A DNA stretch of 64,000 nt from Bolinopsis microptera. Its lineage: Eukaryota; Ctenophora; Tentaculata; Lobata; Bolinopsidae. The stretch spans positions 3,111,730-3,175,729 of the forward strand of contig NC_087079.1 in NCBI RefSeq assembly GCF_026151205.1. The letters run 5' to 3'. Positions 1-64,000 of the stretch are shown here, in pieces; the stretch's first letter is position 1, and each line of letters opens with the position of its first letter. The translations under genes and the position numbers were made by a program. The notes beneath the pieces are model-generated. The model had not been told where the DNA came from, made no database searches, and saw nothing but the letters and a program-made list of their open reading frames with translations.

Positions 1-3000
1 CTGAGAGCAGGTAGAGTGAAGGTTACACTAAAACAATATTCAACCTGAGAGCAGGTAGAGTGAAGGTTACACTAAAACAATATTCAACCTGAGAGCAGGT
101 AGAGTGAAGGTTACACTAAAACAATATTAAACCTGAGAGCAGGTAGAGTGAAGGTTACACTAAAACAATATTCAACCTGAGAGCAGGTAGAGTGAAGGTT
201 ACACTAAAACAACATTAAACCTGAGAGCAGGTAGAGTGAAGGTTACACTAAAACAATATTAAACCTGAGAGCAGGTAGAGTGAAGGTTACACTAAAACAA
301 TATTCAACCTGAGAGCAGGTAGAGTGAAGGTTACACTAAAACAATATTAAACCTGAGAGCAGGTAGAGTGAAGGTTACACTAAAACAATATTAAACCTGA
401 GAGCAGGTAGAGTGAAGGTTACACTAAAACAATATTAAACCTGAGAGCAGGTAGAGTGAAGGTTACACTAAAACAATATTAAACCTGAGAGCAGGTAGAG
501 TGAAGGTTACACTAAAACAATATTAAACCTGAGAGCAGGTAGAGTGAAGGTTACACTAAAACAATATTAAACCTGAGAGCAGGTAGAGTGAAGGTTACAC
601 TAAAACAATATTAAACCTGAGAGCAGGTAGAGTGAAGGTTACACTAAAACAATATTAAACCTGAGAGCAGGTAGAGTGAAGGTTACACTAAAACAATATT
701 AAACCTGAGAGCAGGTAGAGTGAAGGTTACACTAAAACAATATTAAACCTGAGAGCAGGTAGAGTGAAGGTTACACTAAACAATATTAAACCTGAGAGCA
801 GGTAGAGTGAAGGTTACACTAAAACAATATTAAACCTGAGAGCAGGTAGAGTGAAGGTTACACTAAAACAATATTAAACCTGAGAGCAGGTAGAGTGAAG
901 GTTACACTAAAACAATATTAAACCTGAGAGCAGGTAGAGTGAAGGTTACACTAAAACAATATTCAACCTGAGAGCAGGTAGAGTGAAGGTTACACTAAAA
1001 CAATATTCAACCTGAGAGCAGGTAGAGTGAAGGTTACACTAAAACAATATTAAACCTGAGAGCAGGTAGAGTGAAGGTTACACTAAAACAATATTAAACC
1101 TGAGAGCAGGTAGAGTGAAGGTTACACTAAAACAATATTCAACCTGAGAGCAGGTAGAGTGAAGGTTACACTAAAACAATATTAAACCTGAGAGCAGGTA
1201 GAGTGAAGGTTACACTAAAACAATATTCAACCTGAGAGCAGGTAGAGTGAAGGTTACACTAAAACAATATTAAACCTGAGAGCAGGTAGAGTGAAGGTTA
1301 CACTAAAACAATATTAAACCTGAGAGCAGGTAGAGTGAAGGTTACACTAAAACAATATTAAACCTGAGAGCAGGTAGAGTGAAGGTTACACTAAAACAAT
1401 ATTAAACCTGAGAGCAGGTAGAGTGAAGGTTACACTACAACAATATTAAACCTGAGAGCAGGTAGAGTGAAGGTTACACTAAAACAATATTCAACCTGAG
1501 AGCAGGTAGAGTGAAGGTTACACTACAACAATATTCAACCTGAGAGCAGGTAGAGTGAAGGTTACACTAAAACAATATTCAACCTGAGAGCAGGTAGAGT
1601 GAAGGTTACACTAAAACAATATTAAACCTGAGAGCAGGTAGAGTGAAGGTTACACTACAACAATATTAAACCTGAGAGCAGGTAGAGTGAAGGTTACACT
1701 AAAACAATATTAAACCTGAGAGCAGGTAGAGTGAAGGTTACACTAAAACAATATTAAACCTGAGAGCAGGTAGAGTGAAGGTTACACTAAAACAATATTC
1801 AACCTGAGAGCAGGTAGAGTGAAGGTTACACTAAAACAATATTCTACCTGAGAGCAGGTAGAGTGAAGGTTACACTAAAACAATATTAAACCTGAGAGCA
1901 GGTAGAGTGAAGGTTACACTACAACAATATTCAACCTGAGAGCAGGTTGAGTGAAGGTTACACTAAAACAATATTCAACCTGAGAGCAGGTAGAGTGAAG
2001 GTTACACTAAAACAATATTAAACCTGAGAGCAGGTAGAGTGAAGGTTACACTACAACAACATTAAACCTGAGAGCAGGTAGAGTGAAGGTTACACTAAAA
2101 CAATATTCTACCTGAGAGCAGGTAGAGTGAAGGTTACACTAAAACAATATTCTACCTGAGAGCAGGTAGAGTGAAGGTTACACTACAACAATATTAAACC
2201 TGAGAGCAGGTAGAGTGAAGGTTACACTAAAACAATATTCTACCTGAGAGCAGGTAGAGTGAAGGTTACACTACAACAATATTCAACCTGAGAGCAGGTA
2301 GAGTGAAGGTTACACTAAAACAATATTAAACCTGAGAGCAGGTAGAGTGAAGGTTACACTAAAACAATATTCAACCTGAGAGCAGGTAGAGTGAAGGTTA
2401 CACTACAACAATATTAAACCTGAGAGCAGGTAGAGTGAAGGTTACACTAAAACAATATTCAACCTGAGAGCAGGTAGAGTGAAGGTTACACTACAACAAT
2501 ATTAAACCTGAGAGCAGGTAGAGTGAAGGTTACACTAAAACAATATTCAACCTGAGAGCAGGTAGAGTGAAGGTTACACTAAAACAATATTAAACCTGAG
2601 AGCAGGTAGAGTGAAGGTTACACTAAAACAATATTAAACCTGAGAGCAGGTAGAGTGAAGGTTACACTAAAACAATATTAAACCTGAGAGCAGGTAGAGT
2701 GAAGGTTACACTAAAACAATATTAAACCTGAGAGCAGGTAGAGTGAAGGTTACACTAAAACAATATTAAACCTGAGAGCAGGTAGAGTGAAGGTTACACT
2801 AAAACAATATTAAACCTGAGAGCAGGTAGAGTGAAGGTTACACTAAAACAATATTAAACCTGAGAGCAGGTAGAGTGAAGGTTACACTAAAACAATATTA
2901 AACCTGAGAGCAGGTAGAGTGAAGGTTACACTAAAACAATATTAAACCTGAGAGCAGGTAGAGTGAAGGTTACACTAAAACAATATTAAACCTGAGAGCA

Positions 3001-6000
3001 GGTAGAGTGAAGGTTACACTAAAACAATATTCAACCTGAGAGCAGGTAGAGTGAAGGTTACACTAAAACAATATTAAACCTGAGAGCAGGTAGAGTGAAG
3101 GTTACACTAAAACAATATTAAACCTGAGAGCAGGTAGAGTGAAGGTTACACTAAAACAATATTAAACCTGAGAGCAGGTAGAGTGAAGGTTACACTAAAA
3201 CAATATTAAACCTGAGAGCAGGTAGAGTGAAGGTTACACTAAAACAATATTAAACCTGAGAGCAGGTAGAGTGAAGGTTACACTAAAACAATATTCAACC
3301 TGAGAGCAGGTAGAGTGAAGGTTACACTACAACAATATTCAACCTGAGAGCAGGTAGAGTGAAGGTTACACTAAAACAATATTCAACCTGAGAGCAGGTA
3401 GAGTGAAGGTTACACTAAAACAATATTCAACCTGAGAGCAGGTAGAGTGAAGGTTACACTAAAACAATATTCAACCTGAGAGCAGGTAGAGTGAAGGTTA
3501 CACTACAACAATATTAAACCTGAGAGCAGGTAGAGTGAAGGTTACACTAAAACAATATTCAACCTGAGAGCAGGTAGAGTGAAGGTTACACTAAAACAAT
3601 ATTAAACCTGAGAGCAGGTAGAGTGAAGGTTACACTAAAACAATATTCAACCTGAGAGCAGGTAGAGTGAAGGTTACACTAAAACAATATTAAACCTGAG
3701 AGCAGGTAGAGTGAAGGTTACACTAAAACAATATTCAACCTGAGAGCAGGTAGAGTGAAGGTTACACTAAAACAATATTCAACCTGAGAGCAGGTAGAGT
3801 GAAGGTTACACTAAAACAATATTCAACCTGAGAGCAGGTAGAGTGAAGGTTACACTAAAACAATATTCAACCTGAGAGCAGGTAGAGTGAAGGTTACACT
3901 AAAACAATATTCAACCTGAGAGCAGGTAGAGTGAAGGTTACACTAAAACAATATTCAACCTGAGAGCAGGTAGAGTGAAGGTTACACTAAAACAATATTA
4001 AACCTGAGAGCAGGTAGAGTGAAGGTTACACTACAACAATATTCAACCTGAGAGCAGGTAGAGTGAAGGTTACACTAAAACAATATTCAACCTGAGAGCA
4101 GGTAGAGTGAAGGTTACACTAAAACAATATTAAACCTGAGAGCAGGTAGAGTGAAGGTTACACTAAAACAATATTAAACCTGAGAGCAGGTAGAGTGAAG
4201 GTTACACTAAAACAATATTAAACCTGAGAGCAGGTAGAGTGAAGGTTACACTAAAACAATATTCAACCTGAGAGCAGGTAGAGTGAAGGTTACACTAAAA
4301 CAATATTAAACCTGAGAGCAGGTAGAGTGAAGGTTACACTAAAACAATATTAAACCTGAGAGCAGGTAGAGTGAAGGTTACACTAAAACAATATTAAACC
4401 TGAGAGCAGGTAGAGTGAAGGTTACACTAAAACAATATTCAACCTGAGAGCAGGTAGAGTGAAGGTTACACTAAAACAATATTCAACCTGAGAGCAGGTA
4501 GAGTGAAGGTTACACTAAAACAATATTCAACCTGAGAGCAGGTAGAGTGAAGGTTACACTAAAACAATATTCAACCTGAGAGCAGGTAGAGTGAAGGTTA
4601 CACTAAAACAATATTCAACCTGAGAGCAGGTAGAGTGAAGGTTACACTAAAACAATATTCAACCTGAGAGCAGGTAGAGTGAAGGTTACACTAAAACAAT
4701 ATTCAACCTGAGAGCAGGTAGAGTGAAGGTTACACTAAAACAATATTAAACCTGAGAGCAGGTAGAGTGAAGGTTACACTAAAACAATATTAAACCTGAG
4801 AGCAGGTAGAGTGAAGGTTACACTAAAACAATATTCAACCTGAGAGCAGGTAGAGTGAAGGTTACACTAAAACAATATTAAACCTGAGAGCAGGTAGAGT
4901 GAAGGTTACACTAAAACAATATTAAACCTGAGAGCAGGTAGAGTGAAGGTTACACTAAAACAATATTCAACCTGAGAGCAGGTAGAGTGAAGGTTACACT
5001 AAAACAATATTCAACCTGAGAGCAGGTAGAGTGAAGGTTACACTAAAACAATATTCAACCTGAGAGCAGGTAGAGTGAAGGTTACACTAAAACAATATTC
5101 AACCTGAGAGCAGGTAGAGTGAAGGTTACACTAAAACAATATTCAACCTGAGAGCAGGTAGAGTGAAGGTTACACTAAAACAATATTCAACCTGAGAGCA
5201 GGTAGAGTGAAGGTTACACTAAAACAATATTCAACCTGAGAGCAGGTAGAGTGAAGGTTACACTAAAACAATATTCAACCTGAGAGCAGGTAGAGTGAAG
5301 GTTACACTAAAACAATATTCAACCTGAGAGCAGGTAGAGTGAAGGTTACACTAAAACAATATTCAACCTGAGAGCAGGTAGAGTGAAGGTTACACTAAAA
5401 CAATATTCAACCTGAGAGCAGGTAGAGTGAAGGTTACACTAAAACAATATTCAACCTGAGAGCAGGTAGAGTGAAGGTTACACTAAAACAATATTAAACC
5501 TGAGAGCAGGTAGAGTGAAGGTTACACTAAAACAATATTAAACCTGAGAGCAGGTAGAGTGAAGGTTACACTAAAACAATATTAAACCTGAGAGCAGGTA
5601 GAGTGAAGGTTACACTAAAACAATATTAAACCTGAGAGCAGGTAGAGTGAAGGTTACACTAAAACAATATTAAACCTGAGAGCAGGTAGAGTGAAGGTTA
5701 CACTAAAACAATATTAAACCTGAGAGCAGGTAGAGTGAAGGTTACACTAAAACAATATTAAACCTGAGAGCAGGTAGAGTGAAGGTTACACTAAAACAAT
5801 ATTAAACCTGAGAGCAGGTAGAGTGAAGGTTACACTAAAACAATATTAAACCTGAGAGCAGGTAGAGTGAAGGTTACACTAAAACAATATTAAACCTGAG
5901 AGCAGGTAGAGTGAAGGTTACACTAAAACAATATTAAACCTGAGAGCAGGTAGAGTGAAGGTTACACTAAAACAATATTAAACCTGAGAGCAGGTAGAGT

Positions 6001-9000
6001 GAAGGTTACACTAAAACAATATTAAACCTGAGAGCAGGTAGAGTGAAGGTTACACTAAAACAATATTAAACCTGAGAGCAGGTAGAGTGAAGGTTACACT
6101 AAAACAATATTCAACCTGAGAGCAGGTAGAGTGAAGGTTACACTAAAACAATATTCAACCTGAGAGCAGGTAGAGTGAAGGTTACACTAAAACAATATTA
6201 AACCTGAGAGCAGGTAGAGTGAAGGTTACACTAAAACAATATTAAACCTGAGAGCAGGTAGAGTGAAGGTTACACTAAAACAATATTAAACCTGAGAGCA
6301 GGTAGAGTGAAGGTTACACTAAAACAATATTCAACCTGAGAGCAGGTAGAGTGAAGGTTACACTAAAACAATATTAAACCTGAGAGCAGGTAGAGTGAAG
6401 GTTACACTAAAACAATATTAAACCTGAGAGCAGGTAGAGTGAAGGTTACACTAAAACAATATTAAACCTGAGAGCAGGTAGAGTGAAGGTTACACTAAAA
6501 CAATATTAAACCTGAGAGCAGGTAGAGTGAAGGTTACACTAAAACAATATTCAACCTGAGAGCAGGTAGAGTGAAGGTTACACTAAAACAATATTAAACC
6601 TGAGAGCAGGTAGAGTGAAGGTTACACTAAAACAATATTAAACCTGAGAGCAGGTAGAGTGAAGGTTACACTAAAACAATATTCAACCTGAGAGCAGGTA
6701 GAGTGAAGGTTACACTAAAACAATATTAAACCTGAGAGCAGGTAGAGTGAAGGTTACACTAAAACAATATTAAACCTGAGAGCAGGTAGAGTGAAGGTTA
6801 CACTAAAACAATATTCAACCTGAGAGCAGGTAGAGTGAAGGTTACACTAAAACAATATTCAACCTGAGAGCAGGTAGAGTGAAGGTTACACTAAAACAAT
6901 ATTAAACCTGAGAGCAGGTAGAGTGAAGGTTACACTAAAACAATATTAAACCTGAGAGCAGGTAGAGTGAAGGTTACACTAAAACAATATTCAACCTGAG
7001 AGCAGGTAGAGTGAAGGTTACACTAAAACAATATTCAACCTGAGAGCAGGTAGAGTGAAGGTTACACTAAAACAATATTAAACCTGAGAGCAGGTAGAGT
7101 GAAGGTTACACTAAAACAATATTAAACCTGAGAGCAGGTAGAGTGAAGGTTACACTAAAACAATATTAAACCTGAGAGCAGGTAGAGTGAAGGTTACACT
7201 AAAACAATATTCAACCTGAGAGCAGGTAGAGTGAAGGTTACACTAAAACAATATTCAACCTGAGAGCAGGTAGAGTGAAGGTTACACTAAAACAATATTA
7301 AACCTGAGAGCAGGTAGAGTGAAGGTTACACTAAAACAATATTAAACCTGAGAGCAGGTAGAGTGAAGGTTACACTAAAACAATATTCAACCTGAGAGCA
7401 GGTAGAGTGAAGGTTACACTAAAACAATATTAAACCTGAGAGCAGGTAGAGTGAAGGTTACACTAAAACAATATTCAACCTGAGAGCAGGTAGAGTGAAG
7501 GTTACACTAAAACAATATTAAACCTGAGAGCAGGTAGAGTGAAGGTTACACTAAAACAATATTCAACCTGAGAGCAGGTAGAGTGAAGGTTACACTAAAA
7601 CAATATTAAACCTGAGAGCAGGTAGAGTGAAGGTTACACTAAAACAATATTAAACCTGAGAGCAGGTAGAGTGAAGGTTACACTAAAACAATATTAAACC
7701 TGAGAGCAGGTAGAGTGAAGGTTACACTAAAACAATATTCAACCTGAGAGCAGGTAGAGTGAAGGTTACACTAAAACAATATTAAACCTGAGAGCAGGTA
7801 GAGTGAAGGTTACACTAAAACAATATTAAACCTGAGAGCAGGTAGAGTGAAGGTTACACTAAAACAATATTAAACCTGAGAGCAGGTAGAGTGAAGGTTA
7901 CACTAAAACAATATTCAACCTGAGAGCAGGTAGAGTGAAGGTTACACTAAAACAATATTCAACCTGAGAGCAGGTAGAGTGAAGGTTACACTAAAACAAT
8001 ATTAAACCTGAGAGCAGGTAGAGTGAAGGTTACACTAAAACAATATTAAACCTGAGAGCAGGTAGAGTGAAGGTTACACTAAAACAATATTCAACCTGAG
8101 AGCAGGTAGAGTGAAGGTTACACTAAAACAATATTAAACCTGAGAGCAGGTAGAGTGAAGGTTACACTAAAACAATATTAAACCTGAGAGCAGGTAGAGT
8201 GAAGGTTACACTAAAACAATATTAAACCTGAGAGCAGGTAGAGTGAAGGTTACACTAAAACAATATTCAACCTGAGAGCAGGTAGAGTGAAGGTTACACT
8301 AAAACAATATTAAACCTGAGAGCAGGTAGAGTGAAGGTTACACTAAAACAATATTAAACCTGAGAGCAGGTAGAGTGAAGGTTACACTAAAACAATATTA
8401 AACCTGAGAGCAGGTAGAGTGAAGGTTACACTAAAACAATATTAAACCTGAGAGCAGGTAGAGTGAAGGTTACACTAAAACAATATTAAACCTGAGAGCA
8501 GGTAGAGTGAAGGTTACACTAAAACAATATTAAACCTGAGAGCAGGTAGAGTGAAGGTTACACTAAAACAATATTAAACCTGAGAGCAGGTAGAGTGAAG
8601 GTTACACTAAAACAATATTCAACCTGAGAGCAGGTAGAGTGAAGGTTACACTAAAACAATATTCAACCTGAGAGCAGGTAGAGTGAAGGTTACACTAAAA
8701 CAATATTCAACCTGAGAGCAGGTAGAGTGAAGGTTACACTAAAACAATATTAAACCTGAGAGCAGGTAGAGTGAAGGTTACACTAAAACAATATTAAACC
8801 TGAGAGCAGGTAGAGTGAAGGTTACACTACAACAATATTAAACCTGAGAGCAGGTAGAGTGAAGGTTACACTAAAACAATATTAAACCTGAGAGCAGGTA
8901 GAGTGAAGGTTACACTAAAACAATATTAAACCTGAGAGCAGGTAGAGTGAAGGTTACACTACAACAATATTAAACCTGAGAGCAGGTAGAGTGAAGGTTA

Positions 9001-10411
9001 CACTAAAACAATATTAAACCTGAGAGCAGGTAGAGTGAAGGTTACACTAAAACAACATTAAACCTGAGAGCAGGTAGAGTGAAGGTTACACTAAAACAAT
9101 ATTAAACCTGAGAGCAGGTAGAGTGAAGGTTACACTAAAACAATATTAAACCTGAGAGCAGGTAGAGTGAAGGTTACACTAAAACAATATTAAACCTGAG
9201 AGCAGGTAGAGTGAAGGTTACACTACAACAATATTAAACCTGAGAGCAGGTAGAGTGAAGGTTACACTAAAACAATATTAAACCTGAGAGCAGGTAGAGT
9301 GAAGGTTACACTAAAACAATATTAAACCTGAGAGCAGGTAGAGTGAAGGTTACACTAAAACAATATTAAACCTGAGAGCAGGTAGAGTGAAGGTTACACT
9401 AAAACAATATTAAACCTGAGAGCAGGTAGAGTGAAGGTTACACTACAACAATATTAAACCTGAGAGCAGGTAGAGTGAAGGTTACACTAAAACAATATTA
9501 AACCTGAGAGCAGGTAGAGTGAAGGTTACACTAAAACAATATTAAACCTGAGAGCAGGTAGAGTGAAGGTTACACTAAAACAATATTAAACCTGAGAGCA
9601 GGTAGAGTGAAGGTTACACTACAACAATATTCAACCTGAGAGCAGGTAGAGTGAAGGTTACACTACAACAATATTAAACCTGAGAGCAGGTAGAGTGAAG
9701 GTTACACTACAACAATATTAAACCTGAGAGCAGGTAGAGTGAAGGTTACACTAAAACAATATTAAACCTGAGAGCAGGTAGAGTGAAGGTTACACTACAA
9801 CAATATTAAACCTGAGAGCAGGTAGAGTGAAGGTTACACTACAACAATATTAAACCTGAGAGCAGGTAGAGTGAAGGTTACACTAAAACAATATTAAACC
9901 TGAGAGCAGGTAGAGTGAAGGTTACACTACAACAATATTAAACCTGAGAGCAGGTAGAGTGAAGGTTACATTAAAACAATATTAAACCTGAGAGCAGGTA
10001 GAGTGAAGGTTACACTAAAACAATATTCAACCTGAGAGCAGGTAGAGTGAAGGTTACACTACAACAATATTAAACCTGAGAGCAGGTAGAGTGAAGGTTA
10101 CACTAAAACAATATTAAACCTGAGAACAGGTAGAGTGAAGGTTACACTACAACAATATTAAACCTGAGAGCAGGTAGAGTGAAGGTTACACTAAAACAAT
10201 ATTAAACCTGAGAGCAGGTAGAGTGAAGGTTACACTACAACAATATTAAACCTGAGAGCAGGTAGAGTGAAGGTTACACTAAAACAATATTCAACCTGAG
10301 AGCAGGTAGAGTGAAGGTTACACTAAAACAATATTCAACCTGAGAGCAGGTAGAGTGAAGGTTACACTAAAACAATATTAAACCTGAGAACAGGTAGAGT
10401 GAAGGTTACAC
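1..10411. repeat. 44-bp minisatellite, about 236 copies, in MEGF8-like intron 26
   Basis: A near-perfect head-to-tail array with period 44 runs from the window edge to 10411, with only a few variable sites (TTAAAC/TTCAAC/TTCTAC and ACTAAAAC/ACTACAAC) and one 43-bp unit near 778. Read on the minus strand, each unit is a 16-nt tail ending GTTTTAG or GTTGTAG, 27 nt encoding C-N-L-H-S-T-C-S-Q, and a donor CAG|GTTTAA (or GTTGAA, GTAGAA). The 27 nt equal the 3' end of exon 26. The array overlaps the last 28 bases of that exon and continues beyond the window. Confidence 0.97.
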
Positions 10412-10925
10412 AAGCAGTCCTGGTCACAGTTAGGCCCAGTGTAACCTAGATCACACTCACACAGGTTGTACTCGCTACACTTGCCGTGTTTGCAGGTGGA
10501 ACTCGTGTCACACCTGCGGTGGTAACAGTTTTATCGAGCCATGTATTTACAATTGAAATAGGGTCATTATATCGGGCATTGTTTTTAGAAGTGTCACTGA
10601 TAATAACTTGGGTATTTTACCCCTTTTACAAATTAATATTTGCTTGATTTTCGCTGAACTTGACAAACAGTGTTTAGTTGTACCACAAGTCACTAAAAAT
10701 CTCAAACTAACTAACTTCAACCGACAATCTCCTCCCAACTCACTTGGACTCACAGACCCCATCGTGGTCCTGATAACCCAGTTTACACTGACAAGTAAAC
10801 CCGTCCTCTGTATCTATACACTCGGCGTTGTCATGGCAGTGGTGGAGTCCCAGGGCACACTCGTTAACTGCTGGACACTCCTGGTAGTACCAGCTCAGCG
10901 AGCAGTAACCCTCCTCAAAGTTACC
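10384..10925 (-). CDS. MEGF8: MEGF8-like exons 25-26: calcium-binding EGF and laminin-type EGF start
   Basis: Exons are 10744-10925 and 10384-10513. Exon 25 holds a calcium-binding EGF: N-E-C-A, H-H-C-H-D-N-A-E-C-I-D-T, then D-G-F-T-C-Q-C-K-L-G-Y. It ends in phase 2 at a GTGAGT donor; a second GTGAGT 10 nt upstream in the exon would break the frame. Exon 26 gives C-K-H-G-K-C-S-E-Y-N-L-C-E-C-D-L-G-Y and ends in C-L-C-N-L-H-S-T-C-S-Q, the first part of a laminin-type EGF. Its last 27 nt and donor form the template of the adjoining 44-bp array. The acceptor of exon 25 sits at the edge of the 41-bp array. Confidence 0.8.
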
Positions 10926-13900
10926 CTGACAGAGCATGTTAGTGTGCTTCTAGATTCAAAGTTACCCTGACAGAGCATGTTAGTGTGCTTCTAGATTCAA
11001 AGTTACCCTGACAGAGCATGTTAGTGTGCTTCTAGATTCAAAGTTACCCTGACAGAGCATGTTAGTGTGCTTCTAGATTCAAAGTTACCCTGACAGAGCA
11101 TGTTAGTGTGCTTCTAGATTCAAAGTTACCCTGACAGAGCATGTTAGTGTGCTTCTAGATTCAAAGTTACCCTGACAGAGCATGTTAGTGTGCTTCTAGA
11201 TTCAAAGTTACCCTGACAGAGCATGTTAGTGTGCTTCTAGATTCAAAGTTACCCTGACAGAGCATGTTAGTGTGCTTCTAGATTCAAAGTTACCCTGACA
11301 GAGCATGTTAGTGTGCTTCTAGATTCAAAGTTACCCTGACAGAGCATGTTAGTGTGCTTCTAGATTCAAAGTTACCCCGACAGAGCATGTTAGTGTGCTT
11401 CTAGATTCAAAGTTACCCTGACAGAGCATGTTAGTGTGCTTCTAGATTCAAAGTTACCCTGACAGAGCATGTTAGTGTGCTTCTAGATTCAAAGTTACCC
11501 TGACAGAGCATGTTAGTGTGCTTCTAGATTCAAAGTTACCCTGACAGAGCATGTTAGTGTGCTTCTAGATTCAAAGTTACCCTGACAAATCATGTTAGTG
11601 TGCTTCTAGATTCAAAGTTACCCTGACAGAGCATGTTAGTGTGCTTCTAGATTCAAAGTTACCCTGACAGAGCATGTTAGTGTGCTTCTAGATTCAAAGT
11701 TACCCTGACAGAGCATGTTAGTGTGCTTCTAGATTCAAAGTTACCCTGACAGAGCATGTTAGTGTGCTTCTAGATTCAAAGTTACCCTGACAGAGCAGGT
11801 TAGTGTGCTTCTAGATTCAAAGTTACCCTGACAGAGCATGTTAGTGTGCTTCTAGATTCAAAGTTACCCTGACAGAGCATGTTAGTGTGCTTCTAGATTC
11901 AAAGTTACCCAGACAGAGCATGTTAGTGTGCTTCTAGATTCAAAGTTACCCTGACAGAGCATGTTAGTGTGCTTCTAGATTCAAAGTTACCCTGACAGAG
12001 CAGGTTAGTGTGCTTCTAGATTCAAAGTTACCCTGACAGAGCATGTTAGTGTGCTTCTAGATTCAAAGTTACCCTGACAGAGCATGTTAGTGTGCTTCTA
12101 GATTCAAAGTTACCCTGACAGAGCATGTTAGTGTGATTCTAGATTCAAAGTTACCCTGACACAGCATGTTAGTGTGCTTCTAGATTCAAAGTTACCCTGA
12201 CACAGCATGTTAGTGTGCTTCTAGATTCAAAGTTACCCTGACAGAGCATGTTAGTGTGCTTCTAGATTCAAAGTTACCCTGACAGAGCATGTTAGTGTGC
12301 TTCTAGATTCAAAGTTACCCTGACAGAGCATGTTAGTGTGCTTCTAGATTCAAAGTTACCCCGACAGAGCATGTTAGTGTGCTTCTAGATTCAAAGTTAC
12401 CCTGACAGAGCATGTTAGTGTGCTTCTAGATTCAAAGTTACCCTGACAGAGCATGTTAGTGTGCTTCTAGATTCAAAGTTACCCTGACAGAGCATGTTAG
12501 TGTGCTTCTAGATTCAAAGTTACCCTGACACAGCATGTTAGACGTTAGTGTGCTTCTAGATTCAAAGTTACCCTGACAGAGCATGCTAGTGTGCTTCTAG
12601 ATTCAAAGTTACCCTGACAGAGCATGTTAGTGTGCTTCTAGATTCCCTGACAGAGCATGTTAGTGTGCTTCTAGATTCAAAGTTACCCTGACAGAGCATG
12701 TTAGTGTGCTTCTAGATTCAAAGTTACCCTGACAGAGCATGTTAGTGTGCTTCTAGATTCAAAGTTACCCTGACAGAGCAGGTTAGTGTGCTTCTAGATT
12801 GTATCTTAGAGGTGGTAAATTTGGGTAGACAACACAGAATTGAAAGACGGATAAGCTTGTAAACATTCCTCCTGAACAAATACCTGGGTGAGGTTGAGAC
12901 TGCAGAGTGACTGCAGACCTACCTTAATACAAGTACCGGAGTGACGTGAGGTTGAGACTCCAGACCTACCTTAATACAAATACCTGGGTGAGGTTGAGAC
13001 TCCAGACCTACCTTAATACAAGTACCGGAGTGAGGTTGAGACTCCAGTCCGCACCACCCACACCCGCGCACACTCTGACACTCTCTGCACGTGCGGTACA
13101 TCTCGCACTCGTCACAGTGGGACGATCCACCCCTGAAACAAGTTCCGTGAGATTTAATATTAATTGATAAAATCCCTATTTTATTATACTAGATTCGTCT
13201 TTATTTCGTCTTTATTTCTGAAGCAGACTGATATGGTAGATAAGCTTCCAAAAATCCAAAACTAATAATAATTAATCAATACCCAAATATTAACATATTA
13301 TCTACATTAATTCACAAGATATTGTGTTAAAGCACACAAAAGGACTCAGACTCACGGGGTAACAAATCCGTTGTACCACACGGAGCACTCCCCAAACGGG
13401 TAGAGAGCCACCTGTACGTTTATGGAGAAACACCGTCCCAGCGCCTTGCACCAAACACAGTCGTCCAGCCTGGGGTCACGTGATTATTTAGAGTCACGTG
13501 ATTAGTAAGGGTCACGTGGTTTGTTAGGGTCGCGTGATTAGTTCAAATAATTTAGATATTTGGTGGGTAGAGATTTTATGACACAACTCTAATATACTAT
13601 TATATTGCCAGGCAAACCTTCCGGTTTTTAAAAAGATAGAGATTAATGTTGGTATTGAAACATAATTAAACTGCTATAATCACTGATTAGTACCGAAATA
13701 ACTTTATAACTAGGAATCACTAAGTTACTAAATGTGTCAGGAAAATGAACTGACTCAGTGCAGGAGTAGCAGGAAGACTGTCGAGAGCAGGTATCCGGGC
13801 AGCGGTATCTCGATCTGATCGCTTCCTCGTATCTCCCACGTCTGTGGCATCTGAAGTTAAGCCACTCACAGTTACCGTCCTGAGGGAGGGGTAGTGTCTT

Positions 13901-15567
13901 ATCTGGCAAAACTGTGGTTAATTAAAACTGTGGTTAACTAAAACTGTGGTTAACTAAAACTGTGGTGAATTAAAACTGCGAATAACTAAAACTGCAGTTA
14001 AATAAAACTGTGGTAAACTAAAACTATGGTTAACTAAAACTGTGGTTAACTAATTACTAAAACTGTGATTAACTAAAACTGTGGTTTAAAAACTGTGGTA
14101 AACTAAAACTGTGGTTAACTAAAACTGCAGTTAAATAAAACTGTGGCAAACTAAAACTTTGGTTAATTAAAACTGTGGTTAACTAAAACTGTGGTTAACT
14201 AAAACTGTGGTTAAATAAAACTGTGGTTAACTAAAACTGTGGTTAACTAAAACTGCAGTTAAATGAAACTGTGGTAAACTAAAACTGTGGTTAGTTAAAA
14301 CTGTGGTAAACTAAAACTCACTCCAGCACAAGCAGAACAAGTGATACGTTCGTCACACTTGGTACAGGAATCAAAGTCAGTTATCAGGTACCCTGCTCTG
14401 AACTTCTGATTGGTGGAGAAGGTGTGCACTGATCTTAGCTGGCATCTGGGAGGAAGGAGGGTGTTACATGCCACATACCAAAGCTTTCGACTAGTGGGTT
14501 TATAGTATATTATGTACGGATACTTCTAGTTAGAGTAACCAGGGCCAGGGTTTGAGAATTATACCGTATACGTCGAAGTGTCACTAACCGTGCTAAAGAA
14601 GAGTGATGACGTCACTAACCATGATATAGAAGAAAGATGACGTCACTAACCGTGATAAAGAAGAGTGATGACGTCACTAACCGTGATATAGAAGAGTGAT
14701 GACGTCACTAACCGTGATATAGAAGAAAGATGACGTCACTAACCGTGATAAAGAAATAAGAAGAGTGATGACGTCACTAACCGTGATATAGAAGAGTGAT
14801 GACGTCACTAACCGTGATATAGAAGAAAGATGACGTCACTAACCGTGATAAAGAAGAGTGATGACGTCACTAACCGTGATAAAGAAGAGTGATGACGTCA
14901 CTAACCGTGATATAGAAGAGTGATGACGTCACTAACCGTGATAAAGAAGAGTGATGACGTCACTAACCGTGATATAGAAGAGTGATGACGTCACTAACCG
15001 TGATATAGAAGAGTGATGACGTCACTAACCGTAATATAGAAGAGTGATGACGTCACTAACCGTGATATAGAAGAGTTCCAGCCACACAGTTGATCAGTAA
15101 GACACCCCAGACAGGTTCCAAAGTGAGTACAGGAACCGTTCCTGTAGGGCACTAACACGTCCTGATAATGTATACCGTTACTGTGAGATACCTTCAGTTT
15201 TACTGTCATTTAGAGATGGCCACTAGAATTGAACAATAAGAGAGTAAAATCACATCCAGTAAACGAGGTAACGGGGGAAAACAAAGGGTTATCTTGTTAT
15301 TCTGTCCATCACGCAATGACGTTATAAACCGACGGATAACGTCACGTGACCTCCTTATGACGTCACGTGACCTCCTAATGACGTCACATGACAGTGTACC
15401 TCGTTGAGTATCTCCTCGGAGTGGTAGTCAGATCCCCCACCGTCCCACATGATCGTCATGTTACTCCTCTGTTGCTGATCATTAATGTACTGACTTAACA
15501 CTGCTTTTATGTATACCTGGTGTGAAACAATATTACCATTGTAAGAAGGAGGGGGCGGGGCGGCGAA

Positions 15568-15605
<38 letters not shown>

Positions 15606-18600
15606 GACATAACATTCCTTATGATATTAATCATCTTATTTTCATCATTACATCCCCCCATCATTAATCTGCAGTTTGATTTCAATAGACCATTTTACAT
15701 ACATAACTTTATCATAATACGACCAAACTATTCACTAAAACGACTTGACAAATATAAAGAAATAATAATAAAAGAAATTTTAATCTTAAATATGTAGAAA
15801 GAATAAAAAAGCGACTCGACAATCTTCTCGACAATAATGTCACTAAAAATTCACTAAAAAAGTTCTCACAATTTTGTATCTAGGCAGCGAGTAACGGTTC
15901 TCCTTTTGTATCTTCCGGCTGGCATTCCTGAACACTAACTCTGCGTCACGTGACGTCCTGCCCACGTGCAGATCAACTAAGCCGTCCGTGTACTGGACTC
16001 GTAGATTGTACTGCGGAATTTGGGGGAGGGATAGTTATTAGGCCAATAATTAAATACTTGAACAAACTGTTTGTTTTAATTGTCACATAGGTTTATTGAA
16101 ATATCGTGACAAAAAGTGGCAAAATGTACTACAAGAACTCAAGAACTGTGCGAAGAAAATATCAATGCAGTGATCATAGTTCAAATAATTGACAATCATA
16201 TTCTAGACTAAAAGTGTAAACTGAAGGTTAAAACACTAAAAACCCATTCTACGCAACTAAACTCCAGAGAGATCTCCTCTCTGTGGGGTGGTCACACAAT
16301 GTGATGGCTTTGTTAAGTTGTTAAAGCTTAACAAATCTCAACATAGGTGACATAGGTGGATAAACTGTAAGATATTAGATAAACCTTGTTGGAATATTCC
16401 CTGTGCGTGCTGTTGATGTAGCCCCGGAGGTGTCCGTAGTATCTCTTATCTTCCCCCGTATCTCTTGTATGTGTCTGGTATTGTGAAATAATGGTCACGT
16501 GATCTAATTACTTACTCTCAAATTGGGTCTTATTTAAAAGCCTGAATATCAACCTTAAATCAGCACGTCCTCGCTTATTTTCTTTGTCGCACTCACGCAG
16601 TAGCAATCTCAAACTATTATCAACTTTAAATATTATTGAACTTAGGGAAAAGTAACCAATGTTAAAGATCATTACATGTTTGGAGTAGAGCAGGTCGACA
16701 CGTGCTGACTTGACAATAGACACGTGATCAGGGAGGTCCCAGTTAACCGGGTCCACTACTTTCACCCAGTGTAGTCCTGGAGGCATATCGTCTGTCTGGG
16801 AGGATCTTAATTAGTCAGTTAATTACTAATTAGTCAATAAGGTGATTAGATAATTGGTCAGTAATTAAACCGGGGTTCAGGGGACAGTGTTTACCTGGCA
16901 CTGTATAGGTGAAGTTAGCAGGGTTCCCTCAGGACCCCACCATGGTTCTGGAGATTGTACTCCACAATAGTCGCCACTGTTCCGGGATCTACAGTTTCCG
17001 TCTTGTACACACCTGTTATTATTAGAAAGTGAATATAAATAAAATCTAAAATAAATAATATTAAGGTTTTAATAATTGACGGTCGGAGGGAAAGAAAACG
17101 CAAAGATATCAAATTTAATCCAAATAATGACATAGATAAGGTGACCTTTGGAAAATCTAATTAGTCGCTGCCCCCGCTAATTGTTGCATCATTGACTCTT
17201 ATAGACGCCAACTCCTCACCAGTATAAACAAATAAACAAAATATAAGTATCCTAATAAATCCTGTACGCCGTGATGATATGATAGATTTTAGGAAGTATT
17301 GTGTGATATTAATACCAGTTAGTTATATTTCTACGTAATGGAAGTGGAAAACCGAGTTCCGGTCGGCGGGTCCGATAGGGCGGGTCAGACAGCACCTGGG
17401 GGAGTGACAAATGCACCACCTCAGAGGGAACAGCTGTGAAACACTGGAGCTAGAATTAAGGGCTGTCAAACACAATGATGCTAAATTAACATAATATAAT
17501 GATGATAGATTAACACAGCGTGATAGAGAGGAACAATAACTAGTCAACGGAGTGCGAAGGTAGCAGGTGAGAGGTCTAAAACAACGGACAGGACATTATT
17601 TATAGCTGGGAGCTGGAGCTGGGCAAAGAGAGTTTCTAGTTTGTTCTATCGAAGGACGGTTGGTGGCGGACGACTAAGGAACCTGTTACTCTGGTTGAGT
17701 TCTGGTTGGCCTGGAGAGTTGTCGATAGTTGACATAATGTTATTGGTCACGGCACATTTAAGTTAGGAGTTTCAGCGGGACATAATGCAGGTGTAACTGT
17801 AATTGTAGACAAGCATTGACGGAGTTTCAGCGGGACATAATGCAGGTGTAACTGTAACTGTAGACAAGCATTGACGGCACATTTAAGTTAGGAGTTTCAG
17901 CGGGACATAATGCAGGTGTAACTGTAATTGTAGACAAGCATTGACGGAGTTTCAGCGGGACATAATGCAGGTGTAACTGTAACTGTAGACAAGCATTGAC
18001 GGCACATTTAAGTTAGGAGTTTCAGCGGGACATAATGCAGGTGTAACTGTAATTGTAGACAAGCATTGACGGAGTTTCAGCGGGACATAATGCAGGTGTA
18101 ACTGTAACTGTAGACAAGCATTGACGGCACATTTAAGTTAGGAGTTTCAGCGGGACATGATGCAGGTGTAACTGTAATTGTAGACAAGCATTGACGGAGT
18201 TTCAGCGGGACATGATGCAGGTGTAACTGTAATTGTAGACAAGCATTGACGGCACATTTAAGTTAGGAGTTTCAGCGGGACATGATGCAGGTGTAACTGT
18301 AATTGTAGACAAGCATTGACGGAGTTTCAGCGGGACATGATGCAGGTGTAACTGTAATTGTAGACAAGCATTGACATTTAAATTAGGAGTTTCAGCGGGA
18401 CATGATGCAGGTGTAATTGTAGACAAGCATTGACGGCCGACTTTATTATAGTGTGTCTGAATAAAGTAGGTTTGTACTGATTGTATTTCATATAATAATG
18501 TTAGTTATATCGTCTTAGAACACGTTTATTAATTGTTAGGCCCTGAACGTCAGTGTCTAATAATCGCCACTGTTGGTATCAATTAAGCAGGAATACCCAC

Positions 18601-21600
18601 TGCTAACAAGCCACGTACCACTCACAACCAGCTAGTGCACACTCGGTGCACCTTGTTAGTCTGTAGCACACACTGCACTGGTTCATCTGCTGACGGCATC
18701 TCTTGACTGGTCGGCACTTCTTGCCGCACCGTACGCAGTGCTGTAACGCGTTACACTCGTCATATGCGGCACTGCTTACTTCACCTCCCTGTAGGTAGTA
18801 ATGCGTCAACAATTATAGAATTATACGGTAGCTGTGTTGTGAACTTTACTATAAAATTAAAATGTCTTAAATGAAACTGTTAATTACATCGCATTTAATC
18901 TCATCAGTTCGTCGGACGTAGGACAGATAAATCAAAAATCCTACGTCATAATAGTGCCCAATTAATAGCCGAATAAAGGCAGAATCTAATGGAATTGTAA
19001 CATTCACGTCAGAACGAACCACTGTTTTAAAGTTTTAACACACCTTTTTATCCTTGTTCGGAATGGAAGAGCAATCCTCCCTGGGCGGATAATATAACAG
19101 CACATCGTTCATGGGCTGTCCGTTAAACCCCCCTACAACAACCATACTGTCTCTGTATCTAGCTGCCGCGTGCGCGTATCTCAAGCTGGCTGTCACGTGG
19201 CTCTCGTCTTTGGGGAGCGGGGACACCCAGTCCATGCAACCCAGGTCGAAAACTATAGTGTCCGGGTTAAAACACTGCTCGACATTCTGGTTTTCTTTGT
19301 TGCCACCTGACAAAGGGAAGTTTAGGTTAGAGTTAACGAAATAAATAACGATACAATTAATGAAACAACAATGTCCTCTCGGTGCAATCCATTTGTCAAG
19401 GTTGGTTAAATATTTATTTGGAAATTGGATTATGGATGGAATTAGTACGATGATTTTGGTCCATCGTTTAGAGAAATAGTAAACAGAGTTAGAATTAACC
19501 AGATTCTTAGTTGTCACATTGACTTACCGAATACAACCATAAATCTGCCCAGTTTGACTGCTGTGTGAAAAACAATACCAGGAATTTGGGTAGTGATTTT
19601 AAGCTTCGACCATACCTGCAAGGGGTAATACAGTTATTAATATATCAAGCTATAATCAACAAATGTATTAGAACTTGAAGAAGTTATTTCCAATTTGCTA
19701 TGCCAATTGGTTAAAACACTGTTCCACAGTAGGCTTTACTTTGGGTAAATTGGCAACTGTTATTTTTTTATTTTTTTATTATATCAGGGCATTATCGACA
19801 AATTACACCCGAAGATATTGTTTAAACTACCTAGGAAGGGAGCACCCAATTTTTTCCTCAAAATTAATTTAATCTTTAAAAAAATGAGAACTGCTAATCG
19901 GTAATACGTAAAGCTACTAATCATTGTTCCTGTCACAACCCGTGAATCCATGATAGAGGCTGTAACAATGCAGTCTGAAGCTCCACGATGGTCCGTGCAC
20001 CCTGCTTATCTCCCCATAAACCCTGTAAACCGTCCCAACTAACAAGCTATTCACTAGAACATCCCCTGTCTGTGAAGCTCTCTGCATCCAGAAAGCAGCT
20101 ACTCTTCCTTATATGGGCATCACGTGGCTACGCTTGCCCTACTGCTCCTTGTATCGGGGGTTGTCTGGACACAAGAACCCTTACCAGGCTGATAATAACA
20201 TGCGGGCAGATGTAGACAGGGCTGTTGTCTGGAGATATAGGTAGTATGTCTTCAGTCACACTTGTCAGAACCGCCCCTCAGGAGCTTATTTAATATCAGC
20301 ATCAGACCAAAGGTCAGATCAGTGCTCAGTGGTTTGTTTTTCGAGAGCTCCATTGAGGTATGGAGCCGTTAGTTTTATTTCTCAGTTCTTCTATATGGAC
20401 TGAGTGCGTGGAACTTTTTTGTCTAAAATTTGGAGGTTATTTTCTTTTCGGACACATTTAAATTATATTAGATCAAGGCGAACTAAATAGTTGTTAGGGC
20501 CACGCTTTTTTAACTCGTACGTTTTTATCTGTAGATCTGTGTAGTATTTGTTTAATAAGTTCATGAAAACTTTTGTTATCTATTTCGTTACACGATGTAA
20601 CATTTAAACGGAAGTAGTTTTTTCTCAAGCCCATTGAGAGTCATATTTACTGTCTAAGCGCAGTAACAATAGGTTTTTGAATAATAATATAAGAATTTGT
20701 TTATTCCACGCCAGCAATCATTCGTCGATAATGCCCATTTTACAAGCTTATATAAGTCACCTTGTTCTTTATACTGAAGAGTAAAACATCCGAACTCTTG
20801 TCGTAGCGTACATGAGGTATTGGAACAAAACCTGTGTGAGAAACAAGGTTAGTACTTTAGTAGTAGTGTGAGAAACAGTGTTAGTACTTTAGTAGTATCC
20901 AGCATATCCACCTGTTTGAGAGGGTTAGTACTTTAGTAGTATTCAGCATATCCATATTCCATATCCGGCCCCAATTGTAATGATATCATGGTCCCACCGC
21001 TGTGTTCCGGGTTATCCGACATAAAGTTTACAAATGTTAGCATTGATCATATGCTCTAACAAAATATAAGCTCACCTCCGAACACGACAATACTTCCTGA
21101 GTCCTCATCATACACAGCAGAGTGACCGTACCGTCTTATCTCAGAACACTTGTAGATAGTGGGGGTCACCAGACCCCATACAGGACTCCGGGAGGATAGG
21201 TCCATGGTGTGAAGTGAGCAGGAATAGTGGTCCGTGTCTCCGCCAGTAAGACCTGTCAAGTGATTAGATTATTATATATTAGCTGATTAGTAATAAATAG
21301 GAGATCGTAAATTTATCGGTAAATTTAAAAAACATACTGAATATTTTGGATTACCGCCCCAAAAAATTTAACAAAGAATGTTAATTGTAACCCGCCCTAT
21401 GATGAATGTAACCCGCCCTATGATGAATGTACTACGGCAGACTTTTCTAAAAATACATTTCGTTATCCGTATATTTGATTACAATTAAACGACTAAAAAC
21501 CTTATGAGACCCGAGAACACTTTTCAGGTGGTCAAAATGAATATTATTCAAGTAATAAAAACAAATTTAAAAATGTTATATGGGTCAATCAATAATATTA

Positions 21601-24600
21601 TCATGTGATTATGACTGATTTCAACACATGATAATATTTCAAAAACGTAATTATTAATAAACAATTAATAAGATCGTAGAAAATACTCAAACCAAATTAT
21701 AAATTATTTAATAGTAATCTTAAACCAGGATCATGTTTTTGCAACTCCTATCAGCCCTGCTAGCCCTCCATTGCACCATCCCCACTATATCGGCTTCAGA
21801 GGGATCCTCAGCAAAGGCACTGCAGTTCGGTACCACCTTTGGTGACTACGTAAAGTTTTTCCCTGATATGAGCCAGGTCAAAGACTCCCTAACGGTGTGT
21901 TCATGGGTAAAGAAACAGCTGACTGGCCCCTACAGATCCTGGTTTAGCTACAAAACGTCCACACACGAGATCCTAATATCAGATGCTGGTTACTACAACT
22001 ACATTCACAACAGCGGCAATTACCAGTCAAGTGCTATTACTGTAACAGTACCTCTTGATACGTGGAGTCATCAATGTCAAAGCTGGTCAACAAGCACTGG
22101 GACAATGAAGACATACTATAATGGTACTCTCATAGGGTCTAAAAGTATTTCCTCAGCTCCATTAAAAGAGGGGGTGTCATTACTCTGGGACACAATGCTG
22201 CAGCGTAGAACAAGTAGAAGTATTCGGTGGGCAGCTGATGAAACTAGATATCTTCGGAAAAGTGCTCAGTTCAGAAGAAATTGCAGATATATACAACGCT
22301 GGGAGATGTTCCGATGTAGAAAAGAAGCACCAGGAAGTCAGGTTCATCACCTGGGAGAGCATCCTGAGTCAGGACAAAACTGGTAATGTCACAGAAGTGG
22401 ACTCTGGGTGTCCTGCTGAAGAAGAAGAGGAGGAAGAAGAGGAAGAAAAAGAAGTTTGAGTGTCACAGTATTTGGGACATACTCTATGATCAGACCTACT
22501 TCAACCAAACACTCGCCGCCGAGAAACTGACCGAGCTAAATGCTAACTGGAACATGTTGGGTAAGTAGATAATTACCATGAGTAGGTTAAGTTCATGTCT
22601 TATTATTTTTAGAGATTTTCCTTCGTTCTGGTTAGACTACGACTGGATACTGGTGCAGGGGAGGTTAGCCGTATTTGTTGTGACACGTGATAAAGAGTCT
22701 TGTTTGATTGGCCAATTATACTGGAAGCTGACTGGTTAATTACTGGCACGTGTCATAGTAAATAGAGTTCAAATCCGGTCTTCCTGACCGTGTCTAGATA
22801 TATTGAACGCGAACAATTTTTCTTGTACCCTAGAAATAAACTAATAATAAGTTTACTTGCAGATTATTTCGTCGGCACACCGATCACGGAGAATATCATA
22901 GCTTATTTTAAGGCTTACCATCCTATGCCGGCAGAGAAAGATGACAGCAGCTAGAGGAAAGAAATCAAGGGGAAGATTAACTCATCGGTACGTTGATTTT
23001 AATAACAGCACAATAACTTATTATTAACTAGGTTTGCTGATTAGACATTTTAAGATTATTAATTACTATCAATATTATTGGTTATCCCTCCGTCTCCGGC
23101 CGGTAAAATGTATGATATTACTAATCAACTTCTCTTCAGGTCCTACTACAAAGTACACTGTTCTCCTTACAGCTGCTTGGTTACTAATTTGGAGACGAGG
23201 ATCTAATTTTTCTGATACGTATCATGGGATTAGTCTGATGTCAGAGCTTTTGTTGCCTTAATGTTGCCTTAATGTTGCCTTAATGTTGTCTTAATGTTGT
23301 CTTATCGTTTGTTGTCTTATTGGTGTTTGTTGCGTTAACGTTGGCTTAATGTTGTCTTATTGTTGTCTTAATATTGTCTTATTGTTGTCTTAATGTTGTC
23401 TTAATGTCCCATCGGTGATTGTTCAAGTGGCCGAGCTTTTTGAACCCATTTCCATTATAACAGTAACCCGTTTTAGAACATTCTTAATAATTATCATTAG
23501 AATAGTTATACTGACCCTATATTTTTGAACAATAATTTTACTATCAATTATTGGCATTTTGATGTCAGGAATTTGTTTTACCAACCGATTGTCATTGCAG
23601 TAACTAATTTTAGAACATTTTGAACATCAATTTATTGACCCCTATAATACTATTCAGTTGAGTGCCATTTTAGAACATTTTTGATACGTAATTATTTTAA
23701 TAATGACTCTTATTTGATTTAGAGCTAATTTTAGCTAATACTAGTATCTACTATCAACGTATCATAAATATAAAATAAAGATACGTTTTTAAAAATTTGA
23801 ATCTTAGTCTTACATTTAAAGTATGGTTAGTGAATTTATTTACGATCTATTTACGATAATAATTATTTACGATAATTTATTACGATAATAATATGTTATA
23901 GGGAACTTAGAGATTTTTCAACATGAATGCTTTCATCAATTGTGATTTGAAACGATTTAAATTTTATTCGAAATCGTATCTTTTATTGGTTCAAATATAT
24001 AACTGGGTTAAATGGGGGTCAGAAATGAGATTGGTGGCAGATAATTCAACTTTATCTCGGAAAAAAATATTTGTGCGGCCAACACTAGCTTCCAGCATTA
24101 TATTTGGAAATAATGTAATATTATGTGTTCTACAAGGGAAGGTGTCCCAAAAAGTGATCAGTTTTAATAACTCGGAAACAGTTATGAAATAATTATGACA
24201 GGGTTACGACATGCAGTCGAATCCCTATGCCACAACCAAAAACCAAATCGTATTTACATATTTAACAACCATGCCATAACTGTGTCACAACATGGTTATG
24301 AAATGGTTAAATAAAGTTTACCCAGCCAAGAGGGAGACATCTTCAACATTTGAATTTAAAAGTTTAAATGTTATTATTGAATGGAAAAAATACTACAATT
24401 CTGTTGGATTTGTCCAAATAAATGCTAAGATTACTTTTACTTCTTTTCTCTTGAACAGACAGGAATTAAGTGACACGATATTGTGAGAACAAAACGTTAA
24501 TATAACCCTAACCATAATAACGTAATTGACAATAATCTTTGATGAATCCCCCTCCCCCTTTTTCAACAACGCCCAAAAGGCAAAAACTTCAAGACCCCCC

Positions 24601-27600
24601 TGCCCCACAGCAATTTTGAACAAACCTCCGAAAAGGTAAACGTTGCCAGCTGGCACCACAGTGGTTGTGTGCCCGGTAACCGGTACTGGAAGAGACGGGT
24701 ACTGGTACCAGCACGAGTCTGACGTGTTGTACAGCCAACAGTCGCCTCCGATAGTCGTTGTGCTCTGATGTATAATTGTAGACAATTTTTTCGATTATTT
24801 TTCTTAATTATATCTAGCCATAAATAATAATGGAGACCGTGTACACTGCACAGCATAATTTTGTTTAAAAATCTGACTGTAATAAAAATGTGCGCTATTT
24901 CAGTATTGCTTAGACAATTCGAATAATTCACCTTGAAGAATCCGCCACAATACAGGATACTATCACCAAACACCGCAGAACTGTGCATATAGCGTCCTGA
25001 GGTTAAAATAGTGTTATTTCGAATAAAATCAAGTTTCACGTCTTTTATTAAAACAACAAAGAATTTATCTTTTTTAAAAATAATAAGTGTACCAACTAGC
25101 GGGGTACACTTAGTTTTCTTGTTGAGAAGTTTTCTTGTTGCTTTTAAAAAATAGTCACAAAATAATCTTGTTTTACTGTAATATCATAGTGCAACAGTAA
25201 TGTAAAAGTAGTGCAACAGTAATGTAAAAGTAGTGCAACAGTAATGTAAAAGTAGTGCAACAGTAATGTAAAAGTAGTGCAACAGTAATGTAAAAGTAGT
25301 GCAACAGTAATGTAAAAGTAGTGCAACAGTAATGTAAAAGTAGTGCAACAGTAATGTAAAAGTAGCGCAACAGTAATGTAAAAGTAGTGCAACAGTAATG
25401 TAAAAGTAGCGCAACAGTAATGTAAAAGTAGCGCAACAGTAATGTAAAAGTAGTGCAACAGTAATGTAAAAGTAGCGCAACAGTAATGTAAAAGTAGTGC
25501 AACAGTAATGTAAAAGTAGTGCAACAGTAATGTAAAAGTAGTGCAACAGTAATGTAAAAGTAGCGCAACAGTAATGTAAAAGTAGTGCAACAGTAATGTA
25601 AAAGAAGTGCAACAGTAATGTAAAAGTAGCGCAACAGTAATGTAAAAGTAGTGCAACAGTAATGTAAAAGTAGCGCAACAGTAATGTAAAAGTAGCGCAA
25701 CAGTAATGTAAAAGTAGCGCAACAGTAATGTAAAAGTAGTGCAACAGTAATGTAAAAGTAGCGCAACAGTAATGTAAAAGTAGTGCAACAGTAATGTAAA
25801 AGTAGTGCAACAGTAATGTAAAAGTAGTGCAACAGTAATGTAAAAGTAGTGCAACAGTAATGTAAAAGTAGCGCAACAGTAATGTAAAAGTAGTGCAACA
25901 GTAATGTAAAAGTAGTGCAACAGTAATGTAAAAGTAGCGCAACAGTAATGTAAAAGTAGTGCAACAGTAATGTAAAAGTAGCGCAACAGTAATGTAAAAG
26001 TAGTGCAACAGTAATGTAAAAGTAGTGCAACAGTAATGTAAAAGTAGTGCAACAGTAATGTAAAAGTAGCGCAACAGTAATGTAAAAGTAGTGCAACAGT
26101 AATGTAAAAGTAGCGCAACAGTAATGTAAAAGTAGTGCAACAGTAATGTAAAAGTAGTGCAACAGTAATGTAAAAGTAGCGCAACAGTAATGTAAAAGTA
26201 GTGCAACAGTAATGTAAAAGTAGCGCAACAGTAATGTAAAAGTAGTGCAACAGTAATGTAAAAGTAGTGCAACAGTAATGTAAAAGTAGTGCAACAGTAA
26301 TGTAAAAGTAGCGCAACAGTAATGTAAAAGTAGCGCAACAGTAATGTAAAAGTAGTGCAACAGTAATGTAAAAGTAGTGCAACAGTAATGTAAAAGTAGT
26401 GCAACAGTAATGTAAAAGTAGTGCAACAGTAATGTAAAAGTAGTGCAACAGTAATGTAAAAGTAGTGCAACAGTAATGTAAAAGTAGTGCAACAGTAATG
26501 TAAAAGTAGCGCAACAGTAATGTAAAAGTAGTGCAACAGTAATGTAAAAGTAGCGCAACAGTAATGTAAAAGTAGTGCAACAGTAATGTAAAAGTAGTGC
26601 AACAGTAATGTAAAAGTAGTGCAACAGTAATGTAAAAGTAGCGCAACAGTAATGTAAAAGTAGTGCAACAGTAATGTAAAAGTAGTGCAACAGTAATGTA
26701 AAAGTAGCGCAACAGTAATGTAAAAGTAGTGCAACAGTAATGTAAAAGTAGCGCAACAGTAATGTAAAAGTAGTGCAACAGTAATGTAAAAGTAGTGCAA
26801 CAGTAATGTAAAAGTAGCGCAACAGTAATGTAAAAGTAGCGCAACAGTAATGTAAAAGTAGTGCAACAGTAATGTAAAAGTAGTGCAACAGTAATGTAAA
26901 AGTAGTGCAACAGTAATGTAAAAGTAGCGCAACAGTAATGTAAAAGTAGTGCAACAGTAATGTAAAAGTAGCGCAACAGTAATGTAAAAGTAGTGCAACA
27001 GTAATGTAAAAGTAGTGCAACAGTAATGTAAAGTAGTGCAACAGTAATGTAAAAGTAGCGCAACAGTAATGTAAAAGTAGTGCAACAGTAATGTAAAAGT
27101 AGCGCAACAGTAATGTAAAAGTAGTGCAACAGTAATGTAAAAGTAGTGCAACAGTAATGTAAAAGTAGTGCAACAGTAATGTAAAAGTAGTGCAACAGTA
27201 ATGTAAAAGTAGTGCAACAGTAATGTAAAAGTAGTGCAACAGTAATGTAAAAGTAGCGCAACAGTAATGTAAAAGTAGTGCAACAGTAATGTAAAAGTAG
27301 CGCAACAGTAATGTAAAAGTAGTGCAACAGTAATGTAAAAGTAGTGCAACAGTAATGTAAAAGTAGCGCAACAGTAATGTAAAAGTAGTGCAACAGTAAT
27401 GTAAAAGTAGCGCAACAGTAATGTAAAAGTAGTGCAACAGTAATGTAAAAGTAGTGCAACAGTAATGTAAAAGTAGTGCAACAGTAATGTAAAAGTAGCG
27501 CAACAGTAATGTAAAAGTAGCGCAACAGTAATGTAAAAGTAGTGCAACAGTAATGTAAAAGTAGTGCAACAGTAATGTAAAAGTAGCGCAACAGTAATGT

Positions 27601-30600
27601 AAAAGTAGTGCAACAGTAATGTAAAAGTAGCGCAACAGTAATGTAAAAGTAGTGCAACAGTAATGTAAAAGTAGTGCAACAGTAATGTAAAAGTAGCGCA
27701 ACAGTAATGTAAAAGTAGCGCAACAGTAATGTAAAAGTAGCGCAACAGTAATGTAAAAGTAGTGCAACAGTAATGTAAAAGTAGTGCAACAGTAATGTAA
27801 AAGTAGTGCAACAGTAATGTAAAAGTAGTGCAACAGTAATGTGAAAGTAGTGCAACAGTAATGTAAAAGTAGTGCAACAGTAATGTAAAAGTAGTGCAAC
27901 AGTAATGTAAAAGTAGTGCAACAGTAATGTAAAAGTAGTGCAACAGTAATGTGAAAGTAGTGCAACAGAAAACAGAAATGTAAAAGTAGTGCAACAGTAA
28001 TGTGAAAGTAGTGCAACAGTAATGTAAAAGTAGTGCAACAGTAATGTAAAAGTAGCGCAACAGTAATGTAAAAGTAGCGCAACAGTAATGTAAAAGTAGT
28101 GCAACAGTAATGTAAAAGTAGTGCAACAGTAATGTAAAAGTAGCGCAACAGTAATGTAAAAGTAGTGCAACAGTAATGTAAAAGTAGCGCAACAGTAATG
28201 TAAAAGTAGTGCAACAGTAATGTAAAAGTAGTGCAACAGTAATGTAAAAGTAGCGCAACAGTAATGTAAAAGTAGCGCAACAGTAATGTAAAAGTAGCGC
28301 AACAGTAATGTAAAAGTAGTGCAACAGTAATGTAAAAGTAGTGCAACAGTAATGTAAAAGTAGTGCAACAGTAATGTAAAAGTAGTGCAACAGTAATGTG
28401 AAAGTAGTGCAACAGTAATGTAAAAGTAGTGCAACAGTAATGTAAAAGTAGTGCAACAGTAATGTAAAAGTAGTGCAACAGTAATGTAAAAGTAGTGCAA
28501 CAGTAATGTGAAAGTAGTGCAACAGAAAACAGAAATGTAAAAGTAGTGCAACAGTAATGTGAAAGTAGTGCAACAGTAATGTAAAAGTAGTGCAACAGTA
28601 ATGTAAAAGTAGTGCAACAGTAATGTAAAAGTAGTGCAACAGTAATGTAAAATTAGTGCAACAGTAATGTAAAAGTAGCGCAACAGTAATGTAAAAGTAG
28701 TGCAACAGTAATGTAAAAGTAGCGCAACAGTAATGTAAAAGTAGTGCAACAGTAATGTAAAAGTAGCGCAACAGTAATGTAAAAGTAGCGCAACAGTAAT
28801 GTAAAAGTAGTGCAACAGTAATGTAAAAGTAGCGCAACAGTAATGTAAAAGTAGCGCAACAGTAATGTAAAAGTAGTGCAACAGTAATGTAAAAGTAGTG
28901 CAACAGTAATGTAAAAGTAGTGCAACAGTAATGTAAAAGTAGTGCAACAGTAATGTGAAAGTAGTGCAACAGTAATGTAAAAGTAGTGCAACAGTAATGT
29001 AAAAGTAGTGCAACAGTAATGTAAAAGTAGTGCAACAGTAATGTAAAAGTAGTGCAACAGTAATGTGAAAGTAGTGCAACAGAAAACAGAAATGTAAAAG
29101 TAGTGCAACAGTAATGTGAAAGTAGTGCAACAGTAATGTAAAAGTAGTGCAACAGTAATGTAAAAGTAGTGCAACAGTAATGTAAAAGTAGTGCAACAGT
29201 AATGTAAAATTAGTGCAACAGTAATGTAAAAGTAGCGCAACAGTAATGTAAAAGTAGTGCAACAGTAATGTAAAAGTAGCGCAACAGTAATGTAAAAGTA
29301 GTGCAACAGTAATGTAAAAGTAGTGCAACAGTAATGTAAAAGTAGTGCAACAGTAATGTAAAGTAGCGCAACAGTAATGTAAAAGTTGTGTTTAAGTGAA
29401 CACTTTGACTGGGGAGATAGTAATAGCATAATATGATTTATTGATAAAACATAATATTATAACTGTAATAAACACCTCCAGGAAGCGAGGAAGAGGCAGG
29501 ACTAATCGGGACATCAGACCAGTCACCGGACACCACGTGCAGTCTCTTGAAGCTGTACAGGACCAGGTTTAGATCGTACCCTCCAAAAACGTACAGGTAG
29601 TCTCCGATAACATCAGCCGTGTGACCTTGTCTTGGTAACATTCTCTGCAACAAGTTGTGATCTATTTATTGTGCTAAGGGACCGTTTGAATAAGCGAGAT
29701 TTTAACCTTTTGAGACCCTCACCTCCCCTTCCCTTGTCCGTAGGCCATTTTACACGTTATTAGGTGTAGAGATAACAAGCTTTTCCAAACCATCTCCACC
29801 CCTAGCTTACGTAATATGTGACCGATCACTCTGCCGTTTTCTGACAAAAGTGCTTAAATTTGAGGTTTTTAAACTCTTTTGTCAATTTCCCCACTAACGG
29901 TATAAATTTATAGAATGAAATTTTTCAAGGAATTAAACTAAACACAAAACATTCATGAGACACAGACAATAATTCTCAGTAAAACAATCTAATATACAGT
30001 AGAATAAATCCAAAGTAATTGCAAAAGCGCAGAGATTTAATGAAATAAAACCAACCTTGGCTTGATCCCAGCTGAGGATAGACTGTCTACTCTCTGGCTG
30101 TACTAAACTAAACCAACTATTGTAAGGGGGCTCCTCAGCTTTAGAGATCAACTTGATGTTGCACTTCCAGCCAAAATATCCTTCATTACACCTGTACAGA
30201 TAGAAACATCATCATATTGAAATTTGAATTAGCAGAATAATGACCATACAAATATTCGAGTCCTATACTTGGAAAAGAGAGGACTCATGAAAATCAATCA
30301 GTCAAAAGGTAGTAATAAAATTTATAGAACACTTTCGGATTTCTGATTATAAAATTGAATGTTTGACAAGAGGTACCTTACAAGACATATTTATGTGGAT
30401 CATAATTAGCGGGGATCGAAATTATGGGGGAACGAAAATATGGGGATTTTTTACAGAAATTCAGTAATTCAGTACGAAATTTCAGAAATTCAGTACGAAA
30501 ATATGGGGATTTTTTCCCATTTTTTCCAAAAATCCCCGAATTTCGTACCATATAAATATGTTTCGTAAGGTATACCCAATAACGAATCCTTGGTCCAACA

Positions 30601-31836
30601 ACTACAAACGAATGAAATAGCTAAAGTGAAGAACCTGCATTTGTTGAGAAGTGTATCCAGCTGGCCGTGTGACCCACAATCTAGTGCTCCCTTATCACAC
30701 TTGTCTCCATACCAGCCAGCATTACATGTGCACTTGTTGGAGTTCGGATTACACCTAAGATGTTGGTTTTAAGGAACAGAGACGGTTATCTAAATAGTAT
30801 GATATTATCATTCACATTCCTTGTACCTCAGCCATGAAATTTATTATGCTGTATAATATTATGGTAGGACTATAATATTATCTCAATACTGTTCCTACCT
30901 TCCATTGCTTCCAGTACAGTTGTTAGGACAGATAGTGACACTAAAAGTAGCTTTAAACCCCCTGAACACTCTATCTGCATCACTAGTCAAGTGTATGTAC
31001 ATTTGTCCTGAGGTGTTTAGTCAAAATCTACTGGGCTCACAAACACCTGTTCAAATTTCACACTTTTATCTAAAATATTGTCTCTCTGTTATATTATACC
31101 TATTTACAGTGCTGTAAAATTTACAAAATGTTCATAATATTTGAACAATTATTAAAAATGAACTATTTATTTGTCCTGCCAATTATAATGTTCAAACCTG
31201 TATCAGAGACAATGTCTTCCATGGAACGTAAATTTCCACTTATGGCAGCCAATTGTAATCTGTTATCCTGTAAATATGTACTGAATAGGGAAGCTAAAAT
31301 AGCACAAATTAATATAACAATCTATGCTCACAAAAAGAGTGAAGCAACACACAGAAATGAAAAACCAGTCCAGGAAAAAAACAATTAACTGATATAAATT
31401 TAAGATACCTAGGCTCACAGACTTACCTCATCATTATTGTTGTATACTGACACGTAGTCATATAAGCACTCGGTTAGAAAGGCAGGAAACTTTAATTCTA
31501 TGAACTTTCCACCAACAGGCACTGGAGTTAACTAAGGTTAAGATAATGCAATCTCAAAAAAATCAATTATTTGAATTAGCATAACAATCAGCGAATTTTG
31601 TATAGAGAAACAATTAATAATTGAGGGAAAGAGTGCAACAAATAAAAATTCTTTCAAACTTTCAAACCATTACCTTTTATCAGCCATTCATACTCTTGAT
31701 TTTTCAGATATTTGTTCCCTGGATTACTAGTTATGTTTCCAGACCACTTGTCAAAAATGACTTTTCTTGGGCTTCCATCAAAAGAAATAACCAATGATAG
31801 CAAGACAGCAATCACCAAATATAATCTATCTACCAT
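10384..31836 (-). CDS. MEGF8: MEGF8-like multidomain receptor gene, 5' part, 26 exons
   Basis: I assembled this gene by reading GT-AG exons in order; all 26 coding exons in the window join in phase and sum to exactly 1122 codons. The domain order is signal peptide, CUB, EGF, kelch repeats, two PSI exons, a beta-rich linker region, further PSI-type cysteine clusters, a calcium-binding EGF and the start of a laminin-type EGF. That is the order of MEGF8. Attractin is the closest alternative, but its C-type lectin domain is not seen here. MEGF8 is a large single-pass membrane protein; in vertebrates it works with MOSMO and the MGRN1/RNF157 ubiquitin ligases to lower Smoothened at the cell surface, and it affects left-right patterning. 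The transmembrane segment and 3' exons lie beyond position 1. Family assignment is inference from domains; the exon chain is seen directly. Confidence 0.82.
10926..12800. repeat. 41-bp minisatellite, about 45 copies, carrying a 3' splice site
   Basis: Units of 41 bp abut exon 25. On the minus strand each contains CACTAAC (branch-point-like), TGCTCTGTCAG (acceptor) and then the first bases of exon 25 (GGTAACTTTGA). The array ends exactly where the real exon begins. Units are mostly identical, with one shortened unit near 12645 and a small insertion near 12541. Confidence 0.96.
12880..13040 (-). repeat. Tandem copies (42 bp) of the exon 24 donor end
   Basis: The end of exon 24 (G-L-E-S-Q-P-H-S-G-T-C-I-K followed by GTAGGT) recurs directly downstream. 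Donor sites fall after 13012, 12970 and 12923. The second is 42 bp away and in frame, and would add 14 residues including a cysteine. The third is 47 bp further because of 5 extra bases, so it breaks the frame. A last degraded copy lacks the donor. Confidence 0.85.
13012..15191 (-). CDS. MEGF8: MEGF8-like exons 20-24: PSI-type cysteine clusters
   Basis: Exons are 15061-15191, 14322-14445, 13755-13897, 13356-13469 and 13012-13132. Junctions rebuild PSI cores across introns: L-C-G-W-N-S-S-I-S-R-C (20/21), C-S-C-T-E then L-D-D-C-V-W-C-K-A-L-G-R-C (22/23), and C-R-E-C-Q-S-V-R-G-C-G-W-C-G (24). The acceptors of exons 20 (CTGAAG) and 22 (GATAAG) lack a strong pyrimidine tract and were chosen by frame, so those two starts are less certain. 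The donors of exons 20 and 24 both lie inside tandemly repeated units. Confidence 0.77.
13905..14321. repeat. 16-bp minisatellite filling MEGF8-like intron 21
   Basis: About 25 degenerate units of AAAACTGTGGTTAACT fill nearly the whole intron between exons 21 and 22, touching the GTGAGT donor on one side and the acceptor on the other. On the minus strand the unit reads AGTTAACCACAG, so many units end in a YAG that could act as an acceptor. Confidence 0.9.
14578..15070. repeat. 31-bp minisatellite with 15 CRE palindromes and a copied donor
   Basis: Units of about 31 bp each contain the perfect palindrome TGACGTCA, the CREB/ATF consensus; I count 15. On the minus strand each unit also carries TCTATATCACG|GTTAGTGAC, which is the donor of exon 20. 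The real donor is the gene-proximal copy, at 15061. Three further TGACGTCA/CACGTG-type units lie at about 15336-15395 next to the exon 19 donor. Confidence 0.93.
15400..16795 (-). CDS. MEGF8: MEGF8-like exons 16-19: beta-rich region between PSI sets
   Basis: Exons are 16676-16795, 16385-16474, 15870-16010 and 15400-15516, all phase 0 at both ends (40, 30, 47 and 39 codons). The segment has few cysteines, with stretches such as V-N-W-D-L-P-D-H-V-S-I-V and G-H-L-R-G-Y-I-N. MEGF8 has a comparable region between PSI clusters where attractin has a C-type lectin domain; this is the main reason I prefer MEGF8. The exon 16 acceptor is set at CCTCCCAG so the frame runs through ACAGAC. Function of this region is not known to me. 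Confidence 0.72.
15568..15604 (+). repeat. Poly-G run of 37 bases
   Basis: An uninterrupted run of 37 G on the plus strand follows a G-rich lead-in (15549-15565). It lies in intron 18 of the MEGF8-like gene, so the transcript carries poly-C. Length may be imprecise because homopolymers of this size are hard to sequence. Confidence 0.9.
16895..18788 (-). CDS. MEGF8: MEGF8-like exons 14-15: PSI domains
   Basis: Exons are 18619-18788 and 16895-17012. Exon 14 is cysteine-dense (C-V-R-C-G-K-K-C, then C-T-E-C-A-L-A-G-C-E) and ends after TG. Exon 15 supplies the final G, giving the C-E-W-C core of a PSI domain, then D-G-N-C-R-S-R. The split tryptophan codon across a 1.6-kb intron is strong evidence for the junction. 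PSI (plexin-semaphorin-integrin) modules follow the first propeller in MEGF8 and attractin. The intron between them holds the 125-bp higher-order repeat array. Confidence 0.82.
17013..17756. other. Rest of MEGF8-like intron 14, no feature seen
   Basis: AT-rich intronic sequence between exon 15 and the 125-bp array. I see no convincing exon, RNA or element. Confidence 0.5.
17757..18437. repeat. 125-bp higher-order minisatellite in MEGF8-like intron 14
   Basis: The core GGAGTTTCAGCGGGACAT recurs with alternating spacing of 55 and 70 bp (17766, 17821, 17891, 17946, 18016 and so on), making a 125-bp dimeric unit repeated five times or more. A/G and A/C variants separate early from late copies (ACATAATG versus ACATGATG). 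It does not touch an exon. Confidence 0.93.
19044..29644 (-). CDS. MEGF8: MEGF8-like exons 7-13: kelch beta-propeller
   Basis: Exons are 29476-29644, 24932-24996, 24626-24764, 21076-21252, 20761-20831, 19528-19615 and 19044-19306. Each carries kelch signatures: R-Q-G-H-T-A with Y-V-F-G-G-Y; R-Y-M-H-S-S-A-V with L-Y-C-G-G-F; G-H-T-T-T-V-V with Y-L-F-G-G; R-Y-G-H-S-A-V-Y with V-V-F-G-G; H-T-A-V-K-L-G with V-V-F-G-G; R-Y-A-H-A-A-A with V-V-V-G-G-F. That makes about six blades of an extracellular propeller. Most junctions split the G-G codon pair (phase 1), a conserved placement that supports the model. Intron 7 holds the 4.2-kb 22-bp array and intron 9 holds a pentraxin gene on the other strand. 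Confidence 0.85.
19616..20760. other. MEGF8-like intron 11, no feature identified
   Basis: 1.1 kb between the exons at 19528-19615 and 20761-20831. The stretch around 19930-20300 is more GC-rich than its surroundings and may be an old interspersed repeat, but I could not identify termini or coding content. Confidence 0.45.
21733..22954 (+). pseudogene. Pentraxin-like secreted lectin, frame-broken, nested antisense in MEGF8-like intron 9
   Basis: The ATG at 21733 opens a signal peptide, then a pentraxin/LamG-type jelly roll. The family signature is present and intact: H-Q-C-Q-S-W-S-T. Homology then continues in other frames. G-G-V-I-T-L-G-H-N is one base off, after about 22166; E-Q-V-E-V-F-G-G through I-A-D-I-Y-N-A-G-R-C shifts again at about 22202; a Glu/Lys-rich tract shifts once more near 22445 into a W-D-I-L tail. 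A GTAAGT donor after 22560 and an acceptor before 22863 join in phase, giving a stop at 22952-22954. Pentraxins bind ligands through calcium in extracellular fluid and act in innate recognition. All three shifts sit in homopolymer or low-complexity runs, so this is either a recent pseudogene or a gene with assembly indels. The intact splice sites favour recency. Confidence 0.7.
22955..24625. other. Remainder of MEGF8-like intron 9
   Basis: AT-rich. At about 23250-23410 there is a degenerate 11-12-bp repeat of GTTGTCTTAAT, interrupted by GTTTGTTG variants. No exon of either gene is evident from 23410 to 24625. Confidence 0.5.
25184..29386. repeat. 22-bp minisatellite, about 190 copies, with 557-bp higher-order units
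   Basis: The unit GTGCAACAGTAATGTAAAAG plus TA repeats for 4.2 kb inside MEGF8-like intron 7. A T/C site (GTGCAAC/GCGCAAC) varies between units. A 29-bp variant monomer containing AGAAAACAGA occurs at 27967, 28524 and 29081, exactly 557 bp apart each time, showing block duplication of 25 monomers. The minus strand has no stop codon in any frame, so long but meaningless reading frames arise. Confidence 0.97.
30056..30754 (-). CDS. MEGF8: MEGF8-like exons 5-6: EGF modules after CUB
   Basis: Exons are 30635-30754 and 30056-30191, entering in phase 2 and leaving in phase 0. They give a six-cysteine EGF pattern C-P-N-N-C...R-C-N-P-N...C-T-C-N-A-G-W-Y-G-D-K-C, then a second cysteine set ending in C-N-E-G-Y-F-G-W-K-C. 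EGF modules between CUB and the kelch repeats are shared by MEGF8 and attractin. The exon 5 donor (GTTCTT) is weak, but it is the only one that keeps the frame into the next EGF half. Confidence 0.78.
30370..30578. mobile_element. Small MITE-like element with imperfect terminal inverted repeats
   Basis: The left end GGTACCTTACAAGACATATT matches the reverse complement of the right end (CATATAAATATGTTTCGTAA then GGTATACC) over about 27 bp with a few differences. The interior repeats ACGAAAATATGGGGATTTTT and its inverse. Length is about 205 bp, with no coding capacity. Target-site duplication is not clear. Confidence 0.5.
30899..31836 (-). CDS. MEGF8: MEGF8-like exons 1-4: signal peptide and CUB domain
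   Basis: Exons are 31674-31836, 31427-31521, 31198-31267 and 30899-31007, with junction phases 1, 0, 1 and 2. The start ATG at 31836 begins a signal peptide (charged VDR, then a hydrophobic stretch of V, L, I and A). The mature part reads as a CUB domain: W-S-G-N-I, a Y-x-W-L-I strand, then L-T-E-C-L-Y-D-Y-V-S-V-Y, which is the classic CUB core, and a final F-S-V-T-I-C. The exon 2 acceptor is placed at CTCCAG because it restores the CUB frame. No obvious upstream coding exon is seen. Confidence 0.82.
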
Positions 31837-31889
31837 TGATGATGAAATAGAATATACTGTTCTGCAACTGACATTGCCTGATTAAATGT

Positions 31890-32640
31890 GGGACTTACAG
31901 GGTGTTTCAAAAATAATGTCCTGATTTTAAAAACCAATACATTTTTTTATAAAGGAGCAAAATGCCCATTATCGGTTGCCATTAGTTTATAAAGCTTACA
32001 AATTTAATTTGTTCCAGCGATTCAACTTTGTTAATTTTTTTTGGCTCTGTTCCAAAAAGTCGAATTTTGAGAAAAATACCATGATACCCGATCCCCATCC
32101 AAGCTGTGACTTTCTCTCTAGTGATAGGCGACTCAACTGTTGCATGGGGGTTCTCATCTGCCCAAAACCTACGATTTTGGCGATTGACATGACCGCTCAG
32201 ATGAAAATGAGCCTCATCTGAAAAAATATCTGTTTCAAGAATTCTGAGTCAGATTCGATGTGATCAGCCATCATGCTGCCAAATTCGGTCCTTAATTGTT
32301 CTCTATTTTTTGGAGTTTGTGTCTGTTTGATTTGAATTTTTTAGGCAAACTTCTTCAGCTCTTTCCTCAAAATTCCCCAAACTGAAGTTGTCGATAACTT
32401 AAGCTCCCTACCAAGTGTTCTGGTTGACCTCCTTGGACTGTTCTCCAAATTTCTTTGCACCCTTTTGATATTCTTCTCAGAAAGAGCAGATTTCGGCCTA
32501 CCCGTACGCGTGTTCTTTATCAGGGTACAATCAGTAAATTCAGTTTCTAGCTTCGTTACAAGACGTCGTATTGTCCTATCATCAAGTTTGCTGTAGCAAA
32601 CGCCTAGCAATGGTCACTCTGCCTCCACAAATCCAATAAG
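31890..32640 (-). pseudogene. Decayed Tc1/mariner-like transposase
   Basis: Minus-strand fragments of a DDE transposase. At 32341-32610 there is a helix-turn-helix segment with the linker G-R-P-K-S-A-L-S-E and S-P-R-R-S-T-R-T-L-G-R-E-L, ending in the typical S-V-W-G-I-L-R. Further on, in a shifted frame, comes the catalytic-core motif F-S-D-E-A-H-F-H-L, then R-R-F-W-A-D-E-N-P-H and V-T-A-W-M-G. Frame changes near 32340 and 32225 break it. The terminus at about 31898 (CAGGGTGTTTCAAAAATAAT) looks like an element end; no matching end is seen on the other side, so it is probably truncated. It lies just upstream of the MEGF8-like start. Confidence 0.72.
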
Positions 32641-32679
32641 TCCTCACAATATCAAGTTTTGTTTTTTTTTGTATAATGA

Positions 32680-33110
32680 GGTTGTTACTGCTGCTTGTGA
32701 TGAACATACCAACTTGTCATTGAAAGATAAACTTTTAAATGATTTAAATAATAGTAATAATAATAATTTAAACTTATAGATTATAGTGGCACAGCAACTT
32801 AAAGTGCACAAGTGTGCCACAAAAACAAGTCAGGATACAAGAAAACCTGAAAAGCAATCCACATAATATATATAGGTTCCAAACCATGGAAAATTGATAC
32901 TTGATACATTATATTACAAGGTAAAGGGTATGTGCACTTAACAGTAGAAACATTACAAAAATATTAGATTAATTAATATCATAAGCACTTTTTAAAAGAA
33001 AATTTTTCAGATACACTTTAAAAGAGTCCAGTGACATGCAATTCTTAATTCCAAGAGGCAGCTCATTCCATAATTTATTACTGTGATAATTTCAAAATAA
33101 TCACAAAAAA
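32680..33110 (-). mobile_element. 3' end of a CR1/RTE-type LINE
   Basis: Minus-strand reading gives L-W-N-E-L-P-L-G-I-K-N-C then S-L-D-S-F-K-V-Y-L-K-N-F-L-L-K with a stop at 32969-32971. This is the usual C-terminal tail of CR1/RTE-like reverse transcriptases. A 3' UTR follows, with ATT-type repeats near 32750. The rest of the element is missing, and frame is lost upstream of about 33085. Confidence 0.65.
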
Positions 33111-33303
33111 TTATGCAACTTTCCCCACTTCATATAACCACACCTGATTACTGATTCCCTGTGATATTTTTGCCTTCAGCAATAGTAGGGAAAAAATTAA
33201 TATATATAAAATTATTCAAACAATATACACATAATAATATAGCAATGACCCTATATAAAATCAACCCTTCAAGAATTCAAAAAATTCCCTTAATAATTAA
33301 AAA

Positions 33304-36300
33304 TTACCCTTGGCCTTGTGGCTCCAAGTTAAGATCTAGACTGTTTATATCAACAATGTTTTTTCTCGCACCTCTGTCTCCACGGAGAGAAATCACTGTT
33401 GTTCTGAGAATTTCAAAGCGAAGGCGCTTTCTTATGTATCCTACGGCGTCTGAGTATCTCTGGCCAGTGTGGTACTCCATCTTACTGGCCAGCTTCTTGA
33501 CCAGTCTCTCAGCTTCACCACCCATTCCACCAGAAGTCGAGAACACTAAAGGTGTGAAGCTTCCTTTCTCCACTTCAAGAACCCTTGCATTGTAACATCG
33601 CTTTTTCTCATTTTCATGGGACAGGTACATTGCTGGTATCGGTTTGCATGCATTGGAGGGGGCTGGGGCATGAAATACCCTTACATCAAAAAATGCCCTC
33701 TCTGAAGCATTCCAAATCGATCTTGCAGAAATGTCCAGCCTGGCTTGGTCTCCTAGGACTGTTCCCCTTGGTAACTCTAGGCCATCAACTGGAAGAAGAA
33801 CTGGCTCAGTCTGCACACCCTTGCATTTCACAGTTCTCATTAGTTCTGCAAAGGTGTCTCTCAGCGAGTTGTGGCGCAGTGACACATATCCACCAAGTTT
33901 GCAGATGAGCGCATGGTTTGCTGAGTATTTCTGGCCACACGTACATGTTTTAGGGCAGTCCTTCAAGTTCAGGTTGTATCTGAGAGCTATTGCATCTGAG
34001 AACTGTTGTTTATTCATCAGATATCCATACTCTTTTAAAGGTAGTGCTGTTAACCAAGCACTTGCCCCTTTCTCAGCCGCTAGTTGGAACATCAACTTTG
34101 CCAGTGGTGTTGACTCGAGCTCCTGGCGTATTTCTGCTTGTTTTTGTCGATAAAAGAGATTTCGTTCAGTCGTTATCTCAGTTTTCACTCCTTTACTGTG
34201 TCTCCAGTCCTCTGTGTAGTTGTCTATCTGCTCGAGAATAGCTTCTTTAAGGGGTTTTGTGGCTCTACATGAGAAATTGTACTCTCGGTCTGCCATTTCC
34301 ATCATAACTGGTATACCCAATCCTCCATATCTTGGTGGTAGAGCCATTATGTTCCTTATTTCATCAGTGCAGCTAAACAGCCTGTTAATGATAGCTGGGA
34401 TAAACTCATCACGTGTTACTTGTTCTAGAGGAGTGAGCCTATCTGCAACTCCTGGGGTAGTTCTGCACACATAGTTCCATCTTTTACTAAGCCCATACAT
34501 GTATGCACTGTATGCTATTTGAGGTTCTCTTGATGCTATATCACTTAACTGTTTAAGATCACGACACCATTCTTGAACTTTTTCCTCAATGAAAGCCTCT
34601 TTTCCTTGGTCTGTTCCGATGAAGCTGCCCAGATATCGTCGACCAATGCTTGTCACATTGACATCTGGGAATAGGGTTCTTGCCTTCTCTTCGTGCTCAG
34701 GCTTGACTATCACCCATGTTTTAGAAGATTTAGGGTTGTATCCAAAGAGTGGTCCTTTAATAAAGAGGTTATCCCACCACTTCCTTATTTCCTCCAGTTT
34801 TCCCCCAGCAGCAGAGTCATCAGCATACCAGATCTGAGTCACCTTTCTCTCAATGTTTCCTGCATCAATTAATGGTATTGTACCACAGGCATAAAATCCC
34901 ATGGCAGGTGGATCACCTTGTGTGGTCCCTTCTTCACTAAAAAGATGCTCATCTCCTCCTGCAATGAACAGTCTAGCAGGCATTCTGTAGGTGTTCATTG
35001 TAATGTAAGTAGCAACTTCTGGACAAACGATGTTCATGTTGTTGAGAGCAGCCTCTCGGTTCAGCAAGTTGAATGCATTCTCTGCATCCACTAAGATGAT
35101 AGCTTCAGTTTCAGGGTCTTCAAAGCAGTCCCTTGCAGCATGGACTGCTGCTTCCACTCCTCCCTGAAGACCAGCACAAACTTGAATAGGAGCAGTGGCT
35201 CCAACCAGATCTTTCTGTAGGAGGGTCATTACTGTTTTCCCTATTATCCTTCTTAAGACTTCACCTATACCTACTGGCCTGACTCCAGGCTTTTTATCCA
35301 GGGGGACAAGTCGACATGCTGTCAATGAGGTCAACAGCGTTGGATCCAAATTCCGGACACATAGTTTCCTTGCTATCCCTGCTATGGCATTACATAGATC
35401 CTCACACTTCTTACCAAACTGTTTAGAACACAGTAGTCTCTTCCATGCATCCGCATCCATCCCTGAAGGCCCTGCAGCACCCTGTACTCTCTTTGCTGCT
35501 TGTCTTATCAATTCCCCGTCAATACTGTTGAATATAACCGGCTCTACCCTCCTCGCTGGTCCACTCAGACAGCTTCCCTTTGATGCAGGTGATGCCTTGG
35601 GATGCTTCTCTTTTAGCACTTTAATCACATCTGGAGTAGGTTCAAGAATCCTGGTGGCATTTTCACCAATCCACCGCATTGCTGCACTGACTTTTCCTTT
35701 CATCATGAGTCGAGTGAAGACTCTCTCAACATGGCCATGTTTATGCTTCCCCTTTCCCAATCTCCTCTGAATCTCCTGTCCTTCTCGCAGCAGCTCTTCT
35801 AGCTTACCTGCCTGCCACAAAACAAGTCTTCTCTTCAACACTTCAGTGTGTTCCTTTGCTTTGGACCTCTTTGAGGGTTTCTGCAACAGCAGTGATGGCA
35901 TTATCATCAAAAGGGTGATGGTCACTGATTCCATAGCACTGCCTGATGTGAAATTGTTGGCCACTTTAGTCATTTCTTCGATGAATGCTTTTCCTGCCGC
36001 CCCTGAGGGAAGCAAAAATATGTTTCTTTTCCATTTAACTATAACACCATATATTTCCTCACATTTTGTCAGAACTTCCCAACTATTCCATGGTCCTAAT
36101 TTCAATCGAGATGGATCACTTACATTTTCATGATCTGGAAAACAGCATTCCTTTGCCTCTTCTACCACAGTATCAGCGTCCTTTGATGTTGTTTTTAGGC
36201 ATCTTGTACATAGATATTCATCATCGCTTTCACTCAGTTTCTTGTATTCTGTTTTACTGATCTTCAAGCAAGTCCTATGATGCCATGAGTAACATCTTTC

Positions 36301-36495
36301 GCACAGCAAGCCATCGTCATACTCAGTCACTTTAAGATCGCATATTGGACAAGTCTCGGTAAGTGTCCTCAAGTCCTTGATTGCTTGAGAGACAGTTTTA
36401 TTTGTTTCTTCTGGGTCTGTACATTGATCTGGATTAGTAAGCTTACTAGAATCGGTATTTTTGTTCTCAACTGATTTAGATCTGGTTTTCATCAT
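33304..36495 (-). CDS. Non-LTR retrotransposon ORF: PHD finger, reverse transcriptase, RLE nuclease
   Basis: One uninterrupted ORF of about 1063 codons. I start at the ATG-ATG pair at 36495/36492 because the upstream open triplets are GTG, preceded by a stop. Near residues 40-90 there is a PHD-type zinc finger (C-P-I-C, C-E-R-C, W-H-H-R-T-C, C-T-R-C). The reverse transcriptase core follows, with G-V-R-P-V-G-I-G-E, I-I-L-V-D-A-E-N-A-F-N, G-T-T-Q-G-D-P and the catalytic Y-A-D-D at 34816-34827. The C terminus has a C-x-C-G...H-A-L-I-C-K-L-G-G zinc motif, then a restriction-like endonuclease with R-L-D-I, F-F-D-V-R-V and V-L-E-V-E-K-G. Single-ORF, RLE-bearing elements cut chromosomal DNA and prime reverse transcription there. 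All catalytic residues I can recognise are present. Exact clade (R2/NeSL/CRE-like or another) is not settled. Confidence 0.85.
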   Translation of the reverse strand: MMKTRSKSVENKNTDSSKLTNPDQCTDPEETNKTVSQAIKDLRTLTETCPICDLKVTEYDDGLLCERCYSWHHRTCLKISKTEYKKLSESDDEYLCTRCLKTTSKDADTVVEEAKECCFPDHENVSDPSRLKLGPWNSWEVLTKCEEIYGVIVKWKRNIFLLPSGAAGKAFIEEMTKVANNFTSGSAMESVTITLLMIMPSLLLQKPSKRSKAKEHTEVLKRRLVLWQAGKLEELLREGQEIQRRLGKGKHKHGHVERVFTRLMMKGKVSAAMRWIGENATRILEPTPDVIKVLKEKHPKASPASKGSCLSGPARRVEPVIFNSIDGELIRQAAKRVQGAAGPSGMDADAWKRLLCSKQFGKKCEDLCNAIAGIARKLCVRNLDPTLLTSLTACRLVPLDKKPGVRPVGIGEVLRRIIGKTVMTLLQKDLVGATAPIQVCAGLQGGVEAAVHAARDCFEDPETEAIILVDAENAFNLLNREAALNNMNIVCPEVATYITMNTYRMPARLFIAGGDEHLFSEEGTTQGDPPAMGFYACGTIPLIDAGNIERKVTQIWYADDSAAGGKLEEIRKWWDNLFIKGPLFGYNPKSSKTWVIVKPEHEEKARTLFPDVNVTSIGRRYLGSFIGTDQGKEAFIEEKVQEWCRDLKQLSDIASREPQIAYSAYMYGLSKRWNYVCRTTPGVADRLTPLEQVTRDEFIPAIINRLFSCTDEIRNIMALPPRYGGLGIPVMMEMADREYNFSCRATKPLKEAILEQIDNYTEDWRHSKGVKTEITTERNLFYRQKQAEIRQELESTPLAKLMFQLAAEKGASAWLTALPLKEYGYLMNKQQFSDAIALRYNLNLKDCPKTCTCGQKYSANHALICKLGGYVSLRHNSLRDTFAELMRTVKCKGVQTEPVLLPVDGLELPRGTVLGDQARLDISARSIWNASERAFFDVRVFHAPAPSNACKPIPAMYLSHENEKKRCYNARVLEVEKGSFTPLVFSTSGGMGGEAERLVKKLASKMEYHTGQRYSDAVGYIRKRLRFEILRTTVISLRGDRGARKNIVDINSLDLNLEPQGQG

Positions 36496-37250
36496 TTCCA
36501 ACCCAAAAACGGGGACCACCACTGTTTTCCGAGTCGATTACCAGCAGGAGCTGTAGCTTACCGCTGACAGTCCCTACTGGATGCGGGTCTCCTTAACAGT
36601 AGTGGATCCGAATTTGGGATCTGATGGAGTAATCTCGACACCAGAGGGTTTTACAGAATATTTCGTCAAATTCCATCACTCGATTTAAATGAATGTATAT
36701 TATATGAATGTATATTATATGAATGAATATTATATAAATGAATGTATATTATATTTGTGTTATATAGTAGGGAAAAATAGATTTTCCGAGATTTCAGATA
36801 TGGGTCAAATTAGATGCCCTGAAAATTTTGTAAACTTTCAAAGAATTCCATCATAAAATAAGAGCATTTGAGTTAAGAATATATCAGTGCACAAATGATC
36901 TTTGTGAAATTTGGTGTTGTAGGGTTTCAATCCTCGTTTGGACAACTAAGCCACGCAGTTTTAACACATAGTTAATTGTAAACGGTACAAAACACATCAA
37001 GTGCATCCCACTACAGGTAATTTATATGATTTGGTCGTCCAGGACACTTTGCGATTTGAACTATTGACTGCTATGATACTGCGCGGCTGAGATTGTACAC
37101 GTGTGGACGTGTGGTGTCCTGTATCCATGTTATAAGTATTTGTTTTTGTTTGCTGTCGCCTGTGACACATTACATACATGAGGCCCTGTAAAGTAAAGTA
37201 ATGTAAAGTAGTGTAACTGTAATGTACGTTGGAATAATTTAATTAATTAA
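36496..37250. other. Upstream flank of the RLE retrotransposon
   Basis: About 36496-36620 is probably the retrotransposon 5' UTR. A short ATGAATGTATATTATAT repeat follows (36690-36760), then AT-rich sequence without evident genes. Confidence 0.4.
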
Positions 37251-37254
37251 TTAA

Positions 37255-38761
37255 GGCCAGAGGGGGGGGTAAATGGCACTTTTGTAGTTTTTGCATATTT
37301 GATAATAGCTACTGGAGACGAACAAAAAGAAAAAAACCGGATCAAAATCTGACATTGCGCTTCTGAGATATCGCGCGCTCAATTTTGAGGTTTACCTGTA
37401 ATTACATGATAAACTGGAACTTTAAACGGCTGTAACTTTTTTGACCTTTCGATTCCTTAGTTGAGAAACCCGGCCAATCCCTGATCTTGAGATTTGGTAC
37501 AGTGGTTCCTTGGACAATTATCCTCACATCTGGTGCAGCGATTTTTTTTATTTGACTCTGTTCTCAAATTATGAGGTTAACCATGTCAAAAATTCGGAAA
37601 ATTTAATTGGTTAACCTCATAATTCGAGAAACGAGTCAAATAAAAAAAATCGCTGCACCAGATATCTAGATAGTTGTCCAAGGAACCACTGTACCAAATC
37701 TCAATATCAGGGAGTGGCCGGTTTTCTCAACTAAGGAATCGAAAGGTCAAAAAATGTGTTTTGAGATAGATGCAATTTAGTGTTTTCAAAATTTTGAATA
37801 TTCACTGGAATGTATCACAGTTCGTTAGTTAGGACTTTTTATACACTTAATAACGTTTGCTTGATCAGACCTGGCCGTCTCCTAAATGATTTTAGCCACT
37901 TTCAGTAGTTAATGTCCTTGTATTGTAAAAAATGAGGTTAACCAAGACTTCCTGTAAACACTAACTGCTTAGAATTTGGTTGTTAACCTCGCTTTAGACC
38001 ATATAACACTGGGATTGGTTTATCAATATGTTACTATATATGTAGTAAAACATTTGTACAGTATAACGATTAAGTTTTTGAGGTTAACATGTAATTGACT
38101 GGTCAGATATTCAAAAAATGAGAGGTTAACCTCATTTTTTAGCCATTTACGGGTAAAATCTTCTACTAAAATATGGTCAGTTCAAATCACCTTTGTCACG
38201 TGATTATAGTTGTAGGCATTGTGATACCAATAGATACCTCACTTCGATATTGTGGTACATTACATAAGTAAGAATCGTATGTATATTCCCTACGGTACCA
38301 AAATGTGATGGTTAACCTCATTTTTTTCATTTTCTCAAGATAAAAGAAAGTCAATCAACACGTCATCTATTTAGAAATTTGTATACCGTAAACTTACGAT
38401 GAAAATAATAACTCTATCATTTGATCTATTCTCGATATATCTAAAAGAAGAGGTTAACCTCATTTAATCACGTTTGGATATTACTTTTTCTGATAATTAT
38501 GAACCTAAAATTTAGAGTTTACATTTGCTGACCGAAATAACAAAAAATTATGGCGTGTAATAAAATATGAACCTCAATTTTATTAACCTCAATGTTGTAT
38601 AGTCAATTTTGTGAAAATCGGTTAACCTCAATTATAAAATAAAGTTAATCAGCTACAAATATGTGAATAGCAGCAATGTTTTTGTCATCAAAAATTAAAT
38701 CGATTTAGAAAATAATATTTTGGTAGAATTTTTTGACCCCTTACCCCCCCCCCCTCTGGCC
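37255..38761. mobile_element. Non-autonomous 1.5-kb DNA transposon flanked by TTAA
   Basis: Both ends carry the inverted repeat GGCCAGAGGGGGGGG (the right end as its complement, with a longer G/C run), followed by TAA. The sequence TTAA flanks each side (37251-37254 and 38762-38765), consistent with a TTAA target duplication as in piggyBac-type elements. No transposase frame is present. Inside, an inverted repeat with arms of about 148 bp (37436-37584 and 37605-37755) surrounds a roughly 20-bp loop, and the palindrome GGTTAACC and variants recur about ten times. Confidence 0.8.
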
Positions 38762-38765
38762 TTAA

Positions 38766-39170
38766 CTCTCTGCTATGGTAATGGTATTGTATGTAGTCTT
38801 CAGTGTATAAAGCCACGTGATAATGTAAAAATTGAGGATGCCAATTTAACATATTACGGTCGATACACATTTTTAAAAATATATTCAATACAATGAATTG
38901 TACAATATATACATTTATATAAATCGATTAGAATACTTTTGAAAAAGAGTAACAAGCTCAAAATCGCTACTGTCTAATTTCTCCGTAAAAAAGCACAGTA
39001 GCATGAATAGCGTTTGTCAATGTGCATCAAAAATGATTTTAAACGATTCCCTGTTCAATTTTGGTTCCACCGCAACTTAATTAATATTGCAATCAAGCAT
39101 GGGTTATAAACATATTTCATACGTATCAAATTCAATGTGTTTTTTGTGGATAAATATAACTTTTGATTAC
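38766..39170. other. AT-rich stretch, nothing recognised
   Basis: Ordinary AT-rich sequence with no exon-like or repeat structure that I can support. Confidence 0.4.
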
Positions 39171-39189
39171 CTGGGCTATACATTGATTA

Positions 39190-39450
39190 CCTGGGGATTG
39201 GAGGACTTCGCCGCTTCGACGCGCCGCGCGAACTAACATTCTTGCTTCGATCGTCGTCAATACTTGCTCTGCTTCGCAGAGCAACGATCTCGACGGATTG
39301 ACATGTCGTCAATCAACCTGGTATGGGGAATATATGGGTTGACCATTGTTAATGATCTGGCCCGGCGCGCGCTACTTCGTAGCTCGTGCCATCGGGCCAA
39401 CATAACATTTCGAGAAGAAAGCGGCGCGCGCTACTTCGAAGAAATTTAGA
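39190..39450. other. GC-rich, CpG-dense hairpin cluster
   Basis: A 260-bp CpG-rich island in AT-rich surroundings. It contains a perfect 9-bp stem with a 3-nt loop (TTGCTCTGC TTC GCAGAGCAA at about 39267-39287), and GGCGCGCGCTACTTCG occurs twice, with self-complementary GCTACTTCGTAGC. Probably a structured interspersed repeat or a SINE-like sequence; no protein is recognised. Confidence 0.5.
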
Positions 39451-40940
39451 CGAGTAACATCCGTCAAATATATGGGGTATGGGGACACCGGCCATTATGT
39501 CCAATAATCAGATTAACAATCTCACTCCAGACACTCAGCGCGCAGCTTTTGTAACTTATGTGTCACTTCTTTTTAGTTTGTAGTTCGAGCGTGCTAAATC
39601 ACTCTACAGTCGATCTTCGAGATTGTTCTAAAAGGGTCCCCGACAGTTGAAACCAACTTCAATCGATGTATTTTTGGACGCTGATTCCGAATCACCCCCC
39701 ATGACATAGGGTTAAAATGCTCCCCTGACGATATATTGGCGAAAAACTGTCTTGATCACGTGATATGACCGTATAAGGAAGTTAGTCTAATTTCTCGATA
39801 GGGTTAGGGTTTCAGCATATGCTTTTGTTAAGGATTGGGTTAGGGTTAGGGTTGGGATCAGATATGATTATAGGGTTAAATTTTCGAATAGTCGTTCAGG
39901 ACCAGCTAGAGAAGGGATTGAAAAAGTCACGTGACAGTCGAGTGTAGAGTGATTAATCATCATCCTTTGTAGTTAGCCTGCATTTGTTTTTTATTCTGCG
40001 ATTGATTGTATTAATCAGTAAACGGTCACACTTTACTTTACTTTTATTATTATATGAATGCAATAAAATTTATAATTTACTTCACTCAAATATAATGAAG
40101 ATTCTGCGAAATGATAAGGTTGGCTGAGCGCCGCCCAGTAACGCTTTGCATTGAAAACTCTCTCGATTATTTTTATTTGTGTTCTGTTTATATACTTAAG
40201 GCTTTTGTTTAATTGATGACATTTATATATAAACCCACTTTAAATTTGTACCATTTTGTGATACATGATGTAATTAAAATTAAAATTTTATTTAGTTTTA
40301 AAACAAACAGCGGTGGAAAATGTATTCAGTGCGCGGCTCGGCCCAGTCACGTAACATAATTCAGACAAAAATTCGGCCTAAAATAAATCTTTTCGGAATA
40401 ACTCAAAATCTTTGTATATTTTTTAAATATTTTAGAAAATATGTTCGTGAACAATTTGATTATTAGCCTGGGTTTCCAAAAAAATAAGACTTTTTCTAAT
40501 CTTATTGATATCATAAAATATGATAATATTCAAATAAGTCACCACGAGAATAAAGTGACTTGCCCGAGGATCTACAAACTCCCTGTTACCAACGGATCAA
40601 GAAAACAACAATTTTTATGAAAACAGCAACTTTATTTAGTATCAATTAAAGCAGACAAAAATATATTCATATATATAACTAGCACAAACTTTAGGCCAGA
40701 TATCTTAGGGGACTTGGAGTAGCAAGAGAGTGACTAGAAGGTAGATATATACTTTTTACAAAAATATGTCGAAGGAACAGAGAGTGACCGTAAAGTTTAC
40801 GCACCCACCTGACCCTTGCTTCCTGAATTCTTGGTTAGATAGACATTTATGCAAACATGGTCGTTTATACTCCAAGTCCCTTCGTTAAAAGAAGTAGTAT
40901 TATTTATGTTTGGAGCTAGCTTCATTCAATAATAACGATA
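39451..40940. other. Gene-poor stretch with short TTAGGG-like run
   Basis: At 39793-39863 there are short runs of GGGTTA, including three in a row, resembling the TTAGGG telomere motif. The rest is AT-rich with no supported gene. Confidence 0.4.
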
Positions 40941-41580
40941 TCAAGGTATTTGGTTGGGGAGGTGGTCGTGATGTACTGTACTACTTACGAAGTACTGTAC
41001 ACGATGTTTTCAACCCACGAGTCAGAGAGCAAGCTCTGATGACGGCTCCCAGATGACGTATGCACATGTGGGTGAATCGGTCCGATCAAGTAGTTGGTTG
41101 GGCTGTGATTGTATCGACCATGAGTACCAAGCATGAGCAAGCAGATATTTGAATTGAGTAGATTTCCACTGGTAAGCAATTCGGAAAATCATGGGCCGGC
41201 ATAGTGCTGGGGCGGGTATTATCCGCCAACCTCCGAGTTACATGCCTGGTGCTCTACCGATTGAGCTACCAGCCCTATTCAGCTCAGGAATTTCTTGCAA
41301 GCCTATCAAGCTATCAGTAAGCAATCGTGTTGTTATCTCATATCTGCTGCCATTAGTACACTGCATTGTATGCAGCTGGGATAGTCACTGCCATAATTGT
41401 GAGTGTACACACTGTGTGTAATGTTTTTAATTTAAGGTATTTTGTTGGGGAGGCGGATTATCGTTGTGAAGTACTGTAATGTACTACTCACGAAGTACTG
41501 TACACGATGTTTTCAACCCACGAGTCTGAGAGCAAGCTCAACTGACGGCTCACAGATGACGTTTATGCACATATTGTAGG
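40940..41580. repeat. Two direct repeats (about 140 bp) flanking a tRNA-like sequence
   Basis: The block at about 40943-41075 (GGTATTTGGTTGGGGAGG through TGCACATGTGGGTGA) returns at about 41435-41580 with moderate divergence. Shared internal words include ACGAAGTACTGTACACGATG and TTTTCAACCCACGAGTC. The tRNA-like sequence lies between them. Confidence 0.75.
41204..41275 (-). pseudogene. tRNA-like sequence, probably pseudogene or SINE head
   Basis: The minus strand reads GGGCTGG, then TAGCTCAATCGGTAGAGC, a good A box and D arm, then a weak anticodon stem with loop CATGTAA, and a T arm GGCGG-ATAATAC-CCGCC that pairs but lacks the TTCGA B-box core. The acceptor stem has one mismatch (CCAGCAC). 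U33 is absent. A working tRNA is unlikely; an eroded tRNA or tRNA-derived SINE fits better. Confidence 0.5.
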
Positions 41581-43760
41581 TGAAAAATATCAATATATAA
41601 TCAATATCAATATCAATATCAGACTAAACTATCGAATAAATAAATTATCAAATATTAATTATTAATTCGTTCTGATGAAAATGTATAAATCAAGATGTTT
41701 AATAATCAAAACATTACAAGTGGTTAAAAACGCCCAAAATCGATCTGAGAGTTTTTTACCTGGGGACCTCAGGCTATTATGTTCATTAACATCGGCAGAA
41801 TGACAGGCTGAGCGCGGCCCAGTAAAGAGTTTTTCAGTCTATAGTACAATCATGATAGTAAGAGAAATAATAAGAACAAAACAACAGCACTAATCAAATA
41901 TGGTCATATGTATAGCTAGTAGGCTGTATACTTTTCACTCACAAAAATTGCATGGATTGCATCACAAATTAAGTAAAGTAAAATAAAGTAAGCCTGAGTC
42001 GAAATTTAAAATTTAGAGACTCTAATCAATTCAGGAGCTGCATAATAATAATTCAATCCACCGTATTACAACAGTATAAGGAGTTCGTAGGTTCAGCGAT
42101 CTGTTCATCATTCAGTACCTCTCTAAGTGACAGACTGAGAGGTGCACAGAAACCCCTGTTCATCATTCAGTACCTCTCTAAGTGACAGACTGAGAGGTGC
42201 ACAGAAACCCCTGATAGTGTTTTCAATCAGCAAATTCATTACACCTGCAATATATCGCTCATATAACAACACGATGCATGTTTTCAATTAAATGAGGGGG
42301 ATAATCTAAGGCCAACATCATGATATTCACGAGTACAAGCTGATATCATAAATCATTAAAATGGACAGGTATTAGACAATTTGTAAAAGTAGGCCTTTAA
42401 GATGACCACAAGTCTGCTGTCAAAGCAGCTGGCCTATTAAATTTAACCCTCAATAACGTAATTACCACTTTTATATCCTTGTATCGTATCATTCCATATT
42501 AAAATCAGTAAATTCTATTAAGTCAGAGGACAATAAGTTACACAATCAAACAAATGTATAGAGGTTTATACTCTATGCAGCACGTTACATGCCTGATGAC
42601 ATAGCTTTGATACTTCATGGTACTGACCATCTCAGCAGTAAAAAGTCAGTAAACAAGTCTCCAGTGAGACACTGCTTTTAGAACATCCATGCAGGCTCCA
42701 GTTTGAAACTAAGATATAAGTTTGAAACTAAGATATAAAACTAAGATACAGTGCATACCCCTAGAAACCTGCATCTATCGTATTGCAGTTTCATAGACCA
42801 ATTTGCTACTGAATACCCGCTACTTGCACTATCATAAAATATTTACACAATTTATAATAATATGATAAATTAGTATGTTAGTTGCATAATAGTGTTGAAA
42901 CACCGTTACATTCTCTAAATTTTGCGATTTATATTGTACTGCCTGTATTTACTGTACCGGTTACACACTTTTCTTGGTCCGGTCTACAGTACACAATATA
43001 ATAATCATAGTATTAGCAAATATTTAGAGTTATGTGGTAGTCTGTTAATAAATCTTGTGTTGTCAACAAATTTACAATAATTATATATAAGACGAGACGT
43101 AAGATTTGTATGGGCTATTTAACAAGACGAGATGTAAGATTTGTATGGGTTATGACAAGACGAGATGTAAGATTTGTATGGGTTATGATAAGACGAGACG
43201 TAAGATTTTATGGGCTATGACAAGAATTTTATGTCGGCCGATATCGAATTTCAAGCGCACAGAAGTTTGTAGAATAATACACAAGCTGCATAGTCATCAT
43301 ACGGGAAATTGTATCATACAATGTACTCGTTTAGATAATTAGATAATATGAAGTGCTCGAGTAGAAACAATAAAAGTGGCAAAGTTTTACTGAGTTATGT
43401 ACCATTAAATTCCTTTGTATGGTGCACAGAGACTGTGGTTAGAGATATTTTATATCTTCATACCCTCCCAAACAATCTCTAACAGACGTGTCATGAAAAC
43501 TACTTGCACCCATGTATTCTTTCTTTGTGGCGCCTAATATTTGATTACATCTGATTATTGTCAATTATCAATAAATTTCCATATCATTAGTAATAAAAAC
43601 ACGATACAAGCTACATGGTTGTTAACCGGTAACCATAGCAACAGAGTCTAAACATCACAGGACCCCCTGCACGGCTGTCAACTAGAGAATATATAACAAC
43701 ACGTGACCGGTGACTTATCACGTGACTTATTATACACTTTAATTAGCTAAACATACCACC
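41581..43760. other. Gene-poor stretch with small tandem repeats
   Basis: Holds a tandem duplication of about 56 bp at about 42103-42213 (TTCATCATTCAGTACCTCTC) and four copies of a roughly 33-bp unit at 43090-43215 (AAGACGAGATGTAAGATTTG). I see no supported gene. Confidence 0.55.
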
Positions 43761-44285
43761 TGCTTGTGTTTGTTATACTGGGAGCTGCAGAGAGTTCAAC
43801 ATTGAAGTATTGAAACACTTTCTGGGGCTCCAGGGAGATTTACGTGGATTTAAAGTTGTAGCAACATTATTATTGGATTATTATAACGTTTTGGATCTCT
43901 TAGCCGATGATAGAGATCATGTAGACCCAGTTGTTTCAGTGATGATTTGTGCAATGGGAATCTTGTGGTACATTGACACCCATTTATATCTTCCCTAGTT
44001 TAAATGTCAATTTAGTACTATTTGAATGATGAATATTCTGAATATGTTGACGTCACGTGTACATACATGTCTACAAAAGTCGTCAATAAAGATAGCTTCA
44101 TGCTTTTTTTATTTAGCACGATTTCTTATATTGTTCTTCAATTTTATGATATATCATTTCACCTTTGTTATTACAATTTTCATAGATTCCTGAACTTGTG
44201 ATCAATTAATAATAATGTTGGCAGTTGTCCCAATTATGCTGAAATGAAATTACCGGAATACAATTGTTATCATTATTTAGGATCG

Positions 44286-44597
44286 ATGGACGTTATTAAG
44301 ACTGTTGCTTCTGTTCGAAGAGCTGTAAGTTTCGATTGCAGGGAGGGGTTTTAGCCACACTTTGTAGCTTTAACTATACCCATCTATTCAACTCGAATTG
44401 AAATATTTTGGGATCAATCAGATATTTCGCTAGAAACACATTTTAAATAAATCATATTATTATCTATATTATGTTATTAAACTACATGTACACCTAACTG
44501 TAACCTTTTTCAGAGCCAGAGCTGTATGCCTCGAAAATCTGAGAACTTCATCAAACCTGTTATCCCGAGAAAAATTAATTCGACCAAAGTAACCGAA
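44286..44597 (+). CDS. Candidate two-exon 5' end of an unrecognised small gene
   Basis: The ATG at 44286 opens 13 codons ending at a GTAAGT donor (exon 44286-44324). A TTTTTCAG acceptor starts a 28-codon exon (44514-44597) ending at another GTAAGT. Both junctions are phase 0. The second exon is basic and serine-rich (C-M-P-R-K-S-E-N-F-I-K-P-V-I-P-R-K). I do not recognise it and cannot find the following exon; the 8-bp array begins 270 bp downstream. The support is splice-signal quality and frame only. Confidence 0.35.
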
Positions 44598-44868
44598 GTA
44601 AGTCCACGAATTGATAACATTTTAACAATCTTATCTGGAGTTTGCAAGAAATGAAATTCAGAGGTATGTACTATCTTTTTATTATGATTTACAAACGGAC
44701 ACAATAATATTATAATATCACTATCCGCTGTTAGGGGAGTAGGGGGTGCAACGTATTCTTACCAGTAGGTAACAGTGTCATCTTGTAAATAAAGTAAACT
44801 GTCGCTCTTATTGAAATCCGGGAAATCCCTGTACTCGTCTACAAAAGTTACTTTACATGAGTGACTTA

Positions 44869-45820
44869 CCCCTCTACCCCTCTACCCCTCTACCCCTCTA
44901 CCCCTCTACCCCTCTACCCCTCTACCCCTCTACCCCTCTACCCCTCTACCCCTCTACCCCTCTACCCCTCTACCCCTCTACCCCTCTACCCCTCTACCCC
45001 TCTACCCCTCTACCCCTCTACCCCTCTACCCCTCTACCCTCTACCCCTCTACCCCTCTACCCTCTCTACCCCTCTACCCCTCTACCCCTCTACCCCTCTA
45101 CCCCTCTACCTCTCTACCCCTCTACCCTTCTAACCCTCTACCCCTTTACCCCTTTACCCCTCTACCCCTCTACCCCTCTACCCCTCTACCCCTCTACCCC
45201 TCTACTCCTCTACCCCTCTACCCCTCTACCCCTCTACCCTTCTAAACCTCTACCCCTCTACCCCTCTACCCTTCTAACCCTCTACCCCTCTACCCCTCTA
45301 CCAGTCTATCCCTCTACCCCTCTACCCCTCTACCCCTCTTCCCCTCTACCCCTCTACCCCTCTACCAGTCTAATAGTCTACCAGTCTACCCCTCTACCCC
45401 TCTGCCAGTCTACCCCTCTACCAGTCTACCCCTCTACTAGTCTACCAGTCTACCCCTCTACCAATCTACCCCTCTACCAGTCTACCCCTCTACCCCTCTA
45501 CCAGTCTACCCCTCTACCCCTCTACCCCTCTACCCCTCTACCCCTCTACCCCTCTACCCCTCTACCCCTCTACCCCTCTACCCCTCTACCCCTCTACCCC
45601 TCTACCAGTCTACCCCTCTACCCCTCTACCCCTCTACCCCTCTACCCCTCTACCCTTCTAAACCTCTACCCCTTTACCCCTCTACCCCTCTACCCCTCTA
45701 CCCCTCTACCCCTCTACCCCTCTACCCCTCTACCCCTCTACCCCTCTACCCCTCTACCCCTCTACCCCTCTACCCCTCTACCCTTCTAACCCTTTACCCC
45801 TCTACCCCTCTACCCCTGCC
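44869..45820. repeat. 8-bp microsatellite (CCCCTCTA)n, about 118 copies
   Basis: Plus-strand polypyrimidine array with variants CCAGTCTA (mainly 45300-45610), CCCTTCTA and CCTTTACC. The minus strand has GGGG every 8 bases, a pattern able to form G-quadruplexes. Long open frames (Y-P-S-T-P-L-P-L) exist only because the unit lacks stops. Confidence 0.95.
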
Positions 45821-45959
45821 CTCTACCCCTGGCATTGGGGGTTAATTGTTAAAACTGAGATACATTCCTCGGGTACGGGAGCAAATGTATTAGATCTTCA
45901 CAAAACAAAGAGTGTCCAATATACCTACAATATATAATATCTACTGATGCTGTTAGATG

Positions 45960-46165
45960 TGGTACATTACACACACACACACACAACAGTGCAAGTGGGC
46001 CTTTATAAGTTCATATTACTGAAGGTAATTACTTTACACTGTAATACGGTACACTACACTGTGTACTGTACACTGTACACTGTACACTGTACACTGTACA
46101 CTATATACTGTACACTGTACACTATACACTGCACACTGTACACTGTACACTGTACACTGTAGTCT
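45960..46165. repeat. CA run and GTACACT-type short repeats
   Basis: A short (CA)n at 45968-45985, then about a dozen TACACTGT-type 8-mers at 46050-46165, which are nearly self-complementary (GTAC core). Confidence 0.8.
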
Positions 46166-47709
46166 ATAATACGGTATCATCAGACCTCACGCCTTGTAGC
46201 TTTGTAGCACGATACGAATTAGTTATACCTTTATCAGATACCCGTAATGTACAGTGTAGAGTATACATTGCAGTGTATAGTGTGCAGACTGTTAATAGGG
46301 ATTTATGTCACTGTTACGTGGGTTAATACAACAAATAAAACACAGATATTATAAATAAATAAGCTGAAAAAAGTGGGTTATATAATGTAATACAACGCAC
46401 TTGCTCTCTCGCGTCCTGTTGTACACAACGTAACTAAACAGTAAACACCACAACAAAAACACCTGAAACATGATCTACATAAGTTACAACTACAAAGCTA
46501 AGAAATCTTATTATAAAGCCTCATAACCAAAACAAGGTAATTATTTATTATATTAATAACTCCAAAGAGAGAGAGAGAGAACCCTAGACCAACTATCCAG
46601 ATTGATGATCACTTCCTGATGTTCGTACACCTTCTACGAATACAACCAAGTTACTCACAGGGACGTCTACTCCCTTGTGAGTAATCAGGACATGTCTTTC
46701 TCCTTGTAATCAATCTCAGTACACATTTTGTAATGTCTCCTGCTCCTAGTCTCCCAGTTTCATCTTCTATCTAGACTCCGTGACATATATAGCTAAAATA
46801 TAAACATTATAATATGTAACAATTAGATCGATTAAACAATAAACACCATGTCATTATAATATATTATAACACAGACTGCAGTGTACAGTGATATTATAAA
46901 GTTAACAGTGAGAATGAGAAGGTATACAGTAAAATATGGAATAACTTTGCTCTGCAAGGAAAAGGGGTTAATCCCATAATCATTATAATATAATGGTATT
47001 GTATTACGTGAGTATTTTCAATACAATTAACTTTAAACTCTAACATTAGGATAGGTTGAGAATACAAGAGAAACACTGTCAAGCTATTTAAAAAATTAGT
47101 TTACACACAATGTTTACCCACATATTACCCTATAATATTCTATTTAATATTTTTTGTTGTTCTTGAGAAGATGCTGAACTATTAACCATTTTTTTTATTA
47201 CTTTTATCAATTCAACTATATTTCTGACAAAATTTAGTTAAAAATAACCGTAAATTTAATTTTGTCAAAAACTATTAAAGTGGAAGAAAGTCACACTTTA
47301 TGCGTTACACCCTGTATATGAAAATATGGATATATTTAATTCTATACATGCAGATAATGAAATAAAGGGTTATAAACATAAAAATAATTATTTAATAATA
47401 TGAACTTCGCTAATGCGTACTCATTGCTATAATAATTGATAAATCAGTTCATTATTTATTTACTGAATAATGAATATTTAGTGAGGATGATACAGAAGGA
47501 ATATAATAATATGTTATTGTTATAGTATCATGGTAATGTAGTTCGCAGAGTCCTAGTGCTTCTAGAGTCCGAAATTGGCGTTTTTGATTGTATCGAGAAA
47601 AAAAACAGCAACTGCAAAGCTATATCATTAGCTTTCATAGTTAGAATCGACCCTCGGCAGATGTTTCAATCCATTTTTCTTCCAGAAATCTCCGGAAAAT
47701 AAGAACGTC
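46166..47709. other. Flank downstream of the XKR-like gene
   Basis: AT-rich. About 46830-46905 is a diverged copy of 52693-52765 (shared ACACAGACTGCAGTG and GTGATATTATAA), so related sequence lies on both sides of the XKR-like gene. No gene seen. Confidence 0.5.
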
Positions 47710-50700
47710 CTATACCTGTTCAGTAGCTGTTCCTGTAGATGTGTTATCATCAGAATCTACTGCTTCTCCGTTGGGTGGCTGTGGTAGCGGTCTATACCTG
47801 TAATTTTCCATTTCAGCATACTTCAGCAAGGCTTCGTTTATCGTCAATATCTCTGTTTGATAGTTTCTCTCCATACGAGAATTAGTACGTCCAATTTTCT
47901 TTGCCATTTCCTTTATTATCGTTTGGAGATCCTCTTGGTAAACGTCAAAGCCTTCATTCTTTTCAATCACTTCTTTGATGATGTCTTTGGCTTTCCTGGA
48001 ACAAGATGCGTCAATATCGTCGTCAATCTTATCCATCAAGATAAGAATCTCTAACTTTTTCTCATCCGATAAAGATTGCACATGTTGAGGATCGGCCCAG
48101 TAAACCATCACAAGCAAACTTGTCAGGTGAAGAACTTCAATGCCAACACCAACCATGGTCAAGTGAAATGGACTTATCCCTATATCAATGTTAGAGAATC
48201 GGTCATCTCCTCTCGTGTATATTACGACTGAGAAAATAACGGTCCCGAAAGCTTGCAGCAGAGAGGGTAAGATTTTTATTCCAAATGTAATCACCTTGAG
48301 ATTGGGAAGATGATTTGTGATAGGCGACATAAAGTGATTTTGGGAGAAGACCATGACCCCGGCAAACGAGAATGCTTGAAATAAGAGATTCCCAAGCATC
48401 ATACCAATGAATTTGATTATTTTAATACAACCTTCTACTCCGCTTTTGGCACGATCTTGTATTTCGCTCAAAGATGACGTCTTGAGATTTTCCCAATAGA
48501 TTATCATGATTCCAACTACACCTATCAAACTAATGATAACGTACCAAACGAGAATGTATAGAAAAAAAAGCCATGTGACTTTTGTTTCAAAGAAGCAGCT
48601 AGATTTAGACTGTGATCTGATAACGTTTAGTGTTGTCGAAAGGGAACAAGATCCAGAGTTAACGTCTATCGAGAAGTTATGATTGACCAATATCACTAGA
48701 AATATCACAGTGAGAACTTTGGATGCAATAGCTGAGGCGTGAACTATGAATAGCAACCACTTTTGAGGATAGAGTGCATACCAACCTGTTCCTATAGAGT
48801 GAAAACTAAATTTGCGCACCAACAGTTCTGCATGGTTGAAGTTATAGCTGACGCAAGAGCGTGCAAGGGAGACAATCGTAAATAGCAGCGATACCAGTTT
48901 CCAGTAAAACCAGAAATCCTTCTCCGAGTTTTGAGTAGAAAAATAATCAGGAGCCACATTGATAATTTGTAGGATGAACTGAGGTTGGTTCTCGAACATT
49001 TTTTCTACAATCATGCCAACGTAAATCAGTCTTAATTTATGCCTCATATTATTACAGTCATTCGTTTTACAACTGAGCCTATCAAAAACTGTGCATTTCT
49101 TGCGATCATATTTGTTTTCTGGGCCATGATTTAGAAGGAACTTCTTTATGATGAAGTGCTGTGTCGAAGAGAATGTACAGAGTGTAAGAATTTTTCTCCA
49201 TGACCACTTCCGTCGGTACCGATGTTGACCGTCCGAACCAACGTCATCTAATGATCTGAATTGAACAGGTGCAATCCATCCGACGACTATAATAACGACA
49301 ACCGAAAGAGCTCCTAATACATATTTCCTTTCCTTAAACATGCCAACAGCGGTCACCAAATCAGTGACCGTGTCCATGTAGTTGAACAGGCAGATAGCTA
49401 ACAGCGATATTTTTGTAGTCAGAGGGAGGAATGCACAGTCATGGGTTACAGTCTCTTTCACCAGCGGGGTCTTTTTGCCTTCCGAGTTTTTCCAATATGT
49501 TCGTTTACCGTCTCCCTGCGGTTAGCCGTAAGCAAGTTTCAAATGAAATTATAGTAATTAAGATTATGAGATTTCTTTGATACTTTATGGAGTTATGGTG
49601 TTATCGTAACTTAATTGATCAGAGGAAAGCTTTCGCCCAAAATTTGATCAAATTAAAATATTTTTAAATGAGACTAGCTCAATATCTTTTGAATAGTGTA
49701 CACTAAGTAAAAAGACCTTCATGAACAAAATTGCACATAATATCTAGCCAAAATGACTTCATTAAAATCGAAATAACTCCATCAATTTTCAATATTTTTG
49801 CATGAAATTTTCCGAATCGATTAAGAATTGCATTTTAAGCTTATTGTGGGCGAATTTCGATTTAGGCCTCCAAAAAGATAGGGATGTATTAAAGTATATC
49901 AAAGCATATTAAAATCCTAAATCGGGAAAAAACCTACATTATAATATACTTTAATATGGTCAGCCCCCCCCCCCCACCCCCAAGATTCGGGCTGTGGCGC
50001 GAGCCGTCGGGCTGTGGCGCGAACCTAGTAAAGTAAAGCTAGCCAAGTAAAGCTACACGGTACAACCCTGTTCATTATCCAATATACCACGTTCATCAGA
50101 CCTTATGATGTCATCGTAACTCAATTGATCAGAGGAAAAGTTCGGGTGCGGCAAAGTAAAGCTAGCAAAATAAAGCTAGCAAAGTAAAGCAAGAAAAGTA
50201 ATGCTAGAAAAGTAAAGCTAGCAAAGTAAAACTAGCAAAGTAAAGCAAGCAAAGTAAAGCTAGCAAAGTAAAGCTAGCAAAGTAAAGAGGTAAAGCTAGC
50301 AAAGTAAAGCTAGCAAAGTAAAGCTAGCAAAGTAAAGCTAGCAAAGTAAAGCTAGCAAAGTAAAGCTAGCAAAGTAAAGCTAGCAAAGTAAAGCTATTAA
50401 AGTAAAGCTAGCAAAGTAAAGCTAGCAAAGTAGTGCTAGCAAAGTAAAGCTAGCCAAGTAAAGCTAGCCAAGTAAAGCTAGCCAAGTAAAGCTAGCCAAG
50501 TAAAGCTAGCCAAGTAAAGCTAGCCAAGTAAAGCTAGCCAAGTAAAGCTAGCCAAGTAAAGCTAGCCAAGTAAAGCTAGCCAAGTAAAGCTAGCCAAGTA
50601 AAGCTAGCCAAGTAAAGCTAGCCAAGTAAAGCTAGCCAAGTAAAGCTAGCCAAGTAAAGCTAGCCAAGTAAAGCTAGCAAAGTAAAGCTAGCAAAGTAAA

Positions 50701-52686
50701 GCTAGCAAAGTAAAGCTAGCAAAGTAAAGCTAGCAAAGTAAAGCTAGCAAAGTAAAGCTAGCAAAGTAAAGCTAGCAAAGTAAAGCTAGCAAAGTAAAGC
50801 TAGCAAAGTAAAGCTAGCAAAATAAAGCTAGCAAAGTAAAGCTAGCAAAGTAAAGCTTACAAAGTAAAGCTAGCAAAGTAAAGCTAGCAAAATATAGCTA
50901 GCAAAGTAAAGCTAGCAAAGTAAAGCTTACAAAGTAAAGCTAGCAAAGTGAAGCTTTCACAACAGCAGAAACCCGAACTCCAAATTCAAATGAACTAATC
51001 TGAGCTAATCTCACTTACATTTTGAGCTTGCGCAAGCCTTTCTTTTTCTTCCTGCTTTGCTTCTATTTCTTGAGCAAGTCTTCCTAGTTCTTGGTGCTTC
51101 TGATCTTTGTCCTACAAGGATTAATCAATTCATTTTCCAATATACCACGTTCATCAGTCCTTATGGTGTCATCGTAACTCAACTGATCAGAGGAAAAGTT
51201 CGGGTGCGGCAAAGAAAAGCTTTCTCAACAGCAAAAACCCGAAAGCCAAATTGAAATAAACTAATTTGAGCTAATCTCACTTACATTTTGAGCTTGAGCA
51301 AGTTCTTCTTTAAGCCTTTCTTTCTCTTCCTGCTTTGCTTCTATTTCTTGAGCAAGTTTTCCTAGTTCTTGGTGCTTCTGATCTTTGTCCTACAAGGATT
51401 AATGAATTCATTATCCAATATACCACGTTCATCAGTCCTTATGGTGTCATCGTAACTCAACTGATCAAAGGAAAAGTTCGGGTGCGGCAAAGAAAAGCTT
51501 TCTTAACAGCAAAAACCCGAAAGCCAAATTGAAATAAACTAATTTGAGCTAATCTCACTTACATTTTGAGCTTGAGCAAGTTCTTCTTTAAGCCTTTCTT
51601 TCTCTTCCTGCTGTGCTTCTATTTCTTGAGCAAGTTTTCCTAGTTCTTGGTGCTTCTGATCTTTGTCCTACAATGATTAATGAATTCATTATCCAATATA
51701 CCACGTTCATCAGTCCTTATGGTGTCATCGTAACTCAACTGATCAAAGGAAAAGTTCGGGTGCGGCAAAGAAAAGCTTTCTTAACAGCAAAAACCCGAAA
51801 GCCAAATTGAAATAAACTAATTTGAGCTAATCTCACTTACATTTTGAGCTTGAGCAAGTTCTTCTTTAAGCCTTTCTTTTTCTTCCTGCTTTGCTTCTAT
51901 TTCTTGAGCAAGTTTTCCTAGTTCTTGATGCTTCAGTTCTTGTTCCTGCAAGGAATAATAAATTCATTATCCAGTATATCACGCTCATATCATCAGACCT
52001 TATTTTTAAACTTACATCTTCTCAAATAATATATAATTATACGAAATTGAGTGATTCTTAACACACCCAGAATCCATATATAAAAGGAGAAAACTAATAT
52101 AGCCCGATAGCCCAACAATTAATCATCTAACATAATATAATAATTAATAATATTGTACTTATAGCATAGGAAATATAAAACTCGCAAGTTTTCTTCTCAG
52201 AGGTGACGATCTTTAAGTTTATGATTCGTTTACAACTCCAACAGAATACCACCTACCAGATACTTTAGCATGTAAGTTCTCCTCAGTATCTGCTCTGGTA
52301 GCTCAGAAATTATCAGATTTTTATTTCAAATTTCACTCAAATTGCCATACCATCTTTACTGATCAGAGGAAACGTTCGGGTGCCGCAAAATATTGCAAAG
52401 CATTCCGTAGCCCCCCAGAATGGTGAGTTTATGCAGTAAAGGTACGGTTGACTGAATATTTGTTCTTAATAACAGAGCTTCAAAATCAAATCTTCCAAGG
52501 TATGTTGGAAGCAGGGGGCAAAGAGGGTGACCCAACTAAATTTAGCGTACATGTCTAACAAATCAAAACTGTTACCTCTTGGATCGCAAGGCTAACGTTA
52601 GGTGGTACTTCAGCTTCAGGTGGTACTTTCTGTTTATCTTCAGTATGATCAGCAGATTCCTGTTCCAACATATCATCAGCTGCCAT
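47710..52686 (-). CDS. Coiled-coil plus multipass membrane protein, XK-related-like
   Basis: Six exons join in phase 0: 52576-52686, 51841-51945, 51563-51667, 51285-51389, 51019-51111 and 47710-49515, giving 774 residues. Residues 1-37 are acidic and proline-containing. Residues 38-173 are four copies of a charged coiled-coil module (K-H-Q-E-L-G-K-L-A-Q-E-I-E-A-K-Q-E-E-K). Residues 174-774 carry several hydrophobic helices. In them D-T-V-T-D-L in the first helix, F-E-N-Q-P-Q-F-I-L-Q-I near residue 345, and a following S-L-A-R-S-C-V-S-Y resemble the XK-related (XKR) family, whose members include plasma-membrane lipid scramblases. The tail is cytosolic-looking and acidic. The large exon starts after CCGCAG at 49515; its first in-window GTG is not the true start. 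XKR membership is inference; other multipass families are possible. Confidence 0.72.
49516..50140. other. 3' part of the XKR-like last intron
   Basis: Contains a degraded copy of the 278-bp unit near 49590-49640 (ATCGTAACTTAATTGATCAG), a poly-C run near 49968, a GGGCTGTGGCGCGA duplication at about 49989-50022, and another unit marker at 50080-50150. Confidence 0.55.
50030..50950. repeat. 14-bp minisatellite AAAGCTAGCAAAGT in the XKR-like intron
   Basis: About 60 copies of a 14-bp unit containing GCTAGC; a block in the middle carries GCTAGCCAAGT instead. It begins inside the sequence GTGCGGCAAAGTAAAGC and ends in AAGTGAAGCTTTCACAACAG. Both flanks match one continuous stretch of the neighbouring 278-bp units, so the array grew inside one copy of that unit. 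Confidence 0.95.
51010..52000 (-). repeat. Tandemly duplicated 278-bp exon unit, four copies
   Basis: Exon starts at 51841, 51563 and 51285 are exactly 278 bp apart; the fourth, at 51019, is 266 bp away because its exon lacks 12 bp (four residues). Each unit has a complete AG...GT exon plus intron sequence, including the marker CCAATATACCACGTTCATCA. All exons are symmetric phase 0, so each duplication lengthens the coiled coil without a frameshift. Confidence 0.93.
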
Positions 52687-53610
52687 TTCTAACGATTAAA
52701 TCGATTAAACACTATGTCATTATGTAATAACACAGACTGCAGTGTGCAGTGATATTATAATGTAATGTAAATATAAAATAACCCACTATAAAGAACTTTG
52801 ACGATGCAGGACAGCATGATACTATGTCATCATAGTAATTGATTGCCAATGGATCTACCAAAATAGGTTTCTCAGTAGACCAAACAGATAGTTGTTTCTG
52901 GGAATAACCCACATTGCATTATAAAAGAATTTTAAAATATCTTTAATTCACATTTAGTCAGTACACAATACACATACGTACGTTGGGTCTTATAACATAG
53001 CCATGTTTCGTATTTGAGACCTTTTTATCTAAATCTTTTCAAACAATACATAATTATACAGAAGTGAATGCATCTAAATAAACCCAAATATAAAAGGAGA
53101 AAACCAATATAGCTCAATACAAATATCCAGTAGCCCAGTATATCGAAACCCAAATTATGTATTGAAAGAAAGGTCACAAAATCACGGTAGTGTGCAGTAA
53201 GAAATACCAAACCCGCAATAACATTGCCATTGGGCCCTAGCAAAAAATAATAACAATGAATGAAATCATATATTCTCACATGATCATTGTATAACTGTCC
53301 ATTATGTAAAAGTTTTTCTCTCACTATTGTTTACGCTAATATAATGTAACATACCCAAGTGATAACTACCCATGCGATAACTATTTAAGCAGCAATGGTG
53401 TGGTTGACTCAATACTTCGTTCTTAAGGGGGTATACACCAAAACAGGGGTAAAAAAGGTAACACTAACAGATGACCAAATCTTCCTTATAATCACAATAG
53501 TTTCATAATTCGAATCGATTAACCAAACTAAATTTAGTGTACATATTTAACAGATCAAAACTGTGACCTCTTGGATCACAACTCGCAAGGCTAAAAACTG
53601 TCTTATACAT
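52000..53610. repeat. Segmental duplication at the 5' side of the XKR-like gene
   Basis: Sequence at about 52010-52600 recurs at about 53025-53600: TATAAAAGGAGAAAACTAAT and TATAAAAGGAGAAAACCAAT; AACTAAATTTAGCGTACATG and its counterpart; and the exon 1 end with donor (CTGTTACCTCTTGGATCGCA) matched at about 53560 in decayed form. This suggests a former tandem copy of the gene start. Confidence 0.7.
53025..53250 (-). pseudogene. Possible membrane-spanning exon relic
   Basis: Minus-strand frame after an AG near 53240: G-P-N-G-N-V-I-A-G-L-V-F-L-T, then a strongly hydrophobic helix ending F-L-L-L-Y-L-G-L-F. A diverged, broken counterpart lies near 52010-52200. It lies within the segmental duplication, upstream of the XKR-like start. 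I do not recognise it; it may be a remnant of a duplicated gene or chance. Confidence 0.25.
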
Positions 53611-53784
53611 AAATACAGTATATTCTGTTATCTGTGTATACTTATATTAAAATAATTTTTGCGCTTTAAATTAACTAAATCTTTATAAGAACTGCTGATC
53701 AATGCATGTCTTTTTCCGTGTGTTTATAAATGTGTTTATAAATGTGTCTATCAGCGTTATTTCTATTAAAAGTTTAACACAAAC

Positions 53785-56700
53785 ATGTTCTCTCAGAATA
53801 TAACAGAACAGCTGAAGAGACAAGGTATAAGATGTTGCACCGACGTCTGTGAGCTGTATCTAGCTAATAACAACTTTGTGGACATTCCAACTCTCGGAGA
53901 GTATAAAGCCTTGCACGTGCTCTGGCTCAACAACAATAAGGTTTGTTAATATGTTTATATTTCCATTTTATTTTTTTACGCCTACCAAATTTACCATGTC
54001 ACGTGTGACACGTGTTGTATCACGTTGTTTAAGCCCTCCCTCCAGTCTCCACCGATTTTAACCTAAACCGTAACCTTACACCTTAACCTTAATAACCTAA
54101 CTAAACTAAACATTTCAAAATTGAATTTATTCCCATGGGATTGGATTCTGGCAAATCCCTCCCATCTTACCCTTACACGTGACTTAAATCTGTAAAATTA
54201 TGAACGCCCTTTTTCTGACACGAGTTTTCCCTCAGATTTATAAAGTAGATTTCCTGAAGACCAACTTCCAGATAACAGAGCTGTATCTCCAACAAAACAT
54301 GATCGTTAACATTGGTGGGGCCCTGAAACATCTCTCTTGTTTACAGGTACGTTCAGGGAGTTTGCAATTGTTTGACAAAATAGATTTTTAGACTCGATTT
54401 TCAGGGCGCCCGATCAAAAATCGCTTATGTGTAATACTAGGAACCGACCGGATATCCGGCTGAATCCGAATCCGGCTTCAATATCCGGTTTTGGCGCCGG
54501 CTCTGGTTTCAAAAAATGTTGCTGGATTTTTGCCGGATATTTATTCCGCTTCCGAGCTCGTGTTGCAAAGGGGAGGTCTGCCTTCCGAGATCGCATTACC
54601 AGGGGAAGCTTCGAGTCCAAAAAATTGTGTATCCCCCGGCTATAAACGCAACATATGTAGTATACAATAGGAAAACCGAACCTTATTACGAACAGTAGCT
54701 CTAGTATTGCTCTTTAATCTTTATCAATATCACGTTTTATTATTATGAAGTTACTAGTGTAACCCGGCCTACGGCCGGGATTTCACTGCCGCAGTTAAAA
54801 AGGGTAGGAGTAATTACCCGCTGAGTCAAAACCCGCATTAGGTGACCCAATAGTTTCTTAAACAATAATCTCATAATCAGTTATTTCTTGTGGATAATTA
54901 AGTCATTATTAGCCATGAGGCACCACACTCCATGATCATAAGGTCTGAACACCGAGTATTACACCTCATCACTCCCGTCTTGAACCGCTTTCTATTTTTA
55001 TTTAAATCGTTATAGAAATTAACCCTTGTTAACTCCGCACCACACCCGCATATTATATTTGAAAACACGCATAACATTGTCGTATGAACTCTCTCTCTCT
55101 CTCTGCAGTCCAAACAGACCCCAAACACTAACAGTCCCCCCTCCCCTAATAAGCTTAAGGTATAACATTACAGCGAATCTTCCGGGCTAATCCAATTATG
55201 ACGCTACTTAAATGCAGCTATAACATATTACACAGTAATGAGAGAGAGAGCAAGCCCCGTAACTCTTGCCGTTCTGCTCAAGCAATTTTATGTAACATTT
55301 GTGGTACAAAACCATCAATTAAACCACTTACCACCGGCCGATTTAAAAAAAAATTCCTATGGGCTTCATCAGAGTTTTGTCGGCACTATACCGAAAAAAA
55401 CCAGTCCCGTAACTATTACCGTTTTTTTTGTATAACCGTTCGGAAATTACACACAGACAGACAGACAGACACACACACATTCTGGTGTTATTAAGTTGAT
55501 GATCCAGTTTTGGCTCCGAGTCAACTATTGTGCAGACAGAAGACTGCTGTCTTACTGTCTACTAAACATGATCCAGTAATTATAAAATATGCTTGCATGC
55601 GTATCAGGGTACTATTGTACCTGAATCGGGAACTACTGTGTCGCTTAATTAGAACTAACCAGTGATTAAGTGCGCCTGCATGCTAAAAATGTACAATTGT
55701 ACACTCCTTGGCTTTAATTATTCTTTGTATTGTTGTAAAAAACCAACTTGAAATTTTGGGAAAGCACTTCAGTTATCAAACCAAATGTTTCTAGAAACTT
55801 TGGAGTTCCTAGCGTAAAACGCTCTCACTTTATGGTGACAATAGCGAAAAAGAGGGAGTGGCGAGCCATAACTACTATAATTTTGCTATATTTTCATTGA
55901 AAACTGCTGTGACTTCAAGATTTAAGTACTGTAGTTTTACACCTAGCTGGAGCTGAAACCCACTATTCCTGCGGAATTTGGGTCTTTTTTGAGTACTATT
56001 ATAGTAAGTGTTCCTGGATCAGCACAGATTCACTGACCCTGCCCTTTTGACCCCCTATTATAGATGTGAAATCCGCAAGGCACAGTAATGGCTGGCCTCC
56101 CCGTAAAAAGCAAAATCTGACGGACAGGAATATCAACAGAAGAAGTGGAAGAATTATGATATATAATTTTTGAACTCTATAATAGTCATAGAGTTTGAAC
56201 TCCATAATAGTAACAAACTGGGATACTTCTAGTGTGTCAGTGTGGACCACAGTGTGGCACTTACAGTTACAGTTACGGTTGTTAGATGAAATTTCATATT
56301 CTTGTCAATATAATTGTGACAGCTTATTTTTTAACAATCTTATAAATGACTCCTGGTTGTTCAATAAACAAGTTCGACAGAGCAAGATATTGAAAATGAA
56401 AGCAGACCGGATCAGTGAACGAACCAAATGTCCAATCGGCTGCCAGTTGACTCCTAGTTTGTAAACAACAGTATATGAATAGCAGGAAAATAAATGTTAA
56501 TTTAAATATGAAATCTTACAAGACAAATATAATTAAATTTGAACGTAAAATTCATAAGCGTGGTCGCAAACTATAGTATTCTGAATAAATGCGTCTGAAA
56601 ATGAGCAAAGCAGCATTTAAGACACGAAATTTCTCCTGATAAGAAATTAAAAAACTACCTTATGCGTGTAGAAATGTTGTGACAAATAAAACAGCGTGAT

Positions 56701-59700
56701 GATGCTTAAAGATTAGTCACTGCTGGCTACCAGTTAGTGACTGTCCATATAATATAATATGTAAGCTCTCCTCTAAATATTTACTTGGGTTTATATACGC
56801 GCAACAATGTCGTCATCAGACGAAAGTTAAGAACTTTTGAGTTGCGGAGTTATTTGATAAATTGCGGTGACCATGATCTGCTTTATATTATAATTGAATT
56901 TATTCCGCTCGAGATCAACGATCTGAAGAACTGACAAAGTTTTCCGATCTTAACTTTTTAATTACGGTGCAAATTACAGTTAGCCACTAAGACGGTACCA
57001 CGATCTAATTAGTCAAAATAACATAGTTAAAAAAATGCAGTAAAAAAGAGTAAACTTGTGGCGGCTCACAGCACCACAACTTGTTTATTTGTATATTAGG
57101 ACGCAATGAAACTACCGGACCACGATGTATGGGGATTTGCCACCCCATGGCAACATTAAAATATATCGACTCTGTTACATCGTTTCCTGTCAATATAAAA
57201 CTCCGTTACAAAATGAACTGGGATCTGGCAATACTACACCTTAGTTCGATAAAATATGATAAAGTAATGTATAACTAGACTTAAGTAAAAGTCTGAAAGA
57301 ATATAGAAAACAAAATATATACTGCTAGAAAGCTAAATAATAAACTGCCAAAGAATAGTTAACGTGATATAAAACTGAACTCCAAAACGATCAAAGGGGG
57401 AAGTGAATAGATCACGGACGAGGTAACATGCATAAGGAATTACAAGGTTTGGCCTCACACACAATATAATTACATGAAGTCATTTACTGTGAAATTGTGC
57501 CAGTGTTTAAGGATGCACGCTGGTTGACTGTTAATAAATAATTTAAGATGTCTATGTAAGATTTTCCGTTCAAAATTCTGGGTGATCAGTTTATCGATTA
57601 ATAATTTAACATCATGAATAAATTCATTCACTACTGAGGAGGATTTGCATATCCTATATAGTTCACCTACAAATATTCCATATGAAGGTTTCACAGGTAC
57701 GTTGGATTTAAGGTTAGGAATATCTTTTAACTTGCGTACTACTGTCTTTTAACTTGCGTACTACTGTATTTTAACTTGCGTACTACTGTCAAGGTAGATA
57801 TTTGGATAATGTCATCCACTTTTTTCGTGAATTATCCATTGACAATAATCTACAAATATCTACATTTATCTACAAAAAATGTATATCTCAAATATGTGCC
57901 CAGAAATTCTACTGAGTTTTTGGAGATAAATGTATAAATTTGTAGAATTTGTAGAATTTTCGTGAATTATCCATTGACAATAATCTACAAATATCTACAT
58001 TTATCTACAAAAAATGTAATCTCAAATATGTGCCCAGAAATTCTACTGAATTTTTGGAGATAAATGTATAAATTTGTAGAATATCATCCACTTTTTTCGT
58101 GGATTATCCATTCTACATTAATCTACAAATATCTACAAATATCCACTTGGCTCCCCCCCCCCCCCTGTCAAGGGGCATTATACTAATTACACTGTAGATA
58201 GAAACACTGCCCTGATCACTAGAAGTCCATCATTCAATAGTTAGGTTACCAAACAAATCAAGTGATTAAGTGCGCCTGCATGAGTGCATGCTATTATAAA
58301 GGTACAATTGTGCCCTGAATCGGGAACTATTGTCCTTTGATAATTGATATTCAGACCTGCATGACAAAAACAACTGTGCCTCGCATTTGTAAAATTGTAA
58401 TCGCGCTCAATGGCCCTGGGCCTGGTAGGATATGCCAATTGCCTATCATTCCTGATAATCTTTGTATATAATATATAAAATATATATTATATATATTTTC
58501 AATAAATCTGTGTGTGTGTGTATGTATGTGTGTGTGCGGGAAATTTCTGAGCGGCTATATTAAATAACAGTAAGAGTTATGGGACTGGTGTTTTCGGTAT
58601 AGTGCCGACAAAATTGTGACAAAGCCAATAACTAAATTTTTCTAGATCGGCCGGTGGTAAGTGGTTTAATTGATGGTTCTGTACCACAAATGTAACATAA
58701 AATGACTCACTTTTTCTCCCTCTTCGCCCTCCCTTCCATTACTGCCGATTATGTAGCGTTGGTACATGAATCATAATTAGGTTAGCCCCGAAAGTAATTA
58801 AGCTTATTAGGGGTGAAGGGCGCTGATTGCGATCTGTTTGGACTGTAGAGAGAGTTCATACTTTCATACGACAATGTAATGCATGTTTTCAAATAGGCGG
58901 GTGTGGTGCAGAGTTAATAAGGGTTAATTTCTAAAAAGATTTAAATAAAAATTGAAAGTGGTTCAAGACGGGAATAATGAGATGTAATTGTCGTGGTACA
59001 GAGTTTACGGACCTTGTGATCACGGAATGTGGTGCCTAATATAATAATGACTTAATTATCCACGAGAAAGAACTGATCATGCGATTATGCGATACTGAAA
59101 AAATGTTTCAATTTTTATTTGTGAAATAAAATCAATACGAGTGACCTGATCCATGCTATTACTATTGGTGGTGTCGGGCACATTTTTGAACATTTAAAAT
59201 ATAATTTGAAACATTACAGTAACGTTATTCAAATCTCAAACAGAAACAGTATATTATATATATATTACAAAGTTTTGTGTTTTGATCATATGATCGTGGA
59301 TGTATAGTGATTGATTGCATAATTTTGAATTTGATTGATGGTGATTGTGAGTGAGAAGATGTTTGGAGTGCCAGCCAGTAACTCTGTCAAATGAACAGCC
59401 CACTGAAGAGCGGGTGAGCGCAAGCGCGGGAACAGCAGAGAGGGTGGCACAAAACGGCACACACGGAAAGGACGAAACAAAAAAATACGCTGAGCGCGGT
59501 AAGCTTGCCTATGTCTGAGAGCCGGTGTTACCTGGCAGGGGGCCTCAAAGGAGGTGCCGTGGTGGAGTGTGAAGGGCAAGATCAGGACTGCGGTCACACG
59601 ACTCACGTGTTTTAACGGAATATAGTTGATCCCAGAAACTTGCGGGACAACAAAATTCAATTATAATATCGATTACGACCGCAGCGACTGTATTAATACA

Positions 59701-60380
59701 GTGAGAAAAATGTCATCGTATGTTTTTTACATGTTTACCTTTTTTTTAAAGCTGCATTTATTCAGTGAATCGAAAAGAGAGAGAGCCAAAAAATCGGATG
59801 TATTTTTTTGAGCGTATTAATACAGTGAAAAATTGGCCATGGAACTAGTATAGAGGGTAACAGTGTTTCAGTAATCAAATCTAAGTATCACCATGGCACC
59901 CGTTCTTATTACGTAGACACAAGACACAAGACACATTCGTTAACAACATTACTGAGAATTTGTAAAAGTGTGAAGTTTTAAGTGCAACGCAAGCTTCACA
60001 AGTATAAGTAAAGGTGCAGTCAGAATTATGAGTAAGTTAAAATATTAGGCAATCATGTTTATGCACTTACAAGGATCATAACGATTATTTTGTATGTATA
60101 TTGTCTGAGCCGAAGAATATTTGCTTATAAATATATTATTATATTTATAATATATAATATCTAATATGTTAAAATGCGACAAGAAATTAGAAAATTAATA
60201 AAAATAATAATTCCTATCAAATCGCTTTAAACTATATTTTATGCACTAGAAACTAATTGGAAACTAATTGGATAAGTATTATTAATTCATTTCAGATTCT
60301 AATGCTGCATGCAAATCAACTGACGTGCTCGCATACAACAGTAAAGGAACTGAAAAACATGCTCAGTCTTCATACTCTTA
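53785..60380 (+). CDS. Leucine-rich-repeat protein, LRRC72-like, first three exons
   Basis: Exons are 53785-53940, 54236-54346 and 60296-60380, with phases 0, 0 and 1. Exon 1 starts at an ATG and reads L-Y-L-A-N-N-N-F-V-D-I-P, then L-H-V-L-W-L-N-N-N-K. Exon 2 gives I-T-E-L-Y-L-Q-Q-N-M-I, then G-A-L-K-H-L-S-C-L-Q. Exon 3 gives M-L-H-A-N-Q-L, then V-K-E-L-K-N-M-L-S-L-H-T-L. The repeats run on across junctions as one LRR fold. The short N terminus and the word order resemble LRRC72, a poorly characterised LRR protein; this is inference. A possible next exon at 60947-60997 has fitting splice sites and phase, but its residues (Q-V-Q-N-Y-E-R-N-G-Y) are not decisive. The 3' end is not found before the retrotransposon. 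Confidence 0.75.
54350..54735. other. Start of LRR gene intron 2, ATCCGG-rich stretch
   Basis: Between 54440 and 54545 the words ATCCGG and CCGGATAT recur several times in both orientations, giving local self-complementarity. No coding content recognised. Confidence 0.4.
54740..55500. repeat. Interspersed repeat, copy A of an inverted pair
   Basis: Begins with a perfect hairpin (CCCGGCCTACGGCCGGG at about 54762-54778) and ends in CAGA/CA microsatellites near 55450-55480. Its complement is found at 58500-59080: shared words include GTGGATAATTAAGTCATTAT, AAACCACTTACCACCGGCCG and TCGGCACTATACCGAAAA. No ORF. Confidence 0.75.
55501..57690. other. LRR gene intron 2, middle part
   Basis: AT-rich. 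The word GTGATTAAGTGCGCCTGCAT at about 55660 recurs at 58262, and CTGAATCGGGAACTA recurs at 58315, marking scattered pieces of the same repeat family. No exon is supported. Confidence 0.45.
57690..58170. repeat. Tandem repeats in LRR gene intron 2
   Basis: Three copies of TTTTAACTTGCGTACTACTG (57726-57790), then two copies of a roughly 135-bp unit starting CGTGAATTATCCATTGACAA (57826 and 57960) with a partial third, ending at a poly-C run (58148-58166). Within units, TTTGTAGAAT and ATCTACAAAT face each other as inverted repeats. Confidence 0.8.
58500..59080. repeat. Interspersed repeat, copy B (inverted relative to copy A)
   Basis: Begins in a GT microsatellite and ends in AATGACTTAATTATCCACGA, the reverse complement of the copy A start. 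About 3 kb separates the copies, so one transcript of the LRR gene would carry both arms. Confidence 0.75.
59081..60295. other. End of LRR gene intron 2
   Basis: A more GC-rich patch at 59380-59600 has an open minus-strand frame of 124 codons with no recognisable motif. I do not call it a gene. The rest is AT-rich. Confidence 0.4.
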
Positions 60381-61110
60381 GTAAGATGATCTTATTTTTG
60401 CACAAAACTGCAGTTTATATTAGTGTCAAGTTATTAGTTATTAATTAATTAATTAATTAATCTTTCAAACATGGTATTTTTTATTACTTATTAGTGTGTA
60501 CAATATATTTTTCTATGACTGGAATTTTGTCTGTGATTCACAGAGAATAATGAATTCGTGCTGTGTGGTAAATTAGATATCCTCTCCTAACATCTTCTTC
60601 CTATAAATACAGCTTAGCTGTCTTCGTATTTTTCACATAGTTTAATTTCGTTGGCAAGGACGCCGTGCAAACAAAATAAACTTAGTAATTAGATTTTTAC
60701 CTGCGACGTGGGCACCAATTCAAATATTTGAGTGGAAAAGGTTACATCGTAGAAGCTAGTGTGACATTTTGAACGCCGCGCATTCGTTTGTAGTGGCGTG
60801 CACGCTAATATAATATTAATATGGCTTATTCAATTCCGAAAATTTTAGTTTGTTGCATTTATAGTATTTGAAAATGATAATTTACGTAGTTTTAAAAACT
60901 GTAATCAGTTTCGAAAAATTTTAATCGTTTTTACTCATATTCGTAGGCAGCAAGCAAGTTCAAAACTATGAGAGAAATGGTTATATCCAACGTAATAGTA
61001 AGTTCGGAAAATTAGCATTGTCAACCTCAGCTAAGAAAGTGCTTGAAGTAAAGGTTCAATCGAAAATCGACGTTGTACCCGAAAATAACTACCCAAATAA
61101 TATACCTTAC
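60381..61110. other. Sequence after LRR exon 3
   Basis: AT-rich, with (TTAA)n near 60437-60460 and the weak exon candidate 60947-60997 noted with the LRR gene. Confidence 0.4.
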
Positions 61111-61118
61111 TCGGGATT

Positions 61119-61850
61119 ATTATGACCGGGATAAAGTGGCGGGTTTAGGGTAATTTCGCCATATTTTTCCCGAACCACATTTTCACCGGTCGTTAATAAA
61201 CCCGCCGACTCAGCTTTTAGAGTTCCCAAGGGGTATGGGTGCTCATATTTTAATCGTTGTCTTATATTCACTAAAGAAGACTATTGGGACACTTGTTGTA
61301 GGTTTTTCGACTTCATTTGGCTAAAATTGCAAAAAATTCACCTTTTTGCCCAATTCTTGTCATATATCCTTATTGTCAAAGTTGATTTAAATAGGCCAAT
61401 TTTTAATTTCTTAGGTATTGATTATCTCTACATAATGAAATAGGACTCAAAGTAAAAGTAACAGTTAAATTAAAACTTGAATTAATTAAAACTGTCAATA
61501 ACATGAATCAGTTTCATCAGTCATTTATTCATAATTCTAAACAATGTGAACGATGCATTCTTTCGAAGAAAATTATTTTCCATCTAGTTTGATTAACCAC
61601 GAGTCATTATTTCTGTCTACTTTCAACAATTATTGATAATTCGACTTGTTTCACAAGTTTTAGCAATGCGAAAATTTCTAAACTTGCTTATATTATCTCT
61701 GATCAGGAAATTTACATCTGAGACAAAATTTTTTCAATCTAAAATTGAAAGGTTGGACACCGGTAAAATGGCGACCGGGAAAATGTGGTGGGTTTTGAGC
61801 AATTTCGCCATATTTTTCCCGAACCATATTTTAAGCCATTCCAGTGGCGC
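61119..61850 (+). repeat. Two direct copies of a 70-bp motif before the retrotransposon ORF
   Basis: The stretch at about 61131-61193 and that at about 61772-61835 share GACCGGGA, GTGG[CT]GGGTTT and then the exact 25-bp run around TTTCGCCATATTTTTCCCGA. They lie about 640 bp apart. The second ends 55 bp before the ORF start. Confidence 0.7.
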
Positions 61851-61888
61851 AGGTGGCTCACGTGTCACATAGCCAACAGAAAAGAAAC

Positions 61889-64000
61889 ATGATGAATAGT
61901 TCTTACAGCACTAGGGTATCAGCCCCTACTTTTGTTTCTGGATGTGGAGGTGGTAATGATTTCACCAACTTAAATCCGAATGGAAGGTTGGTGAATGATG
62001 AGCCTAATCAACCTGAAACACCCAACAGCATAAACGAAAACAACAAAAAAAGTTTATTTTCATGTACCGACATTACCTGGGTAGGCACTCTTAACACTAG
62101 AACGATAAGAACTGCCCAGAGGAAACTGGAGATGGTACATCTTTTCGAGAAGAGTGGAGCAGAGATTGTAGGTATCCAAGAGCACAGGATAGTCCATGAA
62201 GAGCCTGTCAAAGTAGAGAGAGTTGGCAAGAGCAGCTATCTAATTACTTCATCAGCTACTAGGAATCGGGCCCAGGCAGCAGTGGGCGGAGTGGGATTCA
62301 TCCTAACTAGCAAGGCATTTGACGCAACTACGGAGATAACACCAGTAACGGAGAGAATCCTTAAAATATCTCTAAATGGTAATCCTAAACCAACCTTCGT
62401 CTGTGTCTACGGACCTACGGAGGCAGATAGTGTAGAAGCAGCAGAGAAGTTTCATACCGATCTAAGGTGTGCAGTCTCACAGATCCCTGCTCACAACTTC
62501 TTGGAGGTGATTGGGGATTTTAACGCTCACCTATCAAAGAGGGACGAGAATGACTTTGGTTGGTATTTCCATGAGAGAACCAACAGAAATGGGGAGCTGC
62601 TTCGGGATACTGCCCTGGAATGTAATCTGGAGATTACAAACACCAGGTTCAGAAAGAAGCGGGGTAAAATGTGGACTCACCTATCGGATGGAACCCTGAA
62701 TAAGTCTCAGATAGACTTTATTCTAGTGAGGAAGAAGTGGAGGAACAGTGTCAAAAACACTGAAGTCTACAGCTTCTTTAGTACACTGGGTACTGATCAT
62801 AGATTTGTTTTGTCTAAGATCAAGCTATCTCTTCGACGAGCAAAAAAGCAACCCAAGAAAACCTGGTATAATTGGGGAGCACTTAAATCGGATGAAGACC
62901 TACAGAAGAGATACGCAGTAGAAGTCAAGAATCGGTACTCTGCTCTATGCGAGCAAACCGATGAAAGTGAGGTTACGGAACTGTATGGGCATTTTGTTGA
63001 TGCGATTGCTGATACCAACAAAGCCATACTGCCTAAGAGAGAAAAGAAGAGACGTGACGATTTCGCGGGTGATCAGCGAGTTGAAAACGTGCGTACAGCC
63101 CTGCAGCAAGCAGAGACTGTCTATCACCGGGATCCTAGTGAAGACAGTCGATTGTCTGTTAACCTACTAAAAACTGAACTGGATCAGGTGTACCAGGACA
63201 TCTTTGAAGAAGATCTAGTTGCCAAGGTTAGAAGGGTCGAAATGGCTGCAGACAGATGCAAAAACAAAGAAAGTTGGAATGTCATTAATGAGATAACTGG
63301 CAGGAAGGCCAAGGGGGCAACTCAAATAAGGGGCAACGGAGCCGAAGAAAGGAAGGAAAATTGGCTTAGGCATTTCACGAATCTGCTAGGGAGTACACCT
63401 GATGTAGAAAACGAGCATCCTAGGATCGAGACTCAATTTGAAGGACTCAACATCAGTACAGAACCTTTTACTCTTGAGGAGCTTAAAGCTGCTAAACACA
63501 GGATAAAAGAAGGTAAAGCACCAGGTGATGACGGCATACCACCTGAAGTCCTCAAAAGGTGCGACCTGGATGAAATCGTGCTGTCCTTCTGCAACAAAGC
63601 CCTGACAGATGGTATTGCGCCAGATCAGTGGAGGATAAGCAACATCATCCCGGTCCCCAAAAAGGGAGACTTGACAAACCCTGGAAACTGGAGGGGGATA
63701 TCTTTGACTTCACTTGTAGCTAAGACTCTTAATAGAATGGTGCTTAATAGGATCCAGCCGGCTATAGAGGGGGTACTTAGGGACACTCAGAATGGTTTTC
63801 GGGAAGGACGGTCCACTACTAGTCATATCTTGGCACTCAGAAGGATTCTAGAGGGGGCTAGACAGAGAAATTTACCGGCAGCTATGGTGTTTGTTGATTT
63901 TAAGAAGGCCTTTGATTCACTTCACCGGGGAATTTTGATGCAAATACTAAAGGCCTATGGAATACCGGACAGTATTGTAGATATCATTAATCTACTCTAT
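61889..64000 (+). CDS. APE-type non-LTR retrotransposon ORF (endonuclease and reverse transcriptase), partial
   Basis: The ATG-ATG pair at 61889 opens 704 codons with no stop, running off the window. After about 65 residues the endonuclease begins: G-T-L-N-T-R-T-I-R, the metal-binding glutamate in G-I-Q-E-H-R-I (about residue 99), Y-G-P-T, G-D-F-N-A-H (about 210), S-Q-I-D-F-I-L and G-T-D-H-R-F (about 300). The reverse transcriptase follows with K-A-P-G-D-D-G-I-P-P-E-V-L, N-W-R-G-I-S-L, N-G-F-R-E-G-R-S-T and motif A V-D-F-K-K-A-F-D-S (669-677). The Y-x-D-D motif would lie just past the end. The type (RTE/CR1-like versus other APE clades) cannot be fixed from this part. Catalytic residues are intact, so it may be a young copy. 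Confidence 0.88.
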   Translation, partial: MMNSSYSTRVSAPTFVSGCGGGNDFTNLNPNGRLVNDEPNQPETPNSINENNKKSLFSCTDITWVGTLNTRTIRTAQRKLEMVHLFEKSGAEIVGIQEHRIVHEEPVKVERVGKSSYLITSSATRNRAQAAVGGVGFILTSKAFDATTEITPVTERILKISLNGNPKPTFVCVYGPTEADSVEAAEKFHTDLRCAVSQIPAHNFLEVIGDFNAHLSKRDENDFGWYFHERTNRNGELLRDTALECNLEITNTRFRKKRGKMWTHLSDGTLNKSQIDFILVRKKWRNSVKNTEVYSFFSTLGTDHRFVLSKIKLSLRRAKKQPKKTWYNWGALKSDEDLQKRYAVEVKNRYSALCEQTDESEVTELYGHFVDAIADTNKAILPKREKKRRDDFAGDQRVENVRTALQQAETVYHRDPSEDSRLSVNLLKTELDQVYQDIFEEDLVAKVRRVEMAADRCKNKESWNVINEITGRKAKGATQIRGNGAEERKENWLRHFTNLLGSTPDVENEHPRIETQFEGLNISTEPFTLEELKAAKHRIKEGKAPGDDGIPPEVLKRCDLDEIVLSFCNKALTDGIAPDQWRISNIIPVPKKGDLTNPGNWRGISLTSLVAKTLNRMVLNRIQPAIEGVLRDTQNGFREGRSTTSHILALRRILEGARQRNLPAAMVFVDFKKAFDSLHRGILMQILKAYGIPDSIVDIINLLY

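Follow-up and report, generated by a model that had tools for sequence, protein, structure and literature searches.

The window, by which we mean the whole 64-kb stretch analyzed here (C8:3111730-3175729, from a genome of 264,652,675 bases in 232 contigs), includes part of a MEGF8-like gene on the minus strand, which comprises 41 model exons and extends leftward from window position 31836 to a point some 10.5 kb outside the window. A search for COX1, as an indicator of the taxon, had no match. The structure of the MEGF8-like gene was derived with a simple exon-chain model trained on this genome's exons; because four of its exons (10, 11, 13, and 38) are uncertain and one internal stop, at the join of exons 36 and 37, interrupts the spliced product, it has to be treated as a model rather than an annotation. 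Pfam searches with the translated pieces recovered CUB, Kelch, attractin beta-propeller, EGF, and laminin/attractin EGF domains, and on the basis of these domains, their order, and the general makeup of MEGF8, we call the gene MEGF8-like. Exons 1 to 26 (12937 to 31836, minus strand; the doubtful exons 10, 11, and 13 are among them) cover CUB, EGF, and Kelch domains, exon 27 of the model (10744 to 10925, minus strand) has EGF_CA and EGF_3 matches, and exon 28 (10384 to 10513, minus strand; numbered 26 in the first-pass annotation) ends at the donor CAG|GTTTAA after base 10384. From this exon-proximal donor the model continues into exon 29 in phase 0, within one laminin/attractin EGF domain. An EGF_LMN_ATRN match (residues 134 to 170 of translated piece 2) crosses the join after residue 144, which supports both the position of the donor and the phase.

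Several other elements are found within and around this gene. A 22-bp array of 190 copies lies in intron 7 (25187 to 29390), and each of the three minus-strand frames stays open there over more than 1,000 codons, which follows mechanically from a unit that contains no stop. A Pentraxin/laminin-G-like open frame (21724 to 22386), located between exons 9 and 12 of the model, is encoded on the plus strand, opposite to the MEGF8-like gene. Upstream of the gene is a 1,077-aa minus-strand open frame with a PHD finger (33304 to 36537), which shows reverse-transcriptase-like motifs; a Pfam reverse transcriptase match was not obtained for it at a threshold of 0.001, and the frame is probably a non-LTR retrotransposon. 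Two short minus-strand frames (31982 to 32613), which we take to resemble pieces of Tc1/mariner transposases, likewise had no Pfam match at 0.001.

The first-pass annotation had described a repeat of about 236 exon-like units at positions 1 to 10411, copied from the end of an exon and the start of its intron and lying in sense orientation with respect to the gene. Tandem repeat analysis (TRF on the 64-kb window), a genome search, and unit alignment bear out this anatomy: the region is a tandem array on the minus strand with a period of 44 bp and 236.6 copies (98% matches), and each unit consists of 27 nt of exon end followed by 17 nt of intron start. The unit count, in turn, is right for the in-window part and too low for the whole, which continues leftward through the neighboring stretches to C8:3108811 and amounts to about 303 units (13.3 kb). 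According to the gene model, the array takes up nearly all of the 13,419-nt intron 28, with 117 nt of nonarray sequence between its far end and the real acceptor. On the gene strand, the unit reads TGTAACCTTCACTCTACCTGCTCTCAG (27 nt) and then GTTTAATATTGTTTTAG (17 nt). The CAG|GT boundary is intact in all 302 aligned units, and an AG is in register before the 27 nt in 300 of them, the exceptions being one unit in which it is shifted by a 1-nt deletion and one with an AA ending. The 27 nt encode the nonapeptide CNLHSTCSQ in 301 of the 302 units, as had been claimed, and CNLHSTFSQ in the remaining one. In that same frame, these 27 nt also form the 3' end of exon 28, where they differ from the most frequent unit by a single synonymous change.

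Exact 29-mers of the unit number 296 in the 264 kb around the locus, all in a single block and on a single strand, and a backward control pattern has no match across the whole genome; the unit matches at the locus are thus not due to chance. Genome-wide there are 423 such 29-mers, and since the positions of the 127 outside the C8 block are given only in part, a third unit-bearing site besides this block and contig C91 may exist. When the unit pattern has a broken end, it matches 17 times genome-wide (16 on C91 and 1 on C8). Within the array, adjacent units are of the same type 144 times compared to 114.9 in shuffles (standard deviation, 7.1; 0 of 2,000 shuffles reach 144), as is predicted by local duplication and turnover. 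Leaving out the unit with the deletion, 3 of 27 exonic columns are variable versus 6 of 17 intronic ones (Fisher P = 0.068), and the changes in two of the three variable exonic columns are synonymous. This lower exonic variability is a weak hint of constraint, for which a neutral array has no need, and it counts, though too faintly to carry weight, against reading the array as a tolerated repeat.

TRF and the gene model revealed four further arrays, each built from a different unit, that lie across splice donors or acceptors of the MEGF8-like gene. A 41-bp array of 46 copies (10915 to 12800, minus strand) lies across the acceptor of exon 27, which falls inside the final unit; a 42-bp array of 3.2 copies (12909 to 13047, minus strand; unit VGLESQPHPGICIK), which is open in frame and several of whose units offer a candidate donor, crosses the donor of exon 26; a 31-bp array of 15.8 copies (14580 to 15076, minus strand) covers the donor of exon 22 (ACG|GTTAGT); and a 46-bp array left of the window extends across the acceptor of exon 34. 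We compared such arrangements with a null that places a seed one period long anywhere touching the ancestral intron and that is generous to chance, as the seed may fall freely on the exon edges. The set comprised 107 modeled introns from the MEGF8-like gene and eight myosin loci (the latter holding 55 of the 73 Myosin_head matches) and arrays with a score of at least 50 and a period of at least 7; nine doubtful exons were dropped (MEGF8 10, 11, 13, and 38; L037 4; L034 12 and 14; L035 4; and L031 1).

Preferential seeding at splice boundaries as a rule of this genome was not supported, with 5 of 59 arrays spanning a splice site against 5.22 expected (P = 0.63). All five belong to the MEGF8-like gene (5 of 22 arrays; 3.27 expected; P = 0.19), and none to the myosins (0 of 37; 1.95 expected). 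With the score raised to 80, 5 of 30 arrays span overall (P = 0.31) and 5 of 14 in MEGF8 (P = 0.11), and at 100 the counts are 5 of 22 (P = 0.23) and 5 of 11 versus 2.6 expected (P = 0.069), so that the MEGF8 excess, which points away from the chance reading, is not significant. Retaining the doubtful exons (116 introns) gives 6 of 60 arrays with 5.84 expected (P = 0.55), and four further arrays of the 59 stop at most 3 nt from a splice site without spanning it. In the rest of the 264 kb, ab initio models gave 23 introns with flanking exons above a score threshold, and of the 17 arrays considered there, 1 spans a splice site (0.61 expected; P = 0.47). The 264-kb region contains 167 arrays with a period of at least 7, which occupy 43,426 of 259,000 non-N bases (16.8%, the 44-bp array included), a proportion that is not a genome average because the region was chosen for the 44-bp array. 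With spanning at the chance level, boundary arrays can arise from the combination of short introns and many minisatellites. Under the null, 42.5% of 44-bp seeds would span a splice site when the intron is 131 bp long; the origin from a splice boundary is at the level expected for such a seed in an ancestral intron of about 131 bp.

These considerations bear on how the array is to be interpreted. It is, in our estimation, very probably a "mirage"-type minisatellite within an intron, in which the boundary was duplicated, expanded, and homogenized, the outermost donor was retained, and the inner copies are probably ignored. A 44-bp segment across the exon 28 donor would have undergone tandem duplication, and the resulting array would have been expanded and homogenized to about 303 units through unequal exchange or slippage, lengthening intron 28 from about 131 bp to 13.4 kb. 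As the exon end and donor would have been kept in the outermost copy, no change to the mRNA would be required; copies farther in would probably be passed over or, if used as donors, yield transcripts that stop immediately. Anatomy, copy number, frame, and the predicted stop upon use of a later donor are established for the array, and from these we infer its mode of growth and normal splicing at the exon-proximal donor. The array looks like a tolerated repeat, most probably a commonplace by-product, and not like a novel device for splicing.

The alternatives that invoke splicing were weighed with donor and acceptor scores based on weights learned from this genome, in comparison with 112 modeled donors and 113 modeled acceptors. 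In one of them, single 27-nt units would be spliced in as optional in-frame micro-exons, so that in some tissues the EGF domain would gain CNLHSTCSQ. The AG-27-GT arrangement of nearly all units, phase 0 on both sides, the nearly invariant nonapeptide, and the slightly less variable exonic columns are in its favor, whereas the scores are not: the AG preceding the 27 nt scores 0.47 as TTTTAG (12th percentile of modeled acceptors) and -0.86 as TTGTAG (5th percentile), and the donor CAG|GTTTAA, common to the real site and the copies, scores 0.69, which exceeds the scores of 87% of the region's GT dinucleotides and lies at the 18th percentile of modeled donors. Scored as an acceptor, the CAG at the close of the 27 nt reaches 2.41 (46th percentile), and each unit therefore carries one ordinary acceptor-like AG, which is not the one that a 27-nt exon needs but which counts against the tolerated-repeat reading. 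Moreover, the 27-nt segments of adjacent units are separated by 17 nt, compared to 83 nt for the shortest credible intron among 116 in the models (L030 has two shorter ones, of 33 and 70 nt, that are doubtful), making it most unlikely that successive units act as separate micro-exons; a single unit may do so. Inclusion would also place two additional cysteines inside an EGF domain, and the in-frame length, a multiple of three, is a 1-in-3 coincidence. Altogether, we regard micro-exon use as very improbable. A second proposal casts the array as a sink for U1 or a splicing rheostat, in which donors compete, transcripts from the wrong donor stop and are degraded, and MEGF8 output falls with array length. 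The copies indeed equal the real donor in strength (0.57 for the variant GTTGAA to 1.30 for GTAGAA, versus 0.69), and the use of donor 1, 2, 3, or 4 in place of donor 0 is predicted to produce the frame CSQ-V-stop directly after the exon; as the stop sits in the intronic part of the first unit, this applies to any later donor that keeps that unit. However, every copy has a weak donor, and a hairpin that might hide it (ACCUG/CAGGU) is present but pairs ordinarily (z of -0.07, -0.62, and -1.34), with donor pairing in the seven units tested at the 41st to 86th percentile among the 112 modeled donors. In addition, lancelet mirages with splice signals are reported to leave the mRNA undisturbed (PMC3087553 and PMC3902484). 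We accordingly give the rheostat very little credence.

In a more elaborate version, the array would be a length-tunable splicing poison: its hundreds of donors, as strong as the genuine one, would each bring about a stop at once, so that the MEGF8 dose would drop with increasing array length, and on rare occasions an in-frame insert of 27 nt would give the receptor an additional cysteine-containing nonapeptide. This strikes us as a long shot. Among the options raised by the first-pass annotation, roles as decoys, as a U1 sink, or as micro-exons are not supported, in view of the weak donors, the poor AG, the 17-nt spacing, the predicted stop one codon on when a later donor is used, and the chance-level seeding; the third option, that the array is simply tolerated, fits best. 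An error of assembly, with a true length far below or far above 13.3 kb, is suggested by the second contig, C91 (28,401 bp), the parts inspected of which (within 1 to 13962 and 23963 to 28401) carry the array in error-rich form, together with long A stretches; its alignments, of which at most 40 per piece were considered, all fall within the array. Against this, the chromosome copy is clean, its variant units are ordered, and the flanks are unrepeated on both sides, and a gross error seems to us very unlikely. The existence of the array is certain and its exact length uncertain. C91 is not usable as evidence of a longer allele; owing to its errors and A runs, it is treated as a failed sequence of the same array, and no allele or length polymorphism is read from it. 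Judging by this contig, the array seems hard to sequence.

The closest parallels to such a tolerated mirage come from lancelets, in which minisatellites duplicating exon-intron boundaries have been reported as harmless to splicing, with examples in Adh3, TnC, the globins BflGb6 and BflGb9, and PGBD5 (PMC3087553 and PMC3902484); the latter states that the Adh and TnC mirages yield no aberrant mRNAs and adds PGBD5 as a further mirage. In both settings, the tandem unit crosses an exon-intron boundary, which is placed here by the gene model and the domain match. Lancelet mirages are found at donors and acceptors, have units of 10 to 160 bp, and many carry AG/GT signals, and the arrays of the MEGF8-like gene are alike in these respects; the 44-bp array also displays the concerted behavior typical of them, with 98% matches and like neighbors. 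The differences are in copy number, about 303 (13.3 kb) as opposed to 6 and 3 units in two lancelet BflGb6 haplotypes, and in the presence of five boundary-spanning arrays in one gene model, which is unlike lancelet mirages. The host is also probably not a lancelet, since lancelet genomes are larger than its 264.65 Mb. Going by anatomy, we file the array as a putative, very large member of this kind. It illustrates how large a boundary-spanning minisatellite can become within a conserved gene, with about 300 duplicate donors, and if splicing is normal, it offers a natural experiment on the way the spliceosome selects the first among many identical donors. It further suggests that mirages are not necessarily confined to lancelets and that short introns and active minisatellites can produce them by chance.

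Another comparable case is the minisatellite of human IFI6 (6-16), described in 1995 (first author Turri), which reportedly has a 12-nt unit, the first units serving as alternative donors. That array reportedly resembles the 44-bp array in having a donor in every unit and starting at the real exon end, and differs in that its first units are said to be used as donors, whereas a later donor here is predicted to lead to an immediate stop. The title of the 1995 paper, as it appears in a reference entry of PMC2572611, speaks of a minisatellite providing multiple splice donors. A further study (PMC4039745) ties a Caenorhabditis elegans minisatellite to multiple alternative splicing. In the Rogers model, as outlined in PMC3087553, introns are gained when an AGGT site is duplicated in tandem, and the duplicated CAG|GT segment of our array is similar. 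This route, which calls for both intron ends to lie in copies of the duplicated segment, does not fit the array, as the acceptor end lies beyond the 117-nt nonarray stretch and is not a copy of the unit. The titles and abstracts of the literature searched, with most subscription journals outside the coverage, contained no report of this array.

Other repeats and duplications were noted in the same survey. An 8-bp TACCCCTC array of 119 copies occupies positions 44867 to 45817 of the window. At C8:3286261-3286796 (L023), a 28-bp array of 19 copies has a unit, CTTACAGGTCAACTCAGACCAGGTCAGT, with acceptor- and donor-like motifs. In the myosin gene L030, the same exon is present in two adjacent versions (2613 to 2806 and 2839 to 3088, 0-based; profile positions 105 to 167 and 102 to 167), a pairing that resembles mutually exclusive exons.
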